A stretch of 64,000 bases of DNA, taken from Natrinema salsiterrestre. Lineage in GTDB: Archaea > Halobacteriota > Halobacteria > Halobacteriales > Natrialbaceae. Within the stretch, counting starts at the first letter, position 1, and each line of letters opens with the position of its first letter. Below are positions 1 through 64,000 of the stretch, in pieces. The translations under genes and the position numbers were made by a program. The stretch is from assembly GCF_029502005.1 (NCBI RefSeq), contig NZ_JAMQOT010000003.1, positions 1 through 64,000 of the forward strand, in the 5' to 3' direction. The notes beneath the pieces were generated by a model. It did not search any database. It was not told the DNA's origin and worked only from the letters and a program-made list of their open reading frames with translations.

Positions 1-74
1 GGTGTCCGCTCTCGCTCCACAAAACTCAAATCGATCCAGTCGCTACACCCACTGAGGCGGCTGATTTTTGGCAT
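1..74 (-). CDS. IS6-family transposase, N-terminal part only
   Basis: ATG at 74 on the minus strand opens an uninterrupted frame to the window edge: 24 residues starting MPKISRLSGC and running to SFVERERT. This matches the N-terminus of the two other IS6 transposases in the window (MPKTDRF at 17034, MPEFSRL at 24506). The catalytic DDE domain is outside the window, so it cannot be said whether this copy is intact. Confidence 0.8.
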   Translation of the reverse strand, partial: MPKISRLSGCSDWIDLSFVERERT

Positions 75-127
75 AGAGCACCACAAAATCGTGCCGCCTC
101 ACTTTTCACGCTTAACGAAACAGCGCC
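1..127 (-). mobile_element. IS6-family element, partial (cut by window edge)
   Basis: The reverse strand from 127 down carries an element end, GGCGCTGTTTCGTTAAG, followed by the 5' untranslated part and transposase start. This non-coding end is almost the same as the start of the broken copy at 16981 (about one mismatch in the first 60 nt), so both belong to one element type in opposite orientation. The remainder of the element lies beyond base 1. Confidence 0.85.
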
Positions 128-239
128 ACTGCGGGTGGCCAATGGCCCCGCGGACTGGTCACCGGTCGATGGCACAGGGCGTGGCACATCGCCCACCGGT
201 CCGAAAGGCAGATAGCCGAGCCACCGAAGGCTCGAACGA

Positions 240-1121
240 ATGGTGACGGGGACCATCCCAATCGACGACCTCGCCGGCGGATTCGACCTGTATCGGACCC
301 TCGAGAGCGGCCAGAGCTACCTCTGGCGTCGCGAGGACAGCGAAATGTACAGCGACACACGAGCGCCCGACGCGTGGTACTCGACGGTCGTCGAGGGCGA
401 GGTGATCCGGGTTCGGACCCACGACGGCGTTCTCGAGTGGGAGTCGACGACCGACGCCGAACCGGTCGTTCGTCGGCTGTTGCGCTTGGACGACGACCTC
501 GAGGCGATCGTCACCGCCGGGCCGGACGATCCGCTGCTCCGGGAGGCCTACGAGGCCCATCGCGGGATGCGGCTGGTGCAGGATCCGGCCTTCGGAACGC
601 TGATCTCGTTCATCTGCTCGGCCCAGATGCGGGTCAGTCGCATCCACACCATGGTCTCGACGCTGGCCCGCGAGTACGGCGAGGAGATCGTCTTCGAGGA
701 CGAGACCTACCACGCGTTCCCGACGCCCGCACAGCTCGCGACCGCAACCGAAGCCGAACTCCGCGAGCTCGGGCTGGGATACCGCGCGCCCTACGTCGTT
801 CGAACCGCCGAGATGGTCGCCGGCGGCGAGGCTCACCCGGAAGACGCGCGCGGCCTCGAGTACGAGGCGGCGCGGGAGTATCTGACGCAGTTCGTCGGCG
901 TCGGCGACAAGGTCGCCGACTGCGTCCTCCTCTTCTCGCTGAGCTTCGACGAGGCGGTCCCGCTCGACACGTGGATCAAATCGGCGATCGAGGAGTACTA
1001 TCCGGACTGCGATCACGGCTCGTACGCGGACACCTCTCGAGCGCTTCGCGAACGGCTCGGCGGGGAGTATGCCGGGTACGCCCAGACGTACATCTTTCAC
1101 CACCTGCGAACCGGCGATTGA
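240..1121 (+). CDS. ogg: 8-oxoguanine DNA glycosylase / AP lyase (OGG1 family)
   Basis: A base-excision repair enzyme that removes 8-oxoguanine from DNA. The 293-residue protein has an N-terminal domain (1-115) and a helix-hairpin-helix GPD domain (about 115-293). The hairpin FVGVGDKVADC holds the candidate Schiff-base lysine near residue 224, and the catalytic aspartate follows near residue 243 in VPLDTW; the 19-residue spacing is that of OGG1. The Lys predicts a bifunctional glycosylase/lyase rather than an AlkA-type monofunctional enzyme. It stands alone, with no operon partner in phase. ATG at 240 is the first start in frame. Confidence 0.88.
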   Translation: MVTGTIPIDDLAGGFDLYRTLESGQSYLWRREDSEMYSDTRAPDAWYSTVVEGEVIRVRTHDGVLEWESTTDAEPVVRRLLRLDDDLEAIVTAGPDDPLLREAYEAHRGMRLVQDPAFGTLISFICSAQMRVSRIHTMVSTLAREYGEEIVFEDETYHAFPTPAQLATATEAELRELGLGYRAPYVVRTAEMVAGGEAHPEDARGLEYEAAREYLTQFVGVGDKVADCVLLFSLSFDEAVPLDTWIKSAIEEYYPDCDHGSYADTSRALRERLGGEYAGYAQTYIFHHLRTGD

Positions 1122-1189
1122 GGTCCCAGTTCGCCGGCCGCTTCGAGTCGCTCGGAACAGTTTTGTGAACCAGTTGCCACGTATTTGGT

Positions 1190-1519
1190 ATGGCAAGCGG
1201 AACAGTCGTCTCCCTGATCGGGACTGCGGTCTTCGTCGGAACGCTCGGCATCCTGATCAAGTATTTCGGCATGGTCCGGTTGATCGCGGGCTACGACCCG
1301 GACCGGGTCGCCGATGAGGAAGGACTGGCGGATTTCGTCGGAACGAATACGTTGTACGTCGCGGTGCTCATCTCGGTCGTCGCACTGGTCGAGTACACGG
1401 GTCTCTTCGACGGCTCCGACGCCATCTGGATCGTGTTCGTCGTGGGAGTCAGTGGACTCGCTGCCCGACTGATCCTGGGCGCTCGCCGCTACGAAGAGCC
1501 AGCCTCAACGCGACGCTGA
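1190..1519 (+). CDS. Small membrane protein, DUF3784-like
   Basis: 109 residues with about three membrane segments (roughly 5-27, 53-71, 79-99). Between the first two lies a loop with IAGYDPDRVADEEGLADF, resembling the conserved LIAGY loop of DUF3784 proteins. No biochemical role is known for this family. It lies 69 bp after the glycosylase on the same strand and could be co-transcribed, but nothing links the functions. Family assignment is from pattern memory only. Confidence 0.65.
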   Translation: MASGTVVSLIGTAVFVGTLGILIKYFGMVRLIAGYDPDRVADEEGLADFVGTNTLYVAVLISVVALVEYTGLFDGSDAIWIVFVVGVSGLAARLILGARRYEEPASTRR

Positions 1520-1591
1520 TCTCGGGCTCACTACCGGCGTCAGAACGGGCTGTCGGACTCGTGAGGCGATCCCGATCGGAAGGCGAAGAAA

Positions 1592-1840
1592 CTACTCGTC
1601 GTAATCCTCACGACCGGTCACGGCCCAGTAGGCCTGCGAGAGGAGCGTGATGCCGAAGACGACGACGAGGGCCGCGGCGACCCAGAGTGCGATCCGCTGG
1701 CCGAGCAGGTAATAGGCCAGTGCGCTCGCGCCGAGGACGAACAACACCGCTCCGACGAACAACTCGAGCAGCTCTCGAACCGACGCGCGCTCGCTCGAGA
1801 CGGCCAAATACTCGTCTTCGAAGCGATCGATGATGCCCAT
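1592..1840 (-). CDS. Small membrane protein, hypothetical
   Basis: 82 residues beginning MGIIDRFEDEYLA. An acidic amphipathic N-terminus of about 28 residues is followed by two hydrophobic segments (about 29-48 and 52-72) and a charged tail. Its ATG overlaps the stop of the upstream beta-CASP nuclease gene in a TGATG junction at 1838-1842, so the two are translationally coupled. Function not recognised; coupling to a nuclease gene is the only contextual clue. Confidence 0.7.
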   Translation of the reverse strand: MGIIDRFEDEYLAVSSERASVRELLELFVGAVLFVLGASALAYYLLGQRIALWVAAALVVVFGITLLSQAYWAVTGREDYDE

Positions 1841-2850
1841 CAGTGAAATTCCTCGAGCGTGGTCTGGTTTCGCTTCAGGGGCTGTGCCCGATAGCCGTGC
1901 TCCGTCGCGAGGCGGTCCGCGAACGCCTCGTCGAACCCGTGGGTCGTGTAGACGATCTCGGGGTCGACGGCGCGAACCGTCTCGAGGAGTTCGTCGAAGT
2001 CGCAGTGGTCCGTGAGCGGGAACGTGACGTCGTAGCCGCCCCGATAGCGGAAGGAGTCGTCGACTGCCCAGCCCGAAAAGCCCGCCTTCAGTCCGTCCTC
2101 GCGCTCCACGGCCGTCTCGACCCAGTCGGCCCGGGCCTGATTCGACGGGAGCACCACGATCTCGTCGGTCAGCCCGCGAAGCGAGTCGTAGCGTTCGCCC
2201 GGGAACTCGAGATCGGTCGCCGCTTCGATGGCCCGATTCACGTCGCGAATCGACTCCGAAACCAGAATCTCGCGACCGCCCGTCGCCTCGCGAGCGAGCC
2301 ACTGGAGTTTTTGCGATCTGCCCAGCGAGTAGCCGAACAGAAAGAGCGGCCGGTCGTCGTTGTCGCACAGCCAGTCGGCGATCGCGGCCTCGAGCTCGTC
2401 CTGCGGAGAGAACTTGTACTTCGGCAGGCCGTAGGTCGTCTCCATGATCAGCGCGTCCGCGTCGACGGCGCGGGGATCGAACCCGTCGAGGTAGCACCGA
2501 TCCCGGACGGAGAAGTCGCCGGTGTAGCAGTAGCGTCCCGAGAGGCTCCCTCCGGTCGCCTCTGCGATGTCGATGATCGCCGCCCGCGAGCCGACGACGT
2601 GCCCGGCGGGGACGAGTTCGATGCCGGGTACGCGTTCCGCGTACTCGAAGCCGGTTCCGGATCGGGCTTTGGCGATCGCGGCCGTTTCTGCCGAGCAGAC
2701 GACGGTCTCCGGCGTCGTCCGGAACGTGTGATCCGCGTGGGCGTGGCTCACCACGTTGACCGCGCCGGCGGCGCTCCGGGCGTCCGCCACGACTCGCGGT
2801 TCGCCGGTCCCGTCTTCGAAATGGATCCCGTCTCGATGCCGAACCGTCAC
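1840..2850 (-). CDS. MBL-fold beta-CASP exonuclease (mRNA 3'-end processing factor-like)
   Basis: 336 residues from a GTG at 2850; the open frame extends further upstream, but family homology begins at VRHRDGIHF. Metallo-beta-lactamase metal ligands are seen as HAHADH (residues 36-41), TGDFS, METTYG and TDHCDF, with a final TTHG. This is the two-metal hydrolase core of beta-CASP nucleases of RNA or DNA (COG1236). The length near 335 and the sequence METTYGLPKYKF also recall the ligase-associated DNA exonuclease subfamily, so RNA versus DNA substrate is unresolved. It is coupled to the small membrane protein downstream. Confidence 0.8.
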   Translation of the reverse strand: MTVRHRDGIHFEDGTGEPRVVADARSAAGAVNVVSHAHADHTFRTTPETVVCSAETAAIAKARSGTGFEYAERVPGIELVPAGHVVGSRAAIIDIAEATGGSLSGRYCYTGDFSVRDRCYLDGFDPRAVDADALIMETTYGLPKYKFSPQDELEAAIADWLCDNDDRPLFLFGYSLGRSQKLQWLAREATGGREILVSESIRDVNRAIEAATDLEFPGERYDSLRGLTDEIVVLPSNQARADWVETAVEREDGLKAGFSGWAVDDSFRYRGGYDVTFPLTDHCDFDELLETVRAVDPEIVYTTHGFDEAFADRLATEHGYRAQPLKRNQTTLEEFH

Positions 2851-3014
2851 TGGAACGGAATACGGGCTCGAGGTACCTCGGCTTGTCGCTTCTCGGCGCG
2901 ATTTGAAGGAGTCAATCTCGAAACCCACCCGCTCGAGATCGAATTGCGCCGTGTATCGATCGCTGCCGGACCGACGGAGCCGGATTTTTGTCCGTTGCCG
3001 TCGAGTGCTCGCAC

Positions 3015-3293
3015 ATGGCAGACCGAACCCGCGCACACGTCTACGTTTCGGGCACGGTACAGGGCGTCTACTATCGCGCGACCACCCGCGATACGGCACG
3101 GGTGAAGGGCGTCGACGGCTGGGTGAAGAACCTCGAGGACGGCCGAGTCGAGGCGGTTTTCGAAGGACCCGAGGAGGCCGTCGAGTCGATGATCGAGTGG
3201 TGTCACACGGGCAGTCCGGCCGCTCAGGTCGACGACGTCGAAGCGGAATACGAGGAGCCACAGGGCGAAGACGGGTTCGAAATTCGGTACTGA
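3015..3293 (+). CDS. acyP: Acylphosphatase
   Basis: 92 residues, the standard length for this ferredoxin-like fold enzyme that hydrolyses carboxyl-phosphate bonds. The substrate-binding Arg lies in GVYYRATT (about residue 21) and the catalytic Asn in WVKNLEDG (about residue 39). The C-terminus FEIRY is typical. The ATG at 3015 is chosen over an in-frame start at 2988 because the family begins a few residues before the first strand (RAHVYVSG). It is divergent from the nuclease gene. Confidence 0.93.
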   Translation: MADRTRAHVYVSGTVQGVYYRATTRDTARVKGVDGWVKNLEDGRVEAVFEGPEEAVESMIEWCHTGSPAAQVDDVEAEYEEPQGEDGFEIRY

Positions 3294-3470
3294 GACGACC
3301 GCGTTCGGAACCGAGACGTCGAGTCGAGCGTACCGGCTCGAGCCAGCGATATCGGGATCGACTCGAACGGAGTGGCCCGCTTCAGTTCGGTACCCGAAAG
3401 GCGGAAAATCCTCGCGTTCGCCGTTCAGGAGTGACGCGCTACGAAGACAGTCACCGGACTACGAAGAGGG

Positions 3471-3608
3471 TTATCGGAACAGTACGTCGGCGGCCACCTC
3501 GACGTATTCCAGGAACGACCTGGTCGGCGTCCCGGGCATGTATACTTCGACGTCGGGCTGTCGGATCGGATCGGTCTCGAAGAGCTCGCTGTGTTCGGTC
3601 CGTTGCAT
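3471..3608 (-). CDS. 45-residue protein, unknown, leaderless
   Basis: A short frame begins MQRTEHSELFETDPIRQ and ends EVAADVLFR. It is supported by a good TATA box 27 nt upstream of the ATG (3631-3640, minus), the spacing expected of a haloarchaeal leaderless transcript, and by an acidic composition typical of expressed halophile proteins. The sequence VYMPGTPTRSFLEYVEVAADVL reads in part as an amphipathic helix. No family is recognised. Confidence 0.55.
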   Translation of the reverse strand: MQRTEHSELFETDPIRQPDVEVYMPGTPTRSFLEYVEVAADVLFR

Positions 3609-3630
3609 GTACCGTCTCGGGACCGAGCGG

Positions 3631-3640
3631 ATTTATATAT
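3631..3640 (-). promoter_or_regulatory. TATA box for the 45-aa gene
   Basis: ATATATAAAT on the minus strand, centred about 27 nt before the ATG at 3608. No Shine-Dalgarno sequence lies between them, so the message is probably leaderless. Confidence 0.55.
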
Positions 3641-3780
3641 TCGCAAATATAGTTTCGGAATCAAAAACCAATGATCGTTATAGTGACAAGTTCGCACGAC
3701 GCGAACTATCTGCGGAGATCTCGGTGACGGACGCTTGAGCCGGCGAACCCAGCGAGACGATCGATTTCGAACGGGTCCCA

Positions 3781-4278
3781 TCAGTCGAGCGCGGCCAGTC
3801 GGGCCTCTAGCCACGGCGGCTCGTCCGTGTGGTTCCACTCCGCCCAGTCGGCTTTCTCCCCGGCGTAGTAGGCTCGATACGCGGCGACCGGATCGTCGGG
3901 GCGTTCGTACTCGTCGGGCATCGCCTGCGGACGCGGCGTCGGTTCCTCGGAGGGGAACGAGATGCGATCGGGATCGATGCGGTCGATGACCGTCCAGCTC
4001 GCGTGATCGTCCGCCTTGTCGTAACGGTCCACGAACTCCGCGTTGAGGGCGTCGGCGTGATCTCGAAGGCGGAGCCAGTTGGCGCGCGATTCCGTCGCCC
4101 ACTTCGTTACGGGGTGGTCGACGTGGGTCGAGCCGTAGAGAAAGTCCGCCTCGTAGCCGTTCTCGCGAGCCGCGGTACACAGCACTTGCGCGGCCTCGAG
4201 CAACAGCTTGTTCACGTGCTGATCGCAGTGATAGCGGGCCGCGAGTCGCGGATCCTCGTCGAGCCAGAAGACGTTCAC
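3781..4278 (-). CDS. Conserved hypothetical protein (phage/bacterial YHCD-QAMPDEY family)
   Basis: 165 residues from GTG at 4278 (VNVFWLDEDP); upstream in-frame sequence has no family resemblance. Motifs YHCDQHVNKLLLEAAQ, a RANWLRLRDHADAL helix and PQAMPDEY are shared, from memory, with a family found in phages and diverse bacteria, sometimes loosely labelled as pyrimidine-dimer glycosylase; I do not trust that label. Conserved His, Cys and Asp suggest a catalytic or metal site. It is transcribed away from nnr. Confidence 0.65.
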   Translation of the reverse strand: MNVFWLDEDPRLAARYHCDQHVNKLLLEAAQVLCTAARENGYEADFLYGSTHVDHPVTKWATESRANWLRLRDHADALNAEFVDRYDKADDHASWTVIDRIDPDRISFPSEEPTPRPQAMPDEYERPDDPVAAYRAYYAGEKADWAEWNHTDEPPWLEARLAALD

Positions 4279-4433
4279 GGGGACTCTCGGGAGCCGACGG
4301 ACTTGTGCGTATCGCCGACGCTGTTCGACCGACACCCGATCGAGCTCACGTCCCTCTCTCGAGCCCCGGATCGATGCTCGAACCGGCGCTGTTCTCCGCA
4401 ATCTTCAACGGTCGGCCGGTCGAACCCTCGCGC

Positions 4434-5861
4434 ATGATTACAGGCGAGCGAATGGCCGCAGTCGACGAAAACGCCGCGGCGCTGGGCGTACCGCGAAAGC
4501 AGTTGATGGAGTCGAGCGGGCACGCGGTCGCCCGCGAGGTCCGAGCGATCGCCGATCCGGGCGCTCGAGTGGTCGTCGTCGCCGGCCGCGGAAACAACGG
4601 CGGCGACGCGTTCGTGGCCGCTCGCTTCCTGGACGAGTACGACGTCACGACCCTGTTGCTCGGCCGCGCGGAGCTGATCGGCACCGAGATCGCCCGCGAG
4701 AACTGGGACGCCCTCGAGCGAGCCGACTACGACACGCGGGAGGTGACCGACTCGAGCGGGGTCGCCCTCCCGGAGGCGGACGTCGTCGTCGACGCGATGC
4801 TCGGAACCGGAATCAGCGGGGAGCTTCGGGAGCCCGCGGCGACCGCGGCCGCGGCGATCAACGAGGCCGACGCGACGGTCGTCGCGGTCGACGTCCCGTC
4901 GGGCTTCGACGCCGACGCGGGCGACCGCGCGGACAACGGCGTCGAAGCCGATCGCGTCGTCACGTTCCACGACGCGAAACCGGGACTCGAGGCCATCGAC
5001 GCCGAAGTGACCGTCGCGGACATCGGCATCCCGGCCGCGGCGGAGCGGTTCGTCGGCCCCGGCGACGTTCGCCTCGCTCGTCCCGACGGCCGCGAGGGAC
5101 GACCCTACATCATCGGCGGCGGGCCCTACACCGGTGCGCCGGCGCTCGCTGCCCAGGCCGCGCTACGAGGCGGTGCGGAGCTCTCCTTCGTCGCGGTACC
5201 CGACTCCGTCGCCGGCGAGATCCAGGGCTACAGCGAGGACCTCATCGTGCAGGCCTACGACAGCGATGTTCTCACGCCCGACGTCGCCGACGGCCTCCTC
5301 GAGACGGCCGAACGATACGACAACGTCGTCGTCATCGGTCCCGGCATCGGCACCGCCGACGAGACCCTCGAGGCCGTCCGGCAGTTCCTCGGGTCCTACA
5401 CCGGCCGGGCGGTCGTCGATGCAGACGCTCTCGAGGTCGTGCCGGAACTCGAGACGGACGCGACGCTGGTCTGTACGCCGAACCGCGGCGAACTCGCGCG
5501 GATGGGGGGGCCCGATACGGACGACCTGGCCGCAGCAGCCGACGAGATCGAATCGTTCGCGGCGGAGTTGGGGCACGTCGTCCTCGCGAAGGGTGCCACC
5601 GACGTCGTCACTGACGGCGAGCGAACCCGAATCAGCCGATCCGGCACCGTCGGGATGAAAGTCGGCGGGACCGGCGACACGCTCGCCGGCCTCGTCGCGG
5701 CGTTGCTCGAGAGTGCCGAGCCACTCGACGCGGCCGCCGCGGCCGCACACGTCAACGGCCTCGCCGGCGAACGGCTGGCCGAGGAGGACGAACACGGCTT
5801 CCTCGCGTCCGATATGTTGCGCGAACTCCCCGCGGCCCTGTGGGGTGGTTCGGATGAGTGA
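4434..5861 (+). CDS. nnr: Bifunctional NAD(P)H-hydrate repair enzyme Nnr
   Basis: 475 residues. The N-terminal half (about 1-205) is the NAD(P)H-hydrate epimerase, with GRGNNGGDAFVAAR; the C-terminal half (about 215-475) is the ADP-dependent dehydratase of ribokinase fold, with VGPGIGT and GTGDTLAGLVAA. Together they repair damaged nicotinamide cofactors. The ATG at 4434 (MITGERMAAVDENA) is the usual family start; an in-frame ATG at 4375 would add an unconserved leader. Its end overlaps moaC by 8 bp. Confidence 0.92.
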   Translation: MITGERMAAVDENAAALGVPRKQLMESSGHAVAREVRAIADPGARVVVVAGRGNNGGDAFVAARFLDEYDVTTLLLGRAELIGTEIARENWDALERADYDTREVTDSSGVALPEADVVVDAMLGTGISGELREPAATAAAAINEADATVVAVDVPSGFDADAGDRADNGVEADRVVTFHDAKPGLEAIDAEVTVADIGIPAAAERFVGPGDVRLARPDGREGRPYIIGGGPYTGAPALAAQAALRGGAELSFVAVPDSVAGEIQGYSEDLIVQAYDSDVLTPDVADGLLETAERYDNVVVIGPGIGTADETLEAVRQFLGSYTGRAVVDADALEVVPELETDATLVCTPNRGELARMGGPDTDDLAAAADEIESFAAELGHVVLAKGATDVVTDGERTRISRSGTVGMKVGGTGDTLAGLVAALLESAEPLDAAAAAAHVNGLAGERLAEEDEHGFLASDMLRELPAALWGGSDE

Positions 5862-6354
5862 GGACGACGACGCGTCGGGAGCAGACGACCTCACGCATAC
5901 GACGGACGAGGGCGACGTCCAGATGGTCGACGTCGGCGACAAGCCCGACAGCGAACGCCGCGCGGTCGCGGCCGGGGAGATCCGCCTCCAGCCGTCGACG
6001 ATCGCAGCGATCCGGGACGACGAGGTCGGCAAGGGCGACGTGCTCGCGACCGCCCGCGTCGGCGCGATCCAGGCCGTCAAGCACACCTGGGAGACGATCC
6101 CGATGTGTCACCAGATCCCGATCACGAACGTCGACACCGACTTTTCGCTCGGGGACGATCGGATCGAGCTACGGGTCGCGGTCGAAACCACCGGCAAGAC
6201 GGGCTGTGAGATGGAGGCGCTCGAGGGCGTCACCACCGGGCTGAACGTCGTCTGGGATATGGTCAAAGCGATCGAGAAAGACGAGGACGGACAGTATCCC
6301 GACACGGGAATCGAGAACGTGCGGGTGCTCGCGAAGGAGAAGCACCGGTCATGA
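5854..6354 (+). CDS. moaC: Cyclic pyranopterin monophosphate synthase MoaC
   Basis: 166 residues. MoaC converts the MoaA product to cyclic pyranopterin monophosphate in molybdenum cofactor synthesis. Signature stretches are MCHQIPITNVD, ETTGKTGCEMEALEGVTTG and KTGCEMEA; the N-terminus carries an acidic halophilic extension of about 20 residues. It overlaps nnr upstream by 8 bp and the next gene by 4 bp (ATGA), so the three form one operon. Confidence 0.93.
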   Translation: MSEDDDASGADDLTHTTDEGDVQMVDVGDKPDSERRAVAAGEIRLQPSTIAAIRDDEVGKGDVLATARVGAIQAVKHTWETIPMCHQIPITNVDTDFSLGDDRIELRVAVETTGKTGCEMEALEGVTTGLNVVWDMVKAIEKDEDGQYPDTGIENVRVLAKEKHRS

Positions 6355-7400
6355 GCGAGAACGGAGAGCCGGCGCTCCGAACACCGCTCTGTTCGACCCT
6401 CGGGATCGAGTACCCGATCGTGCAGGCACCGATCGGGAGCGCGACGACTCCCGAACTGGCGGCCGCAGTCTCGAACGCCGGCGGGCTCGGTCATCTCGCC
6501 GTCACGTGGCGCGATCTCGCGGAAACGCGCCGGGCGATCCGCGAGACGCGCGACCTGACCGACGACCCGTTCGCTGTCAACCTCGTGCTCGACGAGGCGA
6601 CGACGGTTGTAGACACGGACGAGCACCTCGAGACCGTTCTCGAAGCCGGTGTCGACGTCGTGACGCTCTCGTTCGGGGATGCCGAACCCTATGTCGAGCG
6701 GATTCACGACGCGGGTGCAGTCGTGTCGCAGACAGTTGGCAGCGCCGCGGGAGCCCGCGATGCCGTCGCTGCCGGTGTCGACCTCGTCGTCACGCAGGGG
6801 CTCGAGGCCGGCGGACACGTCCAGAGCGGGGTGACGACGATGGCGCTCGTCCCCCGCGTTGCGGACGCCGTGGGAGACGAGGTCCCGATCGTCGCGGCCG
6901 GCGGGATCGCCGACGGCCGAGGGATCGCGGCGGTACTCGCGCTCGGCGCTGATGGCGCGTGGCTCGGGACGCGGTTCGTCGCGACCGACGAGGCGGCCGT
7001 TCACGACGAGTACCGACGCCGGCTCACCGAAGGCGACGAGACCGACATCGTCCACACGACCGTCTTCGACAAGGGGTGGCCTGGAACTCCCCACCGAGTC
7101 CTGCGAAACGAGACGCTCGAGCGCTGGGAGGGGGCGGGTCGTCCCGCTGCCGGCGATCGTCCGGGCGAGGACGATATCATCGCGACTACCGAGGCGGGAG
7201 GGGGGATCGAGCGCTACGCCGAGGCCCTCGCGACGCCGGACGTCGACGGTGATATCGACGAGATGGCGCTGTTCGCCGGCCAGAGCGTCGGTTTGACCGA
7301 CGAGGTCCGATCGGCGGGCGGTCTGCTCAAGGAACTCGTCGCGGAAACACGGACCGCGGTTTCGACCGTCTCGGGGCCGTCACACCGGGCGGATAGATAG
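6351..7400 (+). CDS. NAD(P)H-dependent flavin oxidoreductase (nitronate monooxygenase family)
   Basis: 349-residue TIM-barrel FMN enzyme. YPIVQAPIGSATTPELAAAV opens the barrel; EAGGHVQSG, VAAGGIADGRGIAAVLALGA and GAWLGTRF are the flavin and phosphate binding loops of the nitronate monooxygenase / FabK-like group. It oxidises alkyl nitronates or acts as an enoyl reductase; the substrate cannot be read from sequence. It is translationally coupled to moaC (ATGA at 6351). Confidence 0.85.
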   Translation: MSENGEPALRTPLCSTLGIEYPIVQAPIGSATTPELAAAVSNAGGLGHLAVTWRDLAETRRAIRETRDLTDDPFAVNLVLDEATTVVDTDEHLETVLEAGVDVVTLSFGDAEPYVERIHDAGAVVSQTVGSAAGARDAVAAGVDLVVTQGLEAGGHVQSGVTTMALVPRVADAVGDEVPIVAAGGIADGRGIAAVLALGADGAWLGTRFVATDEAAVHDEYRRRLTEGDETDIVHTTVFDKGWPGTPHRVLRNETLERWEGAGRPAAGDRPGEDDIIATTEAGGGIERYAEALATPDVDGDIDEMALFAGQSVGLTDEVRSAGGLLKELVAETRTAVSTVSGPSHRADR

Positions 7401-7562
7401 GAAGACCGAGACGGCCGAACGAACGGACAAAGATCGGGTAATCACTCTTTTATTACACATCGACCGAACATTTCGTTTACGCTCGAGACGCCCTTGAGTG
7501 GCACTAACAGGCGATACCGCGAGCCACAAAACTAATAATAGTTGGTTACTGTCACACCAACA

Positions 7563-8744
7563 ATGCCTATTCGTTCTGCGGTAGTTCTCGCAGCGGGTGA
7601 GGGTGCCCGTCTGCGGCCGCTGACGAAACATCGGCCCAAGCCGATGCTTCCCGCGGCCACCAAACCCATTCTCGAGCACGTGTTCGATGCGCTCGTCGAC
7701 GCCGGAATCACGGAGATCACCGTCGTCGTCGGCTACGGTCGGACCCACGTCCAGTCTCATTTCGGATCGACGTATCGCGACGCCGCGCTCGAGTACGTCG
7801 TACAGGACAAACAGCTCGGGAGCGGGCACGCGCTGTTAGCCGCCGAACCGGACGTTTCGGAGCCCCGACTCGTCCTCAACGGCGATCAGCTCGTGGCACA
7901 GCGGATCGTCGAGGACGTGCTCGCCGCCTACGACGACGGCGACGACGCGATCGCCACGCTCGGACTCATTCGCCACGAAGACGTCGACGAGTACGGCGGC
8001 GTGATCTGTGACGGCGACGGCCGCGTCACGGAGATCGTCGAACATCCCGGCGACGACCGCACCTACCAGCTCAACGCGGGCGTCTACGCGTTCGAGCCGG
8101 AGCTGTTCGAGTATCTGCGGGGACCGGACCCGCAGCTGAACGAGTACTCGCTCGTCGACGGCATCGCGAACGCGATCACCGCCGGGGAGACCGTCCGGGG
8201 CGTTACGTCCGACGGCGTCTGGATCGACGCGACCTATCCGTGGGACCTGCTCGACGTCTCGGAGGCGCTTCTCGAACGCGCAGACGGCGTCGAGAGTACG
8301 GTGTCGCCGGACGCTCGAATTCACGAGTCGGCGACGATAGTCGAACCGGTCGTGATTTCGGCGGACTGCGTCGTCGGCCCCGGATCCGTTGTCGGACCGA
8401 ACGCCGTACTCGGTGACAACGTGACGGTCGGGGCGAACGCGGTCGTCGAACACAGCGTCGTCGACGCCGACACGCGCGTCGGTTCAGGGGCGACGCTCGT
8501 CGACTGCGTCACCGGGCGCAACGTCCGGGTCGGCACCGGCTCGACCGTCGTCGGCGGACCGGGTGACGTCCGCGTCGGTAATCGCGTCCACGAGAACGAA
8601 CAGCTGGGCGCGTTGCTCGCGGATCGCGTCCGCGACGGCGGTGGCGTCACCTACGCGCCGGGAACGATCGTCGGCTCCGACGCCGTCCTCCGCGCGGGGG
8701 CGACCGTTCGCGGGACGATCGACCACGAAACGGAGGTGCAGTAG
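7563..8744 (+). CDS. glmU: Sugar-1-phosphate nucleotidyltransferase (GlmU-like)
   Basis: 393 residues. The N-terminal Rossmann-like domain carries GEGARLRPLTKHRPKPML, LNGDQ and a GGV substrate loop; the C-terminus (about 250-393) is a left-handed beta-helix of hexapeptide repeats, as in bifunctional GlcNAc-1-P uridyltransferase / glucosamine-1-P acetyltransferase of archaea. Its stop is 2 bp before glmS, which supports UDP-GlcNAc synthesis over a glucose-1-P role. Start taken at MPIRSAVVLA; an in-frame start at 7542 would add an unconserved leader. An AT-rich TATA-like stretch lies near 7527-7541. Confidence 0.85.
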   Translation: MPIRSAVVLAAGEGARLRPLTKHRPKPMLPAATKPILEHVFDALVDAGITEITVVVGYGRTHVQSHFGSTYRDAALEYVVQDKQLGSGHALLAAEPDVSEPRLVLNGDQLVAQRIVEDVLAAYDDGDDAIATLGLIRHEDVDEYGGVICDGDGRVTEIVEHPGDDRTYQLNAGVYAFEPELFEYLRGPDPQLNEYSLVDGIANAITAGETVRGVTSDGVWIDATYPWDLLDVSEALLERADGVESTVSPDARIHESATIVEPVVISADCVVGPGSVVGPNAVLGDNVTVGANAVVEHSVVDADTRVGSGATLVDCVTGRNVRVGTGSTVVGGPGDVRVGNRVHENEQLGALLADRVRDGGGVTYAPGTIVGSDAVLRAGATVRGTIDHETEVQ

Positions 8745-8746
8745 CG

Positions 8747-10549
8747 GTGTGCGGAATCGTCGGCTACGTCGGCACAGCGGCGGGTGAAGACGCCGTCGAC
8801 GTCGTCCTCGACGGGCTGTCGTCGCTCGAGTATCGCGGCTACGACTCCGCCGGCCTGGCCGTCCCGACGCCGTCGATGACGGTCTCCAAGGCCGCCGGCG
8901 AGCTATCGGCCCTCGAGGGAATCGTCTCGCGCCGGGAGCTCGCGGGCGAAGCGACCGGGATCGGCCACACGCGCTGGAGCACGCACGGCGCGCCGTCCGA
9001 CGCCAACGCCCACCCCCACTGCGACGAGCGGGAACGGGTCGCGGTCGTTCACAACGGTATCATCGAGAACTACCAGCGGTTGCGCGACGATCTCGTCGAG
9101 AGCGGCGTCGCGTTCCGGAGCGAAACGGACACCGAAGTCGTCCCGCACCTGATCGGGCGCTACCTCGACCGCGGCGCGGGCCCCGAAGAGGCGTTTCGGC
9201 TGGCGATCGATCAGCTCGAGGGCAGTTACGCGATCGCAGCGGTCTTCGAGGGCTCGGAGACGGTGTACGCGGCGCGGCGGGATTCGCCGCTGGTCGTCGG
9301 CCTCGGAGAGACGGGCACGTATCTCGCGAGCGACGTCCCCGCGTTCGTCGAGCACACCGATCGGGTCTGCTACCTCGAGGACGGCGACTTCGCTCGGCTC
9401 TCTGCCGACGGCGTCGTGGTCACTGACGGCGAGGGACACCGCGTCGATCGGCCGACGGAAACGATCGCGTGGGACCCCGAAGACGCGGAGAAGAGCGGCT
9501 ACGACCACTACATGCTCAAGGAGATCCACGAGCAGCCGACCTCCCTGAGACAGTGTCTCCGCGGCCGGATCGACGAACTCGAGGGGACGGTCGATCTCGA
9601 GGAACTCGACGATCTCGACCACACGGGCCCGATCCAGTTCGTCGCCTGTGGCACTTCGTACCACGCGGCGATGTTCGGTGCGGAGCGGCTCCGAACGGCC
9701 GGCGTGAGCGCACAGGCGTTCCTCGCCAGCGAGTACGCGAGCGATCGCGTCCCCGTCGACGAGTCCACGCTCGTGATCGGCGTCACCCAGAGCGGCGAGA
9801 CCGCCGACACGCTTCGCGCCCTGCGCGAGGCCGACCGCGCCGGGGCGACGACGCTGGCAGTGACCAACACGGTCGGCAGTTCGGCCGCGCGCGAGTGCGA
9901 TCACGTGCTCTACATCAGGGCCGGCCCCGAGATCGGCGTCGCCGCGACGAAGACGTTCGCGAGCCAGCAACTCGCGCTCGCGCTGCTGGCGTTCGAACTC
10001 GGCGACGACCCGACGCGTGCGGAACTCGAGGCGCTTCGGGACATTCCCGGCCAGGTCCAGACGATCCTCGAGACGACGAACGCTCGATCGGTGGCCGAAG
10101 CGTTCGTCGACGCGGACGCCTACTTCTTCATCGGCCGAGGGTACCACTACCCGGTCGCGCTCGAGGGCGCGCTGAAGATGAAGGAGATCACCTACCGCCA
10201 CGCCGAGGGGTTCGCCGCCGGCGAGCTGAAACACGGCCCGCTCGCGCTCGTGACCGAGAACACGCCGGTGTTCGCGATCGTCACCGGCGACGGCGAGACC
10301 GCGCGGAAGACAATCGGGAACGTCAAGGAAGTCGAAGCGCGCGACGCCCCCGTCGTGACGATCACCGACGGTGAATCCGACGCGACGCGCTACGCGGATC
10401 ACGTCCTCGAGATCCCCGCGATCGACGACCTCGGGGCCTCCGTCCTCGCGAACGTTCAGCTCCAGCTGGTCGCCTACTGGGTCGCCAACCTGCTGGGCCG
10501 ATCGATCGACAAGCCGCGAAACCTCGCCAAGAGCGTGACTGTCGAATGA
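8747..10549 (+). CDS. glmS: Glutamine--fructose-6-phosphate aminotransferase GlmS
   Basis: 600 residues from a GTG that places the catalytic Cys at position 2 (MCGIVGYVG). The class II glutaminase domain (1-220) is followed by two SIS sugar isomerase domains (about 285-430 and 455-590), with CGTSYHA and TQSGETADT in the first, and the terminus PRNLAKSVTVE is diagnostic. It makes glucosamine-6-P, the entry to amino sugars, and is in an operon with the GlmU-like gene. It feeds the amino-sugar needs of the glycan genes further along. Confidence 0.96.
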   Translation: MCGIVGYVGTAAGEDAVDVVLDGLSSLEYRGYDSAGLAVPTPSMTVSKAAGELSALEGIVSRRELAGEATGIGHTRWSTHGAPSDANAHPHCDERERVAVVHNGIIENYQRLRDDLVESGVAFRSETDTEVVPHLIGRYLDRGAGPEEAFRLAIDQLEGSYAIAAVFEGSETVYAARRDSPLVVGLGETGTYLASDVPAFVEHTDRVCYLEDGDFARLSADGVVVTDGEGHRVDRPTETIAWDPEDAEKSGYDHYMLKEIHEQPTSLRQCLRGRIDELEGTVDLEELDDLDHTGPIQFVACGTSYHAAMFGAERLRTAGVSAQAFLASEYASDRVPVDESTLVIGVTQSGETADTLRALREADRAGATTLAVTNTVGSSAARECDHVLYIRAGPEIGVAATKTFASQQLALALLAFELGDDPTRAELEALRDIPGQVQTILETTNARSVAEAFVDADAYFFIGRGYHYPVALEGALKMKEITYRHAEGFAAGELKHGPLALVTENTPVFAIVTGDGETARKTIGNVKEVEARDAPVVTITDGESDATRYADHVLEIPAIDDLGASVLANVQLQLVAYWVANLLGRSIDKPRNLAKSVTVE

Positions 10550-10597
10550 CCGGTCCGTCGTCCCGTTGGAACACCCTACGATCGGTTCAAATCGCGC

Positions 10598-10606
10598 GTA
10601 TTTAAG
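10598..10606 (+). promoter_or_regulatory. TATA box for uppP
   Basis: GTATTTAAG centred about 30 nt before the GTG at 10632, with no Shine-Dalgarno between; the arrangement predicts a leaderless uppP transcript and supports that start. Confidence 0.55.
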
Positions 10607-10631
10607 TGGTCGTGCTCGTCCACTATCACCA

Positions 10632-11459
10632 GTGACCCGCGCGGAATTCGTCGTCGCGATACTGGCCGGAATCGTCCAGGGGATCGTCGAGTGGCTGCCC
10701 GTCTCGAGTCAGGGCAACCTGGCGCTGTTCCTGACGGCCGTCGGTACCGACCCCGCCGTTGCGGTCCAGCTGGCGCTGTTCTTGCAGGTCGGCACGACGC
10801 TCTCGGCGGCGGTCTACTTCCGCGACGACATTACCGCGGCCCTTCGCGCGGTGCCCGGCTGGCGACCCGCGAGCGCGTACACCGGCGAGAACGCGATCGC
10901 GTCGTACGTCGTCGTCGCCTCGACGATGACCGGCCTCGTGGGAATCCCACTGTACGTGTACGCGGTCGACCTCGCCGGGCGGCTCACCGGCGGCGTCTTC
11001 ATCGCGGCCATCGGCGTCCTGCTGGTCCTGACGGGGGTCCTCCAGCTCGCCTCCGAGTCGGTCTCGACGGCGTTTCGCGAGGCACCGACCCTGCTGGACT
11101 CGGTTCTGGTCGGTGCCGTGCAGGGCGTCGCGATCCTGCCCGGGATCTCCCGGTCGGGAGTGACGACGAGCGCATTGTTGTTTCGCAGCTACGATCCGCC
11201 GGCGGCGTTTCGGCTCTCGTTCCTGCTATCGATTCCGGCGAGTCTCGGTGCGGCCGCGCTCACCATCGCGGGTGCCGGTGGGCTTCCCGGGATCGAGCCG
11301 GCTCCTGCTACGGTTGCGCTGGGTTGCAGTGCAATCGTCGGCTACCTCACCATCGACGCCCTCATGCGCGTCGTCGATCGGGTCCCGTTCTGGGCCGTCT
11401 GTTTCGGGCTCGGCGGACTCGCAATCGTCGGCGGGGGAATCGTCTCCGTCGTCGTGTGA
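10632..11459 (+). CDS. uppP: Undecaprenyl-diphosphatase-type polyprenyl-PP phosphatase (UppP/BacA)
   Basis: 275-residue polytopic membrane protein with the two BacA signatures: EWLPVSSQGNL near residue 19 and LPGISRSGVT near residue 170. The enzyme dephosphorylates a C55-type or dolichyl pyrophosphate carrier released after glycan transfer. In archaea this would recycle the lipid used by glycosylation, fitting the large glycan loci in this window. The GTG start is preferred to the in-frame ATG at 10566 because of the TATA spacing. Confidence 0.9.
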   Translation: MTRAEFVVAILAGIVQGIVEWLPVSSQGNLALFLTAVGTDPAVAVQLALFLQVGTTLSAAVYFRDDITAALRAVPGWRPASAYTGENAIASYVVVASTMTGLVGIPLYVYAVDLAGRLTGGVFIAAIGVLLVLTGVLQLASESVSTAFREAPTLLDSVLVGAVQGVAILPGISRSGVTTSALLFRSYDPPAAFRLSFLLSIPASLGAAALTIAGAGGLPGIEPAPATVALGCSAIVGYLTIDALMRVVDRVPFWAVCFGLGGLAIVGGGIVSVVV

Positions 11460-11553
11460 TCAGTTGCGGCTGGCACTCCTTTCAGGATATCAGCTCCTAT
11501 TACGGTAGCACTTCTGGCAACCTATTTTACGAGTGGTGTTCCTCTCCCATCAT

Positions 11554-11706
11554 ATGGGCGTCTATGCCGACGAGGCAACCGAGTTCGCTCGCTCCCCTGA
11601 CGAGGACGACGAGCGGCCGCCGTTCGGTGAGCGACTCCGTGGGATGGCCTCGCAACTGGATATCGATTCCGTTGCTGAGGTTCGTGAACTCCGCGAAAAG
11701 ACATGA
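11554..11706 (+). CDS. VapB-like antitoxin, 50 aa
   Basis: Sequence MGVYADEATEFARSPDED continues to GERLRGMASQLDIDSVAEV and ends REKT. It is short, acidic and amphipathic, with its stop overlapping the next ATG (ATGA at 11703), as in toxin-antitoxin pairs. The identification rests on this layout and a remembered resemblance to haloarchaeal antitoxins next to PIN toxins. Confidence 0.45.
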   Translation: MGVYADEATEFARSPDEDDERPPFGERLRGMASQLDIDSVAEVRELREKT

Positions 11707-11830
11707 GGTTCTTCGTCGATACGATCGTTTACGACTGACCGATACCATCGACCGTGACTCAAGCGACGTTGTCAACGCGACCATATCGTTTCTCGAGGAG
11801 AACCGTCACGTAGGTATCGATCGCCACTAA
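11703..11830 (+). pseudogene. VapC-like PIN toxin remnant (truncated, frameshifted)
   Basis: The frame opens MRFFVDTIVYD, like the first strand and metal Asp of PIN-domain ribonucleases, then stops after 11 codons. A shifted frame continues with TDTIDRDSSDVVNATISFLE and ends at 11830. The rest of a PIN domain (about 130 residues) is absent, so the toxin is dead, leaving an orphan antitoxin. Confidence is limited by the short match. Confidence 0.4.
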
Positions 11831-12073
11831 GTTCTATATATAATAAGATTCTTTCTCTGAAACCTAATCACAGCCCTCTTACATTGTTTCTCGCCGTGAT
11901 CCAGGTGTCCATAATCGCCTCTATCCTCCGTAAGGTGTTCCTGGTCGCCGAGTCATCTGCCAGCCTCGACGTGGCTTGGAGATGTCTATCGCTACTACTG
12001 CAAACGCCCCCGGTTCACGTACAGTACAGCGGCGACGGCCGAGTCCACCGAGTCGAGTACCGATGGTGGGCTC

Positions 12074-12829
12074 GTGAATTATACGCCGTTCAAACTGGAC
12101 GAGCGAACACAGGATCTCACCAATATCAGGCGTGCGTGGCCCGGTACGGGTGCGATTGAGCGTTCGGATGGCACGATGGAAGCGTATCTTGAGATCGATC
12201 CCGGAAACATGGACTTCGCGATGTCCGGTGACTGGGCACAGATACAGCGTCTTGGGGAAGAATTCGCGAACAAAGAACTCGATTTCACTCTCACGTTCCA
12301 CGCGACGACTCGCCCGTTCCCGGTCGCAAAGCTGATCGATCGAATTGACGGACGGCTCGCCGACAGTGACGTGAAGCAGAATCCGGTTTTCAGGGAGTTA
12401 CTCGAGGAATATCGCGAGCAACGTCCTCGAGAGCTCGCGGGAACCCAGCAGATTCGATACTTCATCGGTGTTCAAGTCGATCCGTTCGAAGTCTACGACC
12501 GCTATCAGGACGAACAATCTCCTGCAGAGAAGCTCACCTCATTCCCGATGGTCGGCTTTCTCGTCAATCCGTTCGTGACTCGTCGGAACGATATGGCCGA
12601 CGCGGAGATCCGTGCGGCCATGTTCGAGAAACTCGAGAACCGATGTCGCATCCTCCAGACGGAGTTCGTCCAGAAGGTACCGGGGTGGTCGGCACATCGA
12701 CTCACGACGGTCGAACTGTTCGTCCTCTCGATGGACTTCTGGAACAGTGAGAAACATGAATACGACGACGGAGAGGATGCGATTCGCGATCATCCGACGA
12801 TCGATCACCAGCGGAGGGCCGATCAATGA
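12074..12829 (+). CDS. VirB4-partner protein of haloarchaeal conjugation-like module
   Basis: 251 residues from GTG (VNYTPFKLDERTQ). The frame stays open upstream to 11915 without an ATG or GTG, and that stretch (VYRYYCKRPRFTYS) looks like protein, so the true 5' end may be lost or use an unusual codon. The middle (AMSGDWAQIQRLGEEFANKELDF, QIRYFIGVQVDPFEVYDRY, VGFLVNPFVTRR) resembles the N-terminal accessory region of TraC/VirB4-type proteins. It overlaps the ATPase gene by ATGA at 12826, which suggests a complex at the membrane. Confidence 0.6.
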   Translation: MNYTPFKLDERTQDLTNIRRAWPGTGAIERSDGTMEAYLEIDPGNMDFAMSGDWAQIQRLGEEFANKELDFTLTFHATTRPFPVAKLIDRIDGRLADSDVKQNPVFRELLEEYREQRPRELAGTQQIRYFIGVQVDPFEVYDRYQDEQSPAEKLTSFPMVGFLVNPFVTRRNDMADAEIRAAMFEKLENRCRILQTEFVQKVPGWSAHRLTTVELFVLSMDFWNSEKHEYDDGEDAIRDHPTIDHQRRADQ

Positions 12830-14955
12830 TCTCGATGCGTATGCTTTCGATCGTCGATCAACTGCAGGGTTCGCTTCCTGATTCGGGGACCCAGGCCGGA
12901 CTTGCGTTCTATATTGGAGCAACGGCACTGGTCACGCTTCTTGTAGCGATTGCATGGGACTACTGGCGAGCGGAGGACGTTGCGGAGGTCGAACTCGCGG
13001 ATCTCCTCGAGGAGACGACCCTGAACGATGGAAGTGAGGAAGGTGAGGTCCTCGACGAAATCGCGGAGCAGCACCAGCACGTTATCGCACCCGCAGCGAT
13101 CGAGTGGGATACGCGGACCGCTCGTGTTGGCGATCAGTGGACATCAACGCTCTACATCGCCGATTATCCCGACTATCCGAAGGATGGCTATCTGACCGAC
13201 CTCTTCGAGCTTACGGATATCGAGTTCGATCTGACGGTTCACGTCACACCGAAGAGCCAACAGCAAGCTCGAGACGAACTCCAGCGAGTTGCGGACGATC
13301 TTCAGGCCGATGCAGATCTCGAGCGCACTGTCCGTGGCAGCTATCTCCAAGAGCGAGCCAACGAGGCGCTGTCGACGTACAAAAGCGTCGAGAACGGGAG
13401 CCGCGTGTTCGATCAGGGGATGTTCATTACGGTGCGTGCGGATTCTCGTGAGGAGTTGCGCGAGGACGTTCGCGTCATTCGCAGTCGGCTTCGTGAACAA
13501 CCAGCCGGGCTCTCGCCGAAGACGGCGATTTGTAAGCAGGATCTGGCAATTCAGGCTGCAGCCCCGATTGGCGCAAATCCGTTCGGTCGGGAGGCCACTG
13601 CGTTGGGTGGGGCGATTGGTGCACTGCTTGCCTCGCCGCACAACGCGACGATTCTCGAGGACGGTGGCGTCGAATTCGGCGCTCACTGGAAGAATCAGAG
13701 CCCGGTCGCGATCGACCCGTTCGCTCGAGAGAACGGCTATGCGATGTTCACGATCGGCGATCCGGGATCTGGCAAATCGTTCGGCTCGAAACAGAACTTC
13801 ATTCGGTCGATCGAGCAAAGCGAGGACCGAATCGGGATCATTCTCGAGCCGCTGAACAACTGGGCCGGTGTCGCCGAAGCACTCGGTGGTGAACGGGTTA
13901 CGATCGGCGGGGATATGGGACTGAATCCGCTCGAGATCAAACCCACGCCCGAACGCGTCCAGCAGGCAATGGGTGAGGACGCGAGTCCGTACCGGGAAAA
14001 GCTCGATAGCGTGATGAGCTTCCTGTCGAATTACTTCGCGCTCCGTGGGATTTCACTTGGGGATCGGCGTACCACGTTGGAGACGGCGATCGAGAAGGCA
14101 TACGGCAGGAATGGCATCACCGACGATATCGCGACTCACCACAAGGAGAGTCCGACGATGCGAGACGTCCTCGATATCCTTGAGGAGATGGTCGAGACGC
14201 CGACCGAATACGTCGTCCGGACGGACGAAGAGGCGACGAAGATTCGAGATGATGCGACGTGGCTTATCGACCAGTTACGGCCGTTCGCAGAAGACGGTCG
14301 CTACGAGAACCTGGGTCGTGAGACGGCGTTCGATATTCGCGACGAGAAGGTGATTTATCTCGACCTCGCCCAGCAAGAGGGGAGTCTCGGTGGGAGTACG
14401 AGTTTGATTATGCAACTGCTGATCTCGCTGGTCTACGAGCGCGCAAAAGAGACGGACAAAGAGGTCGTCTTCGTCATCGACGAGGCTCGCTACATCATGC
14501 AGGATGCAGCGAGTCTCGAGTACCTTGAGATCGTCTTTCGGCACCACCGTCATCACGACCTCTCGATTCGACTTGTGACGCAGACCGTCGACGAGTTCTT
14601 CCAGCATCCAGAATCAGAGGCGATTATCGATCAATGTGCGATCAAACAGTTTCATCATCTCGATGGCATGGATTGCGAGTGGGCCGACGAGTTCGGACTC
14701 AATTCCGCACAGATGCGGTTCATCCAAGAGGCTGTGCCTGGCAATGACCGAACGGGCTATTCTGAAGCGCTCGTCGGCGTCGACGGTGAGTGGCGTGGAA
14801 TCGAAGTCCGAGCGATGGAAGACGAGACGGCAGTGATCGACTTCGAACCCAAGTCACAGTCTCGGTCGGAGTTGCCCGGCCAGTCTGAGGATAGTGGTGA
14901 TGTTTCTGACCGCACGACGGGTGGCGGTCAGCGTTCCCTCGGGCACTCTGACTGA
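12826..14955 (+). CDS. VirB4/TraC-type transfer ATPase
   Basis: 709 residues. One membrane segment lies near 25-45; the following 250 residues are acidic and helical, and then comes a RecA-like motor with Walker A GDPGSGKSFGSK (about residue 313) and Walker B VVFVIDEARYIMQ (about residue 547). Sensor-like LVTQTVDEFF follows. The FtsK-HerA/VirB4 fold drives conjugative DNA transfer or pilus assembly, and haloarchaeal plasmids and integrated elements encode such proteins. No relaxase, coupling protein or pilin is visible nearby, so the module looks incomplete. Confidence 0.8.
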   Translation: MISMRMLSIVDQLQGSLPDSGTQAGLAFYIGATALVTLLVAIAWDYWRAEDVAEVELADLLEETTLNDGSEEGEVLDEIAEQHQHVIAPAAIEWDTRTARVGDQWTSTLYIADYPDYPKDGYLTDLFELTDIEFDLTVHVTPKSQQQARDELQRVADDLQADADLERTVRGSYLQERANEALSTYKSVENGSRVFDQGMFITVRADSREELREDVRVIRSRLREQPAGLSPKTAICKQDLAIQAAAPIGANPFGREATALGGAIGALLASPHNATILEDGGVEFGAHWKNQSPVAIDPFARENGYAMFTIGDPGSGKSFGSKQNFIRSIEQSEDRIGIILEPLNNWAGVAEALGGERVTIGGDMGLNPLEIKPTPERVQQAMGEDASPYREKLDSVMSFLSNYFALRGISLGDRRTTLETAIEKAYGRNGITDDIATHHKESPTMRDVLDILEEMVETPTEYVVRTDEEATKIRDDATWLIDQLRPFAEDGRYENLGRETAFDIRDEKVIYLDLAQQEGSLGGSTSLIMQLLISLVYERAKETDKEVVFVIDEARYIMQDAASLEYLEIVFRHHRHHDLSIRLVTQTVDEFFQHPESEAIIDQCAIKQFHHLDGMDCEWADEFGLNSAQMRFIQEAVPGNDRTGYSEALVGVDGEWRGIEVRAMEDETAVIDFEPKSQSRSELPGQSEDSGDVSDRTTGGGQRSLGHSD

Positions 14956-14960
14956 GAGCT

Positions 14961-16178
14961 ATGAATGACGAAATAACTGTCCCGGAGAGGCTGCGTACTC
15001 GAGACCAGTGGATATGCTGGAAGGAAACCAAGCGCAACGGCGAGACGACCAAGATCCCGATCGATCCACAGACAGCGGGGTTCGCATCGACAACGGATGA
15101 AGGAACGTGGAGCAATTTCGAGAGCGCTCTCGAGTGTGTGGAGTCGGGTTCGACGCCAGTCGATGGACTCGGGTTCGTGTTCACGAAGTCTGATTCGCTT
15201 GTCGGAGTGGACCTGGACGACTGTCGTGACCCGGACACTGGACGGCCAACGGAGCAAGCAAAGACGATAGTCGGTCAGTTAGACTCGTATACGGAAGTCT
15301 CGCCATCAGGGACTGGCTATCACGTTCTGGTACGTGGTGAGCTTCCCGAGGGTCGTAATCGATGTGGCCACGTCGAGATGTACGACCACGCCCGATATTT
15401 TACTGTTACCGGCGATCTCGTCTCGGGAACACCAACGCAAATCGAGTATCGGCAACGCGAACTCGAAGAGGTTCATGCGACGTACGTTCGTGAGAGCGAT
15501 GACGGCGTTCCTGAGGATTCTACGCCGGAGTCAGGTTCGTCACTTTCCCTCTCGGACGACGAATTACTCGAGAAAGCACGAAACGCGTCAAATGGCGATA
15601 AATTCGACCGTCTCTGGAACGGGTCGACTGTTGGCTATACGAGTCAGTCGGAGGCGGATATGGCGTTGTATTGTTTGCTCGCGTTCTGGACAGGTGGCCA
15701 TGCCGTCCAGATAGATCGATTGTTTCGGCGATCCAAATTGGACCGTCCGAAATGGGGAGAGGTACACTATGCGGATGGGTCGACGTATGGTGAGAAGACG
15801 ATCGCTCGAGCGATTGAGCACACCTCCGAGTTCTACGAGCCATCCGAACCGAGACAGAGTGAAGTAACGGCTCCAAGTGTAGAGTTCTCGCGAGATCGTG
15901 AGCAGATCTATCTCGAAGAGCGGGGTTCGCTGCTTCGAAAACAGACGATGGCCCTCGAGACACAACTGGCCGAAAAGACCGCGCGTATCGAACGGCTCGA
16001 GCGCCGTCTCGAGACATATGAAGGTCGATCTCCGATTCGAGAGCAGACGTCTGATCCCTCGAGAGAGAGAGAGAGACGCGGCAGAAATCTTTTCTTCGGC
16101 GGTTATGGGGTGTTTTCGGATGATTGCAGAGGAAGCGGGGTGATAAGTAAAACCTTATTTTACTTGCACCCATGGTAG
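14961..16178 (+). CDS. Primase-like plasmid replication protein, C-terminus frame-altered
   Basis: 405 residues. The N-terminal half has the primase-polymerase-like pattern WICWKET, KIPIDPQT, DGLGFVFT, GVDLDDC, SPSGTGYH and ARYFTVTGD. A helical domain (about 200-280) with ALYCLLAFWTGG resembles the helix bundle of NrS-1-type primases; a coiled coil occupies about 310-350. It starts 5 bp after the VirB4 gene. The last 35 residues follow a GA repeat and look out of frame: the frame two bases back ends more naturally in KSFLRRLWGVFG at about 16123. Confidence 0.65.
   Translation: MNDEITVPERLRTRDQWICWKETKRNGETTKIPIDPQTAGFASTTDEGTWSNFESALECVESGSTPVDGLGFVFTKSDSLVGVDLDDCRDPDTGRPTEQAKTIVGQLDSYTEVSPSGTGYHVLVRGELPEGRNRCGHVEMYDHARYFTVTGDLVSGTPTQIEYRQRELEEVHATYVRESDDGVPEDSTPESGSSLSLSDDELLEKARNASNGDKFDRLWNGSTVGYTSQSEADMALYCLLAFWTGGHAVQIDRLFRRSKLDRPKWGEVHYADGSTYGEKTIARAIEHTSEFYEPSEPRQSEVTAPSVEFSRDREQIYLEERGSLLRKQTMALETQLAEKTARIERLERRLETYEGRSPIREQTSDPSRERERRGRNLFFGGYGVFSDDCRGSGVISKTLFYLHPW
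16061..16076 (+). repeat. (GA)8 dinucleotide tract inside the primase-like gene
   Basis: Eight GA units. Loss of one unit would switch the downstream frame from the present tail to one ending KSFLRRLWGVFG. Such tracts are prone to slippage, so this may be a mutated or phase-variable end. Confidence 0.8.
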
Positions 16179-16186
16179 TGTAACAC

Positions 16187-16369
16187 ATGACAACAGTACT
16201 CGAGCACGTTCGACGGCGTTACGAAACGACGGACAAGAAGTGTCCAGACTATGGGTATGTGGACGAGGAAGGTAATTGGGTGAGCCAGACGGCCCGCAGG
16301 AAGCTCGTGTATCGGCACGTCTGTCCCAGCTGCGATGCGACTGGAGAGCAGACGTTCAATCTGAAGTAA
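16187..16369 (+). CDS. Small zinc-finger protein, HVO_0649-like, with a lost Cys
   Basis: 60 residues. The pattern resembles the two-knuckle HVO_0649 family: the second knuckle CPSCDATG is present, but the first reads CPDYGYVD where CPxCG is expected, so the first site has lost its second cysteine. The middle KLVYRHVCPSC is typical. It may be destabilised or bind no zinc. It lies directly downstream of the primase-like gene in the integrated-element debris. Confidence 0.7.
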   Translation: MTTVLEHVRRRYETTDKKCPDYGYVDEEGNWVSQTARRKLVYRHVCPSCDATGEQTFNLK

Positions 16370-16506
16370 TGAATTGATCGCAGTGGTAGTCGACGAATAC
16401 CCACCCAGACGGGGTTTCTGCTCGAGTAGCATTTTCGTCGCGCTAGGCAGCAAGGAGCGTGATACACGCCGAAATATACAGGACGAGTCTCCTCCTTATT
16501 GCCAGT

Positions 16507-16785
16507 ATGTCACCGACTGTGGATGACCTTCGGAACGAGATTCGGCTGGCCGTGAGTAGATACGGAACGTCAGGAATCCACCGCCTTTACCAAAGAAGCT
16601 CTCGCTGCAATCTGTGACGCCGTGGACTACGAGATTGAGCCAAACCGTCTTCCTCCCAAGTCACAGATGCGGGCAGGGATTCTCTGGAAGATAGGCGTGC
16701 TATATGAAGATAATCAGATAACACAGAGGGTCCTTTCCGCAAGAACGAGCTCAAATCTGTCGCGGATTCACTTCAGAGCGAGTAG
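16507..16785 (+). pseudogene. Degenerate small haloarchaeal gene, several frameshifts
   Basis: Three frames must be joined to read one protein of about 92 residues: MSPTVDDLRNEIRLAVSRYG, then FTKEALAAICDAVDYEIEPN through QMRAGILWKIGVLYED, then FRKNELKSVADSLQSE and a stop at 16783. The pieces together look like one helical acidic haloarchaeal protein of unknown function. At least two indels make it a pseudogene. It sits between the zinc-finger gene and the IS6 copy. Confidence 0.6.
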
Positions 16786-16980
16786 TGATCGTCTTTCTCT
16801 TGGATATTCTGGCAATCTGATTAGTGGGCGTAATAGGGCTGAATCAGCTACTTGTCACGGTGACAGACAAGAGAAGGAGCAGTGACACGTTCAGTGCGAC
16901 GAGATGTGGGGGGCCGTATCTGTGAGGTTAGTTCGGGTACGTAACTCTGTGGAGATCATGAATGTCGTGACGACACCGAG

Positions 16981-17676
16981 GGTGCTGTTTCGTTAAGCGT
17001 GAAAAGTGAGGCGGCACGATTTTGTGGTGCTCTATGCCAAAAACCGACCGCTTCAGTGGGTCTAACGACTGGGCCGATTTGAGATTTGTGGAGCGAGAGC
17101 GGAGACCACGTCAGCTGATGGAGCTCGGTATTCGACTCCATCTTGCTGGACTACCGCTTTCGAATACTGTTTGACAATTGGAGAAGCTTGGTGTCAAACG
17201 CAGTCGGAAGGCAGTTCACGTTCGGGTTCACAAGTGTTATCTACAGCCGGCAGTCGATGAGAATCTGAATCACGTCACGCTCGACGAGACAGTGATTCAG
17301 CTTGATCAACATCGCTATTGGCTGTACACTGCTGTTGATCCGCAAACGAACAAAACCCTCCATATACGGCTCTACTCGACCACTACAACCGCTTTGGTAG
17401 AACGGTTCTTGCAGGAACTCACTGAGAAACATGACCTAGACGATGCCGTGTTTCTCGTCGATTCAGATCCATGGCTCAAAGCTGCACTCCATCACCGTGG
17501 CTCCGATTTCGATATGAAAAACATGGAACCCGGAATGCCGCCGAATATCTATTCAAAGAGATAAAATGGCGCACTACTCAGTTTAGAAATTATTTCAGAA
17601 ACGCCGATCCAGCAACCGCTGAACCATGGTTGCAGAGCTCTGCATACTGCTGGAACCAGCTAATCTGAACAATGTC
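16981..17676 (+). mobile_element. IS6-family element, decayed copy
   Basis: 696 bp between ends GGTGCTGTTTCGTTAAG (16981) and the complement of GACATTGTTCAGATTAG (17660-17676). The outer bases of the two ends correspond (G-TGTT core) and resemble the ends of the element at 23862. No matching target duplication flanks it, so it may have recombined with another copy after insertion. The first 60 nt match the inverted element end at 1-127. Confidence 0.8.
17034..17668 (+). pseudogene. IS6-family transposase, nonsense plus frameshift
   Basis: The frame starts MPKTDRFSGSNDWADLRF and stops at a TGA near 17173, where homologues read on (SNTV then QLEKLG). The same frame continues with HVTLDETVIQLDQ and VFLVDSDPWLKAAL, carrying two of the DDE acidic residues, then shifts by one near 17500 to RFRYEKHGTRNAAEYLFKEI and ends SAYCWNQLI. 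Both lesions inactivate it. Confidence 0.88.
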
Positions 17677-17747
17677 GTATAAAATAGAGATATATTTTAC
17701 ATGTTCCTGAAAATTAAGATACAGGTCGGCTCTATACGGCGACGCTT

Positions 17748-18662
17748 ATGCACGAAACCGGCCGTGAATCCGACCCAGAAATAAAAACTAATTGCACCCG
17801 AGGATATCTGATAGATACCGTGAGTCCTTCGGCGAATGTCAGACGCGAGGCGACGTTCTTTCTCACGCTGGATCTAGAGTGTGATTTCGGGACGGCGCTG
17901 GAGGTGAACAGTTACGAGGCGGCGAGGCGACTCGACGCGCTGCTGGGATTGCTCGAACCCCGAGACGTGCCGCTGACGGTCTTTCTCCAGACGGAAGTGC
18001 TAGATGAGGTTCCGGAAGTCGTCGAGACGCTAGTATCGGCGTCTGTCCCGGTTGAGGTCCACGCTCACTCGGAGACCCACCCCCGGAGGGAGAACGCAGA
18101 CGTCCGGTGGGAAGTCGAGACGAGCGTCGAACGGGTCCGCAAGACGTTCGAGACGGACCCGCTGGGCTATCGCTTTCCCGACGGGACGATAGCCGACGGA
18201 GACTATCGGATCCTCTCGGGGGCCGGCGTCGATTTCGACGCCAGTGTGTTCCCGTCGCTATTCCCCGGTCGATTCAACAACCTCAGGTCCCCCCGGACGC
18301 CGTTCGTCCACGACTCCGGGCTCGTCGAGATCCCCTTCAGCATTTACTCGCAGTACCTGCCGGTCCCGGTCTCCCTGTCGTATCTCAAGCTCCTCGGTCG
18401 ACCCTTCGAGTCGGCGGTGACTTGGAATCCACCCGAGACGATCGTCTTCGACATGCACATGCACGACCTCGTTACCCCGGAGACGAATGAGTTGTCAGCA
18501 ACCTACCGGTTCGTCTACGGATGCAACCGGGATCAAGGTCCAGACTACCTCCGTCGCCTGCTTGACTCGCTCGCAGGGCGTGGCTACGAGTTCGAGCTGC
18601 TCTCGACGTTGTACCACGACGTGGCGACGATGTCCGATCATTCGGGGGTCGGCCGTGAGTAA
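17748..18662 (+). CDS. Polysaccharide deacetylase family protein (NodB fold)
   Basis: 304 residues. NodB-type motifs are seen: FLTLDLECDFG (metal/catalytic Asp), HAHSETHP (metal His pair) and YRFPDGTIADGDY (motif 3). It should remove N- or O-acetyl groups from a sugar chain or a sugar intermediate. A GTG at 17820 (VSPSANVRREAT) is an alternative start close to the conserved fold. It is the first gene after the broken IS6 and overlaps the formyltransferase gene by 8 bp. Confidence 0.8.
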   Translation: MHETGRESDPEIKTNCTRGYLIDTVSPSANVRREATFFLTLDLECDFGTALEVNSYEAARRLDALLGLLEPRDVPLTVFLQTEVLDEVPEVVETLVSASVPVEVHAHSETHPRRENADVRWEVETSVERVRKTFETDPLGYRFPDGTIADGDYRILSGAGVDFDASVFPSLFPGRFNNLRSPRTPFVHDSGLVEIPFSIYSQYLPVPVSLSYLKLLGRPFESAVTWNPPETIVFDMHMHDLVTPETNELSATYRFVYGCNRDQGPDYLRRLLDSLAGRGYEFELLSTLYHDVATMSDHSGVGRE

Positions 18663-19455
18663 CGAGCGTCCGTTTCGCGTGCTGATCATCACCATCCAAG
18701 AGTACTACTACATCCCACTCTTCTTGCGACCGGTGCTGGAGAGTGACGGGTTCGAGGTCTGTGGCGTCGTGACAATGCCGCCGACGCTGGGGAGTGAGAA
18801 CACGGTCAGGTTTGCGGCGGGGTTGTTCCGGCGGTTCGGACCGCGAGTCTTCGCGAAACACGTCCGGTTTTTTGGCAAGTACGCGCTCCGTGACTGCTTC
18901 GCCCGCTACACCGGCCGTGGACACGCCTACTCGGCCAGTACCCTCGCCCGTCGCCACGGCATCCCTCACCGGCACGTGACCGACGTCTCCAGCGAGTCCT
19001 TTCGCTCGTATGTCGAGTCGCTGGAACCGATGCTCGTGGCCTCGGTTGCGGCGACTCAGCGGTTCGACGGGGACCTACTTGCCATCCCCGAGGTGGGCGC
19101 AATCAACCTCCATTCTTCGCTGTTGCCAGAGTACCGCGGGGTTTCGCCGAGCTTCTGGACGCTCCTGCACGACGAATCCGAGACCGGGGTCACCGCACAC
19201 TATATGAACGAGCAGATAGACGGCGGTGACATCGTCCGCCAACAGTCGCTACCCATCGAGGACGACGACACGCTCCACTCGCTGAATCGCCGCGTCGCCG
19301 AGCGCGGGTCGGAGGTATTGCTCGACGCCATCGGGGCGATCCGCGACGGGATGGTCGACCCGGAACCGATGGATGTCGACGGGGGATCGTACTACTCGCT
19401 GCCCGACCGGGAGGACGTGCGGGACTTCCTACGCTCGGGCAACCAGTTTTATTGA
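18655..19455 (+). CDS. Sugar N-formyltransferase (Fmt-type fold)
   Basis: 266 residues from GTG. The formyl-THF transferase core is clear: INLHSSLLPEYRGVSP holds the catalytic Asn and His, and EQIDGGDIVRQQ the catalytic Asp. It lacks the C-terminal domain of Met-tRNA formyltransferase, which fits action on an amino sugar. Coupled to the deacetylase upstream, it may formylate an amine freed by deacetylation; this is inference from order. Confidence 0.78.
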   Translation: MSNERPFRVLIITIQEYYYIPLFLRPVLESDGFEVCGVVTMPPTLGSENTVRFAAGLFRRFGPRVFAKHVRFFGKYALRDCFARYTGRGHAYSASTLARRHGIPHRHVTDVSSESFRSYVESLEPMLVASVAATQRFDGDLLAIPEVGAINLHSSLLPEYRGVSPSFWTLLHDESETGVTAHYMNEQIDGGDIVRQQSLPIEDDDTLHSLNRRVAERGSEVLLDAIGAIRDGMVDPEPMDVDGGSYYSLPDREDVRDFLRSGNQFY

Positions 19456-19601
19456 GAGGTGACCCCAGGGCCGCCCCGTAGGTCCGGGGGACAGAGGTGT
19501 TCTCTCCGATACCGATCACCAGTGGTGCCGCCCACCACGAGTGGCGTCCCGAACTCGAAACCTCGTAGGAGAACAACCAAAGCAGATAAACACGTAGTCT
19601 G

Positions 19602-19609
19602 AAAGGAGA
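19602..19609 (+). promoter_or_regulatory. Shine-Dalgarno site for carbamoyltransferase gene
   Basis: AAAGGAGA lies 4 nt before the ATG at 19614. Most genes here look leaderless or coupled, so a clear ribosome binding site supports a leadered transcript and this start. Confidence 0.5.
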
Positions 19610-19613
19610 TTGT

Positions 19614-21386
19614 ATGTACAGTCTCGGCGTAACATCTCCTGCAGTGGCCAACAACGCAGCGACGCTGGTCGGGGACGGCGAACTGCTCGCAGCCGCTGAG
19701 GAGGAGCGTTTCACGCGGAACAAACATGCCAGATTCACGCCGCCGGTTAACGCGGTCACCTACTGTCTGGAACGGGCGGGAATCGGACTCGAAGACATCG
19801 ACCACCTCGCCGTCGGGTGGGGGGTTGCACCCGAGGCACCGCTCACATCCGACCTTCACGGACCTTTACACCGTGCACATCGAACGCTGATGCCGGAGTT
19901 CCTGTCGACCCTCGCGGACCGGGACCCGGGAATTACCGACCGCGTCACGTACGTTAATCACCAGCGTGCTCACGCCGCAAGTGCGTATCGCGTCTCCGGG
20001 TTCGACGAGGCCAACGTGATCACCCTCGACGGTAACGGTGAGCGGTACGCGGGCCTTCTGGGCTACGCTGACGGGGATATTCAAGCGTTTGAACACGTCT
20101 CCATCTCGCAGAGCCTCGGGCATCTCTACGAGGAGGCCACCGAGTATCTCGGGTTCCGGAGACACCGGGACGAAGGTAAAGTGATGGGTCTGGCGAGTTA
20201 CGGTCAGCCAACATTCGATATTCCGAACGCGAGGTCTTCCCGACAGATGCTGAACCTGATCCAGCGAATGGGACTGGCGAAGGTTCCGCTGGACTTCGAG
20301 ACGCTCGCGTCCGTCTACGATGGCCTCCGACCGGTGCGACGACTCTCCGTGGCGGGCAAGTACCCGAAGACGCCGCTAGCGACGGGGGCGATAAACGCCG
20401 TTCTCCCCACCGAGATCAACCGGTCGCTCAGCGAGCGACTGTTCGATGACCCCTTCTACAACGGGGCAGGCGAGGCGCTCACCGAGACACACAAAAACCT
20501 TGCCGCATCGGTGCAACGCCGCGTCGAACGGGAGGTACTCGGACTCGTCGAGGACCTGGCGAAGCGGACCGGGTGTGGGAAATTCTGTTTCGCCGGTGGC
20601 GTCGCGCTCAATTGCGTCCTGAACAAGAAGATCCGGGCGAGCGAGTACGTCGACGAGCTTTTCATCCAGCCGGCGGCACACGACGCCGGAACGGCGCTTG
20701 GCGCAGCGCTGGAAGTCTCCTACGAACACGGCGAACGGCCAACGACCGTTATGGAGGACGTCTACTGGGGACCGGAGTACGAAGACGAGGTGATAGAGCG
20801 TGCGCTGGAGACGCGCGGACTCGCATACGAACGACCGTCCGACCCGGTCGGGGCGGCTGTCTCCGCGCTAGCCGACGACCAGGTTGTCGGCTGGTTCCAG
20901 GGGCGCATGGAGTTCGGGCCACGCGCGCTGGGCAACCGGAGTATCCTGGCCAATCCTTCGCGCGAAGCGATGAAAGATACGGTCAATGCAAAGGTCAAAC
21001 GCCGCGAACTGTGGCGACCGTTTGCGCCGTCGCTGCCCGCTGAAAACGTCGAAAGGCTGTTCGAAGACGCCGGCCCGTCTCCCTTCATGATACTGTCGTT
21101 TGACGTCGAGGAGGAGGCGACAGGAGAGATTCCGGCAGCCTGTCACGTGGATGCCACCGCCAGACCACAGACGGTGACACCGGACACGAACGAGCGCTAC
21201 TATGACCTCCTGACCCGGTTCGAGGCCGAGACGGGCATCCCGGCGGTTCTCAACACCTCCTACAACCTGGCCGGCGACCCGATCAACCGCGACCCGGGAA
21301 CGGCCATCGATACGTTCCTGTCCTGCGGGATGGACGTCCTCTGTCTCGGTGACTACGTAGTCCGCAAGGAATCCATCGACCGATAG
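19614..21386 (+). CDS. Carbamoyltransferase, NodU/CmcH family
   Basis: 590 residues. An ASKHA-like N-terminal domain (about 1-360: AAAEEERFTRNKHARF, NVITLDGNGERY, FAGGVALNC) joins a C-terminal YrdC-like domain (about 390-590: GWFQGRMEFGPRALGNRSI, VLNTSYN). Enzymes of this family transfer a carbamoyl group from carbamoyl phosphate, through carbamoyl-AMP, to a hydroxyl of a sugar or polyketide. Next to deacetylase and formyltransferase genes, an O-carbamoylated surface sugar is the likely product. Confidence 0.85.
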   Translation: MYSLGVTSPAVANNAATLVGDGELLAAAEEERFTRNKHARFTPPVNAVTYCLERAGIGLEDIDHLAVGWGVAPEAPLTSDLHGPLHRAHRTLMPEFLSTLADRDPGITDRVTYVNHQRAHAASAYRVSGFDEANVITLDGNGERYAGLLGYADGDIQAFEHVSISQSLGHLYEEATEYLGFRRHRDEGKVMGLASYGQPTFDIPNARSSRQMLNLIQRMGLAKVPLDFETLASVYDGLRPVRRLSVAGKYPKTPLATGAINAVLPTEINRSLSERLFDDPFYNGAGEALTETHKNLAASVQRRVEREVLGLVEDLAKRTGCGKFCFAGGVALNCVLNKKIRASEYVDELFIQPAAHDAGTALGAALEVSYEHGERPTTVMEDVYWGPEYEDEVIERALETRGLAYERPSDPVGAAVSALADDQVVGWFQGRMEFGPRALGNRSILANPSREAMKDTVNAKVKRRELWRPFAPSLPAENVERLFEDAGPSPFMILSFDVEEEATGEIPAACHVDATARPQTVTPDTNERYYDLLTRFEAETGIPAVLNTSYNLAGDPINRDPGTAIDTFLSCGMDVLCLGDYVVRKESIDR

Positions 21387-21424
21387 GGGCCGTCCTCGTC
21401 CCCGCGAGTCGTCTACTGGAAAGT

Positions 21425-22435
21425 CTACCGACGATCCGGGTGACCACTGACAGCACGGACCAGATACACGAGGACACCCAGCGGTGCCATCCAGAGAAGG
21501 CCGAAACTGCGCTGGAGGAACACGAGGACGACGGCAGCCGGTTCGTCAACGCCGCCTACGACCAGGACGCTGACGCCGATGGTCTCCCCCGGGCCGACAC
21601 CACCGGGCGTCAGCGGAAGCACCGACGTGAGACTCATGCCGCCGACCAATGCGCCGGCCAGCGCCGGGCCGACCGACGTCCCGACGGCGCGTCCTAGCAG
21701 GAGAAACCCGACGACAACAAACAGCCAGCGGACTACGCCGAGGATGCTCACGACTCCGAGCATCCGGACCGGAGGCCGGCCGACGGCGGCCGTGAACTCG
21801 TCGACCGGCCCCGCGACGGCCGACGGGACCCACTCGACTGATTCCAGCCACCCAGCAAAATCGGGGCCGGTCCCGGCTCGCCAGCGGAGACCGGCAAGTG
21901 CAACCGCCAGACCACCGATGAGGACCGCTCCGGTGGCGAACGTTTTCACTGGCACGAGTTCCGACGCAACGGCGATGGATCCGGCGCCGAGCAGTCCCAG
22001 GACGACACAGAGGTCGACCGCTCGCTCGACGACGACCAGCCCCGCGAGCTCGGAGTGGCTCCTCACCTCGTAGTATCTGTCGACGAGCGCCGTCCGCGTG
22101 ACGTCACCGGCGTTTACCGGCAGCAACTGATTCAGAGCGTAAGAGACCGCGAGCACTTCGAAGGCGACCATGTTGTCCGACGGGTATCCCGCCGTTCGCT
22201 GAAGATGGTTCCAGCGCAGCGTCGCCGGCAGGTATCCGCCGAGAAAACAGGCGCCGCCCAAGAGATACCAGCGAATCTGGGTGGTGGCGAGCTCTCGGGC
22301 GACTGCTCCGGGGTCGGCCACGACGACCAGGATCGTAACAAGTCCGACCCCGACTGCCAGACCGCCGAGGCGTCGTAGCGGAATCCGTTCGACGAGCGAG
22401 CGCTCTCCGGTCGACCCTGCGTCTTCGGAAGTCAT
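21425..22435 (-). CDS. Flippase-like membrane protein (LPG synthase TM / UPF0104)
   Basis: 336 residues with about eight hydrophobic helices. The pattern LNQLLPVNAGDVTRTALV near residue 110 and LPLTPGGVGPGETIGV near residue 275 are those of the lysylphosphatidylglycerol-synthase-TM family. Members in archaeal glycan loci are proposed lipid-linked sugar flippases, though direct activity is shown for few. It overlaps the GT2 gene upstream by 4 bp (22432-22435), so one lipid-P-sugar may be made and flipped by the pair. Confidence 0.75.
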   Translation of the reverse strand: MTSEDAGSTGERSLVERIPLRRLGGLAVGVGLVTILVVVADPGAVARELATTQIRWYLLGGACFLGGYLPATLRWNHLQRTAGYPSDNMVAFEVLAVSYALNQLLPVNAGDVTRTALVDRYYEVRSHSELAGLVVVERAVDLCVVLGLLGAGSIAVASELVPVKTFATGAVLIGGLAVALAGLRWRAGTGPDFAGWLESVEWVPSAVAGPVDEFTAAVGRPPVRMLGVVSILGVVRWLFVVVGFLLLGRAVGTSVGPALAGALVGGMSLTSVLPLTPGGVGPGETIGVSVLVVGGVDEPAAVVLVFLQRSFGLLWMAPLGVLVYLVRAVSGHPDRR

Positions 22436-23745
22436 CGCCTCGCTCGCTGGCTGTTCAGTGCGTGGAGGATAATACTCGTAAACACCATGAACACGCCCAG
22501 GAGCGTAAAGAAGGTGGCAGTCACCGAAAGACCGAGCGCGAAGTCGGGGGTCCGGATGTAGTCGAAGACAGTCCAGTATCCGAAACTGAGACCCACTAAC
22601 AGTGAGAGCGATCCCGGCAGTCCGACGAACGTAATCGGCCGCTCGGTTTCGATGATACGAAGCAGGTTGTTCACGAGCCCGGTCCCATGGATGACCGGGT
22701 GGTGAGTGCTCGCGCTATCGACGTCGTAATCGATCTTGGTCGGCAATTCCTCGAGGGTCATGTGCGCCTTTGAGACGTGAAACAGGGAGTCGATGCTTAT
22801 TTCCATGCCGTCGCCGAGGCTGTACTCGTTCGCGAGGAGTTCGACCGCGGTGCGGTCGTACGCTCGAAACCCGCTCTGCGTGTCGGAGAGCCACCGCTGA
22901 CCGTTGAACGTCCGCAAGACGACGTTCGTCAGCGTGTTGATCACGCCCAGGCCGATGCGGCGCAACAGCGGAACGGAGTGACGACTCTCACCGCCGAACC
23001 GACTCCCGATCACCACGTTACATGCCTCGCTATCGAGACGCCCCAGCAGTGCCGGGATGTCGCCCGGGTCGTGTTGACCATCGCCGTCGATGAGAACGAG
23101 GCTGTTGACCTGCCACCGGTCCGCGAGGTCGAAGATCCGTTTCAGTGCTGCCCCGTAGCCCCTGTTGGTTCCGTGTGATACAACGAAGGCGCCGGCTTCT
23201 CGGGCACGCCGGGCCGTTTCGTCGTCGCTCCCGTCGTCGACTACGAGGACCCCGTCGGTGTGTTCGGCCGCCTCTCGAACGACCGTTCCAATGACTTCCG
23301 CCTCGTTGTACGCGGGGATGCCGACGAGGACGCCATCCCGGGCCAGCGACGCTCCCGGAACGGCGTTGACAGCGTACTCGTCGCTCTCCCTCGCTCGGGC
23401 CACGCTCTCTTCGATGTCCGGGACCGACTGAACAGGATCGACAAAGACCATCCCTGGGTACCCCCGCTCCCGGGCAGCCGAGCCGAGTCGTTCGCGTGGA
23501 CCGGTCAACGACGACTTCTCTTCCGTCGTCACGACCACTTCGGCGCCGGCATCGACCGCTGCATCGACGAGAGAACTGTCCGCGCCCAGTGGCGGGACCA
23601 CCAGCACGTCGTATCCCCGGGTTCGCGCCCGGACCGTGACCCCGAGGACCGAATCGACGGTGTCCCGTCCCACGACTATTCCGACGGCCGGTTGGTCGGT
23701 TGCAGCACCGTCGGGGACGTCGCCGACGTCATCTGAAGCCTGCAT
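22432..23745 (-). CDS. GT2 glycosyltransferase, polyprenyl-phosphate sugar synthase-like
   Basis: 437 residues in three parts: an N-terminal alpha/beta domain (about 1-140: VGIVVGRDTVDSVLG, VVVTTEE) of unknown role, a GT-A domain (about 141-360: VGIPAYNEAEVIG, VVDDGSDDE, LIDGDGQHDP holding the DxD site, and a DTQSGFRAY loop), and two C-terminal membrane helices. The GT part resembles dolichol-phosphate mannosyltransferase or glucosyltransferase. Its partner downstream is flippase-like. Confidence 0.82.
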   Translation of the reverse strand: MQASDDVGDVPDGAATDQPAVGIVVGRDTVDSVLGVTVRARTRGYDVLVVPPLGADSSLVDAAVDAGAEVVVTTEEKSSLTGPRERLGSAARERGYPGMVFVDPVQSVPDIEESVARARESDEYAVNAVPGASLARDGVLVGIPAYNEAEVIGTVVREAAEHTDGVLVVDDGSDDETARRAREAGAFVVSHGTNRGYGAALKRIFDLADRWQVNSLVLIDGDGQHDPGDIPALLGRLDSEACNVVIGSRFGGESRHSVPLLRRIGLGVINTLTNVVLRTFNGQRWLSDTQSGFRAYDRTAVELLANEYSLGDGMEISIDSLFHVSKAHMTLEELPTKIDYDVDSASTHHPVIHGTGLVNNLLRIIETERPITFVGLPGSLSLLVGLSFGYWTVFDYIRTPDFALGLSVTATFFTLLGVFMVFTSIILHALNSQRARR

Positions 23746-23853
23746 TTGCTCGAGTATTAATACTGTACTACAAAAGCGTGATTATCAGACCGTGACGCCC
23801 CGGCGGCCTGTGAGGTCGCTGAACGGACTCGCCGACCTTGATTCCAAGCCCCT

Positions 23854-23861
23854 CGAGACGG
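23854..23861. repeat. Left target-site duplication of IS6 element
   Basis: CGAGACGG, repeated at 24561. The next base also matches, so 8 versus 9 bp cannot be decided; 8 bp is usual for IS6. Confidence 0.75.
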
Positions 23862-24560
23862 GGGCATTGTTCAGATTAGCTTGTTCCAGCAGTACGCGAG
23901 ACTCTGCAGCCATGTTTCGGCCGTTTCTGGATCGGCGTTTCTGAAGCAATTTCCAAACTGGTACGTTCGTCGTTTTACTTCCTTGAAGACACGTTCGATG
24001 CTGTTACGTTGACCGTGGCGTTCGTACTGATACTCGTAGCCACGGCGGTGGAGCGCGGCTTTCAGCCAATCTGCAGAATCGACGAGAAACACAGCGTCAT
24101 CGACGTCATGTTTCTTGCTTAGTTCGTCGAGGAAGATTCCCGTAAGCCCTGTATTTCTCGTCGGAAACAGCCGAACGTGGAGGAATTCGTTTGTCTCTGG
24201 ATCAACCGCTGCAAACAGCCAGTACCGATCGTCAGTGAGCTGGATCGCAGTCTCATCAACCGCCACGTGATCCGGTGATTTGTCGCTCTCGGGCTGTAAC
24301 TCTGCTTTTTGTATCCAATTATGGACGGTTGACCGAGCACGGTCGACACCAAACCTCTCTAAGACATGAACAGTATCCGAAAGCGAGAGACCGGCGAGAT
24401 GGAGGTGGATACTGAGCCGCATCAGCTCGCGCGGTGTCTGCTCGCGCTCCACAAATTCTAACTGAATGTTGCTACTAGGTAGCGTGAGGCGGCTGAATTC
24501 GGGCATGGACACCGCGAATTCCACCGCCTCGTTCCTTCAAACTCTAATCTGAACAGCGCC
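23862..24560 (-). mobile_element. IS6-family element, apparently intact
   Basis: About 699 bp with imperfect terminal repeats: GGCATTGTTCAGATTAG on the left and its counterpart GGCGCTGTTCAGATTAG read inward from the right. It is flanked by CGAGACGG on both sides. It encodes one full transposase on the minus strand. It interrupts the 3' part of a GT-C-type pseudogene; removing element and one repeat restores a continuous frame there. Confidence 0.88.
23871..24506 (-). CDS. IS6-family transposase
   Basis: 211 residues from MPEFSRL (an in-frame start at 24524 would add six residues). The DDE domain shows VAVDETAIQL, VFLVDSADWLKAAL and ERVFKEVKRRT for its three acidic residues, and a helix-turn-helix region (DTVHVLERFGVDRARSTV) precedes it. 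There is no visible lesion. It is the best model in this window for judging the broken copy at 17034. Confidence 0.92.
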   Translation of the reverse strand: MPEFSRLTLPSSNIQLEFVEREQTPRELMRLSIHLHLAGLSLSDTVHVLERFGVDRARSTVHNWIQKAELQPESDKSPDHVAVDETAIQLTDDRYWLFAAVDPETNEFLHVRLFPTRNTGLTGIFLDELSKKHDVDDAVFLVDSADWLKAALHRRGYEYQYERHGQRNSIERVFKEVKRRTYQFGNCFRNADPETAETWLQSLAYCWNKLI

Positions 24561-24568
24561 CGAGACGG
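24561..24568. repeat. Right target-site duplication of IS6 element
   Basis: CGAGACGG, the partner of the repeat at 23854. It implies simple insertion without later rearrangement. Confidence 0.75.
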
Positions 24569-25620
24569 GGCGTGAAACACTTAAGTACCGTCGAAACGAT
24601 ACCGTGCCCGACAAGCGCGTAGGCAAACAAGAGCGTGAAGACGCTTGCCAGGGCGCCCGGTAGCGCATGTTGTCCGGGACGAAAGTGACTACTGTCACGA
24701 ACAGCATACCGGCCAGCGGTGTCAGCCAGATTGCAAAGAGCCCGTCGTCCGCCCGGCTGAGCTTGGCCGCCGCGTACCCGCTCAGCAGGAACACCGACAC
24801 GTGACGAAGATGTTGAGGAACGCGAAGGTATGTCTGACCCGATCAGACAGTGAGTCGTGATAAACGGGAGGAAAAACACCCTTATCTTGACGATTACGTG
24901 GAGGACAAGGTGGTCGGCATTCACGAGCGCAAACATCCAGATGCTGTCCGCCGGGGCGGGGGTCGTAAGGCTAGGCTCCTTGTCCCACCTGAGTAGATAC
25001 TCCCTGTTCCCACACGGTTCTGATGGCCGAATTCCCAGCACACTGACTGGAGTACGCCCAGACAGCAACGGTGATGAGGAAAACAGCGATTGCACGCCTC
25101 CGGCTGGCAATGACGAGTACCCGCCTGGGAGCGTCGGACCGGACCACGTCGTGAACCAGCCACAGAAAGAGGATGAGCGGTCCGACAGGACGTGTGATTG
25201 TCATCCACACCACTGCCGCCCAAGCCAGCCACCGGTACTGCCTGTCGGAATGGGTGTAGTTGTACGTCAGCACGAACAACACGACTGCCAGCGCAAACGT
25301 GAACGTCGTCTTGGACATCACCCACTGGGTGAACCGAAACACCTCGTAGAAGATGGCCAGCGTCCCCCCCGCGATGAGATTTCCGGCCGTCCCCACACCT
25401 GTCTCACGGTGTAGAAGACGACGACCGTCGTTACTGACGACAACAGGACCTGGAAGAGAATCCACGCCAGTATCGATTCCGCCACGGGACGGAACGAACA
25501 GAATAATATCGTAAGTACTAGATTTTCCGCCCCGAACGCACCTCTGCCGACTATCAACTCGTCGACCGGGACTATTAAATATATGTCACATATCTCGATG
25601 TGAAATCTGCTGTCGTCCAC
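24561..25620 (-). pseudogene. GT-C-type membrane glycosyltransferase, decayed and IS-interrupted
   Basis: Pieces in three frames match the intact gene at 26255: WILFQVLLSSVTTVVVFYTV (about 25450), AIFYEVFRFTQWV with ITRPVGPLILFLWLVHDV (about 25330-25170), and WLTPLAGMLFVTVVTFVPD then FTLLFAYALVGHGI (about 24740-24600). Frameshifts separate the pieces. The 3' end is split by the IS6; before insertion the frame would have read on through 23853 to about 23775. It is a dead tandem paralogue. Confidence 0.78.
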
Positions 25621-26254
25621 CAGAATGAAGTTACCCTTGGAGGCAACTATTATTACTTTAGCTTCGGATAGTCGATCAATTCGTCAATTGGATTGTTTGA
25701 GGGACTGCTGAATTGCGAGATACAACTCAGGAAGAATGAAATAAGCGAGTTTTTCGTGATTCTACACGGAGAAACGGTGAGACTCCATCTGTCTTCACTT
25801 AAGATGAGAACCGAGAGATAACGCCGAGGGCGGGGGCGAACACGTCGTAATCAAGTAGAAACTCGAAGAAGAGATGCTCAAACAGCGGTATTGTCTCGGT
25901 AGCCGCGACATTCAGGAAGTTGTCTACCGAAGCTACGTCTTACAGGGCGTTGGTACTGCTAGACACAATTTCCAAACCCTGTGGCCTTCCACGGGAGGCT
26001 TCTATAGCATGCTCTTCATTGTAGTATAGCTCATCTGTCTCGTCTATGTCACCGTAGTAGGGCCGCAGGTGGAGACCAACGATAATCTCCAGTGTTTGTA
26101 CACACTTCAGTAAGCATATCTCTCAACTAACAGACTTTGTGAAGTACTGAATGTAGCGTCGCAGACGCCGCTCCAACTGCTGCACAGCGCGATCCACAGT
26201 ATTATGTACCGGCGCTTCGCTCGTGCCAGCTCTAAGGCAGCGTAAATCTCGGCG
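25621..26254. other. Spacer, AT-rich, with a transposase relic
   Basis: No intact gene. A 42-codon relic on the minus strand at 25799-25927 is listed separately. The remainder has many stops on both strands and no clear promoter or structured repeat. Confidence 0.6.
25799..25927 (-). pseudogene. Transposase N-terminal relic
   Basis: The minus strand reads VDNFLNVAATETIPLFEHLF and then FEFLLDYDVFAPA before a stop. This recalls, from memory, the N-terminus of a haloarchaeal transposase that begins VDDFLN and continues LFEHLxFEFLxEYDVFAPA. Nothing of the catalytic part follows. Confidence 0.4.
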
Positions 26255-27433
26255 TTAGTCCGTCTCGACTCCTGGGAGACGGTTTGCCACCGCGGCCAGT
26301 TGTTCGCCGCTGACGCTGTAACTGAACAATAACGCAAACACCGGCCCGGCCGGTGCTCGGTATCTGAAGCTGGCATCAACGAACGTCACCGCACAGACTG
26401 CTACGATCATTACGAGCGGCGTCACCCACATCTGGAACAACACGATTCGCTGTCGGTAGAGACGGAGACAACCGACCACGCTGCCGACGAGCAACACCGT
26501 CAGCCACATCGTGTTCCAGACTTTCCACTCACTCTGGAAGGCACCCTCTATAACTGGAATAAAGAATGCACCAACTCGGAGGAACGTGATGATGACTATA
26601 TGTTCGAAATTCCGTAGAATAAACATGAGACTGGACGACGACTCCACGACGGCGTACTCATGCTGAATTGGATAGGGAGCGTTTTGTGGGGGGCTGAACA
26701 CCGCTCCTTGCGCGTACAGTCCCCGGACAAGTGGGAACCAGTTTTCGACACTCAACAGGACGACGGCACCGAGCAGCAAAAACAGGCCAACACTGAGACG
26801 CCGACTCGGGACGAGATCGAACCGCTCGTAACGGCCGAACGAAACCATATCGTACAACAACCAACCGGCGACAATCGGCGCACCGAACGGGCGCGTTACT
26901 GCGAGCCAAAGACACGCTCCGTAGACGGCCAGTCGAGTGCGTCGTGTCGGGTTCTGCTGGAACCGTACAAGCGCCCACAGAGCTAGCGTAAGGATGAATA
27001 CGAACAGGATATCAGACAGGACCGTCCGCGTCCATCGAAACGTATCATACAGCAGTGCAAACGACAGTCCAGCTACGAGTGCCGTCCGCAAGTCAAAGAC
27101 TCGCCGTGCTGTATCGAACACCAATACCGAGGCGAGTGACACCAGCAGAATTTGGACAGCAACCCACGCCGGCCCGACATGACCCGGGAGTATTTCGGTT
27201 AGACAAAACGGCACCAGAAACCCGATTTTATAGATCAGTGTACCCAAGTGCTCCGGACCGGTCTGGCAAATGCTCAGATATTTTGAGGTGTCCGGTGGTG
27301 TAAAGTATACTAACGACCCGTTTCTTATAGATGGAACGAGCCAATGGACGAGATTAATCACGAGTGCGATGATAAAAACACTAGCATGGGCTATGATAGT
27401 TGATACGTATCGGTTTCGAATGGGTTCCACCAC
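26255..27433 (-). CDS. Polytopic membrane glycosyltransferase-like protein (GT-C type)
   Basis: 392 residues from GTG at 27433. About nine to eleven membrane helices; the first outer loop carries TPPDTSKYLSI with an acidic residue, and DTFRWTRTVLSD and WLAVTRPFGAP loops recall ArnT/PMT-like (GT39/GT83) glycosyltransferases using lipid-linked sugars. The frame is open to 27490, but a TATA box at 27458-27466 lies inside that extension, so the GTG at 27433 or 27430 is favoured. The neighbour at 24561 is its decayed paralogue. Confidence 0.65.
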   Translation of the reverse strand: MVEPIRNRYVSTIIAHASVFIIALVINLVHWLVPSIRNGSLVYFTPPDTSKYLSICQTGPEHLGTLIYKIGFLVPFCLTEILPGHVGPAWVAVQILLVSLASVLVFDTARRVFDLRTALVAGLSFALLYDTFRWTRTVLSDILFVFILTLALWALVRFQQNPTRRTRLAVYGACLWLAVTRPFGAPIVAGWLLYDMVSFGRYERFDLVPSRRLSVGLFLLLGAVVLLSVENWFPLVRGLYAQGAVFSPPQNAPYPIQHEYAVVESSSSLMFILRNFEHIVIITFLRVGAFFIPVIEGAFQSEWKVWNTMWLTVLLVGSVVGCLRLYRQRIVLFQMWVTPLVMIVAVCAVTFVDASFRYRAPAGPVFALLFSYSVSGEQLAAVANRLPGVETD

Positions 27434-27455
27434 TACATTTGCTTTTTGCGATGTG

Positions 27456-27468
27456 CTATTTATAACTT
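27456..27468 (-). promoter_or_regulatory. TATA box for the GT-C gene
   Basis: AAGTTATAAATAG on the minus strand, centred about 29 nt before GTG 27433; this spacing suggests a leaderless start and argues against the longer frame. Confidence 0.55.
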
Positions 27469-27482
27469 CGGCTGAATAGTCG

Positions 27483-27499
27483 CACCTCACTCTGAGGTG
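27483..27499. repeat. Short inverted repeat upstream of promoter
   Basis: CACCTCA, three bases, TGAGGTG: a perfect 7-bp inverted repeat about 20 bp upstream of the TATA box of the GT-C gene. The place and symmetry fit an operator, but no regulator is known. Confidence 0.35.
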
Positions 27500-28014
27500 A
27501 TATTTATTTTATACTTTTGGATATCAATGCTTGAGAGTTGACCGATGCTTAGCTTGAAACGTCCTATCTGACACTCTATCTGGAGTGTAGCTATGAGACA
27601 GCGCTCTCAGAGAACGGTTACTTTGCCGCCTGTCTGATCAAGTCTGCTATTTTTGGTCAAACATCAGGAGATCCCCTGGGCTTGCTCTTACAGACCAGAC
27701 TCCTCAACAAGGTTCGCATAATCATCAACAAGAGAAGATTGCAAATAAAAAGCCCAAGTCCAATGAAAACTCTCAATCAACAGCGGCGATTCCTCAAATA
27801 CTAACCGGACAACTTATATAATTATACTTGTTGTTTCTATCAGGTCATCACCCATCCGAATTCTAATCTCCTCCAGTTGAGACTGCCACCGGTCAGTCGC
27901 GGGTATATACTAGAAGACAGTCAGAACGAGAAATTGTGAGGCTTCTCGTAGTTGATGCCAATCGGATAAGACATACGATAACACAATAATCTGGATAACC
28001 AGGGCGAGCGGCAA
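27500..28014. other. Spacer without a recognisable gene
   Basis: AT-rich and interrupted by stops in all frames. I see no RNA gene, promoter or repeat that can be supported. It borders the HsdR relic. Confidence 0.5.
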
Positions 28015-28834
28015 TTCCCATGCTACCAGTGAGGCAATTGAGCGTATCAGCACTCACCCGGAACGCCGTGAGTTCAAGCAGCATTTCGGCCGTCTGCAAA
28101 ACCTCTACGAGTCGGTGGCTCCCGACGGCCGGTTCATCACCGAGGGGATACAGAACGAGTACAAGCGGCTGAGTCGGATTCACGTCGGATTCAAGTGCAC
28201 GTCTGGCGGTACGGACGATCCCGAAGAACAGATGCGCGAGAAGACTCGCAATATCCTCGCAGAACACGTCGACATTGGCGAGATAAAACGAGATTTTCCC
28301 CACCTATAGGCTCGGTGAAGAATATCTGGAAGACGTCGATGGGGTCGAAAACCCGTCGTGAAGGCCTCACAGGTCGCTCATGCGACACAGGATCACCCCA
28401 CCGGCTGATGGATCAGAACCCCAGGTGCAAACGCCTGAGCGAGCATGTGACTGATATTGTCGAAGATTGGCAACAGGGCAATCGAACCGATCCAGAGGCG
28501 CTCGAGGCCCTCAAGCGAGCCAAAGAGGACCTCCTCCAAGTCGAAAGTGAGACTGAAGAGCGGGGATGAACAAGGCTGAGTTCGCCATCTACACACACTT
28601 GACCGAGGAAACTCCCGACACTATCGAAACGCCGAGGACATCGTTGAAGCGTTTGACGAACGAGTCGATCGTGACTACCTGGGGTGGAAAACGAACCAGC
28701 GCACTGTCAGTGAGATCGAGCGTATTCTACTGGACACTCTGGTCGTCGAGTATGATCTTGGCGTACTGATTAGCGATGATGATCAGTTCATCGACGCCGT
28801 CCGTGGCTATCTGCTCGAAAATCATGCTGAAACG
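28015..28834 (+). pseudogene. hsdR: Type I restriction HsdR subunit, C-terminal relic
   Basis: Only the helical C-terminal region remains, in several frames: THPERREFKQHFGRLQNLYE and QMREKTRNILAEHVDIGEI, then LGEEYLEDVD, then LSEHVTDIVEDW and FAIYTHL, then EDIVEAFDERVDRDYLGWK and FIDAVRGYLLENHAE. These are the order and spacing of HsdR helical tails. The motor and nuclease domains, HsdM and HsdS are missing. At least three frameshifts are present, so the restriction system is lost. Confidence 0.7.
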
Positions 28835-29544
28835 CTTACCGGCGAAGTCGACCTGCTCGATGATTCAGTTAGCTATGAGGTCTGCCGGAGTAAGGAAGCT
28901 ACCGAGCCGCGGATCGACGTCGATATCCGTGGTGTGAGGGTGGTGCTTCCAGACGATTCGTCGGACAATCCCGAAACGCTACCCGTCGAGAACGCAGCAT
29001 GGGTCCTCGAGAAGAAACAGAAATACGAAAGGTATCGTGAGCAGGTTCCTGACCGTCGCTTCGAAGTCGGGGAGACGTTTCCTTATATGGACGACCTCAT
29101 GAAATCGTAGTCGAACAGCGACCCAGCTCAGAAGTTACTGACGGCGGGTTCTGCCTTGCCGAGCATCATGTCGAGCAAACGTCGGTGAAGCGCGGTCTCG
29201 AGACACTCTATCAACGGAAAGCCCGCCAGATATTCGAGGAACAAGCGGACCATTATGTGGCTGAGATGGACATCGAGTACGAGGAAATCGAGGTTCGAAA
29301 TCAACGCACCAAACGGGGCAGTTGCTCAACGACGGGGGCACTCGGTCTCAATTGTCGGCTGATGATGGCCCCACCAGATGTGATTGACTACATCGTTATC
29401 CACGAACTCGCTCACCTGCGGGAACAGAGTCATACAAGCGCATTCTGGTCATTCGTCGCTGAACATGACCCCAGCTACGAAGAACATGCCGAGTGGCTGG
29501 AAGAGAGCAGTACCAAACTCATCTTCTCTCACGAAGATCTCTAA
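28835..29544 (+). pseudogene. YgjP-like (DUF45) metallopeptidase, frameshifted
   Basis: The full family length of about 235 residues is present: VSYEVCRSKEATEPRIDVD, AAWVLEKKQKYERYREQ, RFEVGETFPY, then a one-base shift near 29088 and PHEIVVEQRPSSEV, RNQRTKRGSCST and the zinc motif VIHELAHLREQ (His, Glu, His). Such genes often accompany type I restriction operons. The N-terminal part is in frame with the HsdR relic, which suggests the HsdR stop was lost. A frame from 29185 alone would still encode the zinc site. Confidence 0.72.
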
Positions 29545-29606
29545 GGGTTGCAATCTGCTCTGTCCCATGTCCTCCAGGGGTCGAACGTCGACAAAATCTG
29601 ATCCCG

Positions 29607-29645
29607 GATTTTGCACACCGATTTCGAGTCGGGGTGTGCAAAATC
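29607..29645. terminator. Perfect 13-bp inverted repeat, hairpin
   Basis: GATTTTGCACACC at 29607-29619 and GGTGTGCAAAATC at 29633-29645 form a 13-bp perfect stem with a 13-nt loop. It overlaps the stop codon of the minus-strand gene at 29644 and lies downstream of the metallopeptidase relic, so it could end transcripts from both sides or bind a dimeric protein. Confidence 0.55.
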
Positions 29646-29994
29646 AACCCCGAGCCGGGACGATCGTCGTGACGATCACGCCGGCCACCAACTCCGATCG
29701 GTCGCTCTTTATATGGGCTCGAGATTCCATTTTGCGGTCCTTGTCTTGCTCGATGTCTTCTATGTGATCGAGGTCACCGCGAACGCGAAACCAGTACAGT
29801 CCTGCATTGTCGGGAAGGAATCGCTCAGCGTGGCCTGGTGTCACGTAGACGGTGTTCGTGGCCTCATCGACATGATGGTGGTATCCCTTGCCGTCTGTTC
29901 CGAGATAGACGTAGTAGCTTCCTGATTGCTTGAGGACGATGTCGTCCTGTTGTGCATCCGAAATCGTTTCGTGTGTAGTAGTCGTAGTTGACAT
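29644..29994 (-). CDS. Hypothetical acidic protein, 116 aa
   Basis: Starts MSTTTTTHETISDAQQDD. The centre has a beta-rich pattern SGSYYVYLGTDGKGYHHHV with YVTPGHAERF and LYWFRVRGDLDHIEDIEQD. No known family is recognised; the His-rich loop may bind metal. The in-frame upstream ATG at 30012 would add six residues. The stop codon lies inside a perfect inverted repeat. Confidence 0.65.
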   Translation of the reverse strand: MSTTTTTHETISDAQQDDIVLKQSGSYYVYLGTDGKGYHHHVDEATNTVYVTPGHAERFLPDNAGLYWFRVRGDLDHIEDIEQDKDRKMESRAHIKSDRSELVAGVIVTTIVPARG

Positions 29995-30152
29995 TGCTGG
30001 TTGCTCCAGCACGGGGTCGGTGCTGTAACACCGGCCTCAGATTCTCTGAGGCGTCCCGTGCTCATTCGACAGTATGTGCCGCCACCACTTAACCCTTAGG
30101 ACCTATGGTTTGTGGAGTAAGGGTCAAATACAAGGCCATCGTCCATTTAGAC

Positions 30153-30398
30153 ATGAGCGTGATAACTACCAACCGAGATTCAATGCTTGACGAAGAAGAT
30201 CTCGGGCCGGCCGACGAGAAGTTGCTTGATATGCTGAATGAGGGGCGTGTCACTGCGCCTTTTGTCGCTGAAGAGACTGGATATAGCTTGCAGTATGTTC
30301 GTGACCGTCTCGGCCGGCTCGTGGAACACGGCAACGCGGTCAAAGTGTATGAGGGACTCTATGAACTCGTGGACGATCCACGCGAAGAAGTAGAGTAA
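30153..30398 (+). CDS. Winged-helix DNA-binding protein, small
   Basis: 81 residues from MSVITTNRDS; an ATG at 30183 (MLDEEDLG) is an alternative start. The fold reads as a wHTH: ADEKLLDMLNEGR (helix 1), VAEETGYSLQYVRDRLGRLV (helix-turn-helix), then a two-strand wing (AVKVYEGLYELV). It resembles the PhiH1-repressor-type regulators of haloarchaea. It faces the AglB gene on the same strand, 400 bp upstream. Confidence 0.75.
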   Translation: MSVITTNRDSMLDEEDLGPADEKLLDMLNEGRVTAPFVAEETGYSLQYVRDRLGRLVEHGNAVKVYEGLYELVDDPREEVE

Positions 30399-30796
30399 GG
30401 GTCGACGAATTTGATCCCGTTAAACGGTAGTACAAAAATAGTCTCAGCGACGCGCTGGAATCAAGAAGTCCTATTGAACTGAAAGTGCTAGGCACAGTAG
30501 GTGAACCAGGAGGTCTTTCACTGGATTCTCGCCAGCCGCCTCATCTGACAGGAGCTGGTGATCAATATCGCAGTCGATGTATTCCCTATAATGTAGTTGT
30601 GTTAACAAAGCAATTTGTATTTTCACTTTCTATATCTGTCTAAACAGAAGACGACTCCACAGGACCAATTATGAAGGAAATACATCGTGATCTATAGGAA
30701 ATACTGATTCATAGATCACAGACAAAATGTGGTTTGCAGGGTGATTACCTGTTCGGAACGAAAGCATGATAATTCCCTGCACTTACGTGACGGACG
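30399..30796. other. Long leader region before the AglB gene
   Basis: AT-rich spacer. It holds a possible 51-codon minus-strand frame (listed separately) and a TATA-like stretch near 30629-30637, but no confident promoter for the plus-strand gene. Confidence 0.45.
30471..30626 (-). CDS. Possible 51-aa protein, unknown
   Basis: GTG at 30626 opens VKIQIALLTQLHYREYIDCD and the frame runs on through HQLLSDEAAGENPVKDLL to a TAG at 30471. The acidic, ordered helix pattern is better than chance for this AT-rich spacer, but length and lack of a known family keep it tentative. It could be the 3' relic of a longer gene. Confidence 0.28.
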   Translation of the reverse strand: MKIQIALLTQLHYREYIDCDIDHQLLSDEAAGENPVKDLLVHLLCLALSVQ

Positions 30797-33250
30797 ATGT
30801 CTACTGACGGCGACTCGGGCGATATCGCAGACGCGACGACATTGTTCCTTGAGGAACGGGATGACGGCGACTGCGTGCTCGAGGTCGTCTTGGAGGTTGA
30901 CGCTGAACATAAGACATGGACCTTCGACGACGTCGATCTCGATTCGGGAACGTTCGGGGAACTCGTCTCGCGTGGCATCGTCACGAAGGTCGACGGTGCG
31001 TATCAGGTCGCGGAGCCAGCAGTCGTCGAATCGGTGCTAACAGGCGAGGATCTCGAGGCCCCCGTGGACGATACCGGGCCCGCGATCGATTTCGATCAGT
31101 TCTGGAACGGCGTCGATCTCCGGACTTTCACGGCACTTCTGGGAGCCCTACTGGTAGTCGCAGCGGCTCGGATGACGGCCTTTCGGTCGGTGTTCCAGCA
31201 GGGCTACGTGGTCTCTCCGGGGAACGATCCCTACTACTTCCGGTACTGGATGGAAGACCTGCTCGCGAAATCGTCGGGACCGACGGACGTCGGTGTTCTC
31301 ACGGAGTCGTCGGGTGGGCTCTTCGGGACGCGACCGCTCGCACACGCGACCAATTGGTTCCTCGCCGAACTCCTCGGGGGCGGGCAGGCCGCCGCCGATA
31401 CGGTCGCGGCGTGGCTCCCAGTCGTCGCCTCGGTCGTACTCGGCGTTGTCGTCTACAAGTGTACCGTCTTGCTCACTCGAGACGTTCGCGTCGGGATCGC
31501 GTCGGTCCTCGTCTTCGCAGTGACGCCGATTCACGCCGTCTACACCGGGCTCGGATTCATCGATCATCAGCTCCACCAGTACCTCTGGCTCGGGATCACG
31601 CTCCTGACGCTGACGTGGCTCGCCGTCGATTTACAGCGGCGACTCGAGGGTGGACTGAGCGAGGCCGCAGCCGTTCGGGAACACCTCCAGTCGTCTGCAA
31701 CGTGGGCAGTCGCCGTCGTCTTCGGCCTCTCAGTCGCGGCCGGAATACACAGTTGGGGCGGCTCGCCGTTGTTGCTGATCCCGCTCGCGGCGTACGTCGC
31801 GCTCCGGGTTGCGGTGGACGCTCGAGCTGGCGTCTCGCCGGCGCGTGCGAATCTGCCGCTGCTCGCTGGTCTGGTACTCGGGAGTGCGCTCTCGCTGGCC
31901 CTCCACCACCGCTGGGGCTGGCACGCCGAGTTCGTTTCGACCACGCCGGCGCTTGTACTCGGCGGGTCGATCGCCGTGGTCGCGCTCGGCGAACTGTGGC
32001 GGCGGCTCGACGCTCATCTCGGTGGGTTGCTCGCGCTCGAAGCCCTCGTTGGAGCCGGCGGTCTCTACGCCTTCCAGCGGCTCCAGCCAGAGGACTGGGC
32101 GGAAGCGATGACCCGCGTCGACGACCTGTTTTTCCGCGAAGGGGCCACCGAGACGGCCTCGCTGTTCGCTACGGAGTACGCCGTCTTCTTCGGGCCGATG
32201 TACCAGCTCGGGATGGGATTCTATCTCGGGCTCGTTGTGCTCGGCTGGGTCGCGTGGGTCGCGTTCCGTCGGTACGAACCCGGCTGGTTGCTCGTCGGGA
32301 CGTATACCGGGTATCTGCTCGTGCTGGCCGGGATTCAGGTCCGCTTCGCCGGTCAGCTCGCGATCCCGCTGGCCGTCCTCACCGGATTCGGGCTGGTGCA
32401 TTTGCTCGCAGTCGTCGATCTGGCCCGGACGCCGGTTCCGTTCCGTGACTCGGAGTCGTCCCTCGAGGGTGGGTCTCGAGGTGGTGCGTCGGTTGCGACA
32501 GACGGTGGCGGGAACCTCGAGCCCGCGATTTCGATCCCTGACGGCCGAAAAGTCGGCTACGTGCTCGGGGTCGGGCTCCTCGTATTCGGGCTGAGTCTCA
32601 TCTACGTGCCCGGATTGACGGCTGACACGACCTACAGTGATGGACAGGTCCAGGCAGTGAGTGCGATCGACGACCACAACGAATCGGCGAACCGGAGCTA
32701 TCCCGGGAACTACGTGCTCAGCGAGTGGGGCGACAATCGGATGTACAATCACTTGGTGAACGGTGAATCCCGGAGGTATGGATATGCGCAGAGCAATTAC
32801 GACGAGTTCCGGACGAGTACCGAGCCGGACGGCTGGTATAACAAACTCGGCAATCGAAGGGGATACGTCGTCGTAACCGCCACCGAGGGAGACGTCCCCG
32901 CCGACAGCGCGCAGGCCCTGTTGCTCGAGGAGTACGGCGCAGGCGGGAACGGAACTGACGGCCTCGCACACTATCAGGCGATTTCGATCGCGGACGATGC
33001 GGTGGCGTTCGCAGTGGTTCCCGGGGCGAAAGTCCCGGTACGTGGATCGGCTGGAGAGAACGTCACCGTCACCACCGAGGTGTCCGTGTCGGGTGAGACG
33101 TTCACCTACGAGCGGGTGGTTGCGGTGGGCGCCAACGGCCGAGCCACGGTCAGGGTCCCCTACGCCGGCGAGTACACGGTCGGCGATCGGACGGCGACCG
33201 TGGAGGAGGCGGACGTGTTGAACGGGCAGTCGGTGGCGCTCGAAGAGTAA
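30797..33250 (+). CDS. aglB: AglB/STT3-family oligosaccharyltransferase variant
   Basis: 817 residues. An extra N-terminal domain (1-95: WTFDDVDLDSGTFGELVSRG, VTKVDGAYQVAE) reads like a winged helix. About eleven membrane helices follow (110-560), with the first acidic loop SPGNDPYYFRYWMEDL (metal-binding Asp) and FIDHQLHQYLWLG. The outer C-terminal part has SEWGDNRMYNHLV where the usual WWDYG stands, so the acceptor-site motif is strongly changed. STT3 enzymes move glycan from a dolichol carrier to Asn of surface proteins. This is shorter than the haloarchaeal AglB of about 1000 residues and is probably a paralogue. Confidence 0.78.
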   Translation: MSTDGDSGDIADATTLFLEERDDGDCVLEVVLEVDAEHKTWTFDDVDLDSGTFGELVSRGIVTKVDGAYQVAEPAVVESVLTGEDLEAPVDDTGPAIDFDQFWNGVDLRTFTALLGALLVVAAARMTAFRSVFQQGYVVSPGNDPYYFRYWMEDLLAKSSGPTDVGVLTESSGGLFGTRPLAHATNWFLAELLGGGQAAADTVAAWLPVVASVVLGVVVYKCTVLLTRDVRVGIASVLVFAVTPIHAVYTGLGFIDHQLHQYLWLGITLLTLTWLAVDLQRRLEGGLSEAAAVREHLQSSATWAVAVVFGLSVAAGIHSWGGSPLLLIPLAAYVALRVAVDARAGVSPARANLPLLAGLVLGSALSLALHHRWGWHAEFVSTTPALVLGGSIAVVALGELWRRLDAHLGGLLALEALVGAGGLYAFQRLQPEDWAEAMTRVDDLFFREGATETASLFATEYAVFFGPMYQLGMGFYLGLVVLGWVAWVAFRRYEPGWLLVGTYTGYLLVLAGIQVRFAGQLAIPLAVLTGFGLVHLLAVVDLARTPVPFRDSESSLEGGSRGGASVATDGGGNLEPAISIPDGRKVGYVLGVGLLVFGLSLIYVPGLTADTTYSDGQVQAVSAIDDHNESANRSYPGNYVLSEWGDNRMYNHLVNGESRRYGYAQSNYDEFRTSTEPDGWYNKLGNRRGYVVVTATEGDVPADSAQALLLEEYGAGGNGTDGLAHYQAISIADDAVAFAVVPGAKVPVRGSAGENVTVTTEVSVSGETFTYERVVAVGANGRATVRVPYAGEYTVGDRTATVEEADVLNGQSVALEE

Positions 33251-33456
33251 TGGTCCACGGAGGTTACACTCACTGTTGCCAGCGATCCACAACTCGAGAA
33301 GGTCCTTGTTCTTGGATCCGTTTTCCGTCCCGCAGAACGATATTATAATTTCATCTAGCATAAAACTATGCTTCGCATATCTATAGTGATGGAATAGGTG
33401 GTTGAAAATGTGCTATAGCATGCTTTGATGCAACTCCCTTCAGCAGTGCTCTACAG

Positions 33457-33714
33457 ATGCGAAAGCGAGCCGAGTGGATGACGCGGGCCGACGATGAGAT
33501 CCTCGAGTATCTCGAAACCCACGGTGCTGGCACACCGAAATCTATTGCGGACGAAATCGAGCGGAACAACGACTACATCGGTACTCGATGTCGGATGCTC
33601 GCTTCGTACGGGCTAGTTGATCGTCCATCTCGAGGGTTCTATGTTCTCACCGAGTCAGGTAATGCGTATCTTGACGGTGAGCTCGATGCCAGTGGGCTTG
33701 AGGACGATCGATAG
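33457..33714 (+). CDS. Winged-helix regulator, PhiH1-repressor-like
   Basis: 85 residues, MRKRAEWMTRADDEILEYLE followed by GTPKSIADEIERNNDYIGTR (recognition helix) and a wing in GLVDRPSRGFYVLTE. This is the typical haloarchaeal PhiH1-like wHTH. It lies between the oligosaccharyltransferase and the ABC exporter on the same strand, so it may control the locus. It is unrelated in detail to the wHTH at 30153. Confidence 0.82.
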   Translation: MRKRAEWMTRADDEILEYLETHGAGTPKSIADEIERNNDYIGTRCRMLASYGLVDRPSRGFYVLTESGNAYLDGELDASGLEDDR

Positions 33715-34090
33715 AGTTGGTCTTACTGGTAGGTTCCTCGTGTCGATTACACTCCAGAAAGCCCCGTCTGGCTCGAAGTCGTCGGCGCTTCGCGCCGACT
33801 GTTCGAGGGATCTTCGACCCCTCGCTGGCTTCGCATCTCACTCCGTTGCGGTGCTTGGGTCGTCTCACAGATCGAGCCAGTCGCCTTTTTCAGTCCCACC
33901 GGCGGTTGTTTGATTGGCCAGTTCCAACAAGCCAGGAAATCCTGTTCGTATCTCATCACATAATTCTATTAGCAGTCAGAAGTGATGGTACTAAATCACA
34001 CCAGGGAACGCTTCCCTAAGCGTTCAACAATTCTCGTACCGACGAGATTATAACAGTCTGTTGGCGAGTATCGTGTAGTCAGCTATCGAT
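33715..34090. other. Spacer with GC-rich hairpins
   Basis: GTCGGCGC-TTC-GCGCCGAC near 33780-33800 and a second GAGGG/CCCTC hairpin near 33805-33825 follow the wHTH gene and could end its transcript. The next 150 bp resemble tails often seen between haloarchaeal genes. An ATTATAAC box near 34048 may serve the ABC gene, with a short leader. Confidence 0.45.
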
Positions 34091-35893
34091 ATGTCCTCTA
34101 CTGAATCTGAAGATGTCTCGCGGCGAGAAAAGATCGATGCATTGCTCGATGTCGCACGGTTCAATCCGAAATTCACCGTTCTGATCGTTGTTTTGGGTCT
34201 TGCTGCAGCAGTCCTCGAGGGAGTCGGGTTGAGTTTCATTGTACCAATTATTGAGATCGTCCAACTGGACGATCCCACAACTGAAGCAGAGGGGCTAATG
34301 CGTGTGTTCGTGACTGCCTACGATCTTCTCGGGATTCCGTTCACACTCGGTTACGTTGTCGTTGGTGTTGCAACCGTCATGACGGTTCGATATACAACGA
34401 GTTTCGTCGTTGCCTGGTTCCGTGAGGCCCTCCGAACCTACTACATTCGCGACCTCCAGATTCGGGCATACGATAGCGCACTTGACGCGCGTGTCGCCTA
34501 CTTCGACGAGGAGGGATCTGACGATATTCTGAATGCAATCGTCACACAGACCAACTATGCGGGCCGGGTCATTCAGCGTGTCGTACAACTCTTCGAGAAT
34601 GTCTTTCTCTCGGTGATATACCTACTGATCGCCTTCATAATCTCACCCTTCCTCACCATCTTTGCAGGAGGTGTGCTCGGATTTTTAACAGTCTTCCTTC
34701 GTCGCGTCGTGGAACCAGGTTACGAAGTCGGGGATATCGTTGCCGACGCCAACGAACAGCGCCAAGAGGCCGCACAAGCGGGAACACAGGGAATTCGAGA
34801 CGTCCGTATCTTCGGATTAGCGGACGAGCTTCGACAGGATTTTCTCGACGCGATCGACCAGTTCACTAGTGCACGAATTACGCTTCGACGCAACGAGGCC
34901 GCGATCAATAATTTCTACAATCTCGGCGTCGCTGTCTCGGTATTCGTGCTTATTTATCTCGCATTGACGTTCGCGAATCTCTCGATCAGTTCCCTCGGTA
35001 TGTTCCTCTTTGCGATGTTCCAGCTGGGGCCGAAAGTAAGCCAAATAAACAGTCTACTCTACAATGTTGAAAACGATCTCCCGCACCTGGTTCGGACACA
35101 AGAATTTATCGACGACCTTGAGTCTCGAGAAGAGCCGAACGACCCCACTCGAGACGTACCCGACGTTGTCGACCACGTTGAGTTCGATAACGTCCACTTC
35201 TCCTACGATGAAGAGGAGGAGATTTTGAACGGGATTGACTTCGAGGTTAAAAAAGGAGAGTTCGTCGCCTTCGTCGGCCAGTCGGGGGCCGGTAAATCGA
35301 CAATCGTCTCTGTGTTGGCGCGGCTCTACGAACTCGACGATGGCGAGATCAGGGCGAACGATGTTCCGATCGATGAGATGGATATCGATGAATGGCGTGA
35401 ACGGATCGCTGTCGTTCGACAGAATCCGTTTATTTTTAACGACACCCTCGAGTACAACCTCACGATTGGGAACCGGGACGTGACGCAAGCGGAACTGGAT
35501 CGTGCCTGTGAGATTTCGAAAGTCGACGAGTTCTTCGACCACTTGCCGGACGGCTACGAGACGAAGCTCGGTGACGATGGGACCCGTCTCTCTGGCGGAC
35601 AAAAGCAACGTGTCGCGCTTGCCCGGGCACTATTGCAAGATGCTGATCTGTTGGTCTTGGATGAGGCAACGAGCGATCTGGACTCGAACCTCGAGCAGGA
35701 AGTGCAGGCTGCGATCGAGGACATGGATCGCGATTACGCAATGATCGCGATCGCTCACCGACTGTCGACTGTCGAAAATGCAGATCGGATCTATACTGTC
35801 GATGAGGGTAAAATCGTCGAGACGGGAACGCACGGTGAGCTGATCGATGACGGGGGGCAGTATTCCGATTTGTACGCGATTCAATCTCGATGA
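34091..35893 (+). CDS. ABC exporter, fused TM and ATPase (candidate lipid-linked glycan flippase)
   Basis: 600 residues. Six membrane helices (about 25-330) precede an ATPase domain with Walker A GQSGAGKST (about residue 399), Q-loop VRQNPFIF, signature LSGGQKQR, Walker B LLVLDEATSDLD and switch AHRLST. This MsbA/PglK-type half transporter acts as a homodimer. Its place between an oligosaccharyltransferase gene and sugar acid genes suggests a flippase of polyprenyl-linked glycan, as PglK is; that role is inference. Confidence 0.85.
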   Translation: MSSTESEDVSRREKIDALLDVARFNPKFTVLIVVLGLAAAVLEGVGLSFIVPIIEIVQLDDPTTEAEGLMRVFVTAYDLLGIPFTLGYVVVGVATVMTVRYTTSFVVAWFREALRTYYIRDLQIRAYDSALDARVAYFDEEGSDDILNAIVTQTNYAGRVIQRVVQLFENVFLSVIYLLIAFIISPFLTIFAGGVLGFLTVFLRRVVEPGYEVGDIVADANEQRQEAAQAGTQGIRDVRIFGLADELRQDFLDAIDQFTSARITLRRNEAAINNFYNLGVAVSVFVLIYLALTFANLSISSLGMFLFAMFQLGPKVSQINSLLYNVENDLPHLVRTQEFIDDLESREEPNDPTRDVPDVVDHVEFDNVHFSYDEEEEILNGIDFEVKKGEFVAFVGQSGAGKSTIVSVLARLYELDDGEIRANDVPIDEMDIDEWRERIAVVRQNPFIFNDTLEYNLTIGNRDVTQAELDRACEISKVDEFFDHLPDGYETKLGDDGTRLSGGQKQRVALARALLQDADLLVLDEATSDLDSNLEQEVQAAIEDMDRDYAMIAIAHRLSTVENADRIYTVDEGKIVETGTHGELIDDGGQYSDLYAIQSR

Positions 35894-35936
35894 TAGAGAG
35901 AAAGAATTCTAAATACCTCCATCATATAGGTAGTCC

Positions 35937-36998
35937 ATGAAGATTGATGGAACTTGTATCGGCTCCAATCATGATCCGTTTTTTATTGCTGAAGCCGGAG
36001 TCAACCACAACGGCTCACTAGACAGGGCCAAGAAATTGATCGATGTCGCAGCGGATGCTGGAGCAGATGCAGTGAAGTTCCAGACGTTTAGCGCAGATCG
36101 GCTGGTAACTCCAGATGCGTCAACTGCGAGGTATCAAGAATCAGCTACCGGCGAAACGGATCAGCACGAGATGTTAAAACAATACGAGATTGACAGAGCA
36201 AAACACAGAAAATTATTCGACTACTGCTCCGAGCAAGATATTACGTTTCTCTCTACACCCTTCGATCCAGAGAGTGCAGACATGCTAGCTGATCTCGGTG
36301 TTAGTGCGTTCAAAATTGGATCCGGTGAACTGGATAACCACCCACTCTTGACTCACATTGCAGAGTATGGTTTGCCAATGGTTGTGAGTACGGGAATGGG
36401 AACGATGAGTGAAGTACGAAAGGCGCATAATGCGGTCAGGTCGGTCAGTTCTGATATAGACATATCGTTTCTTCACTGTACCTCAGCGTATCCAACACCG
36501 ATTACGGACGTAAATCTCCGTGCGATGGAAACGATGAGTGAAGAGTTTCCATTACCGGTCGGGTTCTCTGATCACACAACGATGCCGGAAACTACTGCGT
36601 TGGCTGTCGCTGCCGGCGCGTGTATTGTGGAGAAACATTTCACTGTTGATTCGACACTTCCCGGTCCAGATCACGAAGCGTCACTCGAGCCCGATGAACT
36701 TTGCCGCGCTGTTGCTCTGGTTAAGCAGGCCTCGGCTGCCCGAGGGGGTCCAACTAAGGAACCGACCGCTAACGAACTGGAAAATCTTGAGCAGATCCGT
36801 AAGGGGTTGTACGCTGCTACAGATATCCCGGCTGACACGCGGATCACCAAGGCTCACATCGACATAATGCGCCCAGCGGTAGGTCTATCCCCGCAGCAGT
36901 ATGACTCAGTTCTCGGACGACGAACAACAGATGTAATTGACGCTGGTGACCCGCTTACTACTGCAAATATCGACATCGAATCGAAGGAGGATGACTAA
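35937..36998 (+). CDS. neuB: Nonulosonic acid synthase (NeuB/LegI type)
   Basis: 353 residues. A TIM-barrel NeuB domain (1-280: FFIAEAGVNHNG, DAVKFQTFSADRLV, KIGSGELDNHPLL, GFSDHTT, EKHFTVDS) is joined to a C-terminal antifreeze-like SAF domain (RKGLYAATDIPADTRIT). It condenses phosphoenolpyruvate with a 6-carbon amino sugar to a 9-carbon sialic or legionaminic acid. Neighbours with dehydratase and aminotransferase favour legionaminic over sialic acid. It overlaps the PIG-L gene by 1 base. Confidence 0.92.
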   Translation: MKIDGTCIGSNHDPFFIAEAGVNHNGSLDRAKKLIDVAADAGADAVKFQTFSADRLVTPDASTARYQESATGETDQHEMLKQYEIDRAKHRKLFDYCSEQDITFLSTPFDPESADMLADLGVSAFKIGSGELDNHPLLTHIAEYGLPMVVSTGMGTMSEVRKAHNAVRSVSSDIDISFLHCTSAYPTPITDVNLRAMETMSEEFPLPVGFSDHTTMPETTALAVAAGACIVEKHFTVDSTLPGPDHEASLEPDELCRAVALVKQASAARGGPTKEPTANELENLEQIRKGLYAATDIPADTRITKAHIDIMRPAVGLSPQQYDSVLGRRTTDVIDAGDPLTTANIDIESKEDD

Positions 36999-37666
36999 TG
37001 TTCGGGAACGATAACACGGTACTAGTCATTGGTGCACATCCCGATGACGAAGTGCTTGGGGCCGGTGGAGCAATTGCGAAGCACAGCAATGCAGATGATG
37101 ATGTACACATCCTTATTGTCTCGGAGGGCTCCACACAGCAGTACGACGACCCCGATTTGATTGTGGAGAAACGCGAACATGCACACACTTGTGCTGACCG
37201 GCTTGGGGCGTCAGCAGTCCACTTTGGCGGATTGCCCGACATGAGACTAAGCGATATTGCCCATGTCGATATCAACGAAACTATTGAGTCGGTTTGTGCA
37301 GACATCAATCCAGATGTTGTCTACACGCACTCACGGCGCGAAGTCAACCGAGATCACGTCGCCGTTCACGACTCAACGCTAGTCGCGACCCGACCAGGTT
37401 CAGGCGTTTCGACGGTTCTCTCATATGAGACACCATCATCAACGGATTTCTCTCCGGATTTAGACGGGTTTGAACCCAATATGTTCGTCGATATTTCTGA
37501 CCAGATAGAGTGCAAAATTGATGCTTTCAACGCTTATAAAACTGAGATCCGGGAGTATCCTCATCCACGTTCTCCAGAGGCGCTTCGCGCGATCGCACGT
37601 GCACGCGGGGCAAGTAGTGGCTTCGAGTTCGCCGAAGCATTCGATGTGCTTCGGATGTACCGATAA
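36998..37666 (+). CDS. PIG-L family N-deacetylase
   Basis: 222 residues. IGAHPDDEVLGAGGAIAKH has the zinc ligands of the LmbE/PIG-L fold, with the second His in EVNRDHVAVHD and TRPGSG later. Members remove the N-acetyl group of GlcNAc-like sugars. Following neuB without a gap, its likely substrate is the nonulosonic acid or a precursor, which would free an amine for acylation. Confidence 0.87.
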   Translation: MFGNDNTVLVIGAHPDDEVLGAGGAIAKHSNADDDVHILIVSEGSTQQYDDPDLIVEKREHAHTCADRLGASAVHFGGLPDMRLSDIAHVDINETIESVCADINPDVVYTHSRREVNRDHVAVHDSTLVATRPGSGVSTVLSYETPSSTDFSPDLDGFEPNMFVDISDQIECKIDAFNAYKTEIREYPHPRSPEALRAIARARGASSGFEFAEAFDVLRMYR

Positions 37667-37676
37667 CGCACTGATA

Positions 37677-38303
37677 CTATTTGAGAGGTTTCGCAGGTGA
37701 GCCAATAACAGTAGTCTCTGCTGGGATATCTTCTGTTACAACTGACCCTGCTCCGATTATTGCACCCTTTCCTACAGTCACTTCTTCAAGTACCGTCGCT
37801 CCGGGACCGACGTAGACATCCGATCCCAGTTCAACTCCGCCAGCCAGCGTTACTCCCGGTGTGACTGTACCTCCTTTTTTCACTTTCGAATCGTGTGATA
37901 TACTGACACAGCTGTCGACGAGAACGTGATCGTTGAGTTCGCTACTAGGTCCAACATAGGACTGACCATTGATCATAGTTCCAGTACCAATACTAGCTGT
38001 GTCCGAGACCGTCGCAGACTCATGAACTGCATTGAAAAAGCCAAATCCTTCGGCGGCAAGTTTTTCAGCGAGTTTTATACGAGTCGTCTGCTGGTCACCA
38101 AAAGCAACGAGAACCTGCGCGTCACGACCCATTTCTGCTACTGCGTCCAGTCCTCCAATGACTTCTGTTTGATTAATTTCTGTGCCATGCAATCGTTCTT
38201 CGTCGTCAGCGAAGACAACTTCCTCATAATTGCCAGTTGAATGGAGTATATCTAACACAACTCGCCCCTGCTCCCCGGCGCAATAAATCACTTTCATACT
38301 CAT
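37677..38303 (-). CDS. neuD: NeuD/PglD-type sugar acetyltransferase
   Basis: 208 residues. An N-terminal nucleotide-binding-like fold (1-75: VIYCAGEQGRVVLDIL) and a left-handed beta-helix of hexapeptide repeats (90-200: ATVSDTASIGTGTMINGQ, KGAIIGAGSVV) as in PglD and NeuD. These enzymes N-acetylate UDP-4-amino sugars or O-acetylate sialic acids; in the legionaminic path this would be the LegH step. It overlaps the formyltransferase upstream by 4 bp. Confidence 0.85.
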   Translation of the reverse strand: MSMKVIYCAGEQGRVVLDILHSTGNYEEVVFADDEERLHGTEINQTEVIGGLDAVAEMGRDAQVLVAFGDQQTTRIKLAEKLAAEGFGFFNAVHESATVSDTASIGTGTMINGQSYVGPSSELNDHVLVDSCVSISHDSKVKKGGTVTPGVTLAGGVELGSDVYVGPGATVLEEVTVGKGAIIGAGSVVTEDIPAETTVIGSPAKPLK

Positions 38304-39247
38304 TTATTGAGTCGGTTACGGATGTTAGTAAAACTATCTCCAACTTCGAAATCAGTGTTTGAGAGGAGTGCTTCAGGGGACATAGGGCCTCGGTCTGAGA
38401 TTTCCAGTTCAGTAAGTTCGATGATCCCCTCCCAAGCACCGACGCCCAGTGCGCCACCCTCACAATACGCGATTTCACCAGGACGGACAAAACTGCGATC
38501 CCCCGATGGCGGGTTAGCTGACCAAATCGTGATTTTTTGCCCCTCTAAATAAGAAAAGGCTCCCGGATATGGCCGGGTCAGTCCCCTAATCCAATTGTAT
38601 AGTTCCTCGGGTGGTCTGGTCCAGTCGATCAGCCCTTGCTGCGGGTCTCTTTTCGGCCACCAAGTAGCCGCCTCTTTATTTTGTGGCGTCCGCGGTACCT
38701 CGCCTGCCGTGAACTTGGGATAGTATTTTCTTATTAGTTCCCGCCCAGCGTCAATGACTTTCTCATATAGGGTCGTGGCATCGTCTTCGGTTTCAATCGG
38801 AATCGGTTCTTGTCCGACAATGTCACCCGCATCCGCCTCCTCAACAAGATGGAAGAACGACAGTGCTGTAGTATCCAATCCTTTAATGATTGACCAAGCG
38901 ATCGGAGCCCGCCCACGACCTCGTGGGAGCGGTGCCGGATGCATTCCTAACGCTGTGACTGAAGGGATTGCAAGCACCTCAGTATCAACGAGTCGCGACC
39001 ACCCGACGACGAATAGCAGGTCGGGCTCGTAAGATTTGATCTCCTCGACCGTTTTTGGGTCGTTTACCGTTTCCACTCGGTGGAGTGGGATACCGTGTTC
39101 ATTGGTAAAGGACTTGAAATTGATCTGATCAGAGAGTTCCTCTCGTTGGGGTTGTGTGTACACCGTCTTAATGTTGGCACCGAGTTTGGCTAATTCTTCC
39201 AAACATGCTAATCCCAACTTGTTGTGTGTCACGAAGACGATTCGCAT
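38300..39247 (-). CDS. Sugar formyltransferase of nonulosonic cluster
   Basis: 315 residues, Fmt-like: N-terminal domain to about 190 and C-terminal domain with YNWIRGLTRPYPGAFSYLEG. The active-site segment reads ALGMHPAPLPRGRGRAPIAW, retaining the His but with Gly where ArnA/Fmt have Asn; the catalytic Asp stands in EADAGDIVGQE. Start at MRIVFVTHNKLG (39247), as the open frame upstream is not protein-like. Coupled to neuD, it points to an N-formyl sugar. Confidence 0.8.
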   Translation of the reverse strand: MRIVFVTHNKLGLACLEELAKLGANIKTVYTQPQREELSDQINFKSFTNEHGIPLHRVETVNDPKTVEEIKSYEPDLLFVVGWSRLVDTEVLAIPSVTALGMHPAPLPRGRGRAPIAWSIIKGLDTTALSFFHLVEEADAGDIVGQEPIPIETEDDATTLYEKVIDAGRELIRKYYPKFTAGEVPRTPQNKEAATWWPKRDPQQGLIDWTRPPEELYNWIRGLTRPYPGAFSYLEGQKITIWSANPPSGDRSFVRPGEIAYCEGGALGVGAWEGIIELTELEISDRGPMSPEALLSNTDFEVGDSFTNIRNRLNK

Positions 39248-39431
39248 ATTCTCTATAGTGCGGCCTCCTACTAAAGGTATAGTGAAATATAGTGGAATGT
39301 CCCCTGACACGCAGCCAGTTGAGTTAGTCACCGCAATACGCGGTAAACCCATCATACTATTGGGTATAACTTAGGTGTGGCTAAAGAATAACACATGATA
39401 TGATTTCTGTCAATTAAAACCTGCAGAGGTA

Positions 39432-40595
39432 TCAGTAGGTCAGACGCTTCCTGAGAAGCGAATCGTCAATCTGGATGTCGGCAAGTCGTTCGCATATTCT
39501 GGTCCCTGAGCCGCCGTAGTCGTAAGGGTTCTCACAGTTTATAACTTGTTTGCGGAATATTTCGTCGGTTAGGCAATACTTGACTGCCTCTCGTATCTCG
39601 TCGGTCTCATGCGGCACCGATACGGTGTTTTCTGATCGCTCGCGACCGTCCTGCCGAGGTCCGATATCTACGACCGGCAAGTCAAACGACGGCGATTCGA
39701 TAATACCGCTGGAGGAGTTACCAACCATCGCGTCCGCGGCAGCCATAATTCCAAGAAAATCCCGTCGTGGAAGGCTCTGGAACGTCAACACGTCCGTACC
39801 GAGGGTCCGTGATTCAATCTCGGCGATCATCCGATCACCGCCAGCATCGGAGTTGGGATAAATCAAGACGACCTGTGCGTCAACCGACTCAACGGCATCA
39901 AGGGTTGATGCCATCTGTTCACCCGCTTGATTTGACTGTGTCGTCACTGGATGCTGAACGACAAGAACCAGTTTTCGGTCGGTTTCAAGATCGTATTGCT
40001 CATAGACCGCTTCGGGTTGTTTGTACCTCCCGGTAAGTATGTCGTCTAATCCCGGCGCGCCCGCAACCGTTATACACCACTCCTCTTCGCCAAGTTTTTT
40101 GATCCGGCGAGCACTCCGTTCCGAGGCTGGGAAGTGGATGTGTGCAAACTTCGTAATCGCATGTCTGATACTATCGTCAATCACTGCGCCATGCATTGAG
40201 TCTCCACCATGCACGTGGGCTACAGGAATGTTCATATGAGATGCCGCAAGTGCTCCTGCAAGCGCTTCGTCGCGGTCACCTAACAGAAGCACGATATCAG
40301 GATCAAGACTTTCGAACGCGTCGGCAAGACTTGCAGTCCCAATTCCTAGAGATTTTGCCATCGCGGTTCCGGAGTCTCCAGAGAGTTGCATCAGAACCTC
40401 GCGATCAACCGAAAATCCGTCTTGACGAATCTCTTCCACGGTCATGCCGTGCTGAGGGGAGAGATGCATCCCTGTCGCGACAATAGAAAGAGTGAGTTTG
40501 TCGTGATTTTGTATTGCTTCCATCGAAGACCGCAGGAGACCGTACTCAGCTCTTGTCCCAGTTAAAACGAGAACTTTTCTTTGGGTGCTAGTCAT
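39432..40595 (-). CDS. neuC: Hydrolysing UDP-GlcNAc-type 2-epimerase (NeuC/LegG)
   Basis: 387 residues, GT-B fold. TGTRAEYGLL, DPDIVLLLGDRDE, VAHVHGGDSMHG and GNSSSGIIESPSFDLPV are signature stretches of the hydrolysing 2-epimerases. It inverts C2 and releases the nucleotide, giving the 6-carbon substrate of NeuB: ManNAc in sialic acid synthesis or the 2,4-diacetamido-mannose in the legionaminic route. Neighbours favour the latter. Confidence 0.9.
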   Translation of the reverse strand: MTSTQRKVLVLTGTRAEYGLLRSSMEAIQNHDKLTLSIVATGMHLSPQHGMTVEEIRQDGFSVDREVLMQLSGDSGTAMAKSLGIGTASLADAFESLDPDIVLLLGDRDEALAGALAASHMNIPVAHVHGGDSMHGAVIDDSIRHAITKFAHIHFPASERSARRIKKLGEEEWCITVAGAPGLDDILTGRYKQPEAVYEQYDLETDRKLVLVVQHPVTTQSNQAGEQMASTLDAVESVDAQVVLIYPNSDAGGDRMIAEIESRTLGTDVLTFQSLPRRDFLGIMAAADAMVGNSSSGIIESPSFDLPVVDIGPRQDGRERSENTVSVPHETDEIREAVKYCLTDEIFRKQVINCENPYDYGGSGTRICERLADIQIDDSLLRKRLTY

Positions 40596-40648
40596 ACAGG
40601 ATGAGTAGTTTATGTCTATATTAATTCCCTCACTTAGTATTGGGGTCG

Positions 40649-41347
40649 CTACTCAAGAAGGCAGCGGACGAGCTCAAGCTCCCAGGGTTCATCGACGTCG
40701 AACGACCGTTCTGGCGGCATCTCGTAGCCAACTGTGTGCGGTGTGTAGAATGATTTGTACGTTTCCCAAGCCTCAATAGATGTTGCGAACACAGCACCGT
40801 TTGGATGATAAAACTCCGGTATGTCCTGGGTTCGAGCTGGCTCGTCAGTCCAGAGTATATCGAAGTCGAAGAATTCGTATAACGACTCGTTCTCGCCTCT
40901 TGCCACGGCCCATTGGGGCGGTGTAACGTACTCGGAGATAGTAAGACACGAATCGGCTTCGGTCTCGTCAAGCTTAGCAAGTGTTCCATCAATGTCTTCT
41001 GGAGTTCGAAGGGGCGAAGTGACCTGAAGTATACAAATCCGGTCATATTTGGGTCCCTCTTGTTGTGAATTGTTGACCGCATGAGTAACGGTGTCTGATA
41101 ACGTTGCTGTGTCAGTCGCGAGTTCCTCGGGTCGAATGAACGGAACATCTGCCCCGTGCTCCTCGGCCACCTTCGCTATTTTCTCATCATCGGTCGAAAC
41201 GATAGTACGATCGATTCGACTCGCAGAGGAAGCATCCTCGATCGTATGTGCAATAAGTGGTTTTCCAGCCACCTCACGAACGTTCTTGCGCGGAACACGT
41301 TTCGATCCACCGCGAGCAGGAATAATAGCGAGAGTCTGGTGAGCCAT
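40649..41347 (-). CDS. neuA: CMP-nonulosonic acid cytidylyltransferase (NeuA/LegF)
   Basis: 232 residues. IIPARGGSKRVPRKN is the CTP-binding loop, LQVTSPLRTPEDID the next signature, and FDVDEPWELELV the end typical of the family. It activates the 9-carbon acid to its CMP form for transfer. The ATG at 41347 is chosen; a TTG at 41353 would add two residues. It follows the dehydratase gene with a 6-bp gap. Confidence 0.9.
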   Translation of the reverse strand: MAHQTLAIIPARGGSKRVPRKNVREVAGKPLIAHTIEDASSASRIDRTIVSTDDEKIAKVAEEHGADVPFIRPEELATDTATLSDTVTHAVNNSQQEGPKYDRICILQVTSPLRTPEDIDGTLAKLDETEADSCLTISEYVTPPQWAVARGENESLYEFFDFDILWTDEPARTQDIPEFYHPNGAVFATSIEAWETYKSFYTPHTVGYEMPPERSFDVDEPWELELVRCLLE

Positions 41348-41353
41348 CCTCAA

Positions 41354-42379
41354 TCACTCCTCAGGAAAGCCCTCGACAGATTCAATGAGGTCGATGATTT
41401 CATTCTCTGAGAGCAGTGTCGTATCAGCGGAGGTGTATTCCCCACTTACTTGTTCAGCGTCAGTATAATTAACAGCGTCATATCCAGCTGCGTCTATTTG
41501 GGGAAGGATCACGAACATATCGTCTAATTCTCTAGTTCCTGAACTTTCATCAGTGGAGATCAGTTTTTCGTGGACACGTTCCCCTGGACGCGCTCCGATT
41601 ATGTCGATTTCAATATCTGAGTTGTTATAGCCGTATTTAGGTGCATATTCCTCTATCATCGCTCTAGCGAGTGTTCCGATCTGGAGTGCCGGCATCTTTA
41701 GAACGAACACTTCTCCGCTCGTCATCCGTTCGTGAGCGTCAAGAACCAGCTCCGCTGCTTCGCTGATTGGCATAATAAACCGAGTCATCTCCGGATTTGT
41801 CACCGTTACTGGGCCGCCCGACCGAATCTGGTCCATGAACAGTGGAACAACCGACCCGCTGGATGCCAACACGTTTCCAAATCGAACACAACCAAACCGT
41901 GTTTCGCGTTCGCCTTTGTAAGTGTTCGCCGCGATGACGAGCCGTTCTGACAGTAACTTCGTTGCTCCCATGACTGACGTCGGATTCGACGCTTTGTCGG
42001 TACTCACGGCGACGAACGATTCGATCTCTTCATCAAGAGCTGCCTGAATTACGTTCTGGGTGCCCTCAACGTTCGTTTGTACCGTCTCGAATGGATTATA
42101 CTCATTCAACGTGACGTGTTTCAATGCGGCAGCGTGAAAGACGACATCGATGTTTTCCATCGCAAGTTTGAGTCGATTCTGGTCGCGTACATCTCCTAGA
42201 AGATACCGAACTGGAGCTTCGTCTGCGAGAGATTTTTGAAGGTCAAATAGTCCTTTTTCATTTGTGTCGAGCACCCTGACCACTTCGGGGTCTTCGGAGA
42301 GAACTTCATGAACAAGGTGTGAGCCGATAGATCCACACCCTCCAGTAATGAGAACCTGCTTTCCAGTGAGAGAGGTCAT
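41354..42379 (-). CDS. legB: UDP-GlcNAc 4,6-dehydratase (LegB/PglF/FlaA1 type)
   Basis: 341 residues, short soluble form. The NAD(P) loop is GGCGSIGSHL; VVFHAAALKHVTLNEYNP and STDKASNPTSVMGATKLL are the SDR catalytic pattern of this group, in which Met takes the place of the usual Tyr. It makes the 4-keto-6-deoxy sugar for the aminotransferase. It is the first dedicated step in the legionaminic-type pathway and is transcribed after the aminotransferase gene. Confidence 0.9.
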   Translation of the reverse strand: MTSLTGKQVLITGGCGSIGSHLVHEVLSEDPEVVRVLDTNEKGLFDLQKSLADEAPVRYLLGDVRDQNRLKLAMENIDVVFHAAALKHVTLNEYNPFETVQTNVEGTQNVIQAALDEEIESFVAVSTDKASNPTSVMGATKLLSERLVIAANTYKGERETRFGCVRFGNVLASSGSVVPLFMDQIRSGGPVTVTNPEMTRFIMPISEAAELVLDAHERMTSGEVFVLKMPALQIGTLARAMIEEYAPKYGYNNSDIEIDIIGARPGERVHEKLISTDESSGTRELDDMFVILPQIDAAGYDAVNYTDAEQVSGEYTSADTTLLSENEIIDLIESVEGFPEE

Positions 42380-42433
42380 AGACGTTTAGCTATACTATAT
42401 GAGTAAACCCTTTTCGGAGTATCTCTCTTCGAG

Positions 42434-43570
42434 CTAGTGGACTGCTTCCGTGACTGCATCGACAATTCTGGCAATTTCATATGGCGATAGGTTCGGGTGC
42501 ATCGGTAGAGAGAGGACCCGTCGCGAAATATCTTCAGTGACGGGTAAAGTAGGAATCTTCGTTTTGGATTTCCTGTAATACGAGGTCTCATGAATGGCTG
42601 GGTCCCAGTAAATCTTGGAGGCGATTTCATGTTCTGCGAGTGTGTCTATCACGTTGGATCTATTGATCCTACTCTCGAGTTCGATTGTGTACAATTGATA
42701 AACATGAGTTGCCTCTTCCATCGGTGTATGTGGTTGCAACCCTTGAATTTCTCTAAAGCTCTCGGTGAGCCGTGATGCCGCTTGTTGACGACCGGTGATG
42801 AGGTCATCAAGACGGTCCATTTGCGAACACCCAATTGCCGCAGGGAGATCACCCATTCGGATGTTCGTCCCTACGTCAATGTACTGACCAGATGTCGAAC
42901 TATCGAAGTAGTTCTCGGAGGTACGACCGTGGGAACGGTACAGGCGGACGCGTCGAGCGAGGTCGTCATCGTCGGTAATGACTGCTCCCCCTTCGCCGGT
43001 CGCGACGATCTTGTTTTGACAAAAGCTCAATGCAGCTACATCTCCGAATGTCCCCAGTTTCTGTCCACGAAACTCTGCGCCAAGTGCTTCGGCAGCATCC
43101 TCTACTAGACTGAGGTCGTGCTCGTCGGCGATCTCACAAAGCTCGTCTATCTGACAACTAGTCCCGTAACAGTGGACCGGAAGAATTGCCGCGGTATCGT
43201 CGGTGATTTGCGTGCGGACATGGTTCGGATCTAAACCGTAGGTATTCGGTTCGATATCTGCAAACACTGGCTCGGCCTCAACAAGTCTGACAGCATTCGC
43301 CGTTGCGATAAACGTGAAAGACGGAACGATCACTTCGTCACCTCGACCAATTCCAAGTGCCTTGAGAGCAGCTACGAGTGCAGTCGTTCCAGAATTGACA
43401 ACAAGTGCATTCTTTACGTCGAGAACTTTCTCAAGCCTCGATTCGAATTCAGAGACAAACGGACCCTTTGCCCAATAGCTACCTCGAGTTATTGACTCGA
43501 TCGCATTCGAAATATCCGACTGGTCCCAGTCGATTTCGAACAACGGGATCGGCTCTTGTTTTACCTCCAT
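42434..43570 (-). CDS. legC: DegT/DnrJ-family sugar aminotransferase (LegC type)
   Basis: 378 residues, PLP fold I. The internal aldimine Lys lies in SFCQNKIVATGEGGAV; NSGTTALVAALKALGIG binds PLP phosphate and DAAEALGAEFRG carries the PLP Asp. It adds an amino group at C4 of the keto sugar from LegB. It is the first gene of the minus-strand run and probably carries the promoter, upstream of 43570. Confidence 0.9.
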   Translation of the reverse strand: MEVKQEPIPLFEIDWDQSDISNAIESITRGSYWAKGPFVSEFESRLEKVLDVKNALVVNSGTTALVAALKALGIGRGDEVIVPSFTFIATANAVRLVEAEPVFADIEPNTYGLDPNHVRTQITDDTAAILPVHCYGTSCQIDELCEIADEHDLSLVEDAAEALGAEFRGQKLGTFGDVAALSFCQNKIVATGEGGAVITDDDDLARRVRLYRSHGRTSENYFDSSTSGQYIDVGTNIRMGDLPAAIGCSQMDRLDDLITGRQQAASRLTESFREIQGLQPHTPMEEATHVYQLYTIELESRINRSNVIDTLAEHEIASKIYWDPAIHETSYYRKSKTKIPTLPVTEDISRRVLSLPMHPNLSPYEIARIVDAVTEAVH

Positions 43571-43870
43571 ATTGAAGAGAGGATCTCAGGGGTCATAGTG
43601 ACTGGGTGTATCGCTGTCTTGTTCACTTTGTCTTTGTATGTTAGGGCTAAGACATGTACCTCATCTTATTCTCTACCTCGACTCACGTCCCAGTTAGGCC
43701 AGCTCGAGATATAATCCCCTCGCAGAGCTGATTTGAATACGTCACTCGTAGATCGGCTCGTCTTTCAAATAGACCTCTGTCTCGACGATGATTCCCCACC
43801 GCTATTTTCAAAAGCCGTGAGAATTAACGCTGATTGGCATCAGATACGAAAGCAGGATACATTTTCAGTA
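43571..43870. other. Divergent promoter region
   Basis: Separates leg genes (minus) from the large glycosyltransferase gene (plus). A minus-strand stretch at 43743-43799 encodes WGIIVETEVYLKDEPIYE before a stop, which looks like the 3' end of a lost gene. No other feature is seen. Confidence 0.4.
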
Positions 43871-43880
43871 GGTTTATAAA
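43871..43880 (+). promoter_or_regulatory. TATA box for the 663-aa glycosyltransferase
   Basis: GGTTTATAAA centred 29 nt before the ATG at 43905; leaderless arrangement. Confidence 0.6.
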
Positions 43881-43904
43881 ATTAAAACTCGTCGAATTCA
43901 ACCG

Positions 43905-45896
43905 ATGATTGATTTTATTATCAATATTTTAATAAAACTGTCTGGCATCATTGAGCGGGTGATGCCGCGATCTAACGGTTCTCGACGTAACGATGGACCG
44001 ACGCTCTGCGTCTGTCGCACACAAGAAGATTTGGACCGAATCGAGTCGAGCAACGACCAAAGCGATGTCGTAATTGGTTCAAATGACCCAGATATCCATG
44101 CTGCAGCACACGAGGAAACACAATTTGAGACTACATTTTTACAACACGCTATCTCGTTCTACGAGGTTGCAGAGGATGTACTTGATATCGCCGAAACCAT
44201 CGACGAGTGGCTCGTGGACATCGGTGACGACGCTGGGGTTTCTACTGAAGTCTTATTCACCCAAAAAACGCCAGAGGGAAGTGAAATTGGTCGGGTCCAA
44301 GAATTACTGTTACTGATTGAATCATATCAGAAAATAATTAAAGATCATAATATTAAGACTGTCTATTTACATAGAAATCCCCAATCTGACTGGAAGGATG
44401 ACATTCTCGTTGCTGTTGCGGACAGCCAAGGAATACCTGTAATCGAAGAACGGCCCTTTTCGTATCGTCTCAAGACGATGTTGGAGTTTGAGACCCGTTC
44501 AGTCGTCATCGGAGAGACAACCGTGAAACTTCCAGTTCCGAAACAAGTGATTGACTTCGTGCGGACTATTTACATCTTCATCGATTTGTTGTGGGACAGG
44601 TCAAGTTTTTCGAGCTCCGAGGTCAACAATCCTGAAGTTACATTCCAGCTATCTAGCTCGGATGAAAAGCATATAGACAACATTACCGGCGTAATGAGCG
44701 AACTTCAGGAACGAGGGCGCGTCCATCCGGTCGCACTTTCTTGGAATGCAAAAAGCGGCGCCAAAACGCTACGAAATTCCGGCTATGAGGTTGTCAACCT
44801 AACCGATGCGTTTCCACTCCGACGTGTGGGTGAACTACTTCTCGAAATTGTTCAGGTTATGGCCGCTGGATACCGTCATAAAAATCAGCTTTTTGAAAAC
44901 CCGGATTTTACCTATCGAGGAATTGAACTAGCTCCGCATCTCTGGCCGGATTTGCGCTCAGTTGTAGTTCCGGGAATCCCCAGACGACTCGTAATACAGT
45001 GGGCCAGTGAGCAGTATTTCGGTACACGTCGCCCAGCAGCTCTGAAGCCGTGGGGAATGGGGGCACTTGAATACGGCAAGATCAGTCACAATGTTGCCGA
45101 GAGAGTCTGTAAACCAGTGACGTTCCACTATAACCTCGGAGTTGTTACGGAACAGCCGTACTTCCAAAATAAGCTCGACTTTTATATTGCAAATGGAGAT
45201 AGGGAAAAGGAATGGTATATTGAGCATGGTGTTACGCCAAGTGATATCGTAGTCGCTGGCCACAGCCGTTACGATGGGATCAATGCCTTCAGACGTGATC
45301 ACTCTCAAGAAGATTCGCGGACACATCTTGGTATAGATTCTGACCAACGTCTATGTATTTTTTTGGCGAATCAAAGCGATATCGCAGGACTCTGCAGTAC
45401 AGTTGAGAAAATTCAAACCGTTGATACACTAGTTTCGGTGGCTAACAACTTCCCTTCGTGTATTCTTCTGGTAAAACCCCATCCAAGCGGTAACCCTGAT
45501 CCGACGAGAAAAATACTCAAAAAGATAGAAAATGATAATGTTGAATTCGTCGAAGATTCGTCTCCGTTTCACTGTCTCAACGCTGCAGATATCGTCGTAA
45601 CAAAGTATTCAACGGTCGGTATCGAGGCTATGCTGTTTGACCGTCCAGTCGTTTCAGTTGCTCTAGACGGCGAGACGAGGTTCCAGGATATATTTGGCGA
45701 TGTTGCCGAACGAGTGAGCTCAACGGATCAGTTGTATTCATTTTTCGAGAATATTCTCATTGGTCGCGAGCAGCTCCCGGACCAATCTATTGCTCGCAAG
45801 GAATTCCTCGCAGAAATTTCCGCCCATTCTCAGAGCGCGGCAACCGAACTAATGGCAACAGCAATAGAACAGCGTGTCGACTCGATCGACGAGTGA
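43905..45896 (+). CDS. Large GT-B-like glycosyltransferase (capsule/CDP-glycerol type), candidate nonulosonic transferase
   Basis: 663 residues. The C-terminal third has the pattern of CDP-glycerol/polysialyl-type GT-B enzymes: GHSRYDGIN, LLVKPHPSGNPDP, and YSTVGIEAMLFDRPVVSV, where His and the Ser-Thr-Glu region bind the nucleotide. The N-terminal 400 residues are not recognised. Its place right after the CMP-sugar genes suggests transfer of the acid, but no assay-level motif proves it. Confidence 0.65.
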   Translation: MIDFIINILIKLSGIIERVMPRSNGSRRNDGPTLCVCRTQEDLDRIESSNDQSDVVIGSNDPDIHAAAHEETQFETTFLQHAISFYEVAEDVLDIAETIDEWLVDIGDDAGVSTEVLFTQKTPEGSEIGRVQELLLLIESYQKIIKDHNIKTVYLHRNPQSDWKDDILVAVADSQGIPVIEERPFSYRLKTMLEFETRSVVIGETTVKLPVPKQVIDFVRTIYIFIDLLWDRSSFSSSEVNNPEVTFQLSSSDEKHIDNITGVMSELQERGRVHPVALSWNAKSGAKTLRNSGYEVVNLTDAFPLRRVGELLLEIVQVMAAGYRHKNQLFENPDFTYRGIELAPHLWPDLRSVVVPGIPRRLVIQWASEQYFGTRRPAALKPWGMGALEYGKISHNVAERVCKPVTFHYNLGVVTEQPYFQNKLDFYIANGDREKEWYIEHGVTPSDIVVAGHSRYDGINAFRRDHSQEDSRTHLGIDSDQRLCIFLANQSDIAGLCSTVEKIQTVDTLVSVANNFPSCILLVKPHPSGNPDPTRKILKKIENDNVEFVEDSSPFHCLNAADIVVTKYSTVGIEAMLFDRPVVSVALDGETRFQDIFGDVAERVSSTDQLYSFFENILIGREQLPDQSIARKEFLAEISAHSQSAATELMATAIEQRVDSIDE

Positions 45897-45989
45897 CCGA
45901 TTAATGGCGACCGTTCCCGCGTCGATTATTTATCGTCTTTCAGGAATACTTACTAACCAATCAAGGGGGGCTCTAAAGCTACGGCCAAG

Positions 45990-45997
45990 TATTTATA
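45990..45997 (+). promoter_or_regulatory. TATA box for the hexapeptide acetyltransferase gene
   Basis: TATTTATA centred 28 nt before the ATG at 46022; leaderless arrangement. Confidence 0.55.
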
Positions 45998-46021
45998 CTC
46001 TCTCACTGATTAGCTATAGAT

Positions 46022-46777
46022 ATGAGTTGGTGGAAGAAATTAGGTCTTAAAATATCTTCGTACTCTACATATCCTCGATTTCTGATAAAATTGATAAACA
46101 AATCGCCAACAAATACTACACTACACATTGACGAGAAAGCCGATATATCCCCAAATGTATCACTTTCTGGAGAAATATCGCTCGGGGAGAGTGTTTCGAT
46201 AGCGCCTGGAAACAAAGTCTCAGGGAAAGTTATGTTATCTACTAGTGTAGAGATTCGGAACGATAATAGCATATTGTCTGGAGATATAGATGTTGGGGAT
46301 TTCACCTATTTCAGTGGAGATAACAATCTGTACGGTAATATCAATATTGGTCGTTACTGCGCGTTCGGTCCGATGAGCTCTGTGTGGGAGAGAAACCACA
46401 ATATACGACTGCCGAGCCAGGGGACTCGGTTGGCAGCTAGGTTTGAAAACGGTGATGGGCATAAGTCTGAGGGACCTGTTGATATCGGCCACGATGTCTG
46501 GGTGGGTGAGAAAGCGACTATCTTATCTGGGGTGAAAGTAGGCCATGGTGCAACTATCGGCGCCGGTGCCGTTGTCGCCTCAGACGTTGAACCGTATGCC
46601 GTCGTCGGTGGAAATCCTGCAAAGCGAATCAATTGGCGGTTTCCCAAACCGATCCGTGAAGAATTACTCGAACTACAGTGGTGGAACTGGTCAACCGAAC
46701 GAATTCAACGGAATAACAAATTTTTCCAAACAGATCTCACAGAGGAAACTACAATCCAAGAACTGATAGTCGCGTAA
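46022..46777 (+). CDS. Hexapeptide-repeat sugar O-acetyltransferase
   Basis: 251 residues. Repeated turns of a left-handed beta-helix run from about 40 to 205 (ADISPNVSLSGEISLGES, GDGHKSEGPVDIGHDVWVGE, GHGATIGAGAVVASDVEPYA, VVGGNPAKRINWRF), which is the CatB/WcaF pattern with the active-site His in the IGHDVWVG loop region. It acetylates a glycan or precursor from acetyl-CoA. Base composition is AT-rich. Confidence 0.82.
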   Translation: MSWWKKLGLKISSYSTYPRFLIKLINKSPTNTTLHIDEKADISPNVSLSGEISLGESVSIAPGNKVSGKVMLSTSVEIRNDNSILSGDIDVGDFTYFSGDNNLYGNINIGRYCAFGPMSSVWERNHNIRLPSQGTRLAARFENGDGHKSEGPVDIGHDVWVGEKATILSGVKVGHGATIGAGAVVASDVEPYAVVGGNPAKRINWRFPKPIREELLELQWWNWSTERIQRNNKFFQTDLTEETTIQELIVA

Positions 46778-46871
46778 AAGTATTTTCTGTTGATCGACAA
46801 GGCATTTCACCCTAAATGCGCTGAACAGCGACTTCCGAAAGAATATTGACGCAACGGTATCCAGTAGTCGT

Positions 46872-48245
46872 ATGAAGGTGTTTTTATACGTCATGGATGC
46901 ACTGCGTCCTGACTATCTATCTTGTTACAACCCTGCTGAAACCACATCCCCGAACCTAAAAGAATTCTGTCAAGATGCAACGAAATTCGAAAACGCCTAC
47001 TCAACCACTACGTGGACGAAACCTGCGGCCGCGAGCCTACTAACAGGTCGATACCCTCGCGAGACAGGAACAATACACCAGCTCGATGCGTTTCCTGATT
47101 TTGAGTTCACACTACCGTCTGAATTATCTGCTGCAGGATATGAAACTCACTGCATTAGTTCAAATTTATTCGTAAGCGAACAATTTGGTTTCGGTGATTT
47201 CGATTCGATAGATGTATTGCAATATGATCAGTCTCTCCATGGGCGTCGCAAGTCACTGAAAGACCCTGGAAAACAGGAAAAACAGATGCTCGAAGAAGTA
47301 GGAGTCGACGATATGATTGTACCTCTCTCTGAAGATATTCATGCCAGAGTTAAAGATGCGATCGGGAAGCAAGCGGACGAGTTTTTTTTATTGTGGTCTA
47401 TCGACACTCACGGACCTTATTTCGTCCGAGGAGAATCATCATATAATGGGAACGACAAATCCGACTTTATTTTCGAAAAAGATATAGATAAGTCAAATAT
47501 GGATCATGTGAAGGACTTGTATAGAGACATGATTAGGTACAACGATGAGCAATTCGGTAATTTCATCTCGTACCTTCGTGAGGAAGGAATGTACGACGAC
47601 TCGCTCATCATCACTATTGCCGACCATGGAGAGTCGTTCGGTGATCACAGCAAGTTCCCAGGCTATCCCATTTTTGGTCACACGGATATCGTATACGAAG
47701 AATGTATCCGCATTCCGATGATGGTAAAATACCCAAACGGTTACGCAAGAGGTCAAACAATTGATCAGCCAGTCCAGATAACAGATATTTATCCAACAGT
47801 TTTGGATGTACTTGACGAGTCTATTCAAGCAAATAACTTGTCTGGGCATTCCCTCTATAAATCAGATATAGCCGTTGATCGACCTATCTTCGTGGAGTCT
47901 CAAATAACACCTTCCAGTATTTACTCTGGGGCAATTCGTCAGGGGAAATACAAATATATTAAAATTGACAAACCTCTGTTGACTGGAGATGGTATAGCGA
48001 ATTTCTCGCGGAGTTTAGTTCGTCGCCTGTGGGAACCTCAAACACGACTTTACAACCTGGAAGATGACCCAAACGAACAGACGAACCTTAATTCTCGCGA
48101 ACGAACCAAGACCACTGCCTTGGCTGAGGAATTTGATGATATGCGTTGCACTTTAGAAAGAGCCTCAGTTTCTGACGAGCAAGAACAAGCAGACATCACC
48201 GCCGAGCGCAAAGAGCAGCTTCGACTGCTCGGCTACAGCGAGTGA
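46872..48245 (+). CDS. Sulfatase-fold enzyme without formylglycine motif
   Basis: 457 residues of the alkaline phosphatase superfamily. Metal sites are visible: VMDALRPDYLSCY (first Asp), ADHGESFGDH (Asp-His pair). The nucleophile segment TKPAAASLLTGRYP has Thr where sulfatases have Cys or Ser (CxPxR) and lacks the Arg, so formylglycine cannot form. It may be a phosphatase, phosphotransferase or diesterase acting on a surface glycan rather than a sulfatase. It ends with LRLLGYSE, as does the protein at 54352. Confidence 0.75.
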   Translation: MKVFLYVMDALRPDYLSCYNPAETTSPNLKEFCQDATKFENAYSTTTWTKPAAASLLTGRYPRETGTIHQLDAFPDFEFTLPSELSAAGYETHCISSNLFVSEQFGFGDFDSIDVLQYDQSLHGRRKSLKDPGKQEKQMLEEVGVDDMIVPLSEDIHARVKDAIGKQADEFFLLWSIDTHGPYFVRGESSYNGNDKSDFIFEKDIDKSNMDHVKDLYRDMIRYNDEQFGNFISYLREEGMYDDSLIITIADHGESFGDHSKFPGYPIFGHTDIVYEECIRIPMMVKYPNGYARGQTIDQPVQITDIYPTVLDVLDESIQANNLSGHSLYKSDIAVDRPIFVESQITPSSIYSGAIRQGKYKYIKIDKPLLTGDGIANFSRSLVRRLWEPQTRLYNLEDDPNEQTNLNSRERTKTTALAEEFDDMRCTLERASVSDEQEQADITAERKEQLRLLGYSE

Positions 48246-48257
48246 ACACGCCGTCAC

Positions 48258-49505
48258 TCATTCGATCGTCACTCGCGTTACGATTTGGTCCGCAACAAAT
48301 TTTGCTGCAAGGATGTATATCGGCAGCGCATACATCCGACGTCTAGCAGGTACACCGACCAATGAAATGACTACCGCGTACCCCCCCAGTACACACATAG
48401 AAAAAACAATAAAGAAAACAGTTCTATGGTTGAATTTTACGTTTCCTGACAGAACCGTTATTGCTGCACCGACAGTGACGGGAATCATGTATATTGAATC
48501 AAACGTCAAAATAAACATAGAGTAATACTCGCGAACCCACGGAAAGGGGCTATAAGTGAAATAAAATAGTCGAGCTGGCAAATAGATAAACACATCTAGC
48601 CAACTATCATAGGAGAGATCGGTGAGAAAGGAGAGTCCATGTCGCATTCGACCCCGTCGTATCCTCTCTAACGTCGAGACACTGAGCGGGTTCAGCCGCG
48701 CCGGAAGAATACTTATTATCCCAACTAAAACCCCTATGGAGACGAGAGACTTCTTTATGTCTTGGCCAAGCGCATATCCGATACTGGCTGAGATCCAGAA
48801 GAAAATCGCTATCTCAGGGCGTAGCATCGCCGTCAGCAGCGTGGCGATGACAAGCATCACGTATCGATACCTGTTCCGTAGTTCATCGGGATAAAGATAA
48901 GCATAAAACAAGAGCGTGAGACACAGTATTGTTGGCGATTCGCGCAGATTCTTAGAGGTGAACAGCCACAGAGCCGGCGAGAAACTTAGTGTTAACACAA
49001 CATGAGGAATGTACCGTCGCCCAAAGTGAACCGCAGTCATACGGAGCCAAATAAGTACCGCGAGCGACCACAATCCCGCGTTGAACAGAGCGATCATCAA
49101 CGGGCTCTTTCCGAAGACGAGGTGGACAGCAGCAGCGTACTTTACATACGTCATCACCTGTATCGCATTCGACACTGGGCTCGGATTAAACGCCTGCCAC
49201 GACCGGACGGTAGTCATGGATAGGTCGTAATAAAGCCGCTCGTCGGGTGTGTAAGCTTGTATTATATAAAAGTTGAGAAATGCAAGACCAGCAGACAATG
49301 CGAACGGGATAAGGGTCCATACGAACCTGATATTTAACCGCCGCGAGAGTGCCCATAATATGATTCCGAATCCGCCGATTAGAATAGGGATTTCCGCCGC
49401 GGCTGTCACCACCTGACAGAACACGAGTAAGATACTGGCACAGACCAGCAGCACTGCTCCCAGATGAGAATTCGATTCGACGTCCAATAACGGATTTTGC
49501 TCCAT
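48258..49505 (-). CDS. Polytopic membrane protein, Wzy- or GT-C-like
   Basis: 415 residues with about ten membrane helices. A loop after helix 3 carries QAYTPDERLYYDLSMTTVRS with acidic residues; TSKNLRESPTILCL and RPEIAIFFWI follow. The pattern recalls O-antigen polymerases or GT-C transferases, but no signature decides it. It is convergent with the sulfatase-fold gene. Confidence 0.55.
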   Translation of the reverse strand: MEQNPLLDVESNSHLGAVLLVCASILLVFCQVVTAAAEIPILIGGFGIILWALSRRLNIRFVWTLIPFALSAGLAFLNFYIIQAYTPDERLYYDLSMTTVRSWQAFNPSPVSNAIQVMTYVKYAAAVHLVFGKSPLMIALFNAGLWSLAVLIWLRMTAVHFGRRYIPHVVLTLSFSPALWLFTSKNLRESPTILCLTLLFYAYLYPDELRNRYRYVMLVIATLLTAMLRPEIAIFFWISASIGYALGQDIKKSLVSIGVLVGIISILPARLNPLSVSTLERIRRGRMRHGLSFLTDLSYDSWLDVFIYLPARLFYFTYSPFPWVREYYSMFILTFDSIYMIPVTVGAAITVLSGNVKFNHRTVFFIVFSMCVLGGYAVVISLVGVPARRRMYALPIYILAAKFVADQIVTRVTIE

Positions 49506-49547
49506 ATGTGGTGTCTTTTCTTATTGTGAGTCGTCGACACGAACAGA

Positions 49548-50513
49548 CTACTGGACTATGTTGGACCGATGGTCCTCATACCACTCTATTGTCTTTCGTA
49601 GTCCTTCTTCGAACGGAGTGCTCGCTTCCCAGCCGAACTCACGCTTTGCTCTTGAGACATCAAGTCGTCTGCGTGGCTGTCCGTCAGGTTTACTAGTATC
49701 CCATTCTACCTTACCATCAAAGTCGACAAGATCGGTTATCATCTCTACCAGTTCTTGTATATTTATCTCCATCCCGCTGCCAAGATTGATCGGTTCACTC
49801 TTATTGTAACGTTCAGTGGCAGTCAAAATACCATCAGCGGCGTCGGAAACGTAGAGAAACTCTCGAGTTGGTTCGCCGGTACCCCAAGCAGTGATCGAGT
49901 CAGCATCGCTCTCACGTGCTTCAATAGCCTTTTTGATTATTGCTGGAATTACGTGCGACGTTTCAAGATCGAAGTCGTCGCGGGGACCATAGAGGTTCAC
50001 CGGCATCAGGTAAATGCTATTGAAGTCGAACTCCTTACGATAGGCCTTTGATTGTGTAAGAAGCGCTTTCTTCGCGATACCGTACGGCGCGTTCGTTTCC
50101 TCAGGGTAACCATCAAATAGATCGTCTTCAGTGAACGGGATGGAGGCATGTTTTGGATAGGAACAAACCGTTCCTAGAATGGTGAACTTCTTAACGTCGA
50201 AACGGCGGGCTTGTTCGAGTAGTTCTATACCCATTACCGCATTGTCGTAAAAGTATGTCCCTGGGTTGTCTTGATTTGCGCCGATACCTCCGACCGTTGC
50301 GGCCAAATGGATGACTATGTCTGCCCCCGAGTCCTCAAAAGCACGGACGACATCAGACTTTTCACGGAGATCATAGTTCGAACTTCGCGGGACGAAGATG
50401 TCAACATCGGTGCTTCGAGCACGCAATTCCCTGACGAGATGACTTCCGAGAAAGCCTGCACCGCCAGTGACCATCACTGTTTGGTCGTCCCAGAACGTCG
50501 TTGTCTCACTCAT
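49548..50513 (-). CDS. fcl: GDP-L-fucose synthase-type epimerase/reductase
   Basis: 321 residues. TGGAGFLGSHL binds NADP; GGIGANQDNPGTYF, GTVCSYPK with the epimerase Cys, APYGIAKKALL with the SDR Tyr-Lys, and TSHVIPAII with the acid His all match WcaG/Fcl. It turns GDP-4-keto-6-deoxymannose to GDP-L-fucose. The ATG at 50513 overlaps the stop of the upstream gene by ATGA; an earlier start at 50537 is less likely. Confidence 0.85.
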   Translation of the reverse strand: MSETTTFWDDQTVMVTGGAGFLGSHLVRELRARSTDVDIFVPRSSNYDLREKSDVVRAFEDSGADIVIHLAATVGGIGANQDNPGTYFYDNAVMGIELLEQARRFDVKKFTILGTVCSYPKHASIPFTEDDLFDGYPEETNAPYGIAKKALLTQSKAYRKEFDFNSIYLMPVNLYGPRDDFDLETSHVIPAIIKKAIEARESDADSITAWGTGEPTREFLYVSDAADGILTATERYNKSEPINLGSGMEINIQELVEMITDLVDFDGKVEWDTSKPDGQPRRRLDVSRAKREFGWEASTPFEEGLRKTIEWYEDHRSNIVQ

Positions 50514-51571
50514 CTCCAATCGACTCTCCCGTACCATTTCTGTTTATTCTGAGCGTACCATTCGATAGTCCGGCTAAGCCCCTCTCGCCACGTAGTCCGT
50601 GGTTCCCATCCAGTTTTCTCGGTGAGTTTCTCGTGGCCGACTCGTAGTTCCTCCACGTCGCTGTCACCGGGCCGGTAGCGGTCATCGGACTGGACGATTT
50701 GAGGATCTTCCCAGTAGCCGTGTTCGGCCCCTACTTCCAGAATTAGGTTTGTCCAGTCACGCATAGAGATGTTTTCGCCATAGCCGTAGACATATTGTTC
50801 ACCGGGATTCCCTTCTAACGCGACGTGGAGATGGCCTCTAACTCCGTCTTGGACGTAGCACATATCCCGCTTTGGCTGGAGATTACCCAATTCGATGATG
50901 TCGCGCTCCAGCGCTTGGGTGATTATCGTACCGGTTATATAACGGGGGTTCTGCCGTGGGCCGTAGTTGTTGAACATCCGTGTGGTCACGGTCGGGATTT
51001 TATAGGCGTCATAGTAATTCATCGTCAGGAAGTCAGCTGCTAGTTTTGAGGTGGCGTAGACACTCTTCGGATTGACCGGTGACCGTTCGCTGAGGATGAC
51101 TCTGCCGTTATCATCGAACTCATGGTTTTCACGGACCTCCTCAACTACATTACCGTATTCCTCGCTAGTACCGGCAGTGTCGAATTTCGCGATGTCGAGA
51201 TCGAGATCGACGACGGCCTGTAACAAGTTCAATGTTCCCCGCACATTCGTGTCTACGGTCTCATACGGCCGATCCCACGACTCGCCGACGTGTGCCTGTG
51301 CGCCCAGATGGATGATGAGTGCTTCACTCGTGTCTTTAAGAGGTGACAGCGCTTTCCTAACCGAATGACTGTCCCGTAAGTCACCCTTATGCACCGTGAT
51401 CGAATCCGCTTGATGTCGAATATTGTTTAGCTCGCCGCTGGATGTGGCACGAACAAACGCGTGTACGTCCGCGCCATACTCAACGAGCGTGTCAACGAGG
51501 TGGGATCCGACGAAGCCGTCGGCACCGGTAACGAAGACTGCTCGTTCGGACAACTGGGTCTCGAGATTCAT
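50510..51571 (-). CDS. NDP-sugar 4,6-dehydratase (GDP-mannose type likely)
   Basis: 353 residues, extended SDR: TGADGFVGSHLVDTL, HLGAQAHVGESWDRPYE, DTAGTSEEYGN, YATSKLAADFL (Tyr-Lys) and NNYGPRQNPRYITGTII. The coupled fucose synthase gene implies a GDP-mannose 4,6-dehydratase role, but residues specific for GMD (such as the usual TGQDGSYL start) are not seen; another NDP-hexose may be the substrate. Confidence 0.72.
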   Translation of the reverse strand: MNLETQLSERAVFVTGADGFVGSHLVDTLVEYGADVHAFVRATSSGELNNIRHQADSITVHKGDLRDSHSVRKALSPLKDTSEALIIHLGAQAHVGESWDRPYETVDTNVRGTLNLLQAVVDLDLDIAKFDTAGTSEEYGNVVEEVRENHEFDDNGRVILSERSPVNPKSVYATSKLAADFLTMNYYDAYKIPTVTTRMFNNYGPRQNPRYITGTIITQALERDIIELGNLQPKRDMCYVQDGVRGHLHVALEGNPGEQYVYGYGENISMRDWTNLILEVGAEHGYWEDPQIVQSDDRYRPGDSDVEELRVGHEKLTEKTGWEPRTTWREGLSRTIEWYAQNKQKWYGRVDWR

Positions 51572-52228
51572 ATGTGCTTATCAGAGTAATCCTTCCCTCT
51601 TTGTTAAAAAGCTTGAGAATCTCATACCGGTTTCTATCAAAACTGAATCAATTTATTATAATGTCTGATTTCTATTGGAGCCGTCTGCAAACCTCATTTG
51701 GGGCCCGGATTCTGTATTAATAGCAACCTAATTTCAAAATTCAAAAATAACATTCCATATCATAATTAACTCTGCAGGACAGAAGTTACCATCAATTCGA
51801 AAATGAAAATACGCCACGCTTGTAACTTCGAATCTGAGCTATACAATCTTTCTAATCACCTCGCGGAGACTCGACTAGCCACAGGCAGTGAAAACTCACG
51901 TACCCCGCGGATACTATGTTGAAGCTTCCAGATATGCATATTGACTCGGGGTTCGGTTTTGGAAATTCCACCAGAGAAGTCGAGACAACGTTAGACGAGC
52001 CGTTCACGAACAATACGACTGATTTCTTGATTTTCGAATACGATTAACTAGGTATCAATCGAGATAGCAGGATAGTGGCTTTGACTGGTCGTTACCTAAC
52101 AGAACCGAGTACATGGGAGATACATTCATACGTCTGAAATTCATTTCGTACTAATTCGCTGGACTGACTAGACTATCTCATCAGCACAACCAAAAGGAGC
52201 AAATACCCCAGTTGGTAACTACGGGTAC
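51572..52228. other. AT-rich spacer, no recognised gene
   Basis: A 43-codon frame at 51916-52047 (MLKLPDMHIDSGFGFGNS, ending FLIFEYD) looks partly protein-like and may be a gene relic; it has no visible promoter. The rest is AT-rich with stops in all frames. Confidence 0.45.
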
Positions 52229-53368
52229 ATGACAAGGGTCGGCATCCTAGGGATAGATCCGGGCCACCGTCACATCCTCCACGCGATGTGCGAGCTATTT
52301 TCGGTAGACGAGGTGGAACTTACCGTCTGTACAACCGAAGATAACTTTGAGAACCTTAGAGTCCGCGGATGCGAAACAAAAAATCTCAAGACGCTGCTCA
52401 AACCTAGCAATGAGTCCACCCGGTCGTTCCTTGATAGGGTCGAGGAGTTCGCAACGGCCGACCTTGATCTGCTGTACATCAACACAGTCGGGTACTCGCT
52501 TGGGAGGTATCTATCCTATGTCGGTTTCGACCCCGATTGTCAGCTCTACGCGCGGATATTCAATTCAAGAACCTGGTTCAACCCGACGTTAGAAATTAGA
52601 AACCTACGTTCGTTTGGCTACGTCAACCTCTGTCACGTGCCGCGACAGTTGTTCCGCCGGAAACTCGATGGCGTAGTGGTCGAGTACCCGCCGATGAAGC
52701 AGTTCATCAAGACTGAGACGACATACTCGGGTTCTGTATCCACTATCCCGATACTGTTCGACACCGCACAGTACGAGTCAGCACCTTCTCCAGGAGATAT
52801 TCATGTCGTCGTCCCCGGTAACGTGCAATCCCATCGTCGAGACTATGATTCCTTGCTTGATGCATTTGAACAGACTGATGGGCGCGTCTCGCTGGAACTA
52901 CTTGGTCGCCCACGCGATGAATACGGAGAACACATCATTACCCGCTGCCGTGAGCTCCGGAGGGAGGGATATGAGGTTGTGACCCACTCTAACTGGATAG
53001 ATGATACCGATTTCGAGCGTGGTATAGCCAGTGCCGATATCATCTGTTCTCCGTTCCGCAGTGAAGTCACCGCATCTTCACTCAACACGGAAATATATGG
53101 TCGAACCAAAGGAAGCGCAATTATTGGACATGCACTCCGACACAGCAAACCTCTGTTGGTCCCGGATTGGTTTGAACTCAGTTGGTTGCTGCCGGAGTGT
53201 AGCCTCACATATTCCGATAACGAAGAACTCGCCGAGTTGTTCGGTCAGATTGAACAAGATGAAGTAGATGTCGGGAAATTAAATAGGATAGCTAAAACAA
53301 ATACTCAAAGAATTGGTAAATTCTATTCTAACCATATTCGGTCATTCTTTGCGGGTGATCTACCATAA
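52229..53368 (+). CDS. GT4-like glycosyltransferase
   Basis: 379 residues, likely GT-B. VGILGIDPGHRHI starts the N-terminal domain; the C-terminal domain has VVVPGNVQSHRRDYDSLLDA, SLELLGRP and ADIICSPFRSEV followed by KGSAIIGHALRHSKPLLVP, in the place of the GT4 donor site. The usual EX7E motif is not clear, so assignment is by fold pattern. Donor and acceptor are unknown. Confidence 0.6.
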   Translation: MTRVGILGIDPGHRHILHAMCELFSVDEVELTVCTTEDNFENLRVRGCETKNLKTLLKPSNESTRSFLDRVEEFATADLDLLYINTVGYSLGRYLSYVGFDPDCQLYARIFNSRTWFNPTLEIRNLRSFGYVNLCHVPRQLFRRKLDGVVVEYPPMKQFIKTETTYSGSVSTIPILFDTAQYESAPSPGDIHVVVPGNVQSHRRDYDSLLDAFEQTDGRVSLELLGRPRDEYGEHIITRCRELRREGYEVVTHSNWIDDTDFERGIASADIICSPFRSEVTASSLNTEIYGRTKGSAIIGHALRHSKPLLVPDWFELSWLLPECSLTYSDNEELAELFGQIEQDEVDVGKLNRIAKTNTQRIGKFYSNHIRSFFAGDLP

Positions 53369-53382
53369 GGCCTCTCGAGAGA

Positions 53383-54273
53383 CTATATTTTGTTTTGGAC
53401 TCCTTTGAATATCGAATAGGCTAATCTCACGTATTGTTTGTACGTATGAGGACTCCCACGAGACATTCTGTTGAAACCTTGAATAAAATGTCCATGCGAA
53501 ATGTGTAGTCTTCCCAATTGGAATTCGTGGGACATGATTGCAGAGTCCACATCGACTGGCATTCCATTCAATTCTTCCTCAAAAAGAGCGTATAGATGCT
53601 CCTTACTATTTCTCACTGCCTCTATAGATGGTATTGCAGAGTCGCCTCGATGCACCAATGTTTCTTCAATTGCTGATAATTTTCCCTCTAGAGCAACTGA
53701 GATACCAAATTGGATGTCTTGGTGGCGGTCCAATGACTCGTCAAATCCACCTACTTCCACGGCAGTCTGCCTATTAACTAATAACGTTGACCCAAATCCT
53801 AGGCTTGTATTTGGAAATACTAATGCAGAAATTATTTCATTATCTCCTTCAGGTCTATAATCTTTTTCAATGAGTCTCCCTATTTTCTTTGTAACCCAAT
53901 TATCTCGGCCAGAGCTAATATTGCAGTAAGTTCCTACGTATTCACTCGGTAGTTGCTCCATCTCTGCGACTTGTTGCTCTAGCTTTTTTGGAAGCCAGTA
54001 GTCATCCGAATCAAGAAAAGCTACGAGATCAGCATTCGCGTGTTTTATTCCAGTGTTTCGTGCAGCGGCACCACCTTGGTTTTCATCGTGGGCAATATAT
54101 TTAATCCGGCTATCCTCAATATTTTTGACCAAGCCTTTGACATCTTCTTCTGAAGCATCGTCGACTACAATGAGCTCCAAATTTGAATAGCTCTGATTTA
54201 ACACGCTATCAATTGCAATAGATAGATCGGAACGGCGATTATATGCTGGTATGATTACTGTTACTTTTTTCAT
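53383..54273 (-). CDS. GT2 family glycosyltransferase
   Basis: 296 residues, GT-A fold: VIIPAYNRRSDLSIAIDSVL, LIVVDDASEEDVK, AARNTGIKHANADLVAFLDS with the DSDD site, and QDIQFGISVAL. It adds one sugar to a lipid-linked or cell-surface chain. The composition is AT-rich and Lys/Asn-rich compared with core genes, a sign of transfer. Confidence 0.88.
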   Translation of the reverse strand: MKKVTVIIPAYNRRSDLSIAIDSVLNQSYSNLELIVVDDASEEDVKGLVKNIEDSRIKYIAHDENQGGAAARNTGIKHANADLVAFLDSDDYWLPKKLEQQVAEMEQLPSEYVGTYCNISSGRDNWVTKKIGRLIEKDYRPEGDNEIISALVFPNTSLGFGSTLLVNRQTAVEVGGFDESLDRHQDIQFGISVALEGKLSAIEETLVHRGDSAIPSIEAVRNSKEHLYALFEEELNGMPVDVDSAIMSHEFQLGRLHISHGHFIQGFNRMSRGSPHTYKQYVRLAYSIFKGVQNKI

Positions 54274-54351
54274 TCGTTATTTAATAATTTTTATTATTAG
54301 TTATAGTTTGTAACAAACTGATCTAAAGACTACCCTGTATAGAGTGACATA

Positions 54352-55560
54352 CTATGACAGGTAACCGAGCTTGCGTAGTTGCTCTTTGTCCGGCTCTGCT
54401 CTTTGCTCAGGATCGTATTGACCAGTCTCAAACATATTTGGGATGATTTCTTCGACATCTGAGACAGACATATTCGGCTGTTTGTATTTAAATGGTGATT
54501 GGATTAGTGGCCGCATCGTCGATAGTAGACCGCCAAGTGAATACGTACGACTAACCGGTGCTGTAGCACCAAGATATTGACTCCCAACTGTCTTGAGGAA
54601 GCTGCGTAATGGTTTTCGGTGGAAAACATATCCACCACCTCGGTCCCAAGCAGACGTTGCAACATACTGTGCACCCAGTCTCCCCGAAGACGAACCTAAC
54701 CATACATCGCTTCTGATCGCTCGTTCTTCCGGCCAACTGCTCCACAAATCACAGCCATCCGTTGCTACCGGTTTGTTTTCTCCCAAGGCACTCAACGATG
54801 TAGGCACGATATCGGTTCCAGAGATGAGTGTATCAACTGACTCGTCTGTAGGTAGACCTGCGCCACAGAATAGGATCGGGACTTCTACAAGTTCTGGAAC
54901 CATGGGTGATCCATGGCCCCAGCGGCCTCCATACTCCCCCAATAGTTCGCCGTGATCGCTGGTGAATATAACTAATGTGTTTTGGTAAATATTTCTGTCT
55001 TTAAGCGTTTCTACTATCTCATTGAACATATCTACACTCTTTTCTACACTACTATGGTATAAATTCCTGAGCTCGTCCGGATCATTGAACTCTCGTAAAT
55101 ATTCTTTTATTGACTCGAATTCGGTTGGGTGGTAACCATACGGTAGATGTCCTCCTTTATCGTGCAAAACGTATACGAACGGCTCGTTGAGATCGGCTAA
55201 GCGTCGCTCCTTTTTGAGTTCCTCAAATGTAGGTCTATCATCGATCCCGAGCATTTCAAGCGGCCAATCCCAGATGTCATTGACATCATAGGCTGAATTC
55301 TTTCGATCGAGAAGGCCAGGTGTTGATGAAAGTTGGTTGTCAAACCCCCATATGCGATGTTGGGCCGGATATACTCCGGTCATTAAACTTGGAACACTTG
55401 ATCCCGTGTACGTACTTGGAGCTACTGCCTTTGCGAAAATACCCGTGTCGGAAACCCTCTGAGGGACTGCATCAAATCGAAGACTGTCAGAAATATATAT
55501 AACAACGTTATCTACAGCAGATAACTCTGTGAGGCTTGAAAGTGTGGCTCCCTTCTCCAT
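54352..55560 (-). CDS. Second sulfatase-fold enzyme without formylglycine motif
   Basis: 402 residues. IYISDSLRFDAVPQ has the first metal Asp and FTSDHGELLGEYGGRWGHG the second site. The nucleophile region reads STYTGSSVPSLMTGVYP: Thr replaces Cys and the Arg is lost, as in the protein at 46872. The C-terminus EQLRKLGYLS also matches it. The pair may be related phosphoester enzymes tailoring the glycan. Confidence 0.75.
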   Translation of the reverse strand: MEKGATLSSLTELSAVDNVVIYISDSLRFDAVPQRVSDTGIFAKAVAPSTYTGSSVPSLMTGVYPAQHRIWGFDNQLSSTPGLLDRKNSAYDVNDIWDWPLEMLGIDDRPTFEELKKERRLADLNEPFVYVLHDKGGHLPYGYHPTEFESIKEYLREFNDPDELRNLYHSSVEKSVDMFNEIVETLKDRNIYQNTLVIFTSDHGELLGEYGGRWGHGSPMVPELVEVPILFCGAGLPTDESVDTLISGTDIVPTSLSALGENKPVATDGCDLWSSWPEERAIRSDVWLGSSSGRLGAQYVATSAWDRGGGYVFHRKPLRSFLKTVGSQYLGATAPVSRTYSLGGLLSTMRPLIQSPFKYKQPNMSVSDVEEIIPNMFETGQYDPEQRAEPDKEQLRKLGYLS

Positions 55561-55693
55561 ATTGAATCGTTCTTCTCTGTGGTAAAATATCTTATGAGTG
55601 GTGAGGACCTAACAGCTCGCATATGTTTGTTTGGAGAACTATCCGCTAAATTTTCAGGATTTAATGGGCGAAAGGTTCTCAATTTTCACGCAC

Positions 55694-56986
55694 CTAGGAA
55701 ATAGGATTCTCTAGTAGATATTTCCCCTTCCCAATACCGAAATATGCCATTCCATAATCTAGGATTTCTTCTCTGTTAAATTGATCACGTCCGTCAACAA
55801 TTCCTTTTACACCTTCCTCTGCGAGACGGTCAATTTCAAGCGATTTGAACACCTCATGACTGGTGACCAGTATAACGAGGTCCGCATTTATATAAGGCGC
55901 ATCAACGGTTGACTGTTCAGGGACCCACGGGTCGTAAGTCTCTACGCTGAACCCTGCATCGACTAGGCCGTCCCGTATAGGGAAATACGGCGAACCCCTA
56001 ACGTCTTCGATATCGGATTTGAACGATACGCCGAGGATCAATGCTGAGCGGTCGCTTCCGAGTTGGAGATCAGCTGCAAGGTTTTTGGTCTGTTCAACCA
56101 GATACCGCGGCATCTGTTCGTTAACGCTTCTTGCCTTCCTGAGGAACTCTTGATCGATATCCCGGTACTTATTTCCGTTCAACAAAAGATAGGGATCGAC
56201 CGGGATGCAATGGCCGCCGACACCTGCCCCCGGGTAGAATGGCATGAACCCATAGGGCTTGGTAGCAGCGAGATCAATAACCTCGTGGATATCAATTCCG
56301 AAATTATCGAACGTTCGTGCTATTTCGTTGACGAATGCGATATTCACATCCCGGAACGTGTTCTCTAGAATCTTCGAGGCCTCGGCTATCTCGATGGCCG
56401 AAGCAGGATAGACATCGCTCTCAAGAATCGTGTCATAGAATTCGATCGCCTGCTTGCGCCCCTTGTCGCTCCACGCGCCGACGACGCGCGGAATCGCCTC
56501 AAGTGGCCAGCTTTCGTTGTTTGGGTCTATCCGCTCTGGTGAGTGAGCAAGGTAAATATCCTCACCACATTCGAAGCCCTCTTCTTCGAGTATCGGTTTG
56601 AGAACAGACTCAGTCGTGCCGGGCGGAATCGTCGATTCAACAATAACAAGTTCGCCACCCTGTGCCCCTGCAGCGACGTCACGCATGACAGATTTCAACG
56701 CGGTAAAATCGGGCCGTTTTCGGTCATCAACTGGCGTCGGCACCGTAATGACGATAATATTGGCAGCTTCTACGGCCGTACGGTTTCTTGTCGTCGCTTC
56801 AGAACTCACCATAGCCGGTGATGGCAGCGGATCGCCCGTGAGTGGGTTTATTCCCGCTTGGACGTCGTTCACATTGTCCTCTTCGATATCTGCTCCGATA
56901 ACAGAGTATTCGGCTGCTAGACATCGCTCAAGGACGGGTGCGCCAACGTATCCAAGTCCAATAACAGCGACCGTCGATCCATCCAT
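55694..56986 (-). CDS. UDP-sugar dehydrogenase (UDP-ManNAc dehydrogenase/WecC type)
   Basis: 430 residues. GLGYVGAPVLERC binds NAD; VESTIPPGTTE, HSPERIDPNN and the catalytic Cys in GAGVGGHCIPVDPYLL are typical, and SFKSDIEDVRGSP marks the C-terminal domain. It oxidises C6 of an NDP sugar to a uronic acid. Start at MDGSTVAVIG is chosen; the open frame upstream is not protein-like. An amidotransferase-like enzyme lies 3 kb away. Confidence 0.87.
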   Translation of the reverse strand: MDGSTVAVIGLGYVGAPVLERCLAAEYSVIGADIEEDNVNDVQAGINPLTGDPLPSPAMVSSEATTRNRTAVEAANIIVITVPTPVDDRKRPDFTALKSVMRDVAAGAQGGELVIVESTIPPGTTESVLKPILEEEGFECGEDIYLAHSPERIDPNNESWPLEAIPRVVGAWSDKGRKQAIEFYDTILESDVYPASAIEIAEASKILENTFRDVNIAFVNEIARTFDNFGIDIHEVIDLAATKPYGFMPFYPGAGVGGHCIPVDPYLLLNGNKYRDIDQEFLRKARSVNEQMPRYLVEQTKNLAADLQLGSDRSALILGVSFKSDIEDVRGSPYFPIRDGLVDAGFSVETYDPWVPEQSTVDAPYINADLVILVTSHEVFKSLEIDRLAEEGVKGIVDGRDQFNREEILDYGMAYFGIGKGKYLLENPIS

Positions 56987-57140
56987 TTTCGGGGTGTTTC
57001 TCACACTCACCAATAAAAGATGCTTCTTAGAACTGTTGGCGGTGTTTCCAAAGGAGTCATTTAGGTCGTCATCTATTAATTTGATATGGGTTCTGCGATA
57101 CGACAATTTTCATCGCCCGATCTTCCGGTGGTAAAATCCG

Positions 57141-57992
57141 ATGGATGACACGTCTAAGGGGTCTCTTTCCGTTGTCCTTCCGGTGTACTCCGGTGACGAA
57201 TCTACTCATTTGGATTCGGCAATAAAGAGCGTAATTGAACAAACACGAAACCCGGATGAGGTGGTACTCGTTCAAGACGGCCCGGTCAACGAGTCCATAG
57301 AGCAGGTCATCACAAACTGGTGTGAATGTCAGCCAGAAATTATTAATCACCATGAAATTCCAAAGAACCAAGGTCTCGGCAATGCCCTCCGAGTTGGTGT
57401 CGAACACTGTTCCTCGGAGTTCGTTGCACGTATGGACGCCGACGACATTAGCTACTCAAACCGCTTCGAGACACAGCTATTGTACCTCCGGCGTCATCCT
57501 GAGGTCGACATCGTCGGTGGATACATCCAGGAGTTCTCGGAAAAGCCCGAAAAAGTGGCGGCAGTCCGTACAGTCCCACTAGACCACGACGACATCCGCG
57601 CATACGCCCGTCATCGGAATCCGATGAACCACGTAACAGTGATGTTCCGGCGCGAGGCGGTCCTCAACGCCGGTAACTACCATAACGCAGAGGATCCTAT
57701 GGAAGATTATTGGCTGTGGGCTCGCATGCTACGGGACGGTGCGACTTTCGCCAATGTTGCAGACCCACTAGTGAAGGTACGGGCCGGCGACGAGTTATAC
57801 AAGCGACGCGGCGGTTGGAAGTACGCCCGAAAAGAGCTTTGTCTCCAACGTGATCTATACCGGTGGGGAATTTCGTCACTGCCACGCTGTCTGTTCAACG
57901 CGGCGTCCAGGGCAGCGCTTCGCTTGGTTCCTAACTCCGTTCGCGGCGATATATATCAGCGTTTCGCCCGTGCTGACCCCGATAGAGTGTGA
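57141..57992 (+). CDS. GT2 family glycosyltransferase
   Basis: 283 residues. VVLPVYSGDESTHLDSAIKS, EVVLVQDGPV, and the metal site EFVARMDADDISYSNRF are GT2 features, with a late HVTVMFRREAVLNAG and DYWLWARMLRDG (the ED-like base region). It resembles rhamnosyl- or galactosyltransferases of O-chain loci. It is divergent from the dehydrogenase gene. Confidence 0.88.
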   Translation: MDDTSKGSLSVVLPVYSGDESTHLDSAIKSVIEQTRNPDEVVLVQDGPVNESIEQVITNWCECQPEIINHHEIPKNQGLGNALRVGVEHCSSEFVARMDADDISYSNRFETQLLYLRRHPEVDIVGGYIQEFSEKPEKVAAVRTVPLDHDDIRAYARHRNPMNHVTVMFRREAVLNAGNYHNAEDPMEDYWLWARMLRDGATFANVADPLVKVRAGDELYKRRGGWKYARKELCLQRDLYRWGISSLPRCLFNAASRAALRLVPNSVRGDIYQRFARADPDRV

Positions 57993-58068
57993 CTATTTGG
58001 CGCTCGTCTAATCTGATTTTACTCACTCCTCAAACTCTAATCCATATAGTGTAAATAATACTATATAT

Positions 58069-58269
58069 GTGACCACACTTCACTATGTGGTCATTTTACC
58101 CACAACTATTATTGCGCTAAAGCTTAGTCTTAGAGTTGCTACCAGAAGCAAGGTGCTTAACATGATATTGAAACACACAAGTTATACCGAACTGATATTG
58201 GAACAAATTCCGGGAGTTAACGACTACCTTGACACCATGCAGGATTCTAACACGGAAGTTCAATTATGA
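58069..58269 (+). CDS. 66-aa protein coupled to transporter
   Basis: GTG at 58069 opens VTTLHYVVILPTTIIALKLS, one likely membrane segment, followed by a soluble part ending DTMQDSNTEVQL. Its stop overlaps the next ATG (ATGA at 58266), so it is translated with the transporter. No family is recognised; it could be a small subunit of the transporter. Confidence 0.5.
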   Translation: MTTLHYVVILPTTIIALKLSLRVATRSKVLNMILKHTSYTELILEQIPGVNDYLDTMQDSNTEVQL

Positions 58270-59399
58270 GTACTGACACTAACACTAATTCACTGTTCTC
58301 AAAAGTTTTCAAGCGGAGCCCCGACGCCGACTATCTCGAAGGAGCGGCTCCCTGGCGTATAGGCCTCTCAATGGCCGCGACATGGAGCTGGGGTGCGGCG
58401 ATCGCTGTTGCGATTTCAGTCCTCCATACGATGGGGATCGCACCCTTCGTCGTGTGGGTGACATTCAACTGCCTCAGTATCGGCCTCTTTGGCCTGTACT
58501 ATCGATATATCCCGAATGTTTCGAGGTGGAAGACTCTCCTTCCGATGCTCCTCATGTGGGGATTTATCGGGTACTTTGCAATCGTCATGAATCTAAATAC
58601 CATTCTTGCGGTTTTGGGTGGGAACATGGATATCCCGGCAACGGGATTCATGACGGAAACCTATGCGCTATACACCACCATTGCCATCGGACTGGCAATT
58701 ACGTGGATTATCGGCGTGTACGGTCTTCGCGGTTCGGTGCTTACTGATGTCGGCCAACTGAGCCTTCAGTTCGTGGGTGCCATCGGTATTCTTGTAGTAG
58801 GCCTCGCGAACGGTTACAGCCCGTCCTTTGAGATGGGCCTCGATCAACAGAGCTTCATGATTACTGCCTCGATGGGGTTCATTTTCGGGGCGACTGCATC
58901 CGGGATGCAGTGGCAGCGCATGGAGACGCTACCCGATCGAGACGACCAGTTCAAAGCATCGTTATGGGGGAGTGCTATCTTCACTGCCTTCATGCTCGTC
59001 GTCGCCCCTGCTGCTTTCGTATTCACTGGTGACGTGTGGCAAAGCGCGTTCCTCGTAATTGGGGCTCTTGCAGTTGCTACGAGTACAGCCGATTCCGGAA
59101 GCGCATTGCTCCAGTACATCAGCCAACGTTTCTACCTGCCTGCAAGTGGTGGGACAATTCTCACTCTCGCTGCAGTGCTGTCGTTCCACTTGCTTGCAGA
59201 TATGGGATTAACTGGTATCTGGTCGTTCTATGCGAGTGTACGATGGCAAGTCATCCTCGCACTGATTGTTGGAACGCTTATTTATAACGTGGTAGGTGTC
59301 CCAGACTCAGTGAAAGCGTTCGCACGGAAGGTGCGATTCGTTCTCGACGATCAGGTGCTTAGCGACGAGAAAGTTCAGAAGTATTACGCTGACGATTAG
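58266..59399 (+). CDS. Membrane transporter, sodium:solute symporter (APC)-like, short
   Basis: 377 residues, about ten membrane helices. The N-terminal RIGLSMAATWSWGAAIAVA recalls the first core helix of SSS carriers, and VATSTADSGSALLQYIS the Na-site region of helix 8 (ADS). Most SSS carriers have 450-550 residues, so this one lacks terminal helices. Substrate unknown; a sugar acid, polyamine or urea-like solute is possible. Confidence 0.6.
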   Translation: MSTDTNTNSLFSKVFKRSPDADYLEGAAPWRIGLSMAATWSWGAAIAVAISVLHTMGIAPFVVWVTFNCLSIGLFGLYYRYIPNVSRWKTLLPMLLMWGFIGYFAIVMNLNTILAVLGGNMDIPATGFMTETYALYTTIAIGLAITWIIGVYGLRGSVLTDVGQLSLQFVGAIGILVVGLANGYSPSFEMGLDQQSFMITASMGFIFGATASGMQWQRMETLPDRDDQFKASLWGSAIFTAFMLVVAPAAFVFTGDVWQSAFLVIGALAVATSTADSGSALLQYISQRFYLPASGGTILTLAAVLSFHLLADMGLTGIWSFYASVRWQVILALIVGTLIYNVVGVPDSVKAFARKVRFVLDDQVLSDEKVQKYYADD

Positions 59400-59477
59400 A
59401 GAGGATTACACCGACGAGTACGGCGGATTCGTTGGCGACTGAGAATCCAGATTTCTCTTTTGCTATTACCTCTCCGC

Positions 59478-59583
59478 TTTCTACTCGAGAATCACGACAC
59501 CACTGACACTGTATTTCTCGTCGATCAAGCGACGCCACTTCCCGACACACGTTCTCGGCACAGTCTCCATTTCACATCCGAAC
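59478..59583 (+). pseudogene. IS6-like transposase relic
   Basis: The plus strand reads NHDTTDTVFLVDQATPLPD, close to the second DDE segment of IS6 transposases (DDAVFLVDSADWL). Nothing else of the element is found. This lies in the 336-bp spacer between transporter and amidotransferase-like genes, which otherwise shows only stops. Confidence 0.4.
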
Positions 59584-59698
59584 CTTCTGTTTTCAAACCA
59601 TTCTCCAACGGATAATAGCCAACTCATAATGAGCGCCTCAGATCGTTTTCCTGCCGGTCAGATCTCCTTATCTGGTGCCACCCGTCTATAACTCGATA

Positions 59699-59709
59699 CT
59701 TTTAATATG
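59699..59709 (+). promoter_or_regulatory. TATA box for the amidotransferase-like gene
   Basis: CTTTTAATATG lies about 32 nt before ATG 59736 and only 14 nt before the in-frame ATG 59718, favouring 59736 as the start. Confidence 0.45.
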
Positions 59710-59735
59710 GACTCTCGATGTTAAAAGACCAACTC

Positions 59736-61514
59736 ATGGGCCGATTCTTCCTGACCAATAACGAGGACGTATTTGAGACTGCAAAAGAAGTCAATTTGAA
59801 CGCTGGCTTCGAGGAAAATGGCGTCATCTCCGAGCCGACAGTAAAGGGAGCAATATATGATAAAAGGGTCAAGTCTGTCGATAATTTTAGAGAACTTGAA
59901 GATGGCAGGGAGGTCGCTGCAGTGGGCGCACCATTAGCTACTGGCGAATTTGGTGTGGGCCCCGTAGCCGACCTATATCAGACAGCCGGAGATCTCTCAG
60001 ATCATGATGAAGAGCTGTTTGGCCACTATGCATTGATTGAGAACGATGGAGGGTCTGTCCGTGTCCGCGTGGATCCGCTCGGAACCTACTCCGTATATTA
60101 CCACGCAACAGACAGTGAGTTCTTTGTTAGCAACTCACTGGATCTGATTGCGCGTTGCACGGACAATATCAGCGTGGACAGGAATGGCCTCCTCGAGAAT
60201 ATGCTGTTTCTGACGAATTTAAGCAATATGACGCCGTTTGAAGATGTGTACAAGCTGGACGGCGCAACGGTATTATCTCTTGAGGATACCCTCTCGACCG
60301 AAAACGTTGGCGTTCGATCACAGACAATCTCGTACGATTCATTCGATGATGCCGTCGAAAAGTACGCCGCGCGGATTAATGAGGTAATGTCAGATGTGGC
60401 AAAGTCGAATTGCAATATTGGTCTAACACTAACTGGAGGGTCGGATTCCAGAACCCTATTGGCTGGCTTATTTGCTAACGATGTTCGACCTACTGTGATG
60501 TGTGGTCGGGGCCATACCCCCTTCGACGCGAGTGATAGAGATCTGGAAATAAATATGATGATTGCCGATAAGTACTCTCTCGACCAGTATTCAATTAATT
60601 GGAACCATGACCCACTATCAGTTGACGATGAGTCACGAGAGGAGAATTTCCAGCGGTATGGGTTCCACTACACATATCGAGGAGGATCAGCAAATGTTTT
60701 TGAGGAGTTGGAAGGCGGCATTTCACCATATCCAGATGTTATGATGTTAGGATATGGGACTCAGTTCACGAATAGTAATCCCTGGAATAAATTTGACGAA
60801 CAATCAGAATACAACATTCAGGCGCTCATAGATGACTTAGCGAACTTTGACTTGAGTGTAGTTGATAACGAAGAGGGTTTTCGTGAGTATTTAGCCGACG
60901 CAATTTTGTCCCGAAACGACATCAATGTCGGAGAAACTATGACAGGCAGTGAATTATTAAATACACACTACAAACTCCGGAACTATTCACCCGGAAGGTT
61001 TGTTACATTCTTGAATGAGTTCACATACCTATTTAGTCCACTTCTGACCCTTCACCTCCAAGAACCACTATATAATTTCCCAAGCGAATTCCGCTCTGAG
61101 CAACGGTTTCAGTTGGAGGTTATCTCATATCTTCAGGATGAGCTTCTTGACATCCCTCTTCATTCTGGGAACCGGGTTGCAAATGATCCAGCAAAGTCGA
61201 AACAATTGATCGACAAGTTCAATTTAGGCGAATGGATCAAACAGGTTCCAACACCTCTCGAGTATCTCATCCGGTACGGATACTACCATGCTACTGGTAA
61301 GATCCAGTACAAGGATGACATAATGGGACACTATTCAGACGAAGAGCGAGACCGTATAAACGATTTCTACGAATCAAAAATAGAAGATCTAGATGTTTCT
61401 TTGAATCTAAATCTGCCAGAGTCTAAGCCAAATGTGATTATGAATAACCTCTATCTCACACTATACGGGATTGAGAGGTTGACTGACGAACGTAATGGCG
61501 ACAAAGTAGAATAA
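59736..61514 (+). CDS. Asparagine-synthase-like amidotransferase, no glutaminase Cys
   Basis: 592 residues. The N-terminal class II amidotransferase-like domain (1-180) starts MGRFFLTNNEDV, with no Cys at position 2, so it should not use glutamine through this site. The synthetase domain (210-560) keeps the PP-loop LTLTGGSDSRTLLAGL that binds ATP. In glycan loci such proteins amidate uronic acids or form lactams; with a UDP-sugar dehydrogenase nearby, amidation with free ammonia is possible. Composition is AT-rich. Confidence 0.72.
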   Translation: MGRFFLTNNEDVFETAKEVNLNAGFEENGVISEPTVKGAIYDKRVKSVDNFRELEDGREVAAVGAPLATGEFGVGPVADLYQTAGDLSDHDEELFGHYALIENDGGSVRVRVDPLGTYSVYYHATDSEFFVSNSLDLIARCTDNISVDRNGLLENMLFLTNLSNMTPFEDVYKLDGATVLSLEDTLSTENVGVRSQTISYDSFDDAVEKYAARINEVMSDVAKSNCNIGLTLTGGSDSRTLLAGLFANDVRPTVMCGRGHTPFDASDRDLEINMMIADKYSLDQYSINWNHDPLSVDDESREENFQRYGFHYTYRGGSANVFEELEGGISPYPDVMMLGYGTQFTNSNPWNKFDEQSEYNIQALIDDLANFDLSVVDNEEGFREYLADAILSRNDINVGETMTGSELLNTHYKLRNYSPGRFVTFLNEFTYLFSPLLTLHLQEPLYNFPSEFRSEQRFQLEVISYLQDELLDIPLHSGNRVANDPAKSKQLIDKFNLGEWIKQVPTPLEYLIRYGYYHATGKIQYKDDIMGHYSDEERDRINDFYESKIEDLDVSLNLNLPESKPNVIMNNLYLTLYGIERLTDERNGDKVE

Positions 61515-61633
61515 TTATACAACAAATAATACTGTACTGTGTACTTCAGAACTTCCCCGGCTAGCACTTTTCGATTGGGAGACTGATGGCGTCTTTGGTA
61601 ATTTACTTTATATAATAGAATATAGGGTCAAAC

Positions 61634-61948
61634 TCACTCACCGTCGATCTTGATAACAGTTTCCTCACCAGCACCCTACGACGGTGACGCGTCAGCGGGT
61701 CGCGTAGGGTGACAGATATGATAAAACAACTTACATTTGATCATGAGTACGTTTAACGCTAATTCAACGAGAATCGTTATTGTCTCCCAAAGCGAATAAC
61801 CGGTCTGATGGAGGCGGACGGCGAACGCCCTGACGGACGTCGCCGTCCGTTCGTTTTTCCAAAATTCTTCTAAACTCGCCTCATGAATTCCATTGAGCAG
61901 TTCTACGAGTCGCTCTCCAACACAATTTACGATCTTCTCACTTCTCAA
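61634..61948 (-). pseudogene. IS6-like transposase N-terminal relic
   Basis: Minus-strand frame: ERLVELLNGIHEASLEEFWK and RTATSVRAFAVRLHQTGYSL, then ETITILVELALNV and, across a stop, TVIKIDGE. These match the first third of a haloarchaeal IS6 subfamily that contains ERTATPVRVFAVRLH and a VDEKQIEVDGE-like site. The rest is missing. The flanking spacer 61515-62025 has nothing else that can be supported. Confidence 0.55.
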
Positions 61949-62025
61949 ACTGGCTCAACTAGACAGTGGGCCCTATCCTAGGTATCCGAGCAGACAATTT
62001 GTGAAACGCATTATATCTTCATGTG

Positions 62026-63003
62026 TTAGGAGCGACTCGAGTCGACGCCAGACGGTTCCAATGCCTCCGATTCAGTGTCTCCAACAACGGTCTCCAATCC
62101 ATCCGCAAGCGAAATCGAGGGCTCGAACCCGAGTTCTGATTTGAGCCGGGACACATCTGCCTGGCTTTGGTCGATATCCCCGGGACGATCCTCAACGTGT
62201 ACGATCTCCAGATCCGAAGCAGCGACATTGCGCACAGTCTCCGCCAACTCGAGAATCGATACGCTATTGCCAGTTCCAACATTAAATACACCAGTCACAT
62301 CAGCACTTGCTGCCAGTAAGTTTGCCTCCATTACATCTCGAACGTGCACGAAGTCTCGAGTCTGCGACCCATCCCCTTCGACGGTAATGGGCTTACCGTT
62401 CAACGCCTGTTCAGCGAAGACGCTAATGACGGCGCTATAATCACCGGACATCTGCCCCGGTCCGTAGACGTTGAAATATCGAAGGGAGATGGTCGATACA
62501 TCATACAAGTCAGCGTATAGCCGTACATATCGCTCAGCAGCGAGCTTAGAGAGTCCGTACGGGGACGTGGGTTCAGTTGGAGCCTCCTCAGAGATCGGAA
62601 CGGATTTCGGATGGCCGTACACGGCTGCGCTCGAAGCGAACACAAATCGTGCAGATTCCTCACGTGCGCGCTCTAGCAGTTTCACGGTCGCAGTGACGTT
62701 GACATCGTGGGTTAGCTTCGGACGGCGCACCGACCCCTCAACGCTGATCAACGCCGCCTGATGAAAAATCACGTCGACGCCGTTAGTCGCCCGCTCAAGG
62801 GCAGTCTCATCCCGAATATCACCCTCGATTAGCGTCGCTTTGTCCGGTACGTTTGACCGAGAGCCACTCGAGAGGTTGTCGAGAATTCGAACGTCGTTTT
62901 CTGGAACAAGTGCCTCTACGATAGTACTCCCAATGAATCCTGCACCCCCCGTAACGAGGATTCGGTTACCGGAGATCGGTCGAAAATCGTCCTGGGAATT
63001 CAT
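62026..63003 (-). CDS. NAD-dependent NDP-sugar epimerase (GalE-like)
   Basis: 325 residues: VTGGAGFIGSTIVEAL, VDVIFHQAALISVEGSVRRP, ASSAAVYGHP, YGLSKLAAERYVRLYAD (Tyr-Lys) and YFNVYGPGQ. It is a UDP-glucose/UDP-GlcNAc 4-epimerase-type SDR. GC content rises again here relative to the gene before. It overlaps the sugar transferase gene upstream by ATGA at 63000, which suggests it makes the first sugar of the chain. Confidence 0.88.
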   Translation of the reverse strand: MNSQDDFRPISGNRILVTGGAGFIGSTIVEALVPENDVRILDNLSSGSRSNVPDKATLIEGDIRDETALERATNGVDVIFHQAALISVEGSVRRPKLTHDVNVTATVKLLERAREESARFVFASSAAVYGHPKSVPISEEAPTEPTSPYGLSKLAAERYVRLYADLYDVSTISLRYFNVYGPGQMSGDYSAVISVFAEQALNGKPITVEGDGSQTRDFVHVRDVMEANLLAASADVTGVFNVGTGNSVSILELAETVRNVAASDLEIVHVEDRPGDIDQSQADVSRLKSELGFEPSISLADGLETVVGDTESEALEPSGVDSSRS

Positions 63004-64000
63004 TCGTCAGAAGCGAACTCTTTGAGATCGGATAAGACTTTCCAGACCTGTCGGATAACGATTTTTATATCAAACCAGAAGGATTGTCGACGAACGTACT
63101 CGAGATCATACCGAAGCTTCGTCGCGGGTTCGTGTCCGGTAACGTCGTTAATCTGGGCCAATCCAGTCAGTCCGGGCTTCACGAACCAGCGTTTTTCCCA
63201 GTCGACTCCGTCGCGTTGGATTTCGGAGTCGAGCTCCGGCCGTTCTGGTCGGGGACCGACGACGCTCATGTCTCCGATGAGGATCGACCACAGCTGAGGA
63301 ATCTCGTCGAGATGGGTTTGCCGGAGCATGCGGCCGACGCGCGTCACGCGTGGATCAACCTCGCCTGCATCCTCGTCACTAATCGTCGCACCCGTCTCAG
63401 ATTCGGCGTTCTCGACCATACTTCGGAACTTGTACACGGCAAAGGATTCGCCGAACACCGCCGTCCGATCTTGACTGTACAGCACCGACCCGGAGCTGTC
63501 GAGTTTGATCGCAACCGCAATGATGGCCATCAGCGGCGCGAGCGTCAAGAGGGCTGTCGCCGCAAACACCACGTCGAACGTCCGCTTAAACAGGTGATCT
63601 AGCGGATCCCAAGGCTCGAGGTCCACATCAACTAACTCACCCACGTCACCCTCCGAAACCAGTACACTATCAGCGTACTCCCGGTGGACCTTCGCCTGAA
63701 CACCATGCTCGTGACACGCATCGAGCGCGCCGAAGAACTCCGCACGGTCGGCTTGCCCGAACGCCAACACGACGGTGTCGATGTCGTACTCGACGAGCAC
63801 GTCCTCGAGTCGGGAGAGGCCGCCGAGCCGTGTGAGTCCGGTGATCGCCTTCTTCTGATCCGAATCCACCTCGAGCTCGTCGTCGTGCCGGAGCTCGACG
63901 CCGCCGTCGGCGACCGCGTCCGATTCAGTCCCCATCCGGTTACGCAACTCGTTTCGAGCCTGGGTGATCGTCGGACAGAGATAGCCGATTACGGGTGCGT
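63000..64000 (-). CDS. Polyprenyl-phosphate sugar-1-P transferase (WbaP type), N-terminus cut off
   Basis: The frame is open to the window edge; a TTG at 63947 is only an internal codon, since protein-like sequence (GYLCPTITQARNEL) runs upstream. The C-terminal bacterial sugar transferase domain is complete: KRTFDVVFAATALLTLAPL (membrane/re-entrant helix), YKFRSMVENAE, PRVTRVGRMLRQTHLDEIPQ, and GPRPERPELD with VKPGLTGLAQ. It places a sugar-1-P on polyprenyl phosphate and starts the lipid-linked glycan. The upstream part is a Rossmann-like domain; the N-terminal helices lie beyond 64000. Confidence 0.9.
   Translation of the reverse strand, partial: APVIGYLCPTITQARNELRNRMGTESDAVADGGVELRHDDELEVDSDQKKAITGLTRLGGLSRLEDVLVEYDIDTVVLAFGQADRAEFFGALDACHEHGVQAKVHREYADSVLVSEGDVGELVDVDLEPWDPLDHLFKRTFDVVFAATALLTLAPLMAIIAVAIKLDSSGSVLYSQDRTAVFGESFAVYKFRSMVENAESETGATISDEDAGEVDPRVTRVGRMLRQTHLDEIPQLWSILIGDMSVVGPRPERPELDSEIQRDGVDWEKRWFVKPGLTGLAQINDVTGHEPATKLRYDLEYVRRQSFWFDIKIVIRQVWKVLSDLKEFASDE

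Follow-up and report, generated by a model that had tools for sequence, protein, structure and literature searches.

A partly conserved haloarchaeal glycosyltransferase-deacetylase module with a plausible role in lipid-linked amino-sugar tailoring and an atypical carbamoyltransferase beside it

Results

Organization of the cassette and of its IS6 flanks

All five cassette ORFs were present and intact in the window, the whole stretch of 64,000 nucleotides of Natrinema salsiterrestre DNA that was analysed. The cassette genes are listed here together with the two IS6-family elements that flank them without being members of the cassette:

17083..17679, + strand: decayed IS6-family element (128-aa ORF at 17178-17564 plus remnant)
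17748..18662, + strand: CE4/NodB-family polysaccharide deacetylase (PF01522)
18655..19455, + strand: 10-formyl-THF-type N-formyltransferase (PF00551; GTG start at 18655)
19614..21386, + strand: class III carbamoyltransferase, NodU/TobZ family (PF02543/PF16861)
22435..21425, - strand: flippase-like LPG_synthase_TM / TIGR00374 protein of the AglD2/YbhN, UPF0104 kind (PF03706, TIGR00374)
23745..22432, - strand: GT2 of the polyprenyl-phosphate sugar synthase type (PF00535)
23862..24561, - strand: full IS6-family element (transposase at 23871-24524, 18-bp terminal inverted repeats)

The end of the deacetylase gene and the GTG start of the formyltransferase gene overlap by 8 bp, and the carbamoyltransferase gene begins 158 bp downstream of the latter with no overlap. 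On the opposite strand, GT2 lies upstream of the flippase-like gene and overlaps it by 4 bp (ATGA). An earlier note, made from the letters alone, had placed the deacetylase, formyltransferase and carbamoyltransferase in a row with the first two coupled by overlap, and both points were confirmed, the three being intact plus-strand ORFs with family matches. It had also described a convergent, coupled flippase-like/GT2 pair; this pair is convergent with respect to the first three genes and coupled by its overlap, but the two genes are co-directional with each other.

The remnant on the left stops ~70 bp upstream of the cassette, and 117 bp separate the GT2 start from the element on the right. There is thus an IS6 copy on either side, as the earlier note had said in placing the cassette exactly between two of them, but this framing does not delimit a mobile unit. 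In a composite transposon, the cargo is enclosed by a pair of nearly identical IS copies. An IS6 composite transposon was rejected here: the two copies are inverted to each other and share only 69.6% identity over 601 bases, the left copy has decayed, and the right copy is bordered on both sides by a CGAGACGGG repeat of its own. The two elements are most readily taken as independent insertions that came to lie on either side of the cassette by coincidence. Immediately before the left remnant, at 12826-16178, lie genes for a TraG/VirB4-like P-loop ATPase and, after it, for a protein carrying an NrS-1 polymerase HBD domain; they probably belong to a mobile or viral element. To the right of the full IS6 copy, two membrane-glycosyltransferase-like ORF regions occupy 24544-27490; the one at 26255-27490 is open (PMT_2) and the one nearer the IS6 element appears broken up.

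The deacetylase is linked to GT2 beyond chance

The metal and catalytic motifs of CE4 enzymes are intact in the deacetylase, namely the motif 1 Asp (D42xE44xD46), the HSxxH metal site (H105-S-E-T-H109), the R-x-P motif (R142-x-P144) and the distal His (H237), in columns that are mostly invariant or nearly invariant across 30 sequences. Its start codon is uncertain, and conservation is lacking over the first ~33 residues. The protein is assigned to the CE4/NodB family and is predicted to hydrolyse an N-acetyl sugar.

GT2 appears nearest to polyprenyl-phosphate sugar synthases. Its best NCBIfam models are PpgS (122 bits, cut-off 370) and AglJ (120 bits, cut-off 325), scores so far below the equivalog cut-offs that they indicate kinship only, and it has a weak match to ArnC (27.5 bits). 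Its N-terminus is extended by ~137 residues without a Pfam match, to which most full-length haloarchaeal relatives align, and its C-terminus is hydrophobic. In relatives of 590-620 aa, another ~170 residues precede this extension; such proteins were considered as AglD-like GT2-flippase fusions, and this was rejected, the extra part being N-terminal and the GT2 match lying at the C-terminal end. In Haloarcula, Dol-P-GlcA is the product of AepG, a GT2 of the dolichol-phosphate synthase type (PMC9943897).

Each of the five proteins was searched against 391 haloarchaeal genomes of the class, and the neighbourhoods were retrieved and compared for gene order. With close deacetylases and GT2s counted at E<=1e-60, a close deacetylase was found in 16 of the 391 genomes. 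All 16 also carried GT2, which was present in 106 of the 391 overall (hypergeometric p 3.5e-10). The two genes lay within 15 kb of each other in 15 of the 16 genomes and were separated by a gap of <250 bp in seven, and the linkage of the core genes is beyond chance. A close formyltransferase was absent from 12 of the 16 genomes, which argues that the deacetylase works without it and favours acetyl removal first, with formylation as an extra. Since the deacetylase accompanies GT2 even where no close formyltransferase is found, its most likely substrate is the product of GT2.

The formyltransferase pairs with the deacetylase and, once, with the flippase-like gene

The formyltransferase carries the Asn-His-Asp triad of 10-formyl-THF N-formyltransferases of the ArnA-N/Fmt fold. 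These residues (N151, H153 and D189) align with the NLH...D of ArnA, which is among the best solved relatives of the protein, and they are invariant in the 23 full-length relatives collected at E<=1e-30, window protein included. At 14 of these 23 loci, those of the window and of the seven relatives closest to it among them, the gene abuts a deacetylase gene, and locus L173 shows the identical 8-bp overlap. In more distant pairs (L193, L199 and L201-L204) the two genes come in the opposite order and the deacetylase belongs to a different subfamily, pointing to a functional link rather than block inheritance. Deacetylase and formyltransferase form a true unit that recurs, in company with GT2 and once with the flippase. 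At the remaining nine loci no deacetylase adjoins the formyltransferase gene; in three cases (L189:8857-9825, L196:8031-8954 and L197:6026-6943) the neighbour is a FolD-type methylene-THF dehydrogenase/cyclohydrolase gene, which may point to a part in one-carbon supply or to some other role for those formyltransferases. In viral contigs, no formyltransferase relative was found.

The product of 21425-22435 scores over the TIGR00374 cut-off (49.2 versus 43.2 bits) and is a predicted flippase of the TIGR00374 / UPF0104 kind. At E<=1e-15 it recurred in one other of the 391 genomes (G295), on the Haloarcula halobia plasmid NZ_CP119788.1, which was also the only close relative of the gene set in the plasmid collection. 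There, deacetylase, formyltransferase, flippase-like and sulfatase genes stand in line and are followed by a convergent GT2 on the opposite strand, an arrangement like that of the window except that it lacks the carbamoyltransferase and includes a sulfatase. All five genes together occurred in no other of the 391 genomes searched. The search for conserved order that the earlier note had proposed nevertheless found GT2, deacetylase, formyltransferase and flippase recurring in linkage in other haloarchaea, not scattered without order.

The carbamoyltransferase lacks the N-terminal HD motif of its family

The carbamoyltransferase shows the Kae1-like plus YrdC-like two-domain architecture, with PF02543 and PF16861 above cut-off, and aligns with TobZ/GdmN at E values down to 1e-95; against the NodU model it scores 150.9 bits, for a cut-off of 1000 bits. 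The iron ligands H116, H120, D139 and D357 are present, the first three being conserved in 109 of 111 proteins and D357 being read from the alignment (those of GdmN are H133, H137, D156 and D333; PMC9633730), and the YrdC-like GRMEFGPRALGNRS motif is retained. The N-terminal HD motif is absent: the protein reads A12-N13 (then N14) where 99 of the 111 proteins have His and 105 have Asp. The column that has lost its His is that of H27 in GdmN (FFHD aligned at 25-28), the general base of that enzyme, and the H27N substitution abolished activity (PMC9633730). In the Scalindua relatives, tandem paralogue included, W-N-N stands at the HD-motif position. A few other relatives without His in the motif column keep the Asp, and some of these have a His at an adjacent position. 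As the NN motif is common to the Scalindua paralogues, loss of the His is probably a shared subfamily trait and not a sequencing slip or recent decay. At the Scalindua locus (L001:10001-13203), the two carbamoyltransferases are arranged in tandem and both read ISWNN in place of HD.

Carbamoyltransferases were common in haloarchaea (87 of 391 genomes) but only distantly related to the window protein (36-45% identity by tblastn), and just one other genome (G332, locus L177) paired such a gene with a close deacetylase. When 111 proteins were placed in a tree, the haloarchaeal carbamoyltransferases sampled formed one clade, and the window protein fell outside it, with two Scalindua proteins; this grouping has a support of 97 but joins long branches and is not secure. 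The neighbours of the Scalindua carbamoyltransferases are GT, DegT, epimerase and PMT genes. When the bacterial carbamoyltransferase loci L001-L080 were searched by tblastn with the window genes, no deacetylase and a single weak formyltransferase (L046) were detected, so that these loci hold no bacterial copy of the set.

Discussion

The reading that fits these results best, to which we give a probability of about one half, is a lipid-linked amino-sugar tailoring module that swaps N-acetyl for N-formyl. From the gene content, the deacetylase and formyltransferase motifs and the linkage of the core genes, we infer a substrate, an order of steps, a membrane side and a flipping step. GT2 would load an N-acetylated amino sugar onto polyprenyl (dolichyl) phosphate at the cytoplasmic face, the CE4 deacetylase would strip the acetyl from the lipid-linked sugar, and the formyltransferase, in a subset of strains to which the window strain belongs, would cap the freed amine with formyl from 10-formyl-THF. 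The small AglD2/UPF0104-type membrane protein would then flip the product for surface use. The carbamoyltransferase may be a lineage-specific add-on, perhaps acting on the same sugar, with an altered active site and an uncertain reaction. Against this explanation, the core genes in the window are split between the two strands, so that co-expression is not a given, and the flippase link comes from one other locus. The nine formyltransferase relatives away from any deacetylase and the low PpgS and AglJ scores of GT2 also count against it.

In the ArnA/ArnC/ArnD and FlmF2/NaxD systems, a GT2 makes a polyprenyl-phosphate sugar on which a CE4-family deacylase then acts, and Arn includes the ArnA-type formyltransferase. 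The cassette could follow the ArnA-N / ArnC / ArnD logic, with the formyltransferase acting on an amino-sugar nucleotide, GT2 transferring the product to polyprenyl phosphate and the CE4 protein serving as deformylase to leave a free amine. The enzyme classes match and both the kinship of the formyltransferase with ArnA and the weak ArnC match of GT2 point the same way, but GT2 is far closer to PpgS and the cassette has no ArnB or ArnA-C, no aminotransferase or decarboxylase. A deacetylase that so often travels with GT2 in the absence of a close formyltransferase is unexpected of a dedicated deformylase; the formyltransferase looks like an optional, later step, which makes the swap of N-acetyl for N-formyl more likely and transient formylation unlikely, the order of steps itself being deduced. 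The end product might instead be a membrane glycolipid with a formyl-masked amine and not a glycan precursor. Glycosyltransferase-deacetylase-UPF0104 flippase trios are established in gpgSDF of P. aeruginosa and hexSDF of C. difficile, and a glycosyltransferase, a deacetylase and a UPF0104/MprF-like flippase acting as a unit are exactly the content of both. However, HexS (MGDG-synthase type) and GpgS (GT4) are from other glycosyltransferase families than the window GT2 with its polyprenyl-phosphate synthase matches, neither system has a formyltransferase, and their products are diradylglycerol or PG glycolipids. Formylation would moreover cancel the positive charge, and glycan clusters surround the window cassette and its relatives; a glycolipid system of this type is quite improbable.

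The carbamoyltransferase is the most unusual part of the cassette. The earlier note had envisaged a surface sugar that is deacetylated, N-formylated and O-carbamoylated; the first two modifications survive in the preferred N-acetyl to N-formyl swap, in line with the recurring pair found with GT2 and once with the flippase, and the third was not borne out. O-carbamoylation is the weakest step because the carbamoyltransferase is not a stable member of the set and has lost the general-base His, and canonical O-carbamoylation by the window protein appears unsupported and doubtful. There is somewhat less than an even chance that this protein is an unrelated neighbour of the four-gene module or an impaired enzyme, a reading that concerns a single gene and is compatible with the N-formyl swap. 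It accords with the single other genome pairing the gene with a close deacetylase, with the placement beside Scalindua outside the haloarchaeal clade and with the inactivity of GdmN H27N; yet the gene comes next on the same strand and encodes a long, intact protein, which retains its iron ligands and YrdC-like motifs and shares the NN motif with the Scalindua paralogues. More speculatively, and with little weight attached, NN-type carbamoyltransferases of the window and Scalindua might need no general base if their acceptor were an amine, and might N-carbamoylate the amine freed by the deacetylase; the lipid-linked sugar would then become a ureido sugar where it does not receive the formyl cap. 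For a subfamily without the His essential in GdmN, inactivity and a different acceptor are both directly testable.

Nod-factor tailoring gathers similar chemistries in one cluster, with a GT2 (NodC), CE4 de-N-acetylation (NodB), re-acylation of the amine (NodA), a class III carbamoyltransferase (NodU/NolO) and an exporter (NodIJ), and the order nodC-nodI-nodJ-nolO was seen in pNGR234a. The window differs in using folate-derived formyl where NodA uses fatty acyl, a GT2 of the polyprenyl-phosphate synthase type in place of a chitin synthase, a flippase-like protein in place of an ABC exporter, and a carbamoyltransferase that has no HD motif and falls far below the NodU cut-off.

We conclude that this is a real, partly conserved module, plausibly with a lipid-linked tailoring role and as a variant of known amino-sugar tailoring systems: a recurring haloarchaeal GT2-deacetylase pair with optional formyltransferase and flippase. 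Such a module would account for the making of de-N-acetylated and N-formylated surface sugars in archaea, and its step order is testable. Neither a GT2-deacetylase-formyltransferase module in archaea nor a carbamoylated archaeal glycan was found described in the open-access literature, which is weak evidence of absence. The earlier note's impression that nothing like this set is familiar for archaeal glycans needs correcting as regards N-formyl sugars, one of which is already known in haloarchaea: 5-N-formyl-legionaminic acid terminates the N-glycan on the S-layer of Halorubrum sp. PV6, where the candidate formyltransferase (PMC6137143), in contrast to that of the cassette, sits among Leg/Neu genes. 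The S-layer of H. hispanica carries 6-sulfo-QuiN, written without N-acetyl. Elsewhere in the window, an AglB-like oligosaccharyltransferase (STT3-like; 30797-33250), well under the archaeosortase-linked model cut-off, lies inside the glycan region. Positions 35937-43570 hold NeuB, PIG-L deacetylase, NeuD-like, formyltransferase, NeuC, NeuA, PseB-like and DegT genes, a predicted legionaminic/N-formyl nonulosonate set resembling the one in Halorubrum sp. PV6. The formyltransferase among these Leg/Neu genes (38300-39355), the second of the window, is 28% identical to that of the cassette over 173 residues.
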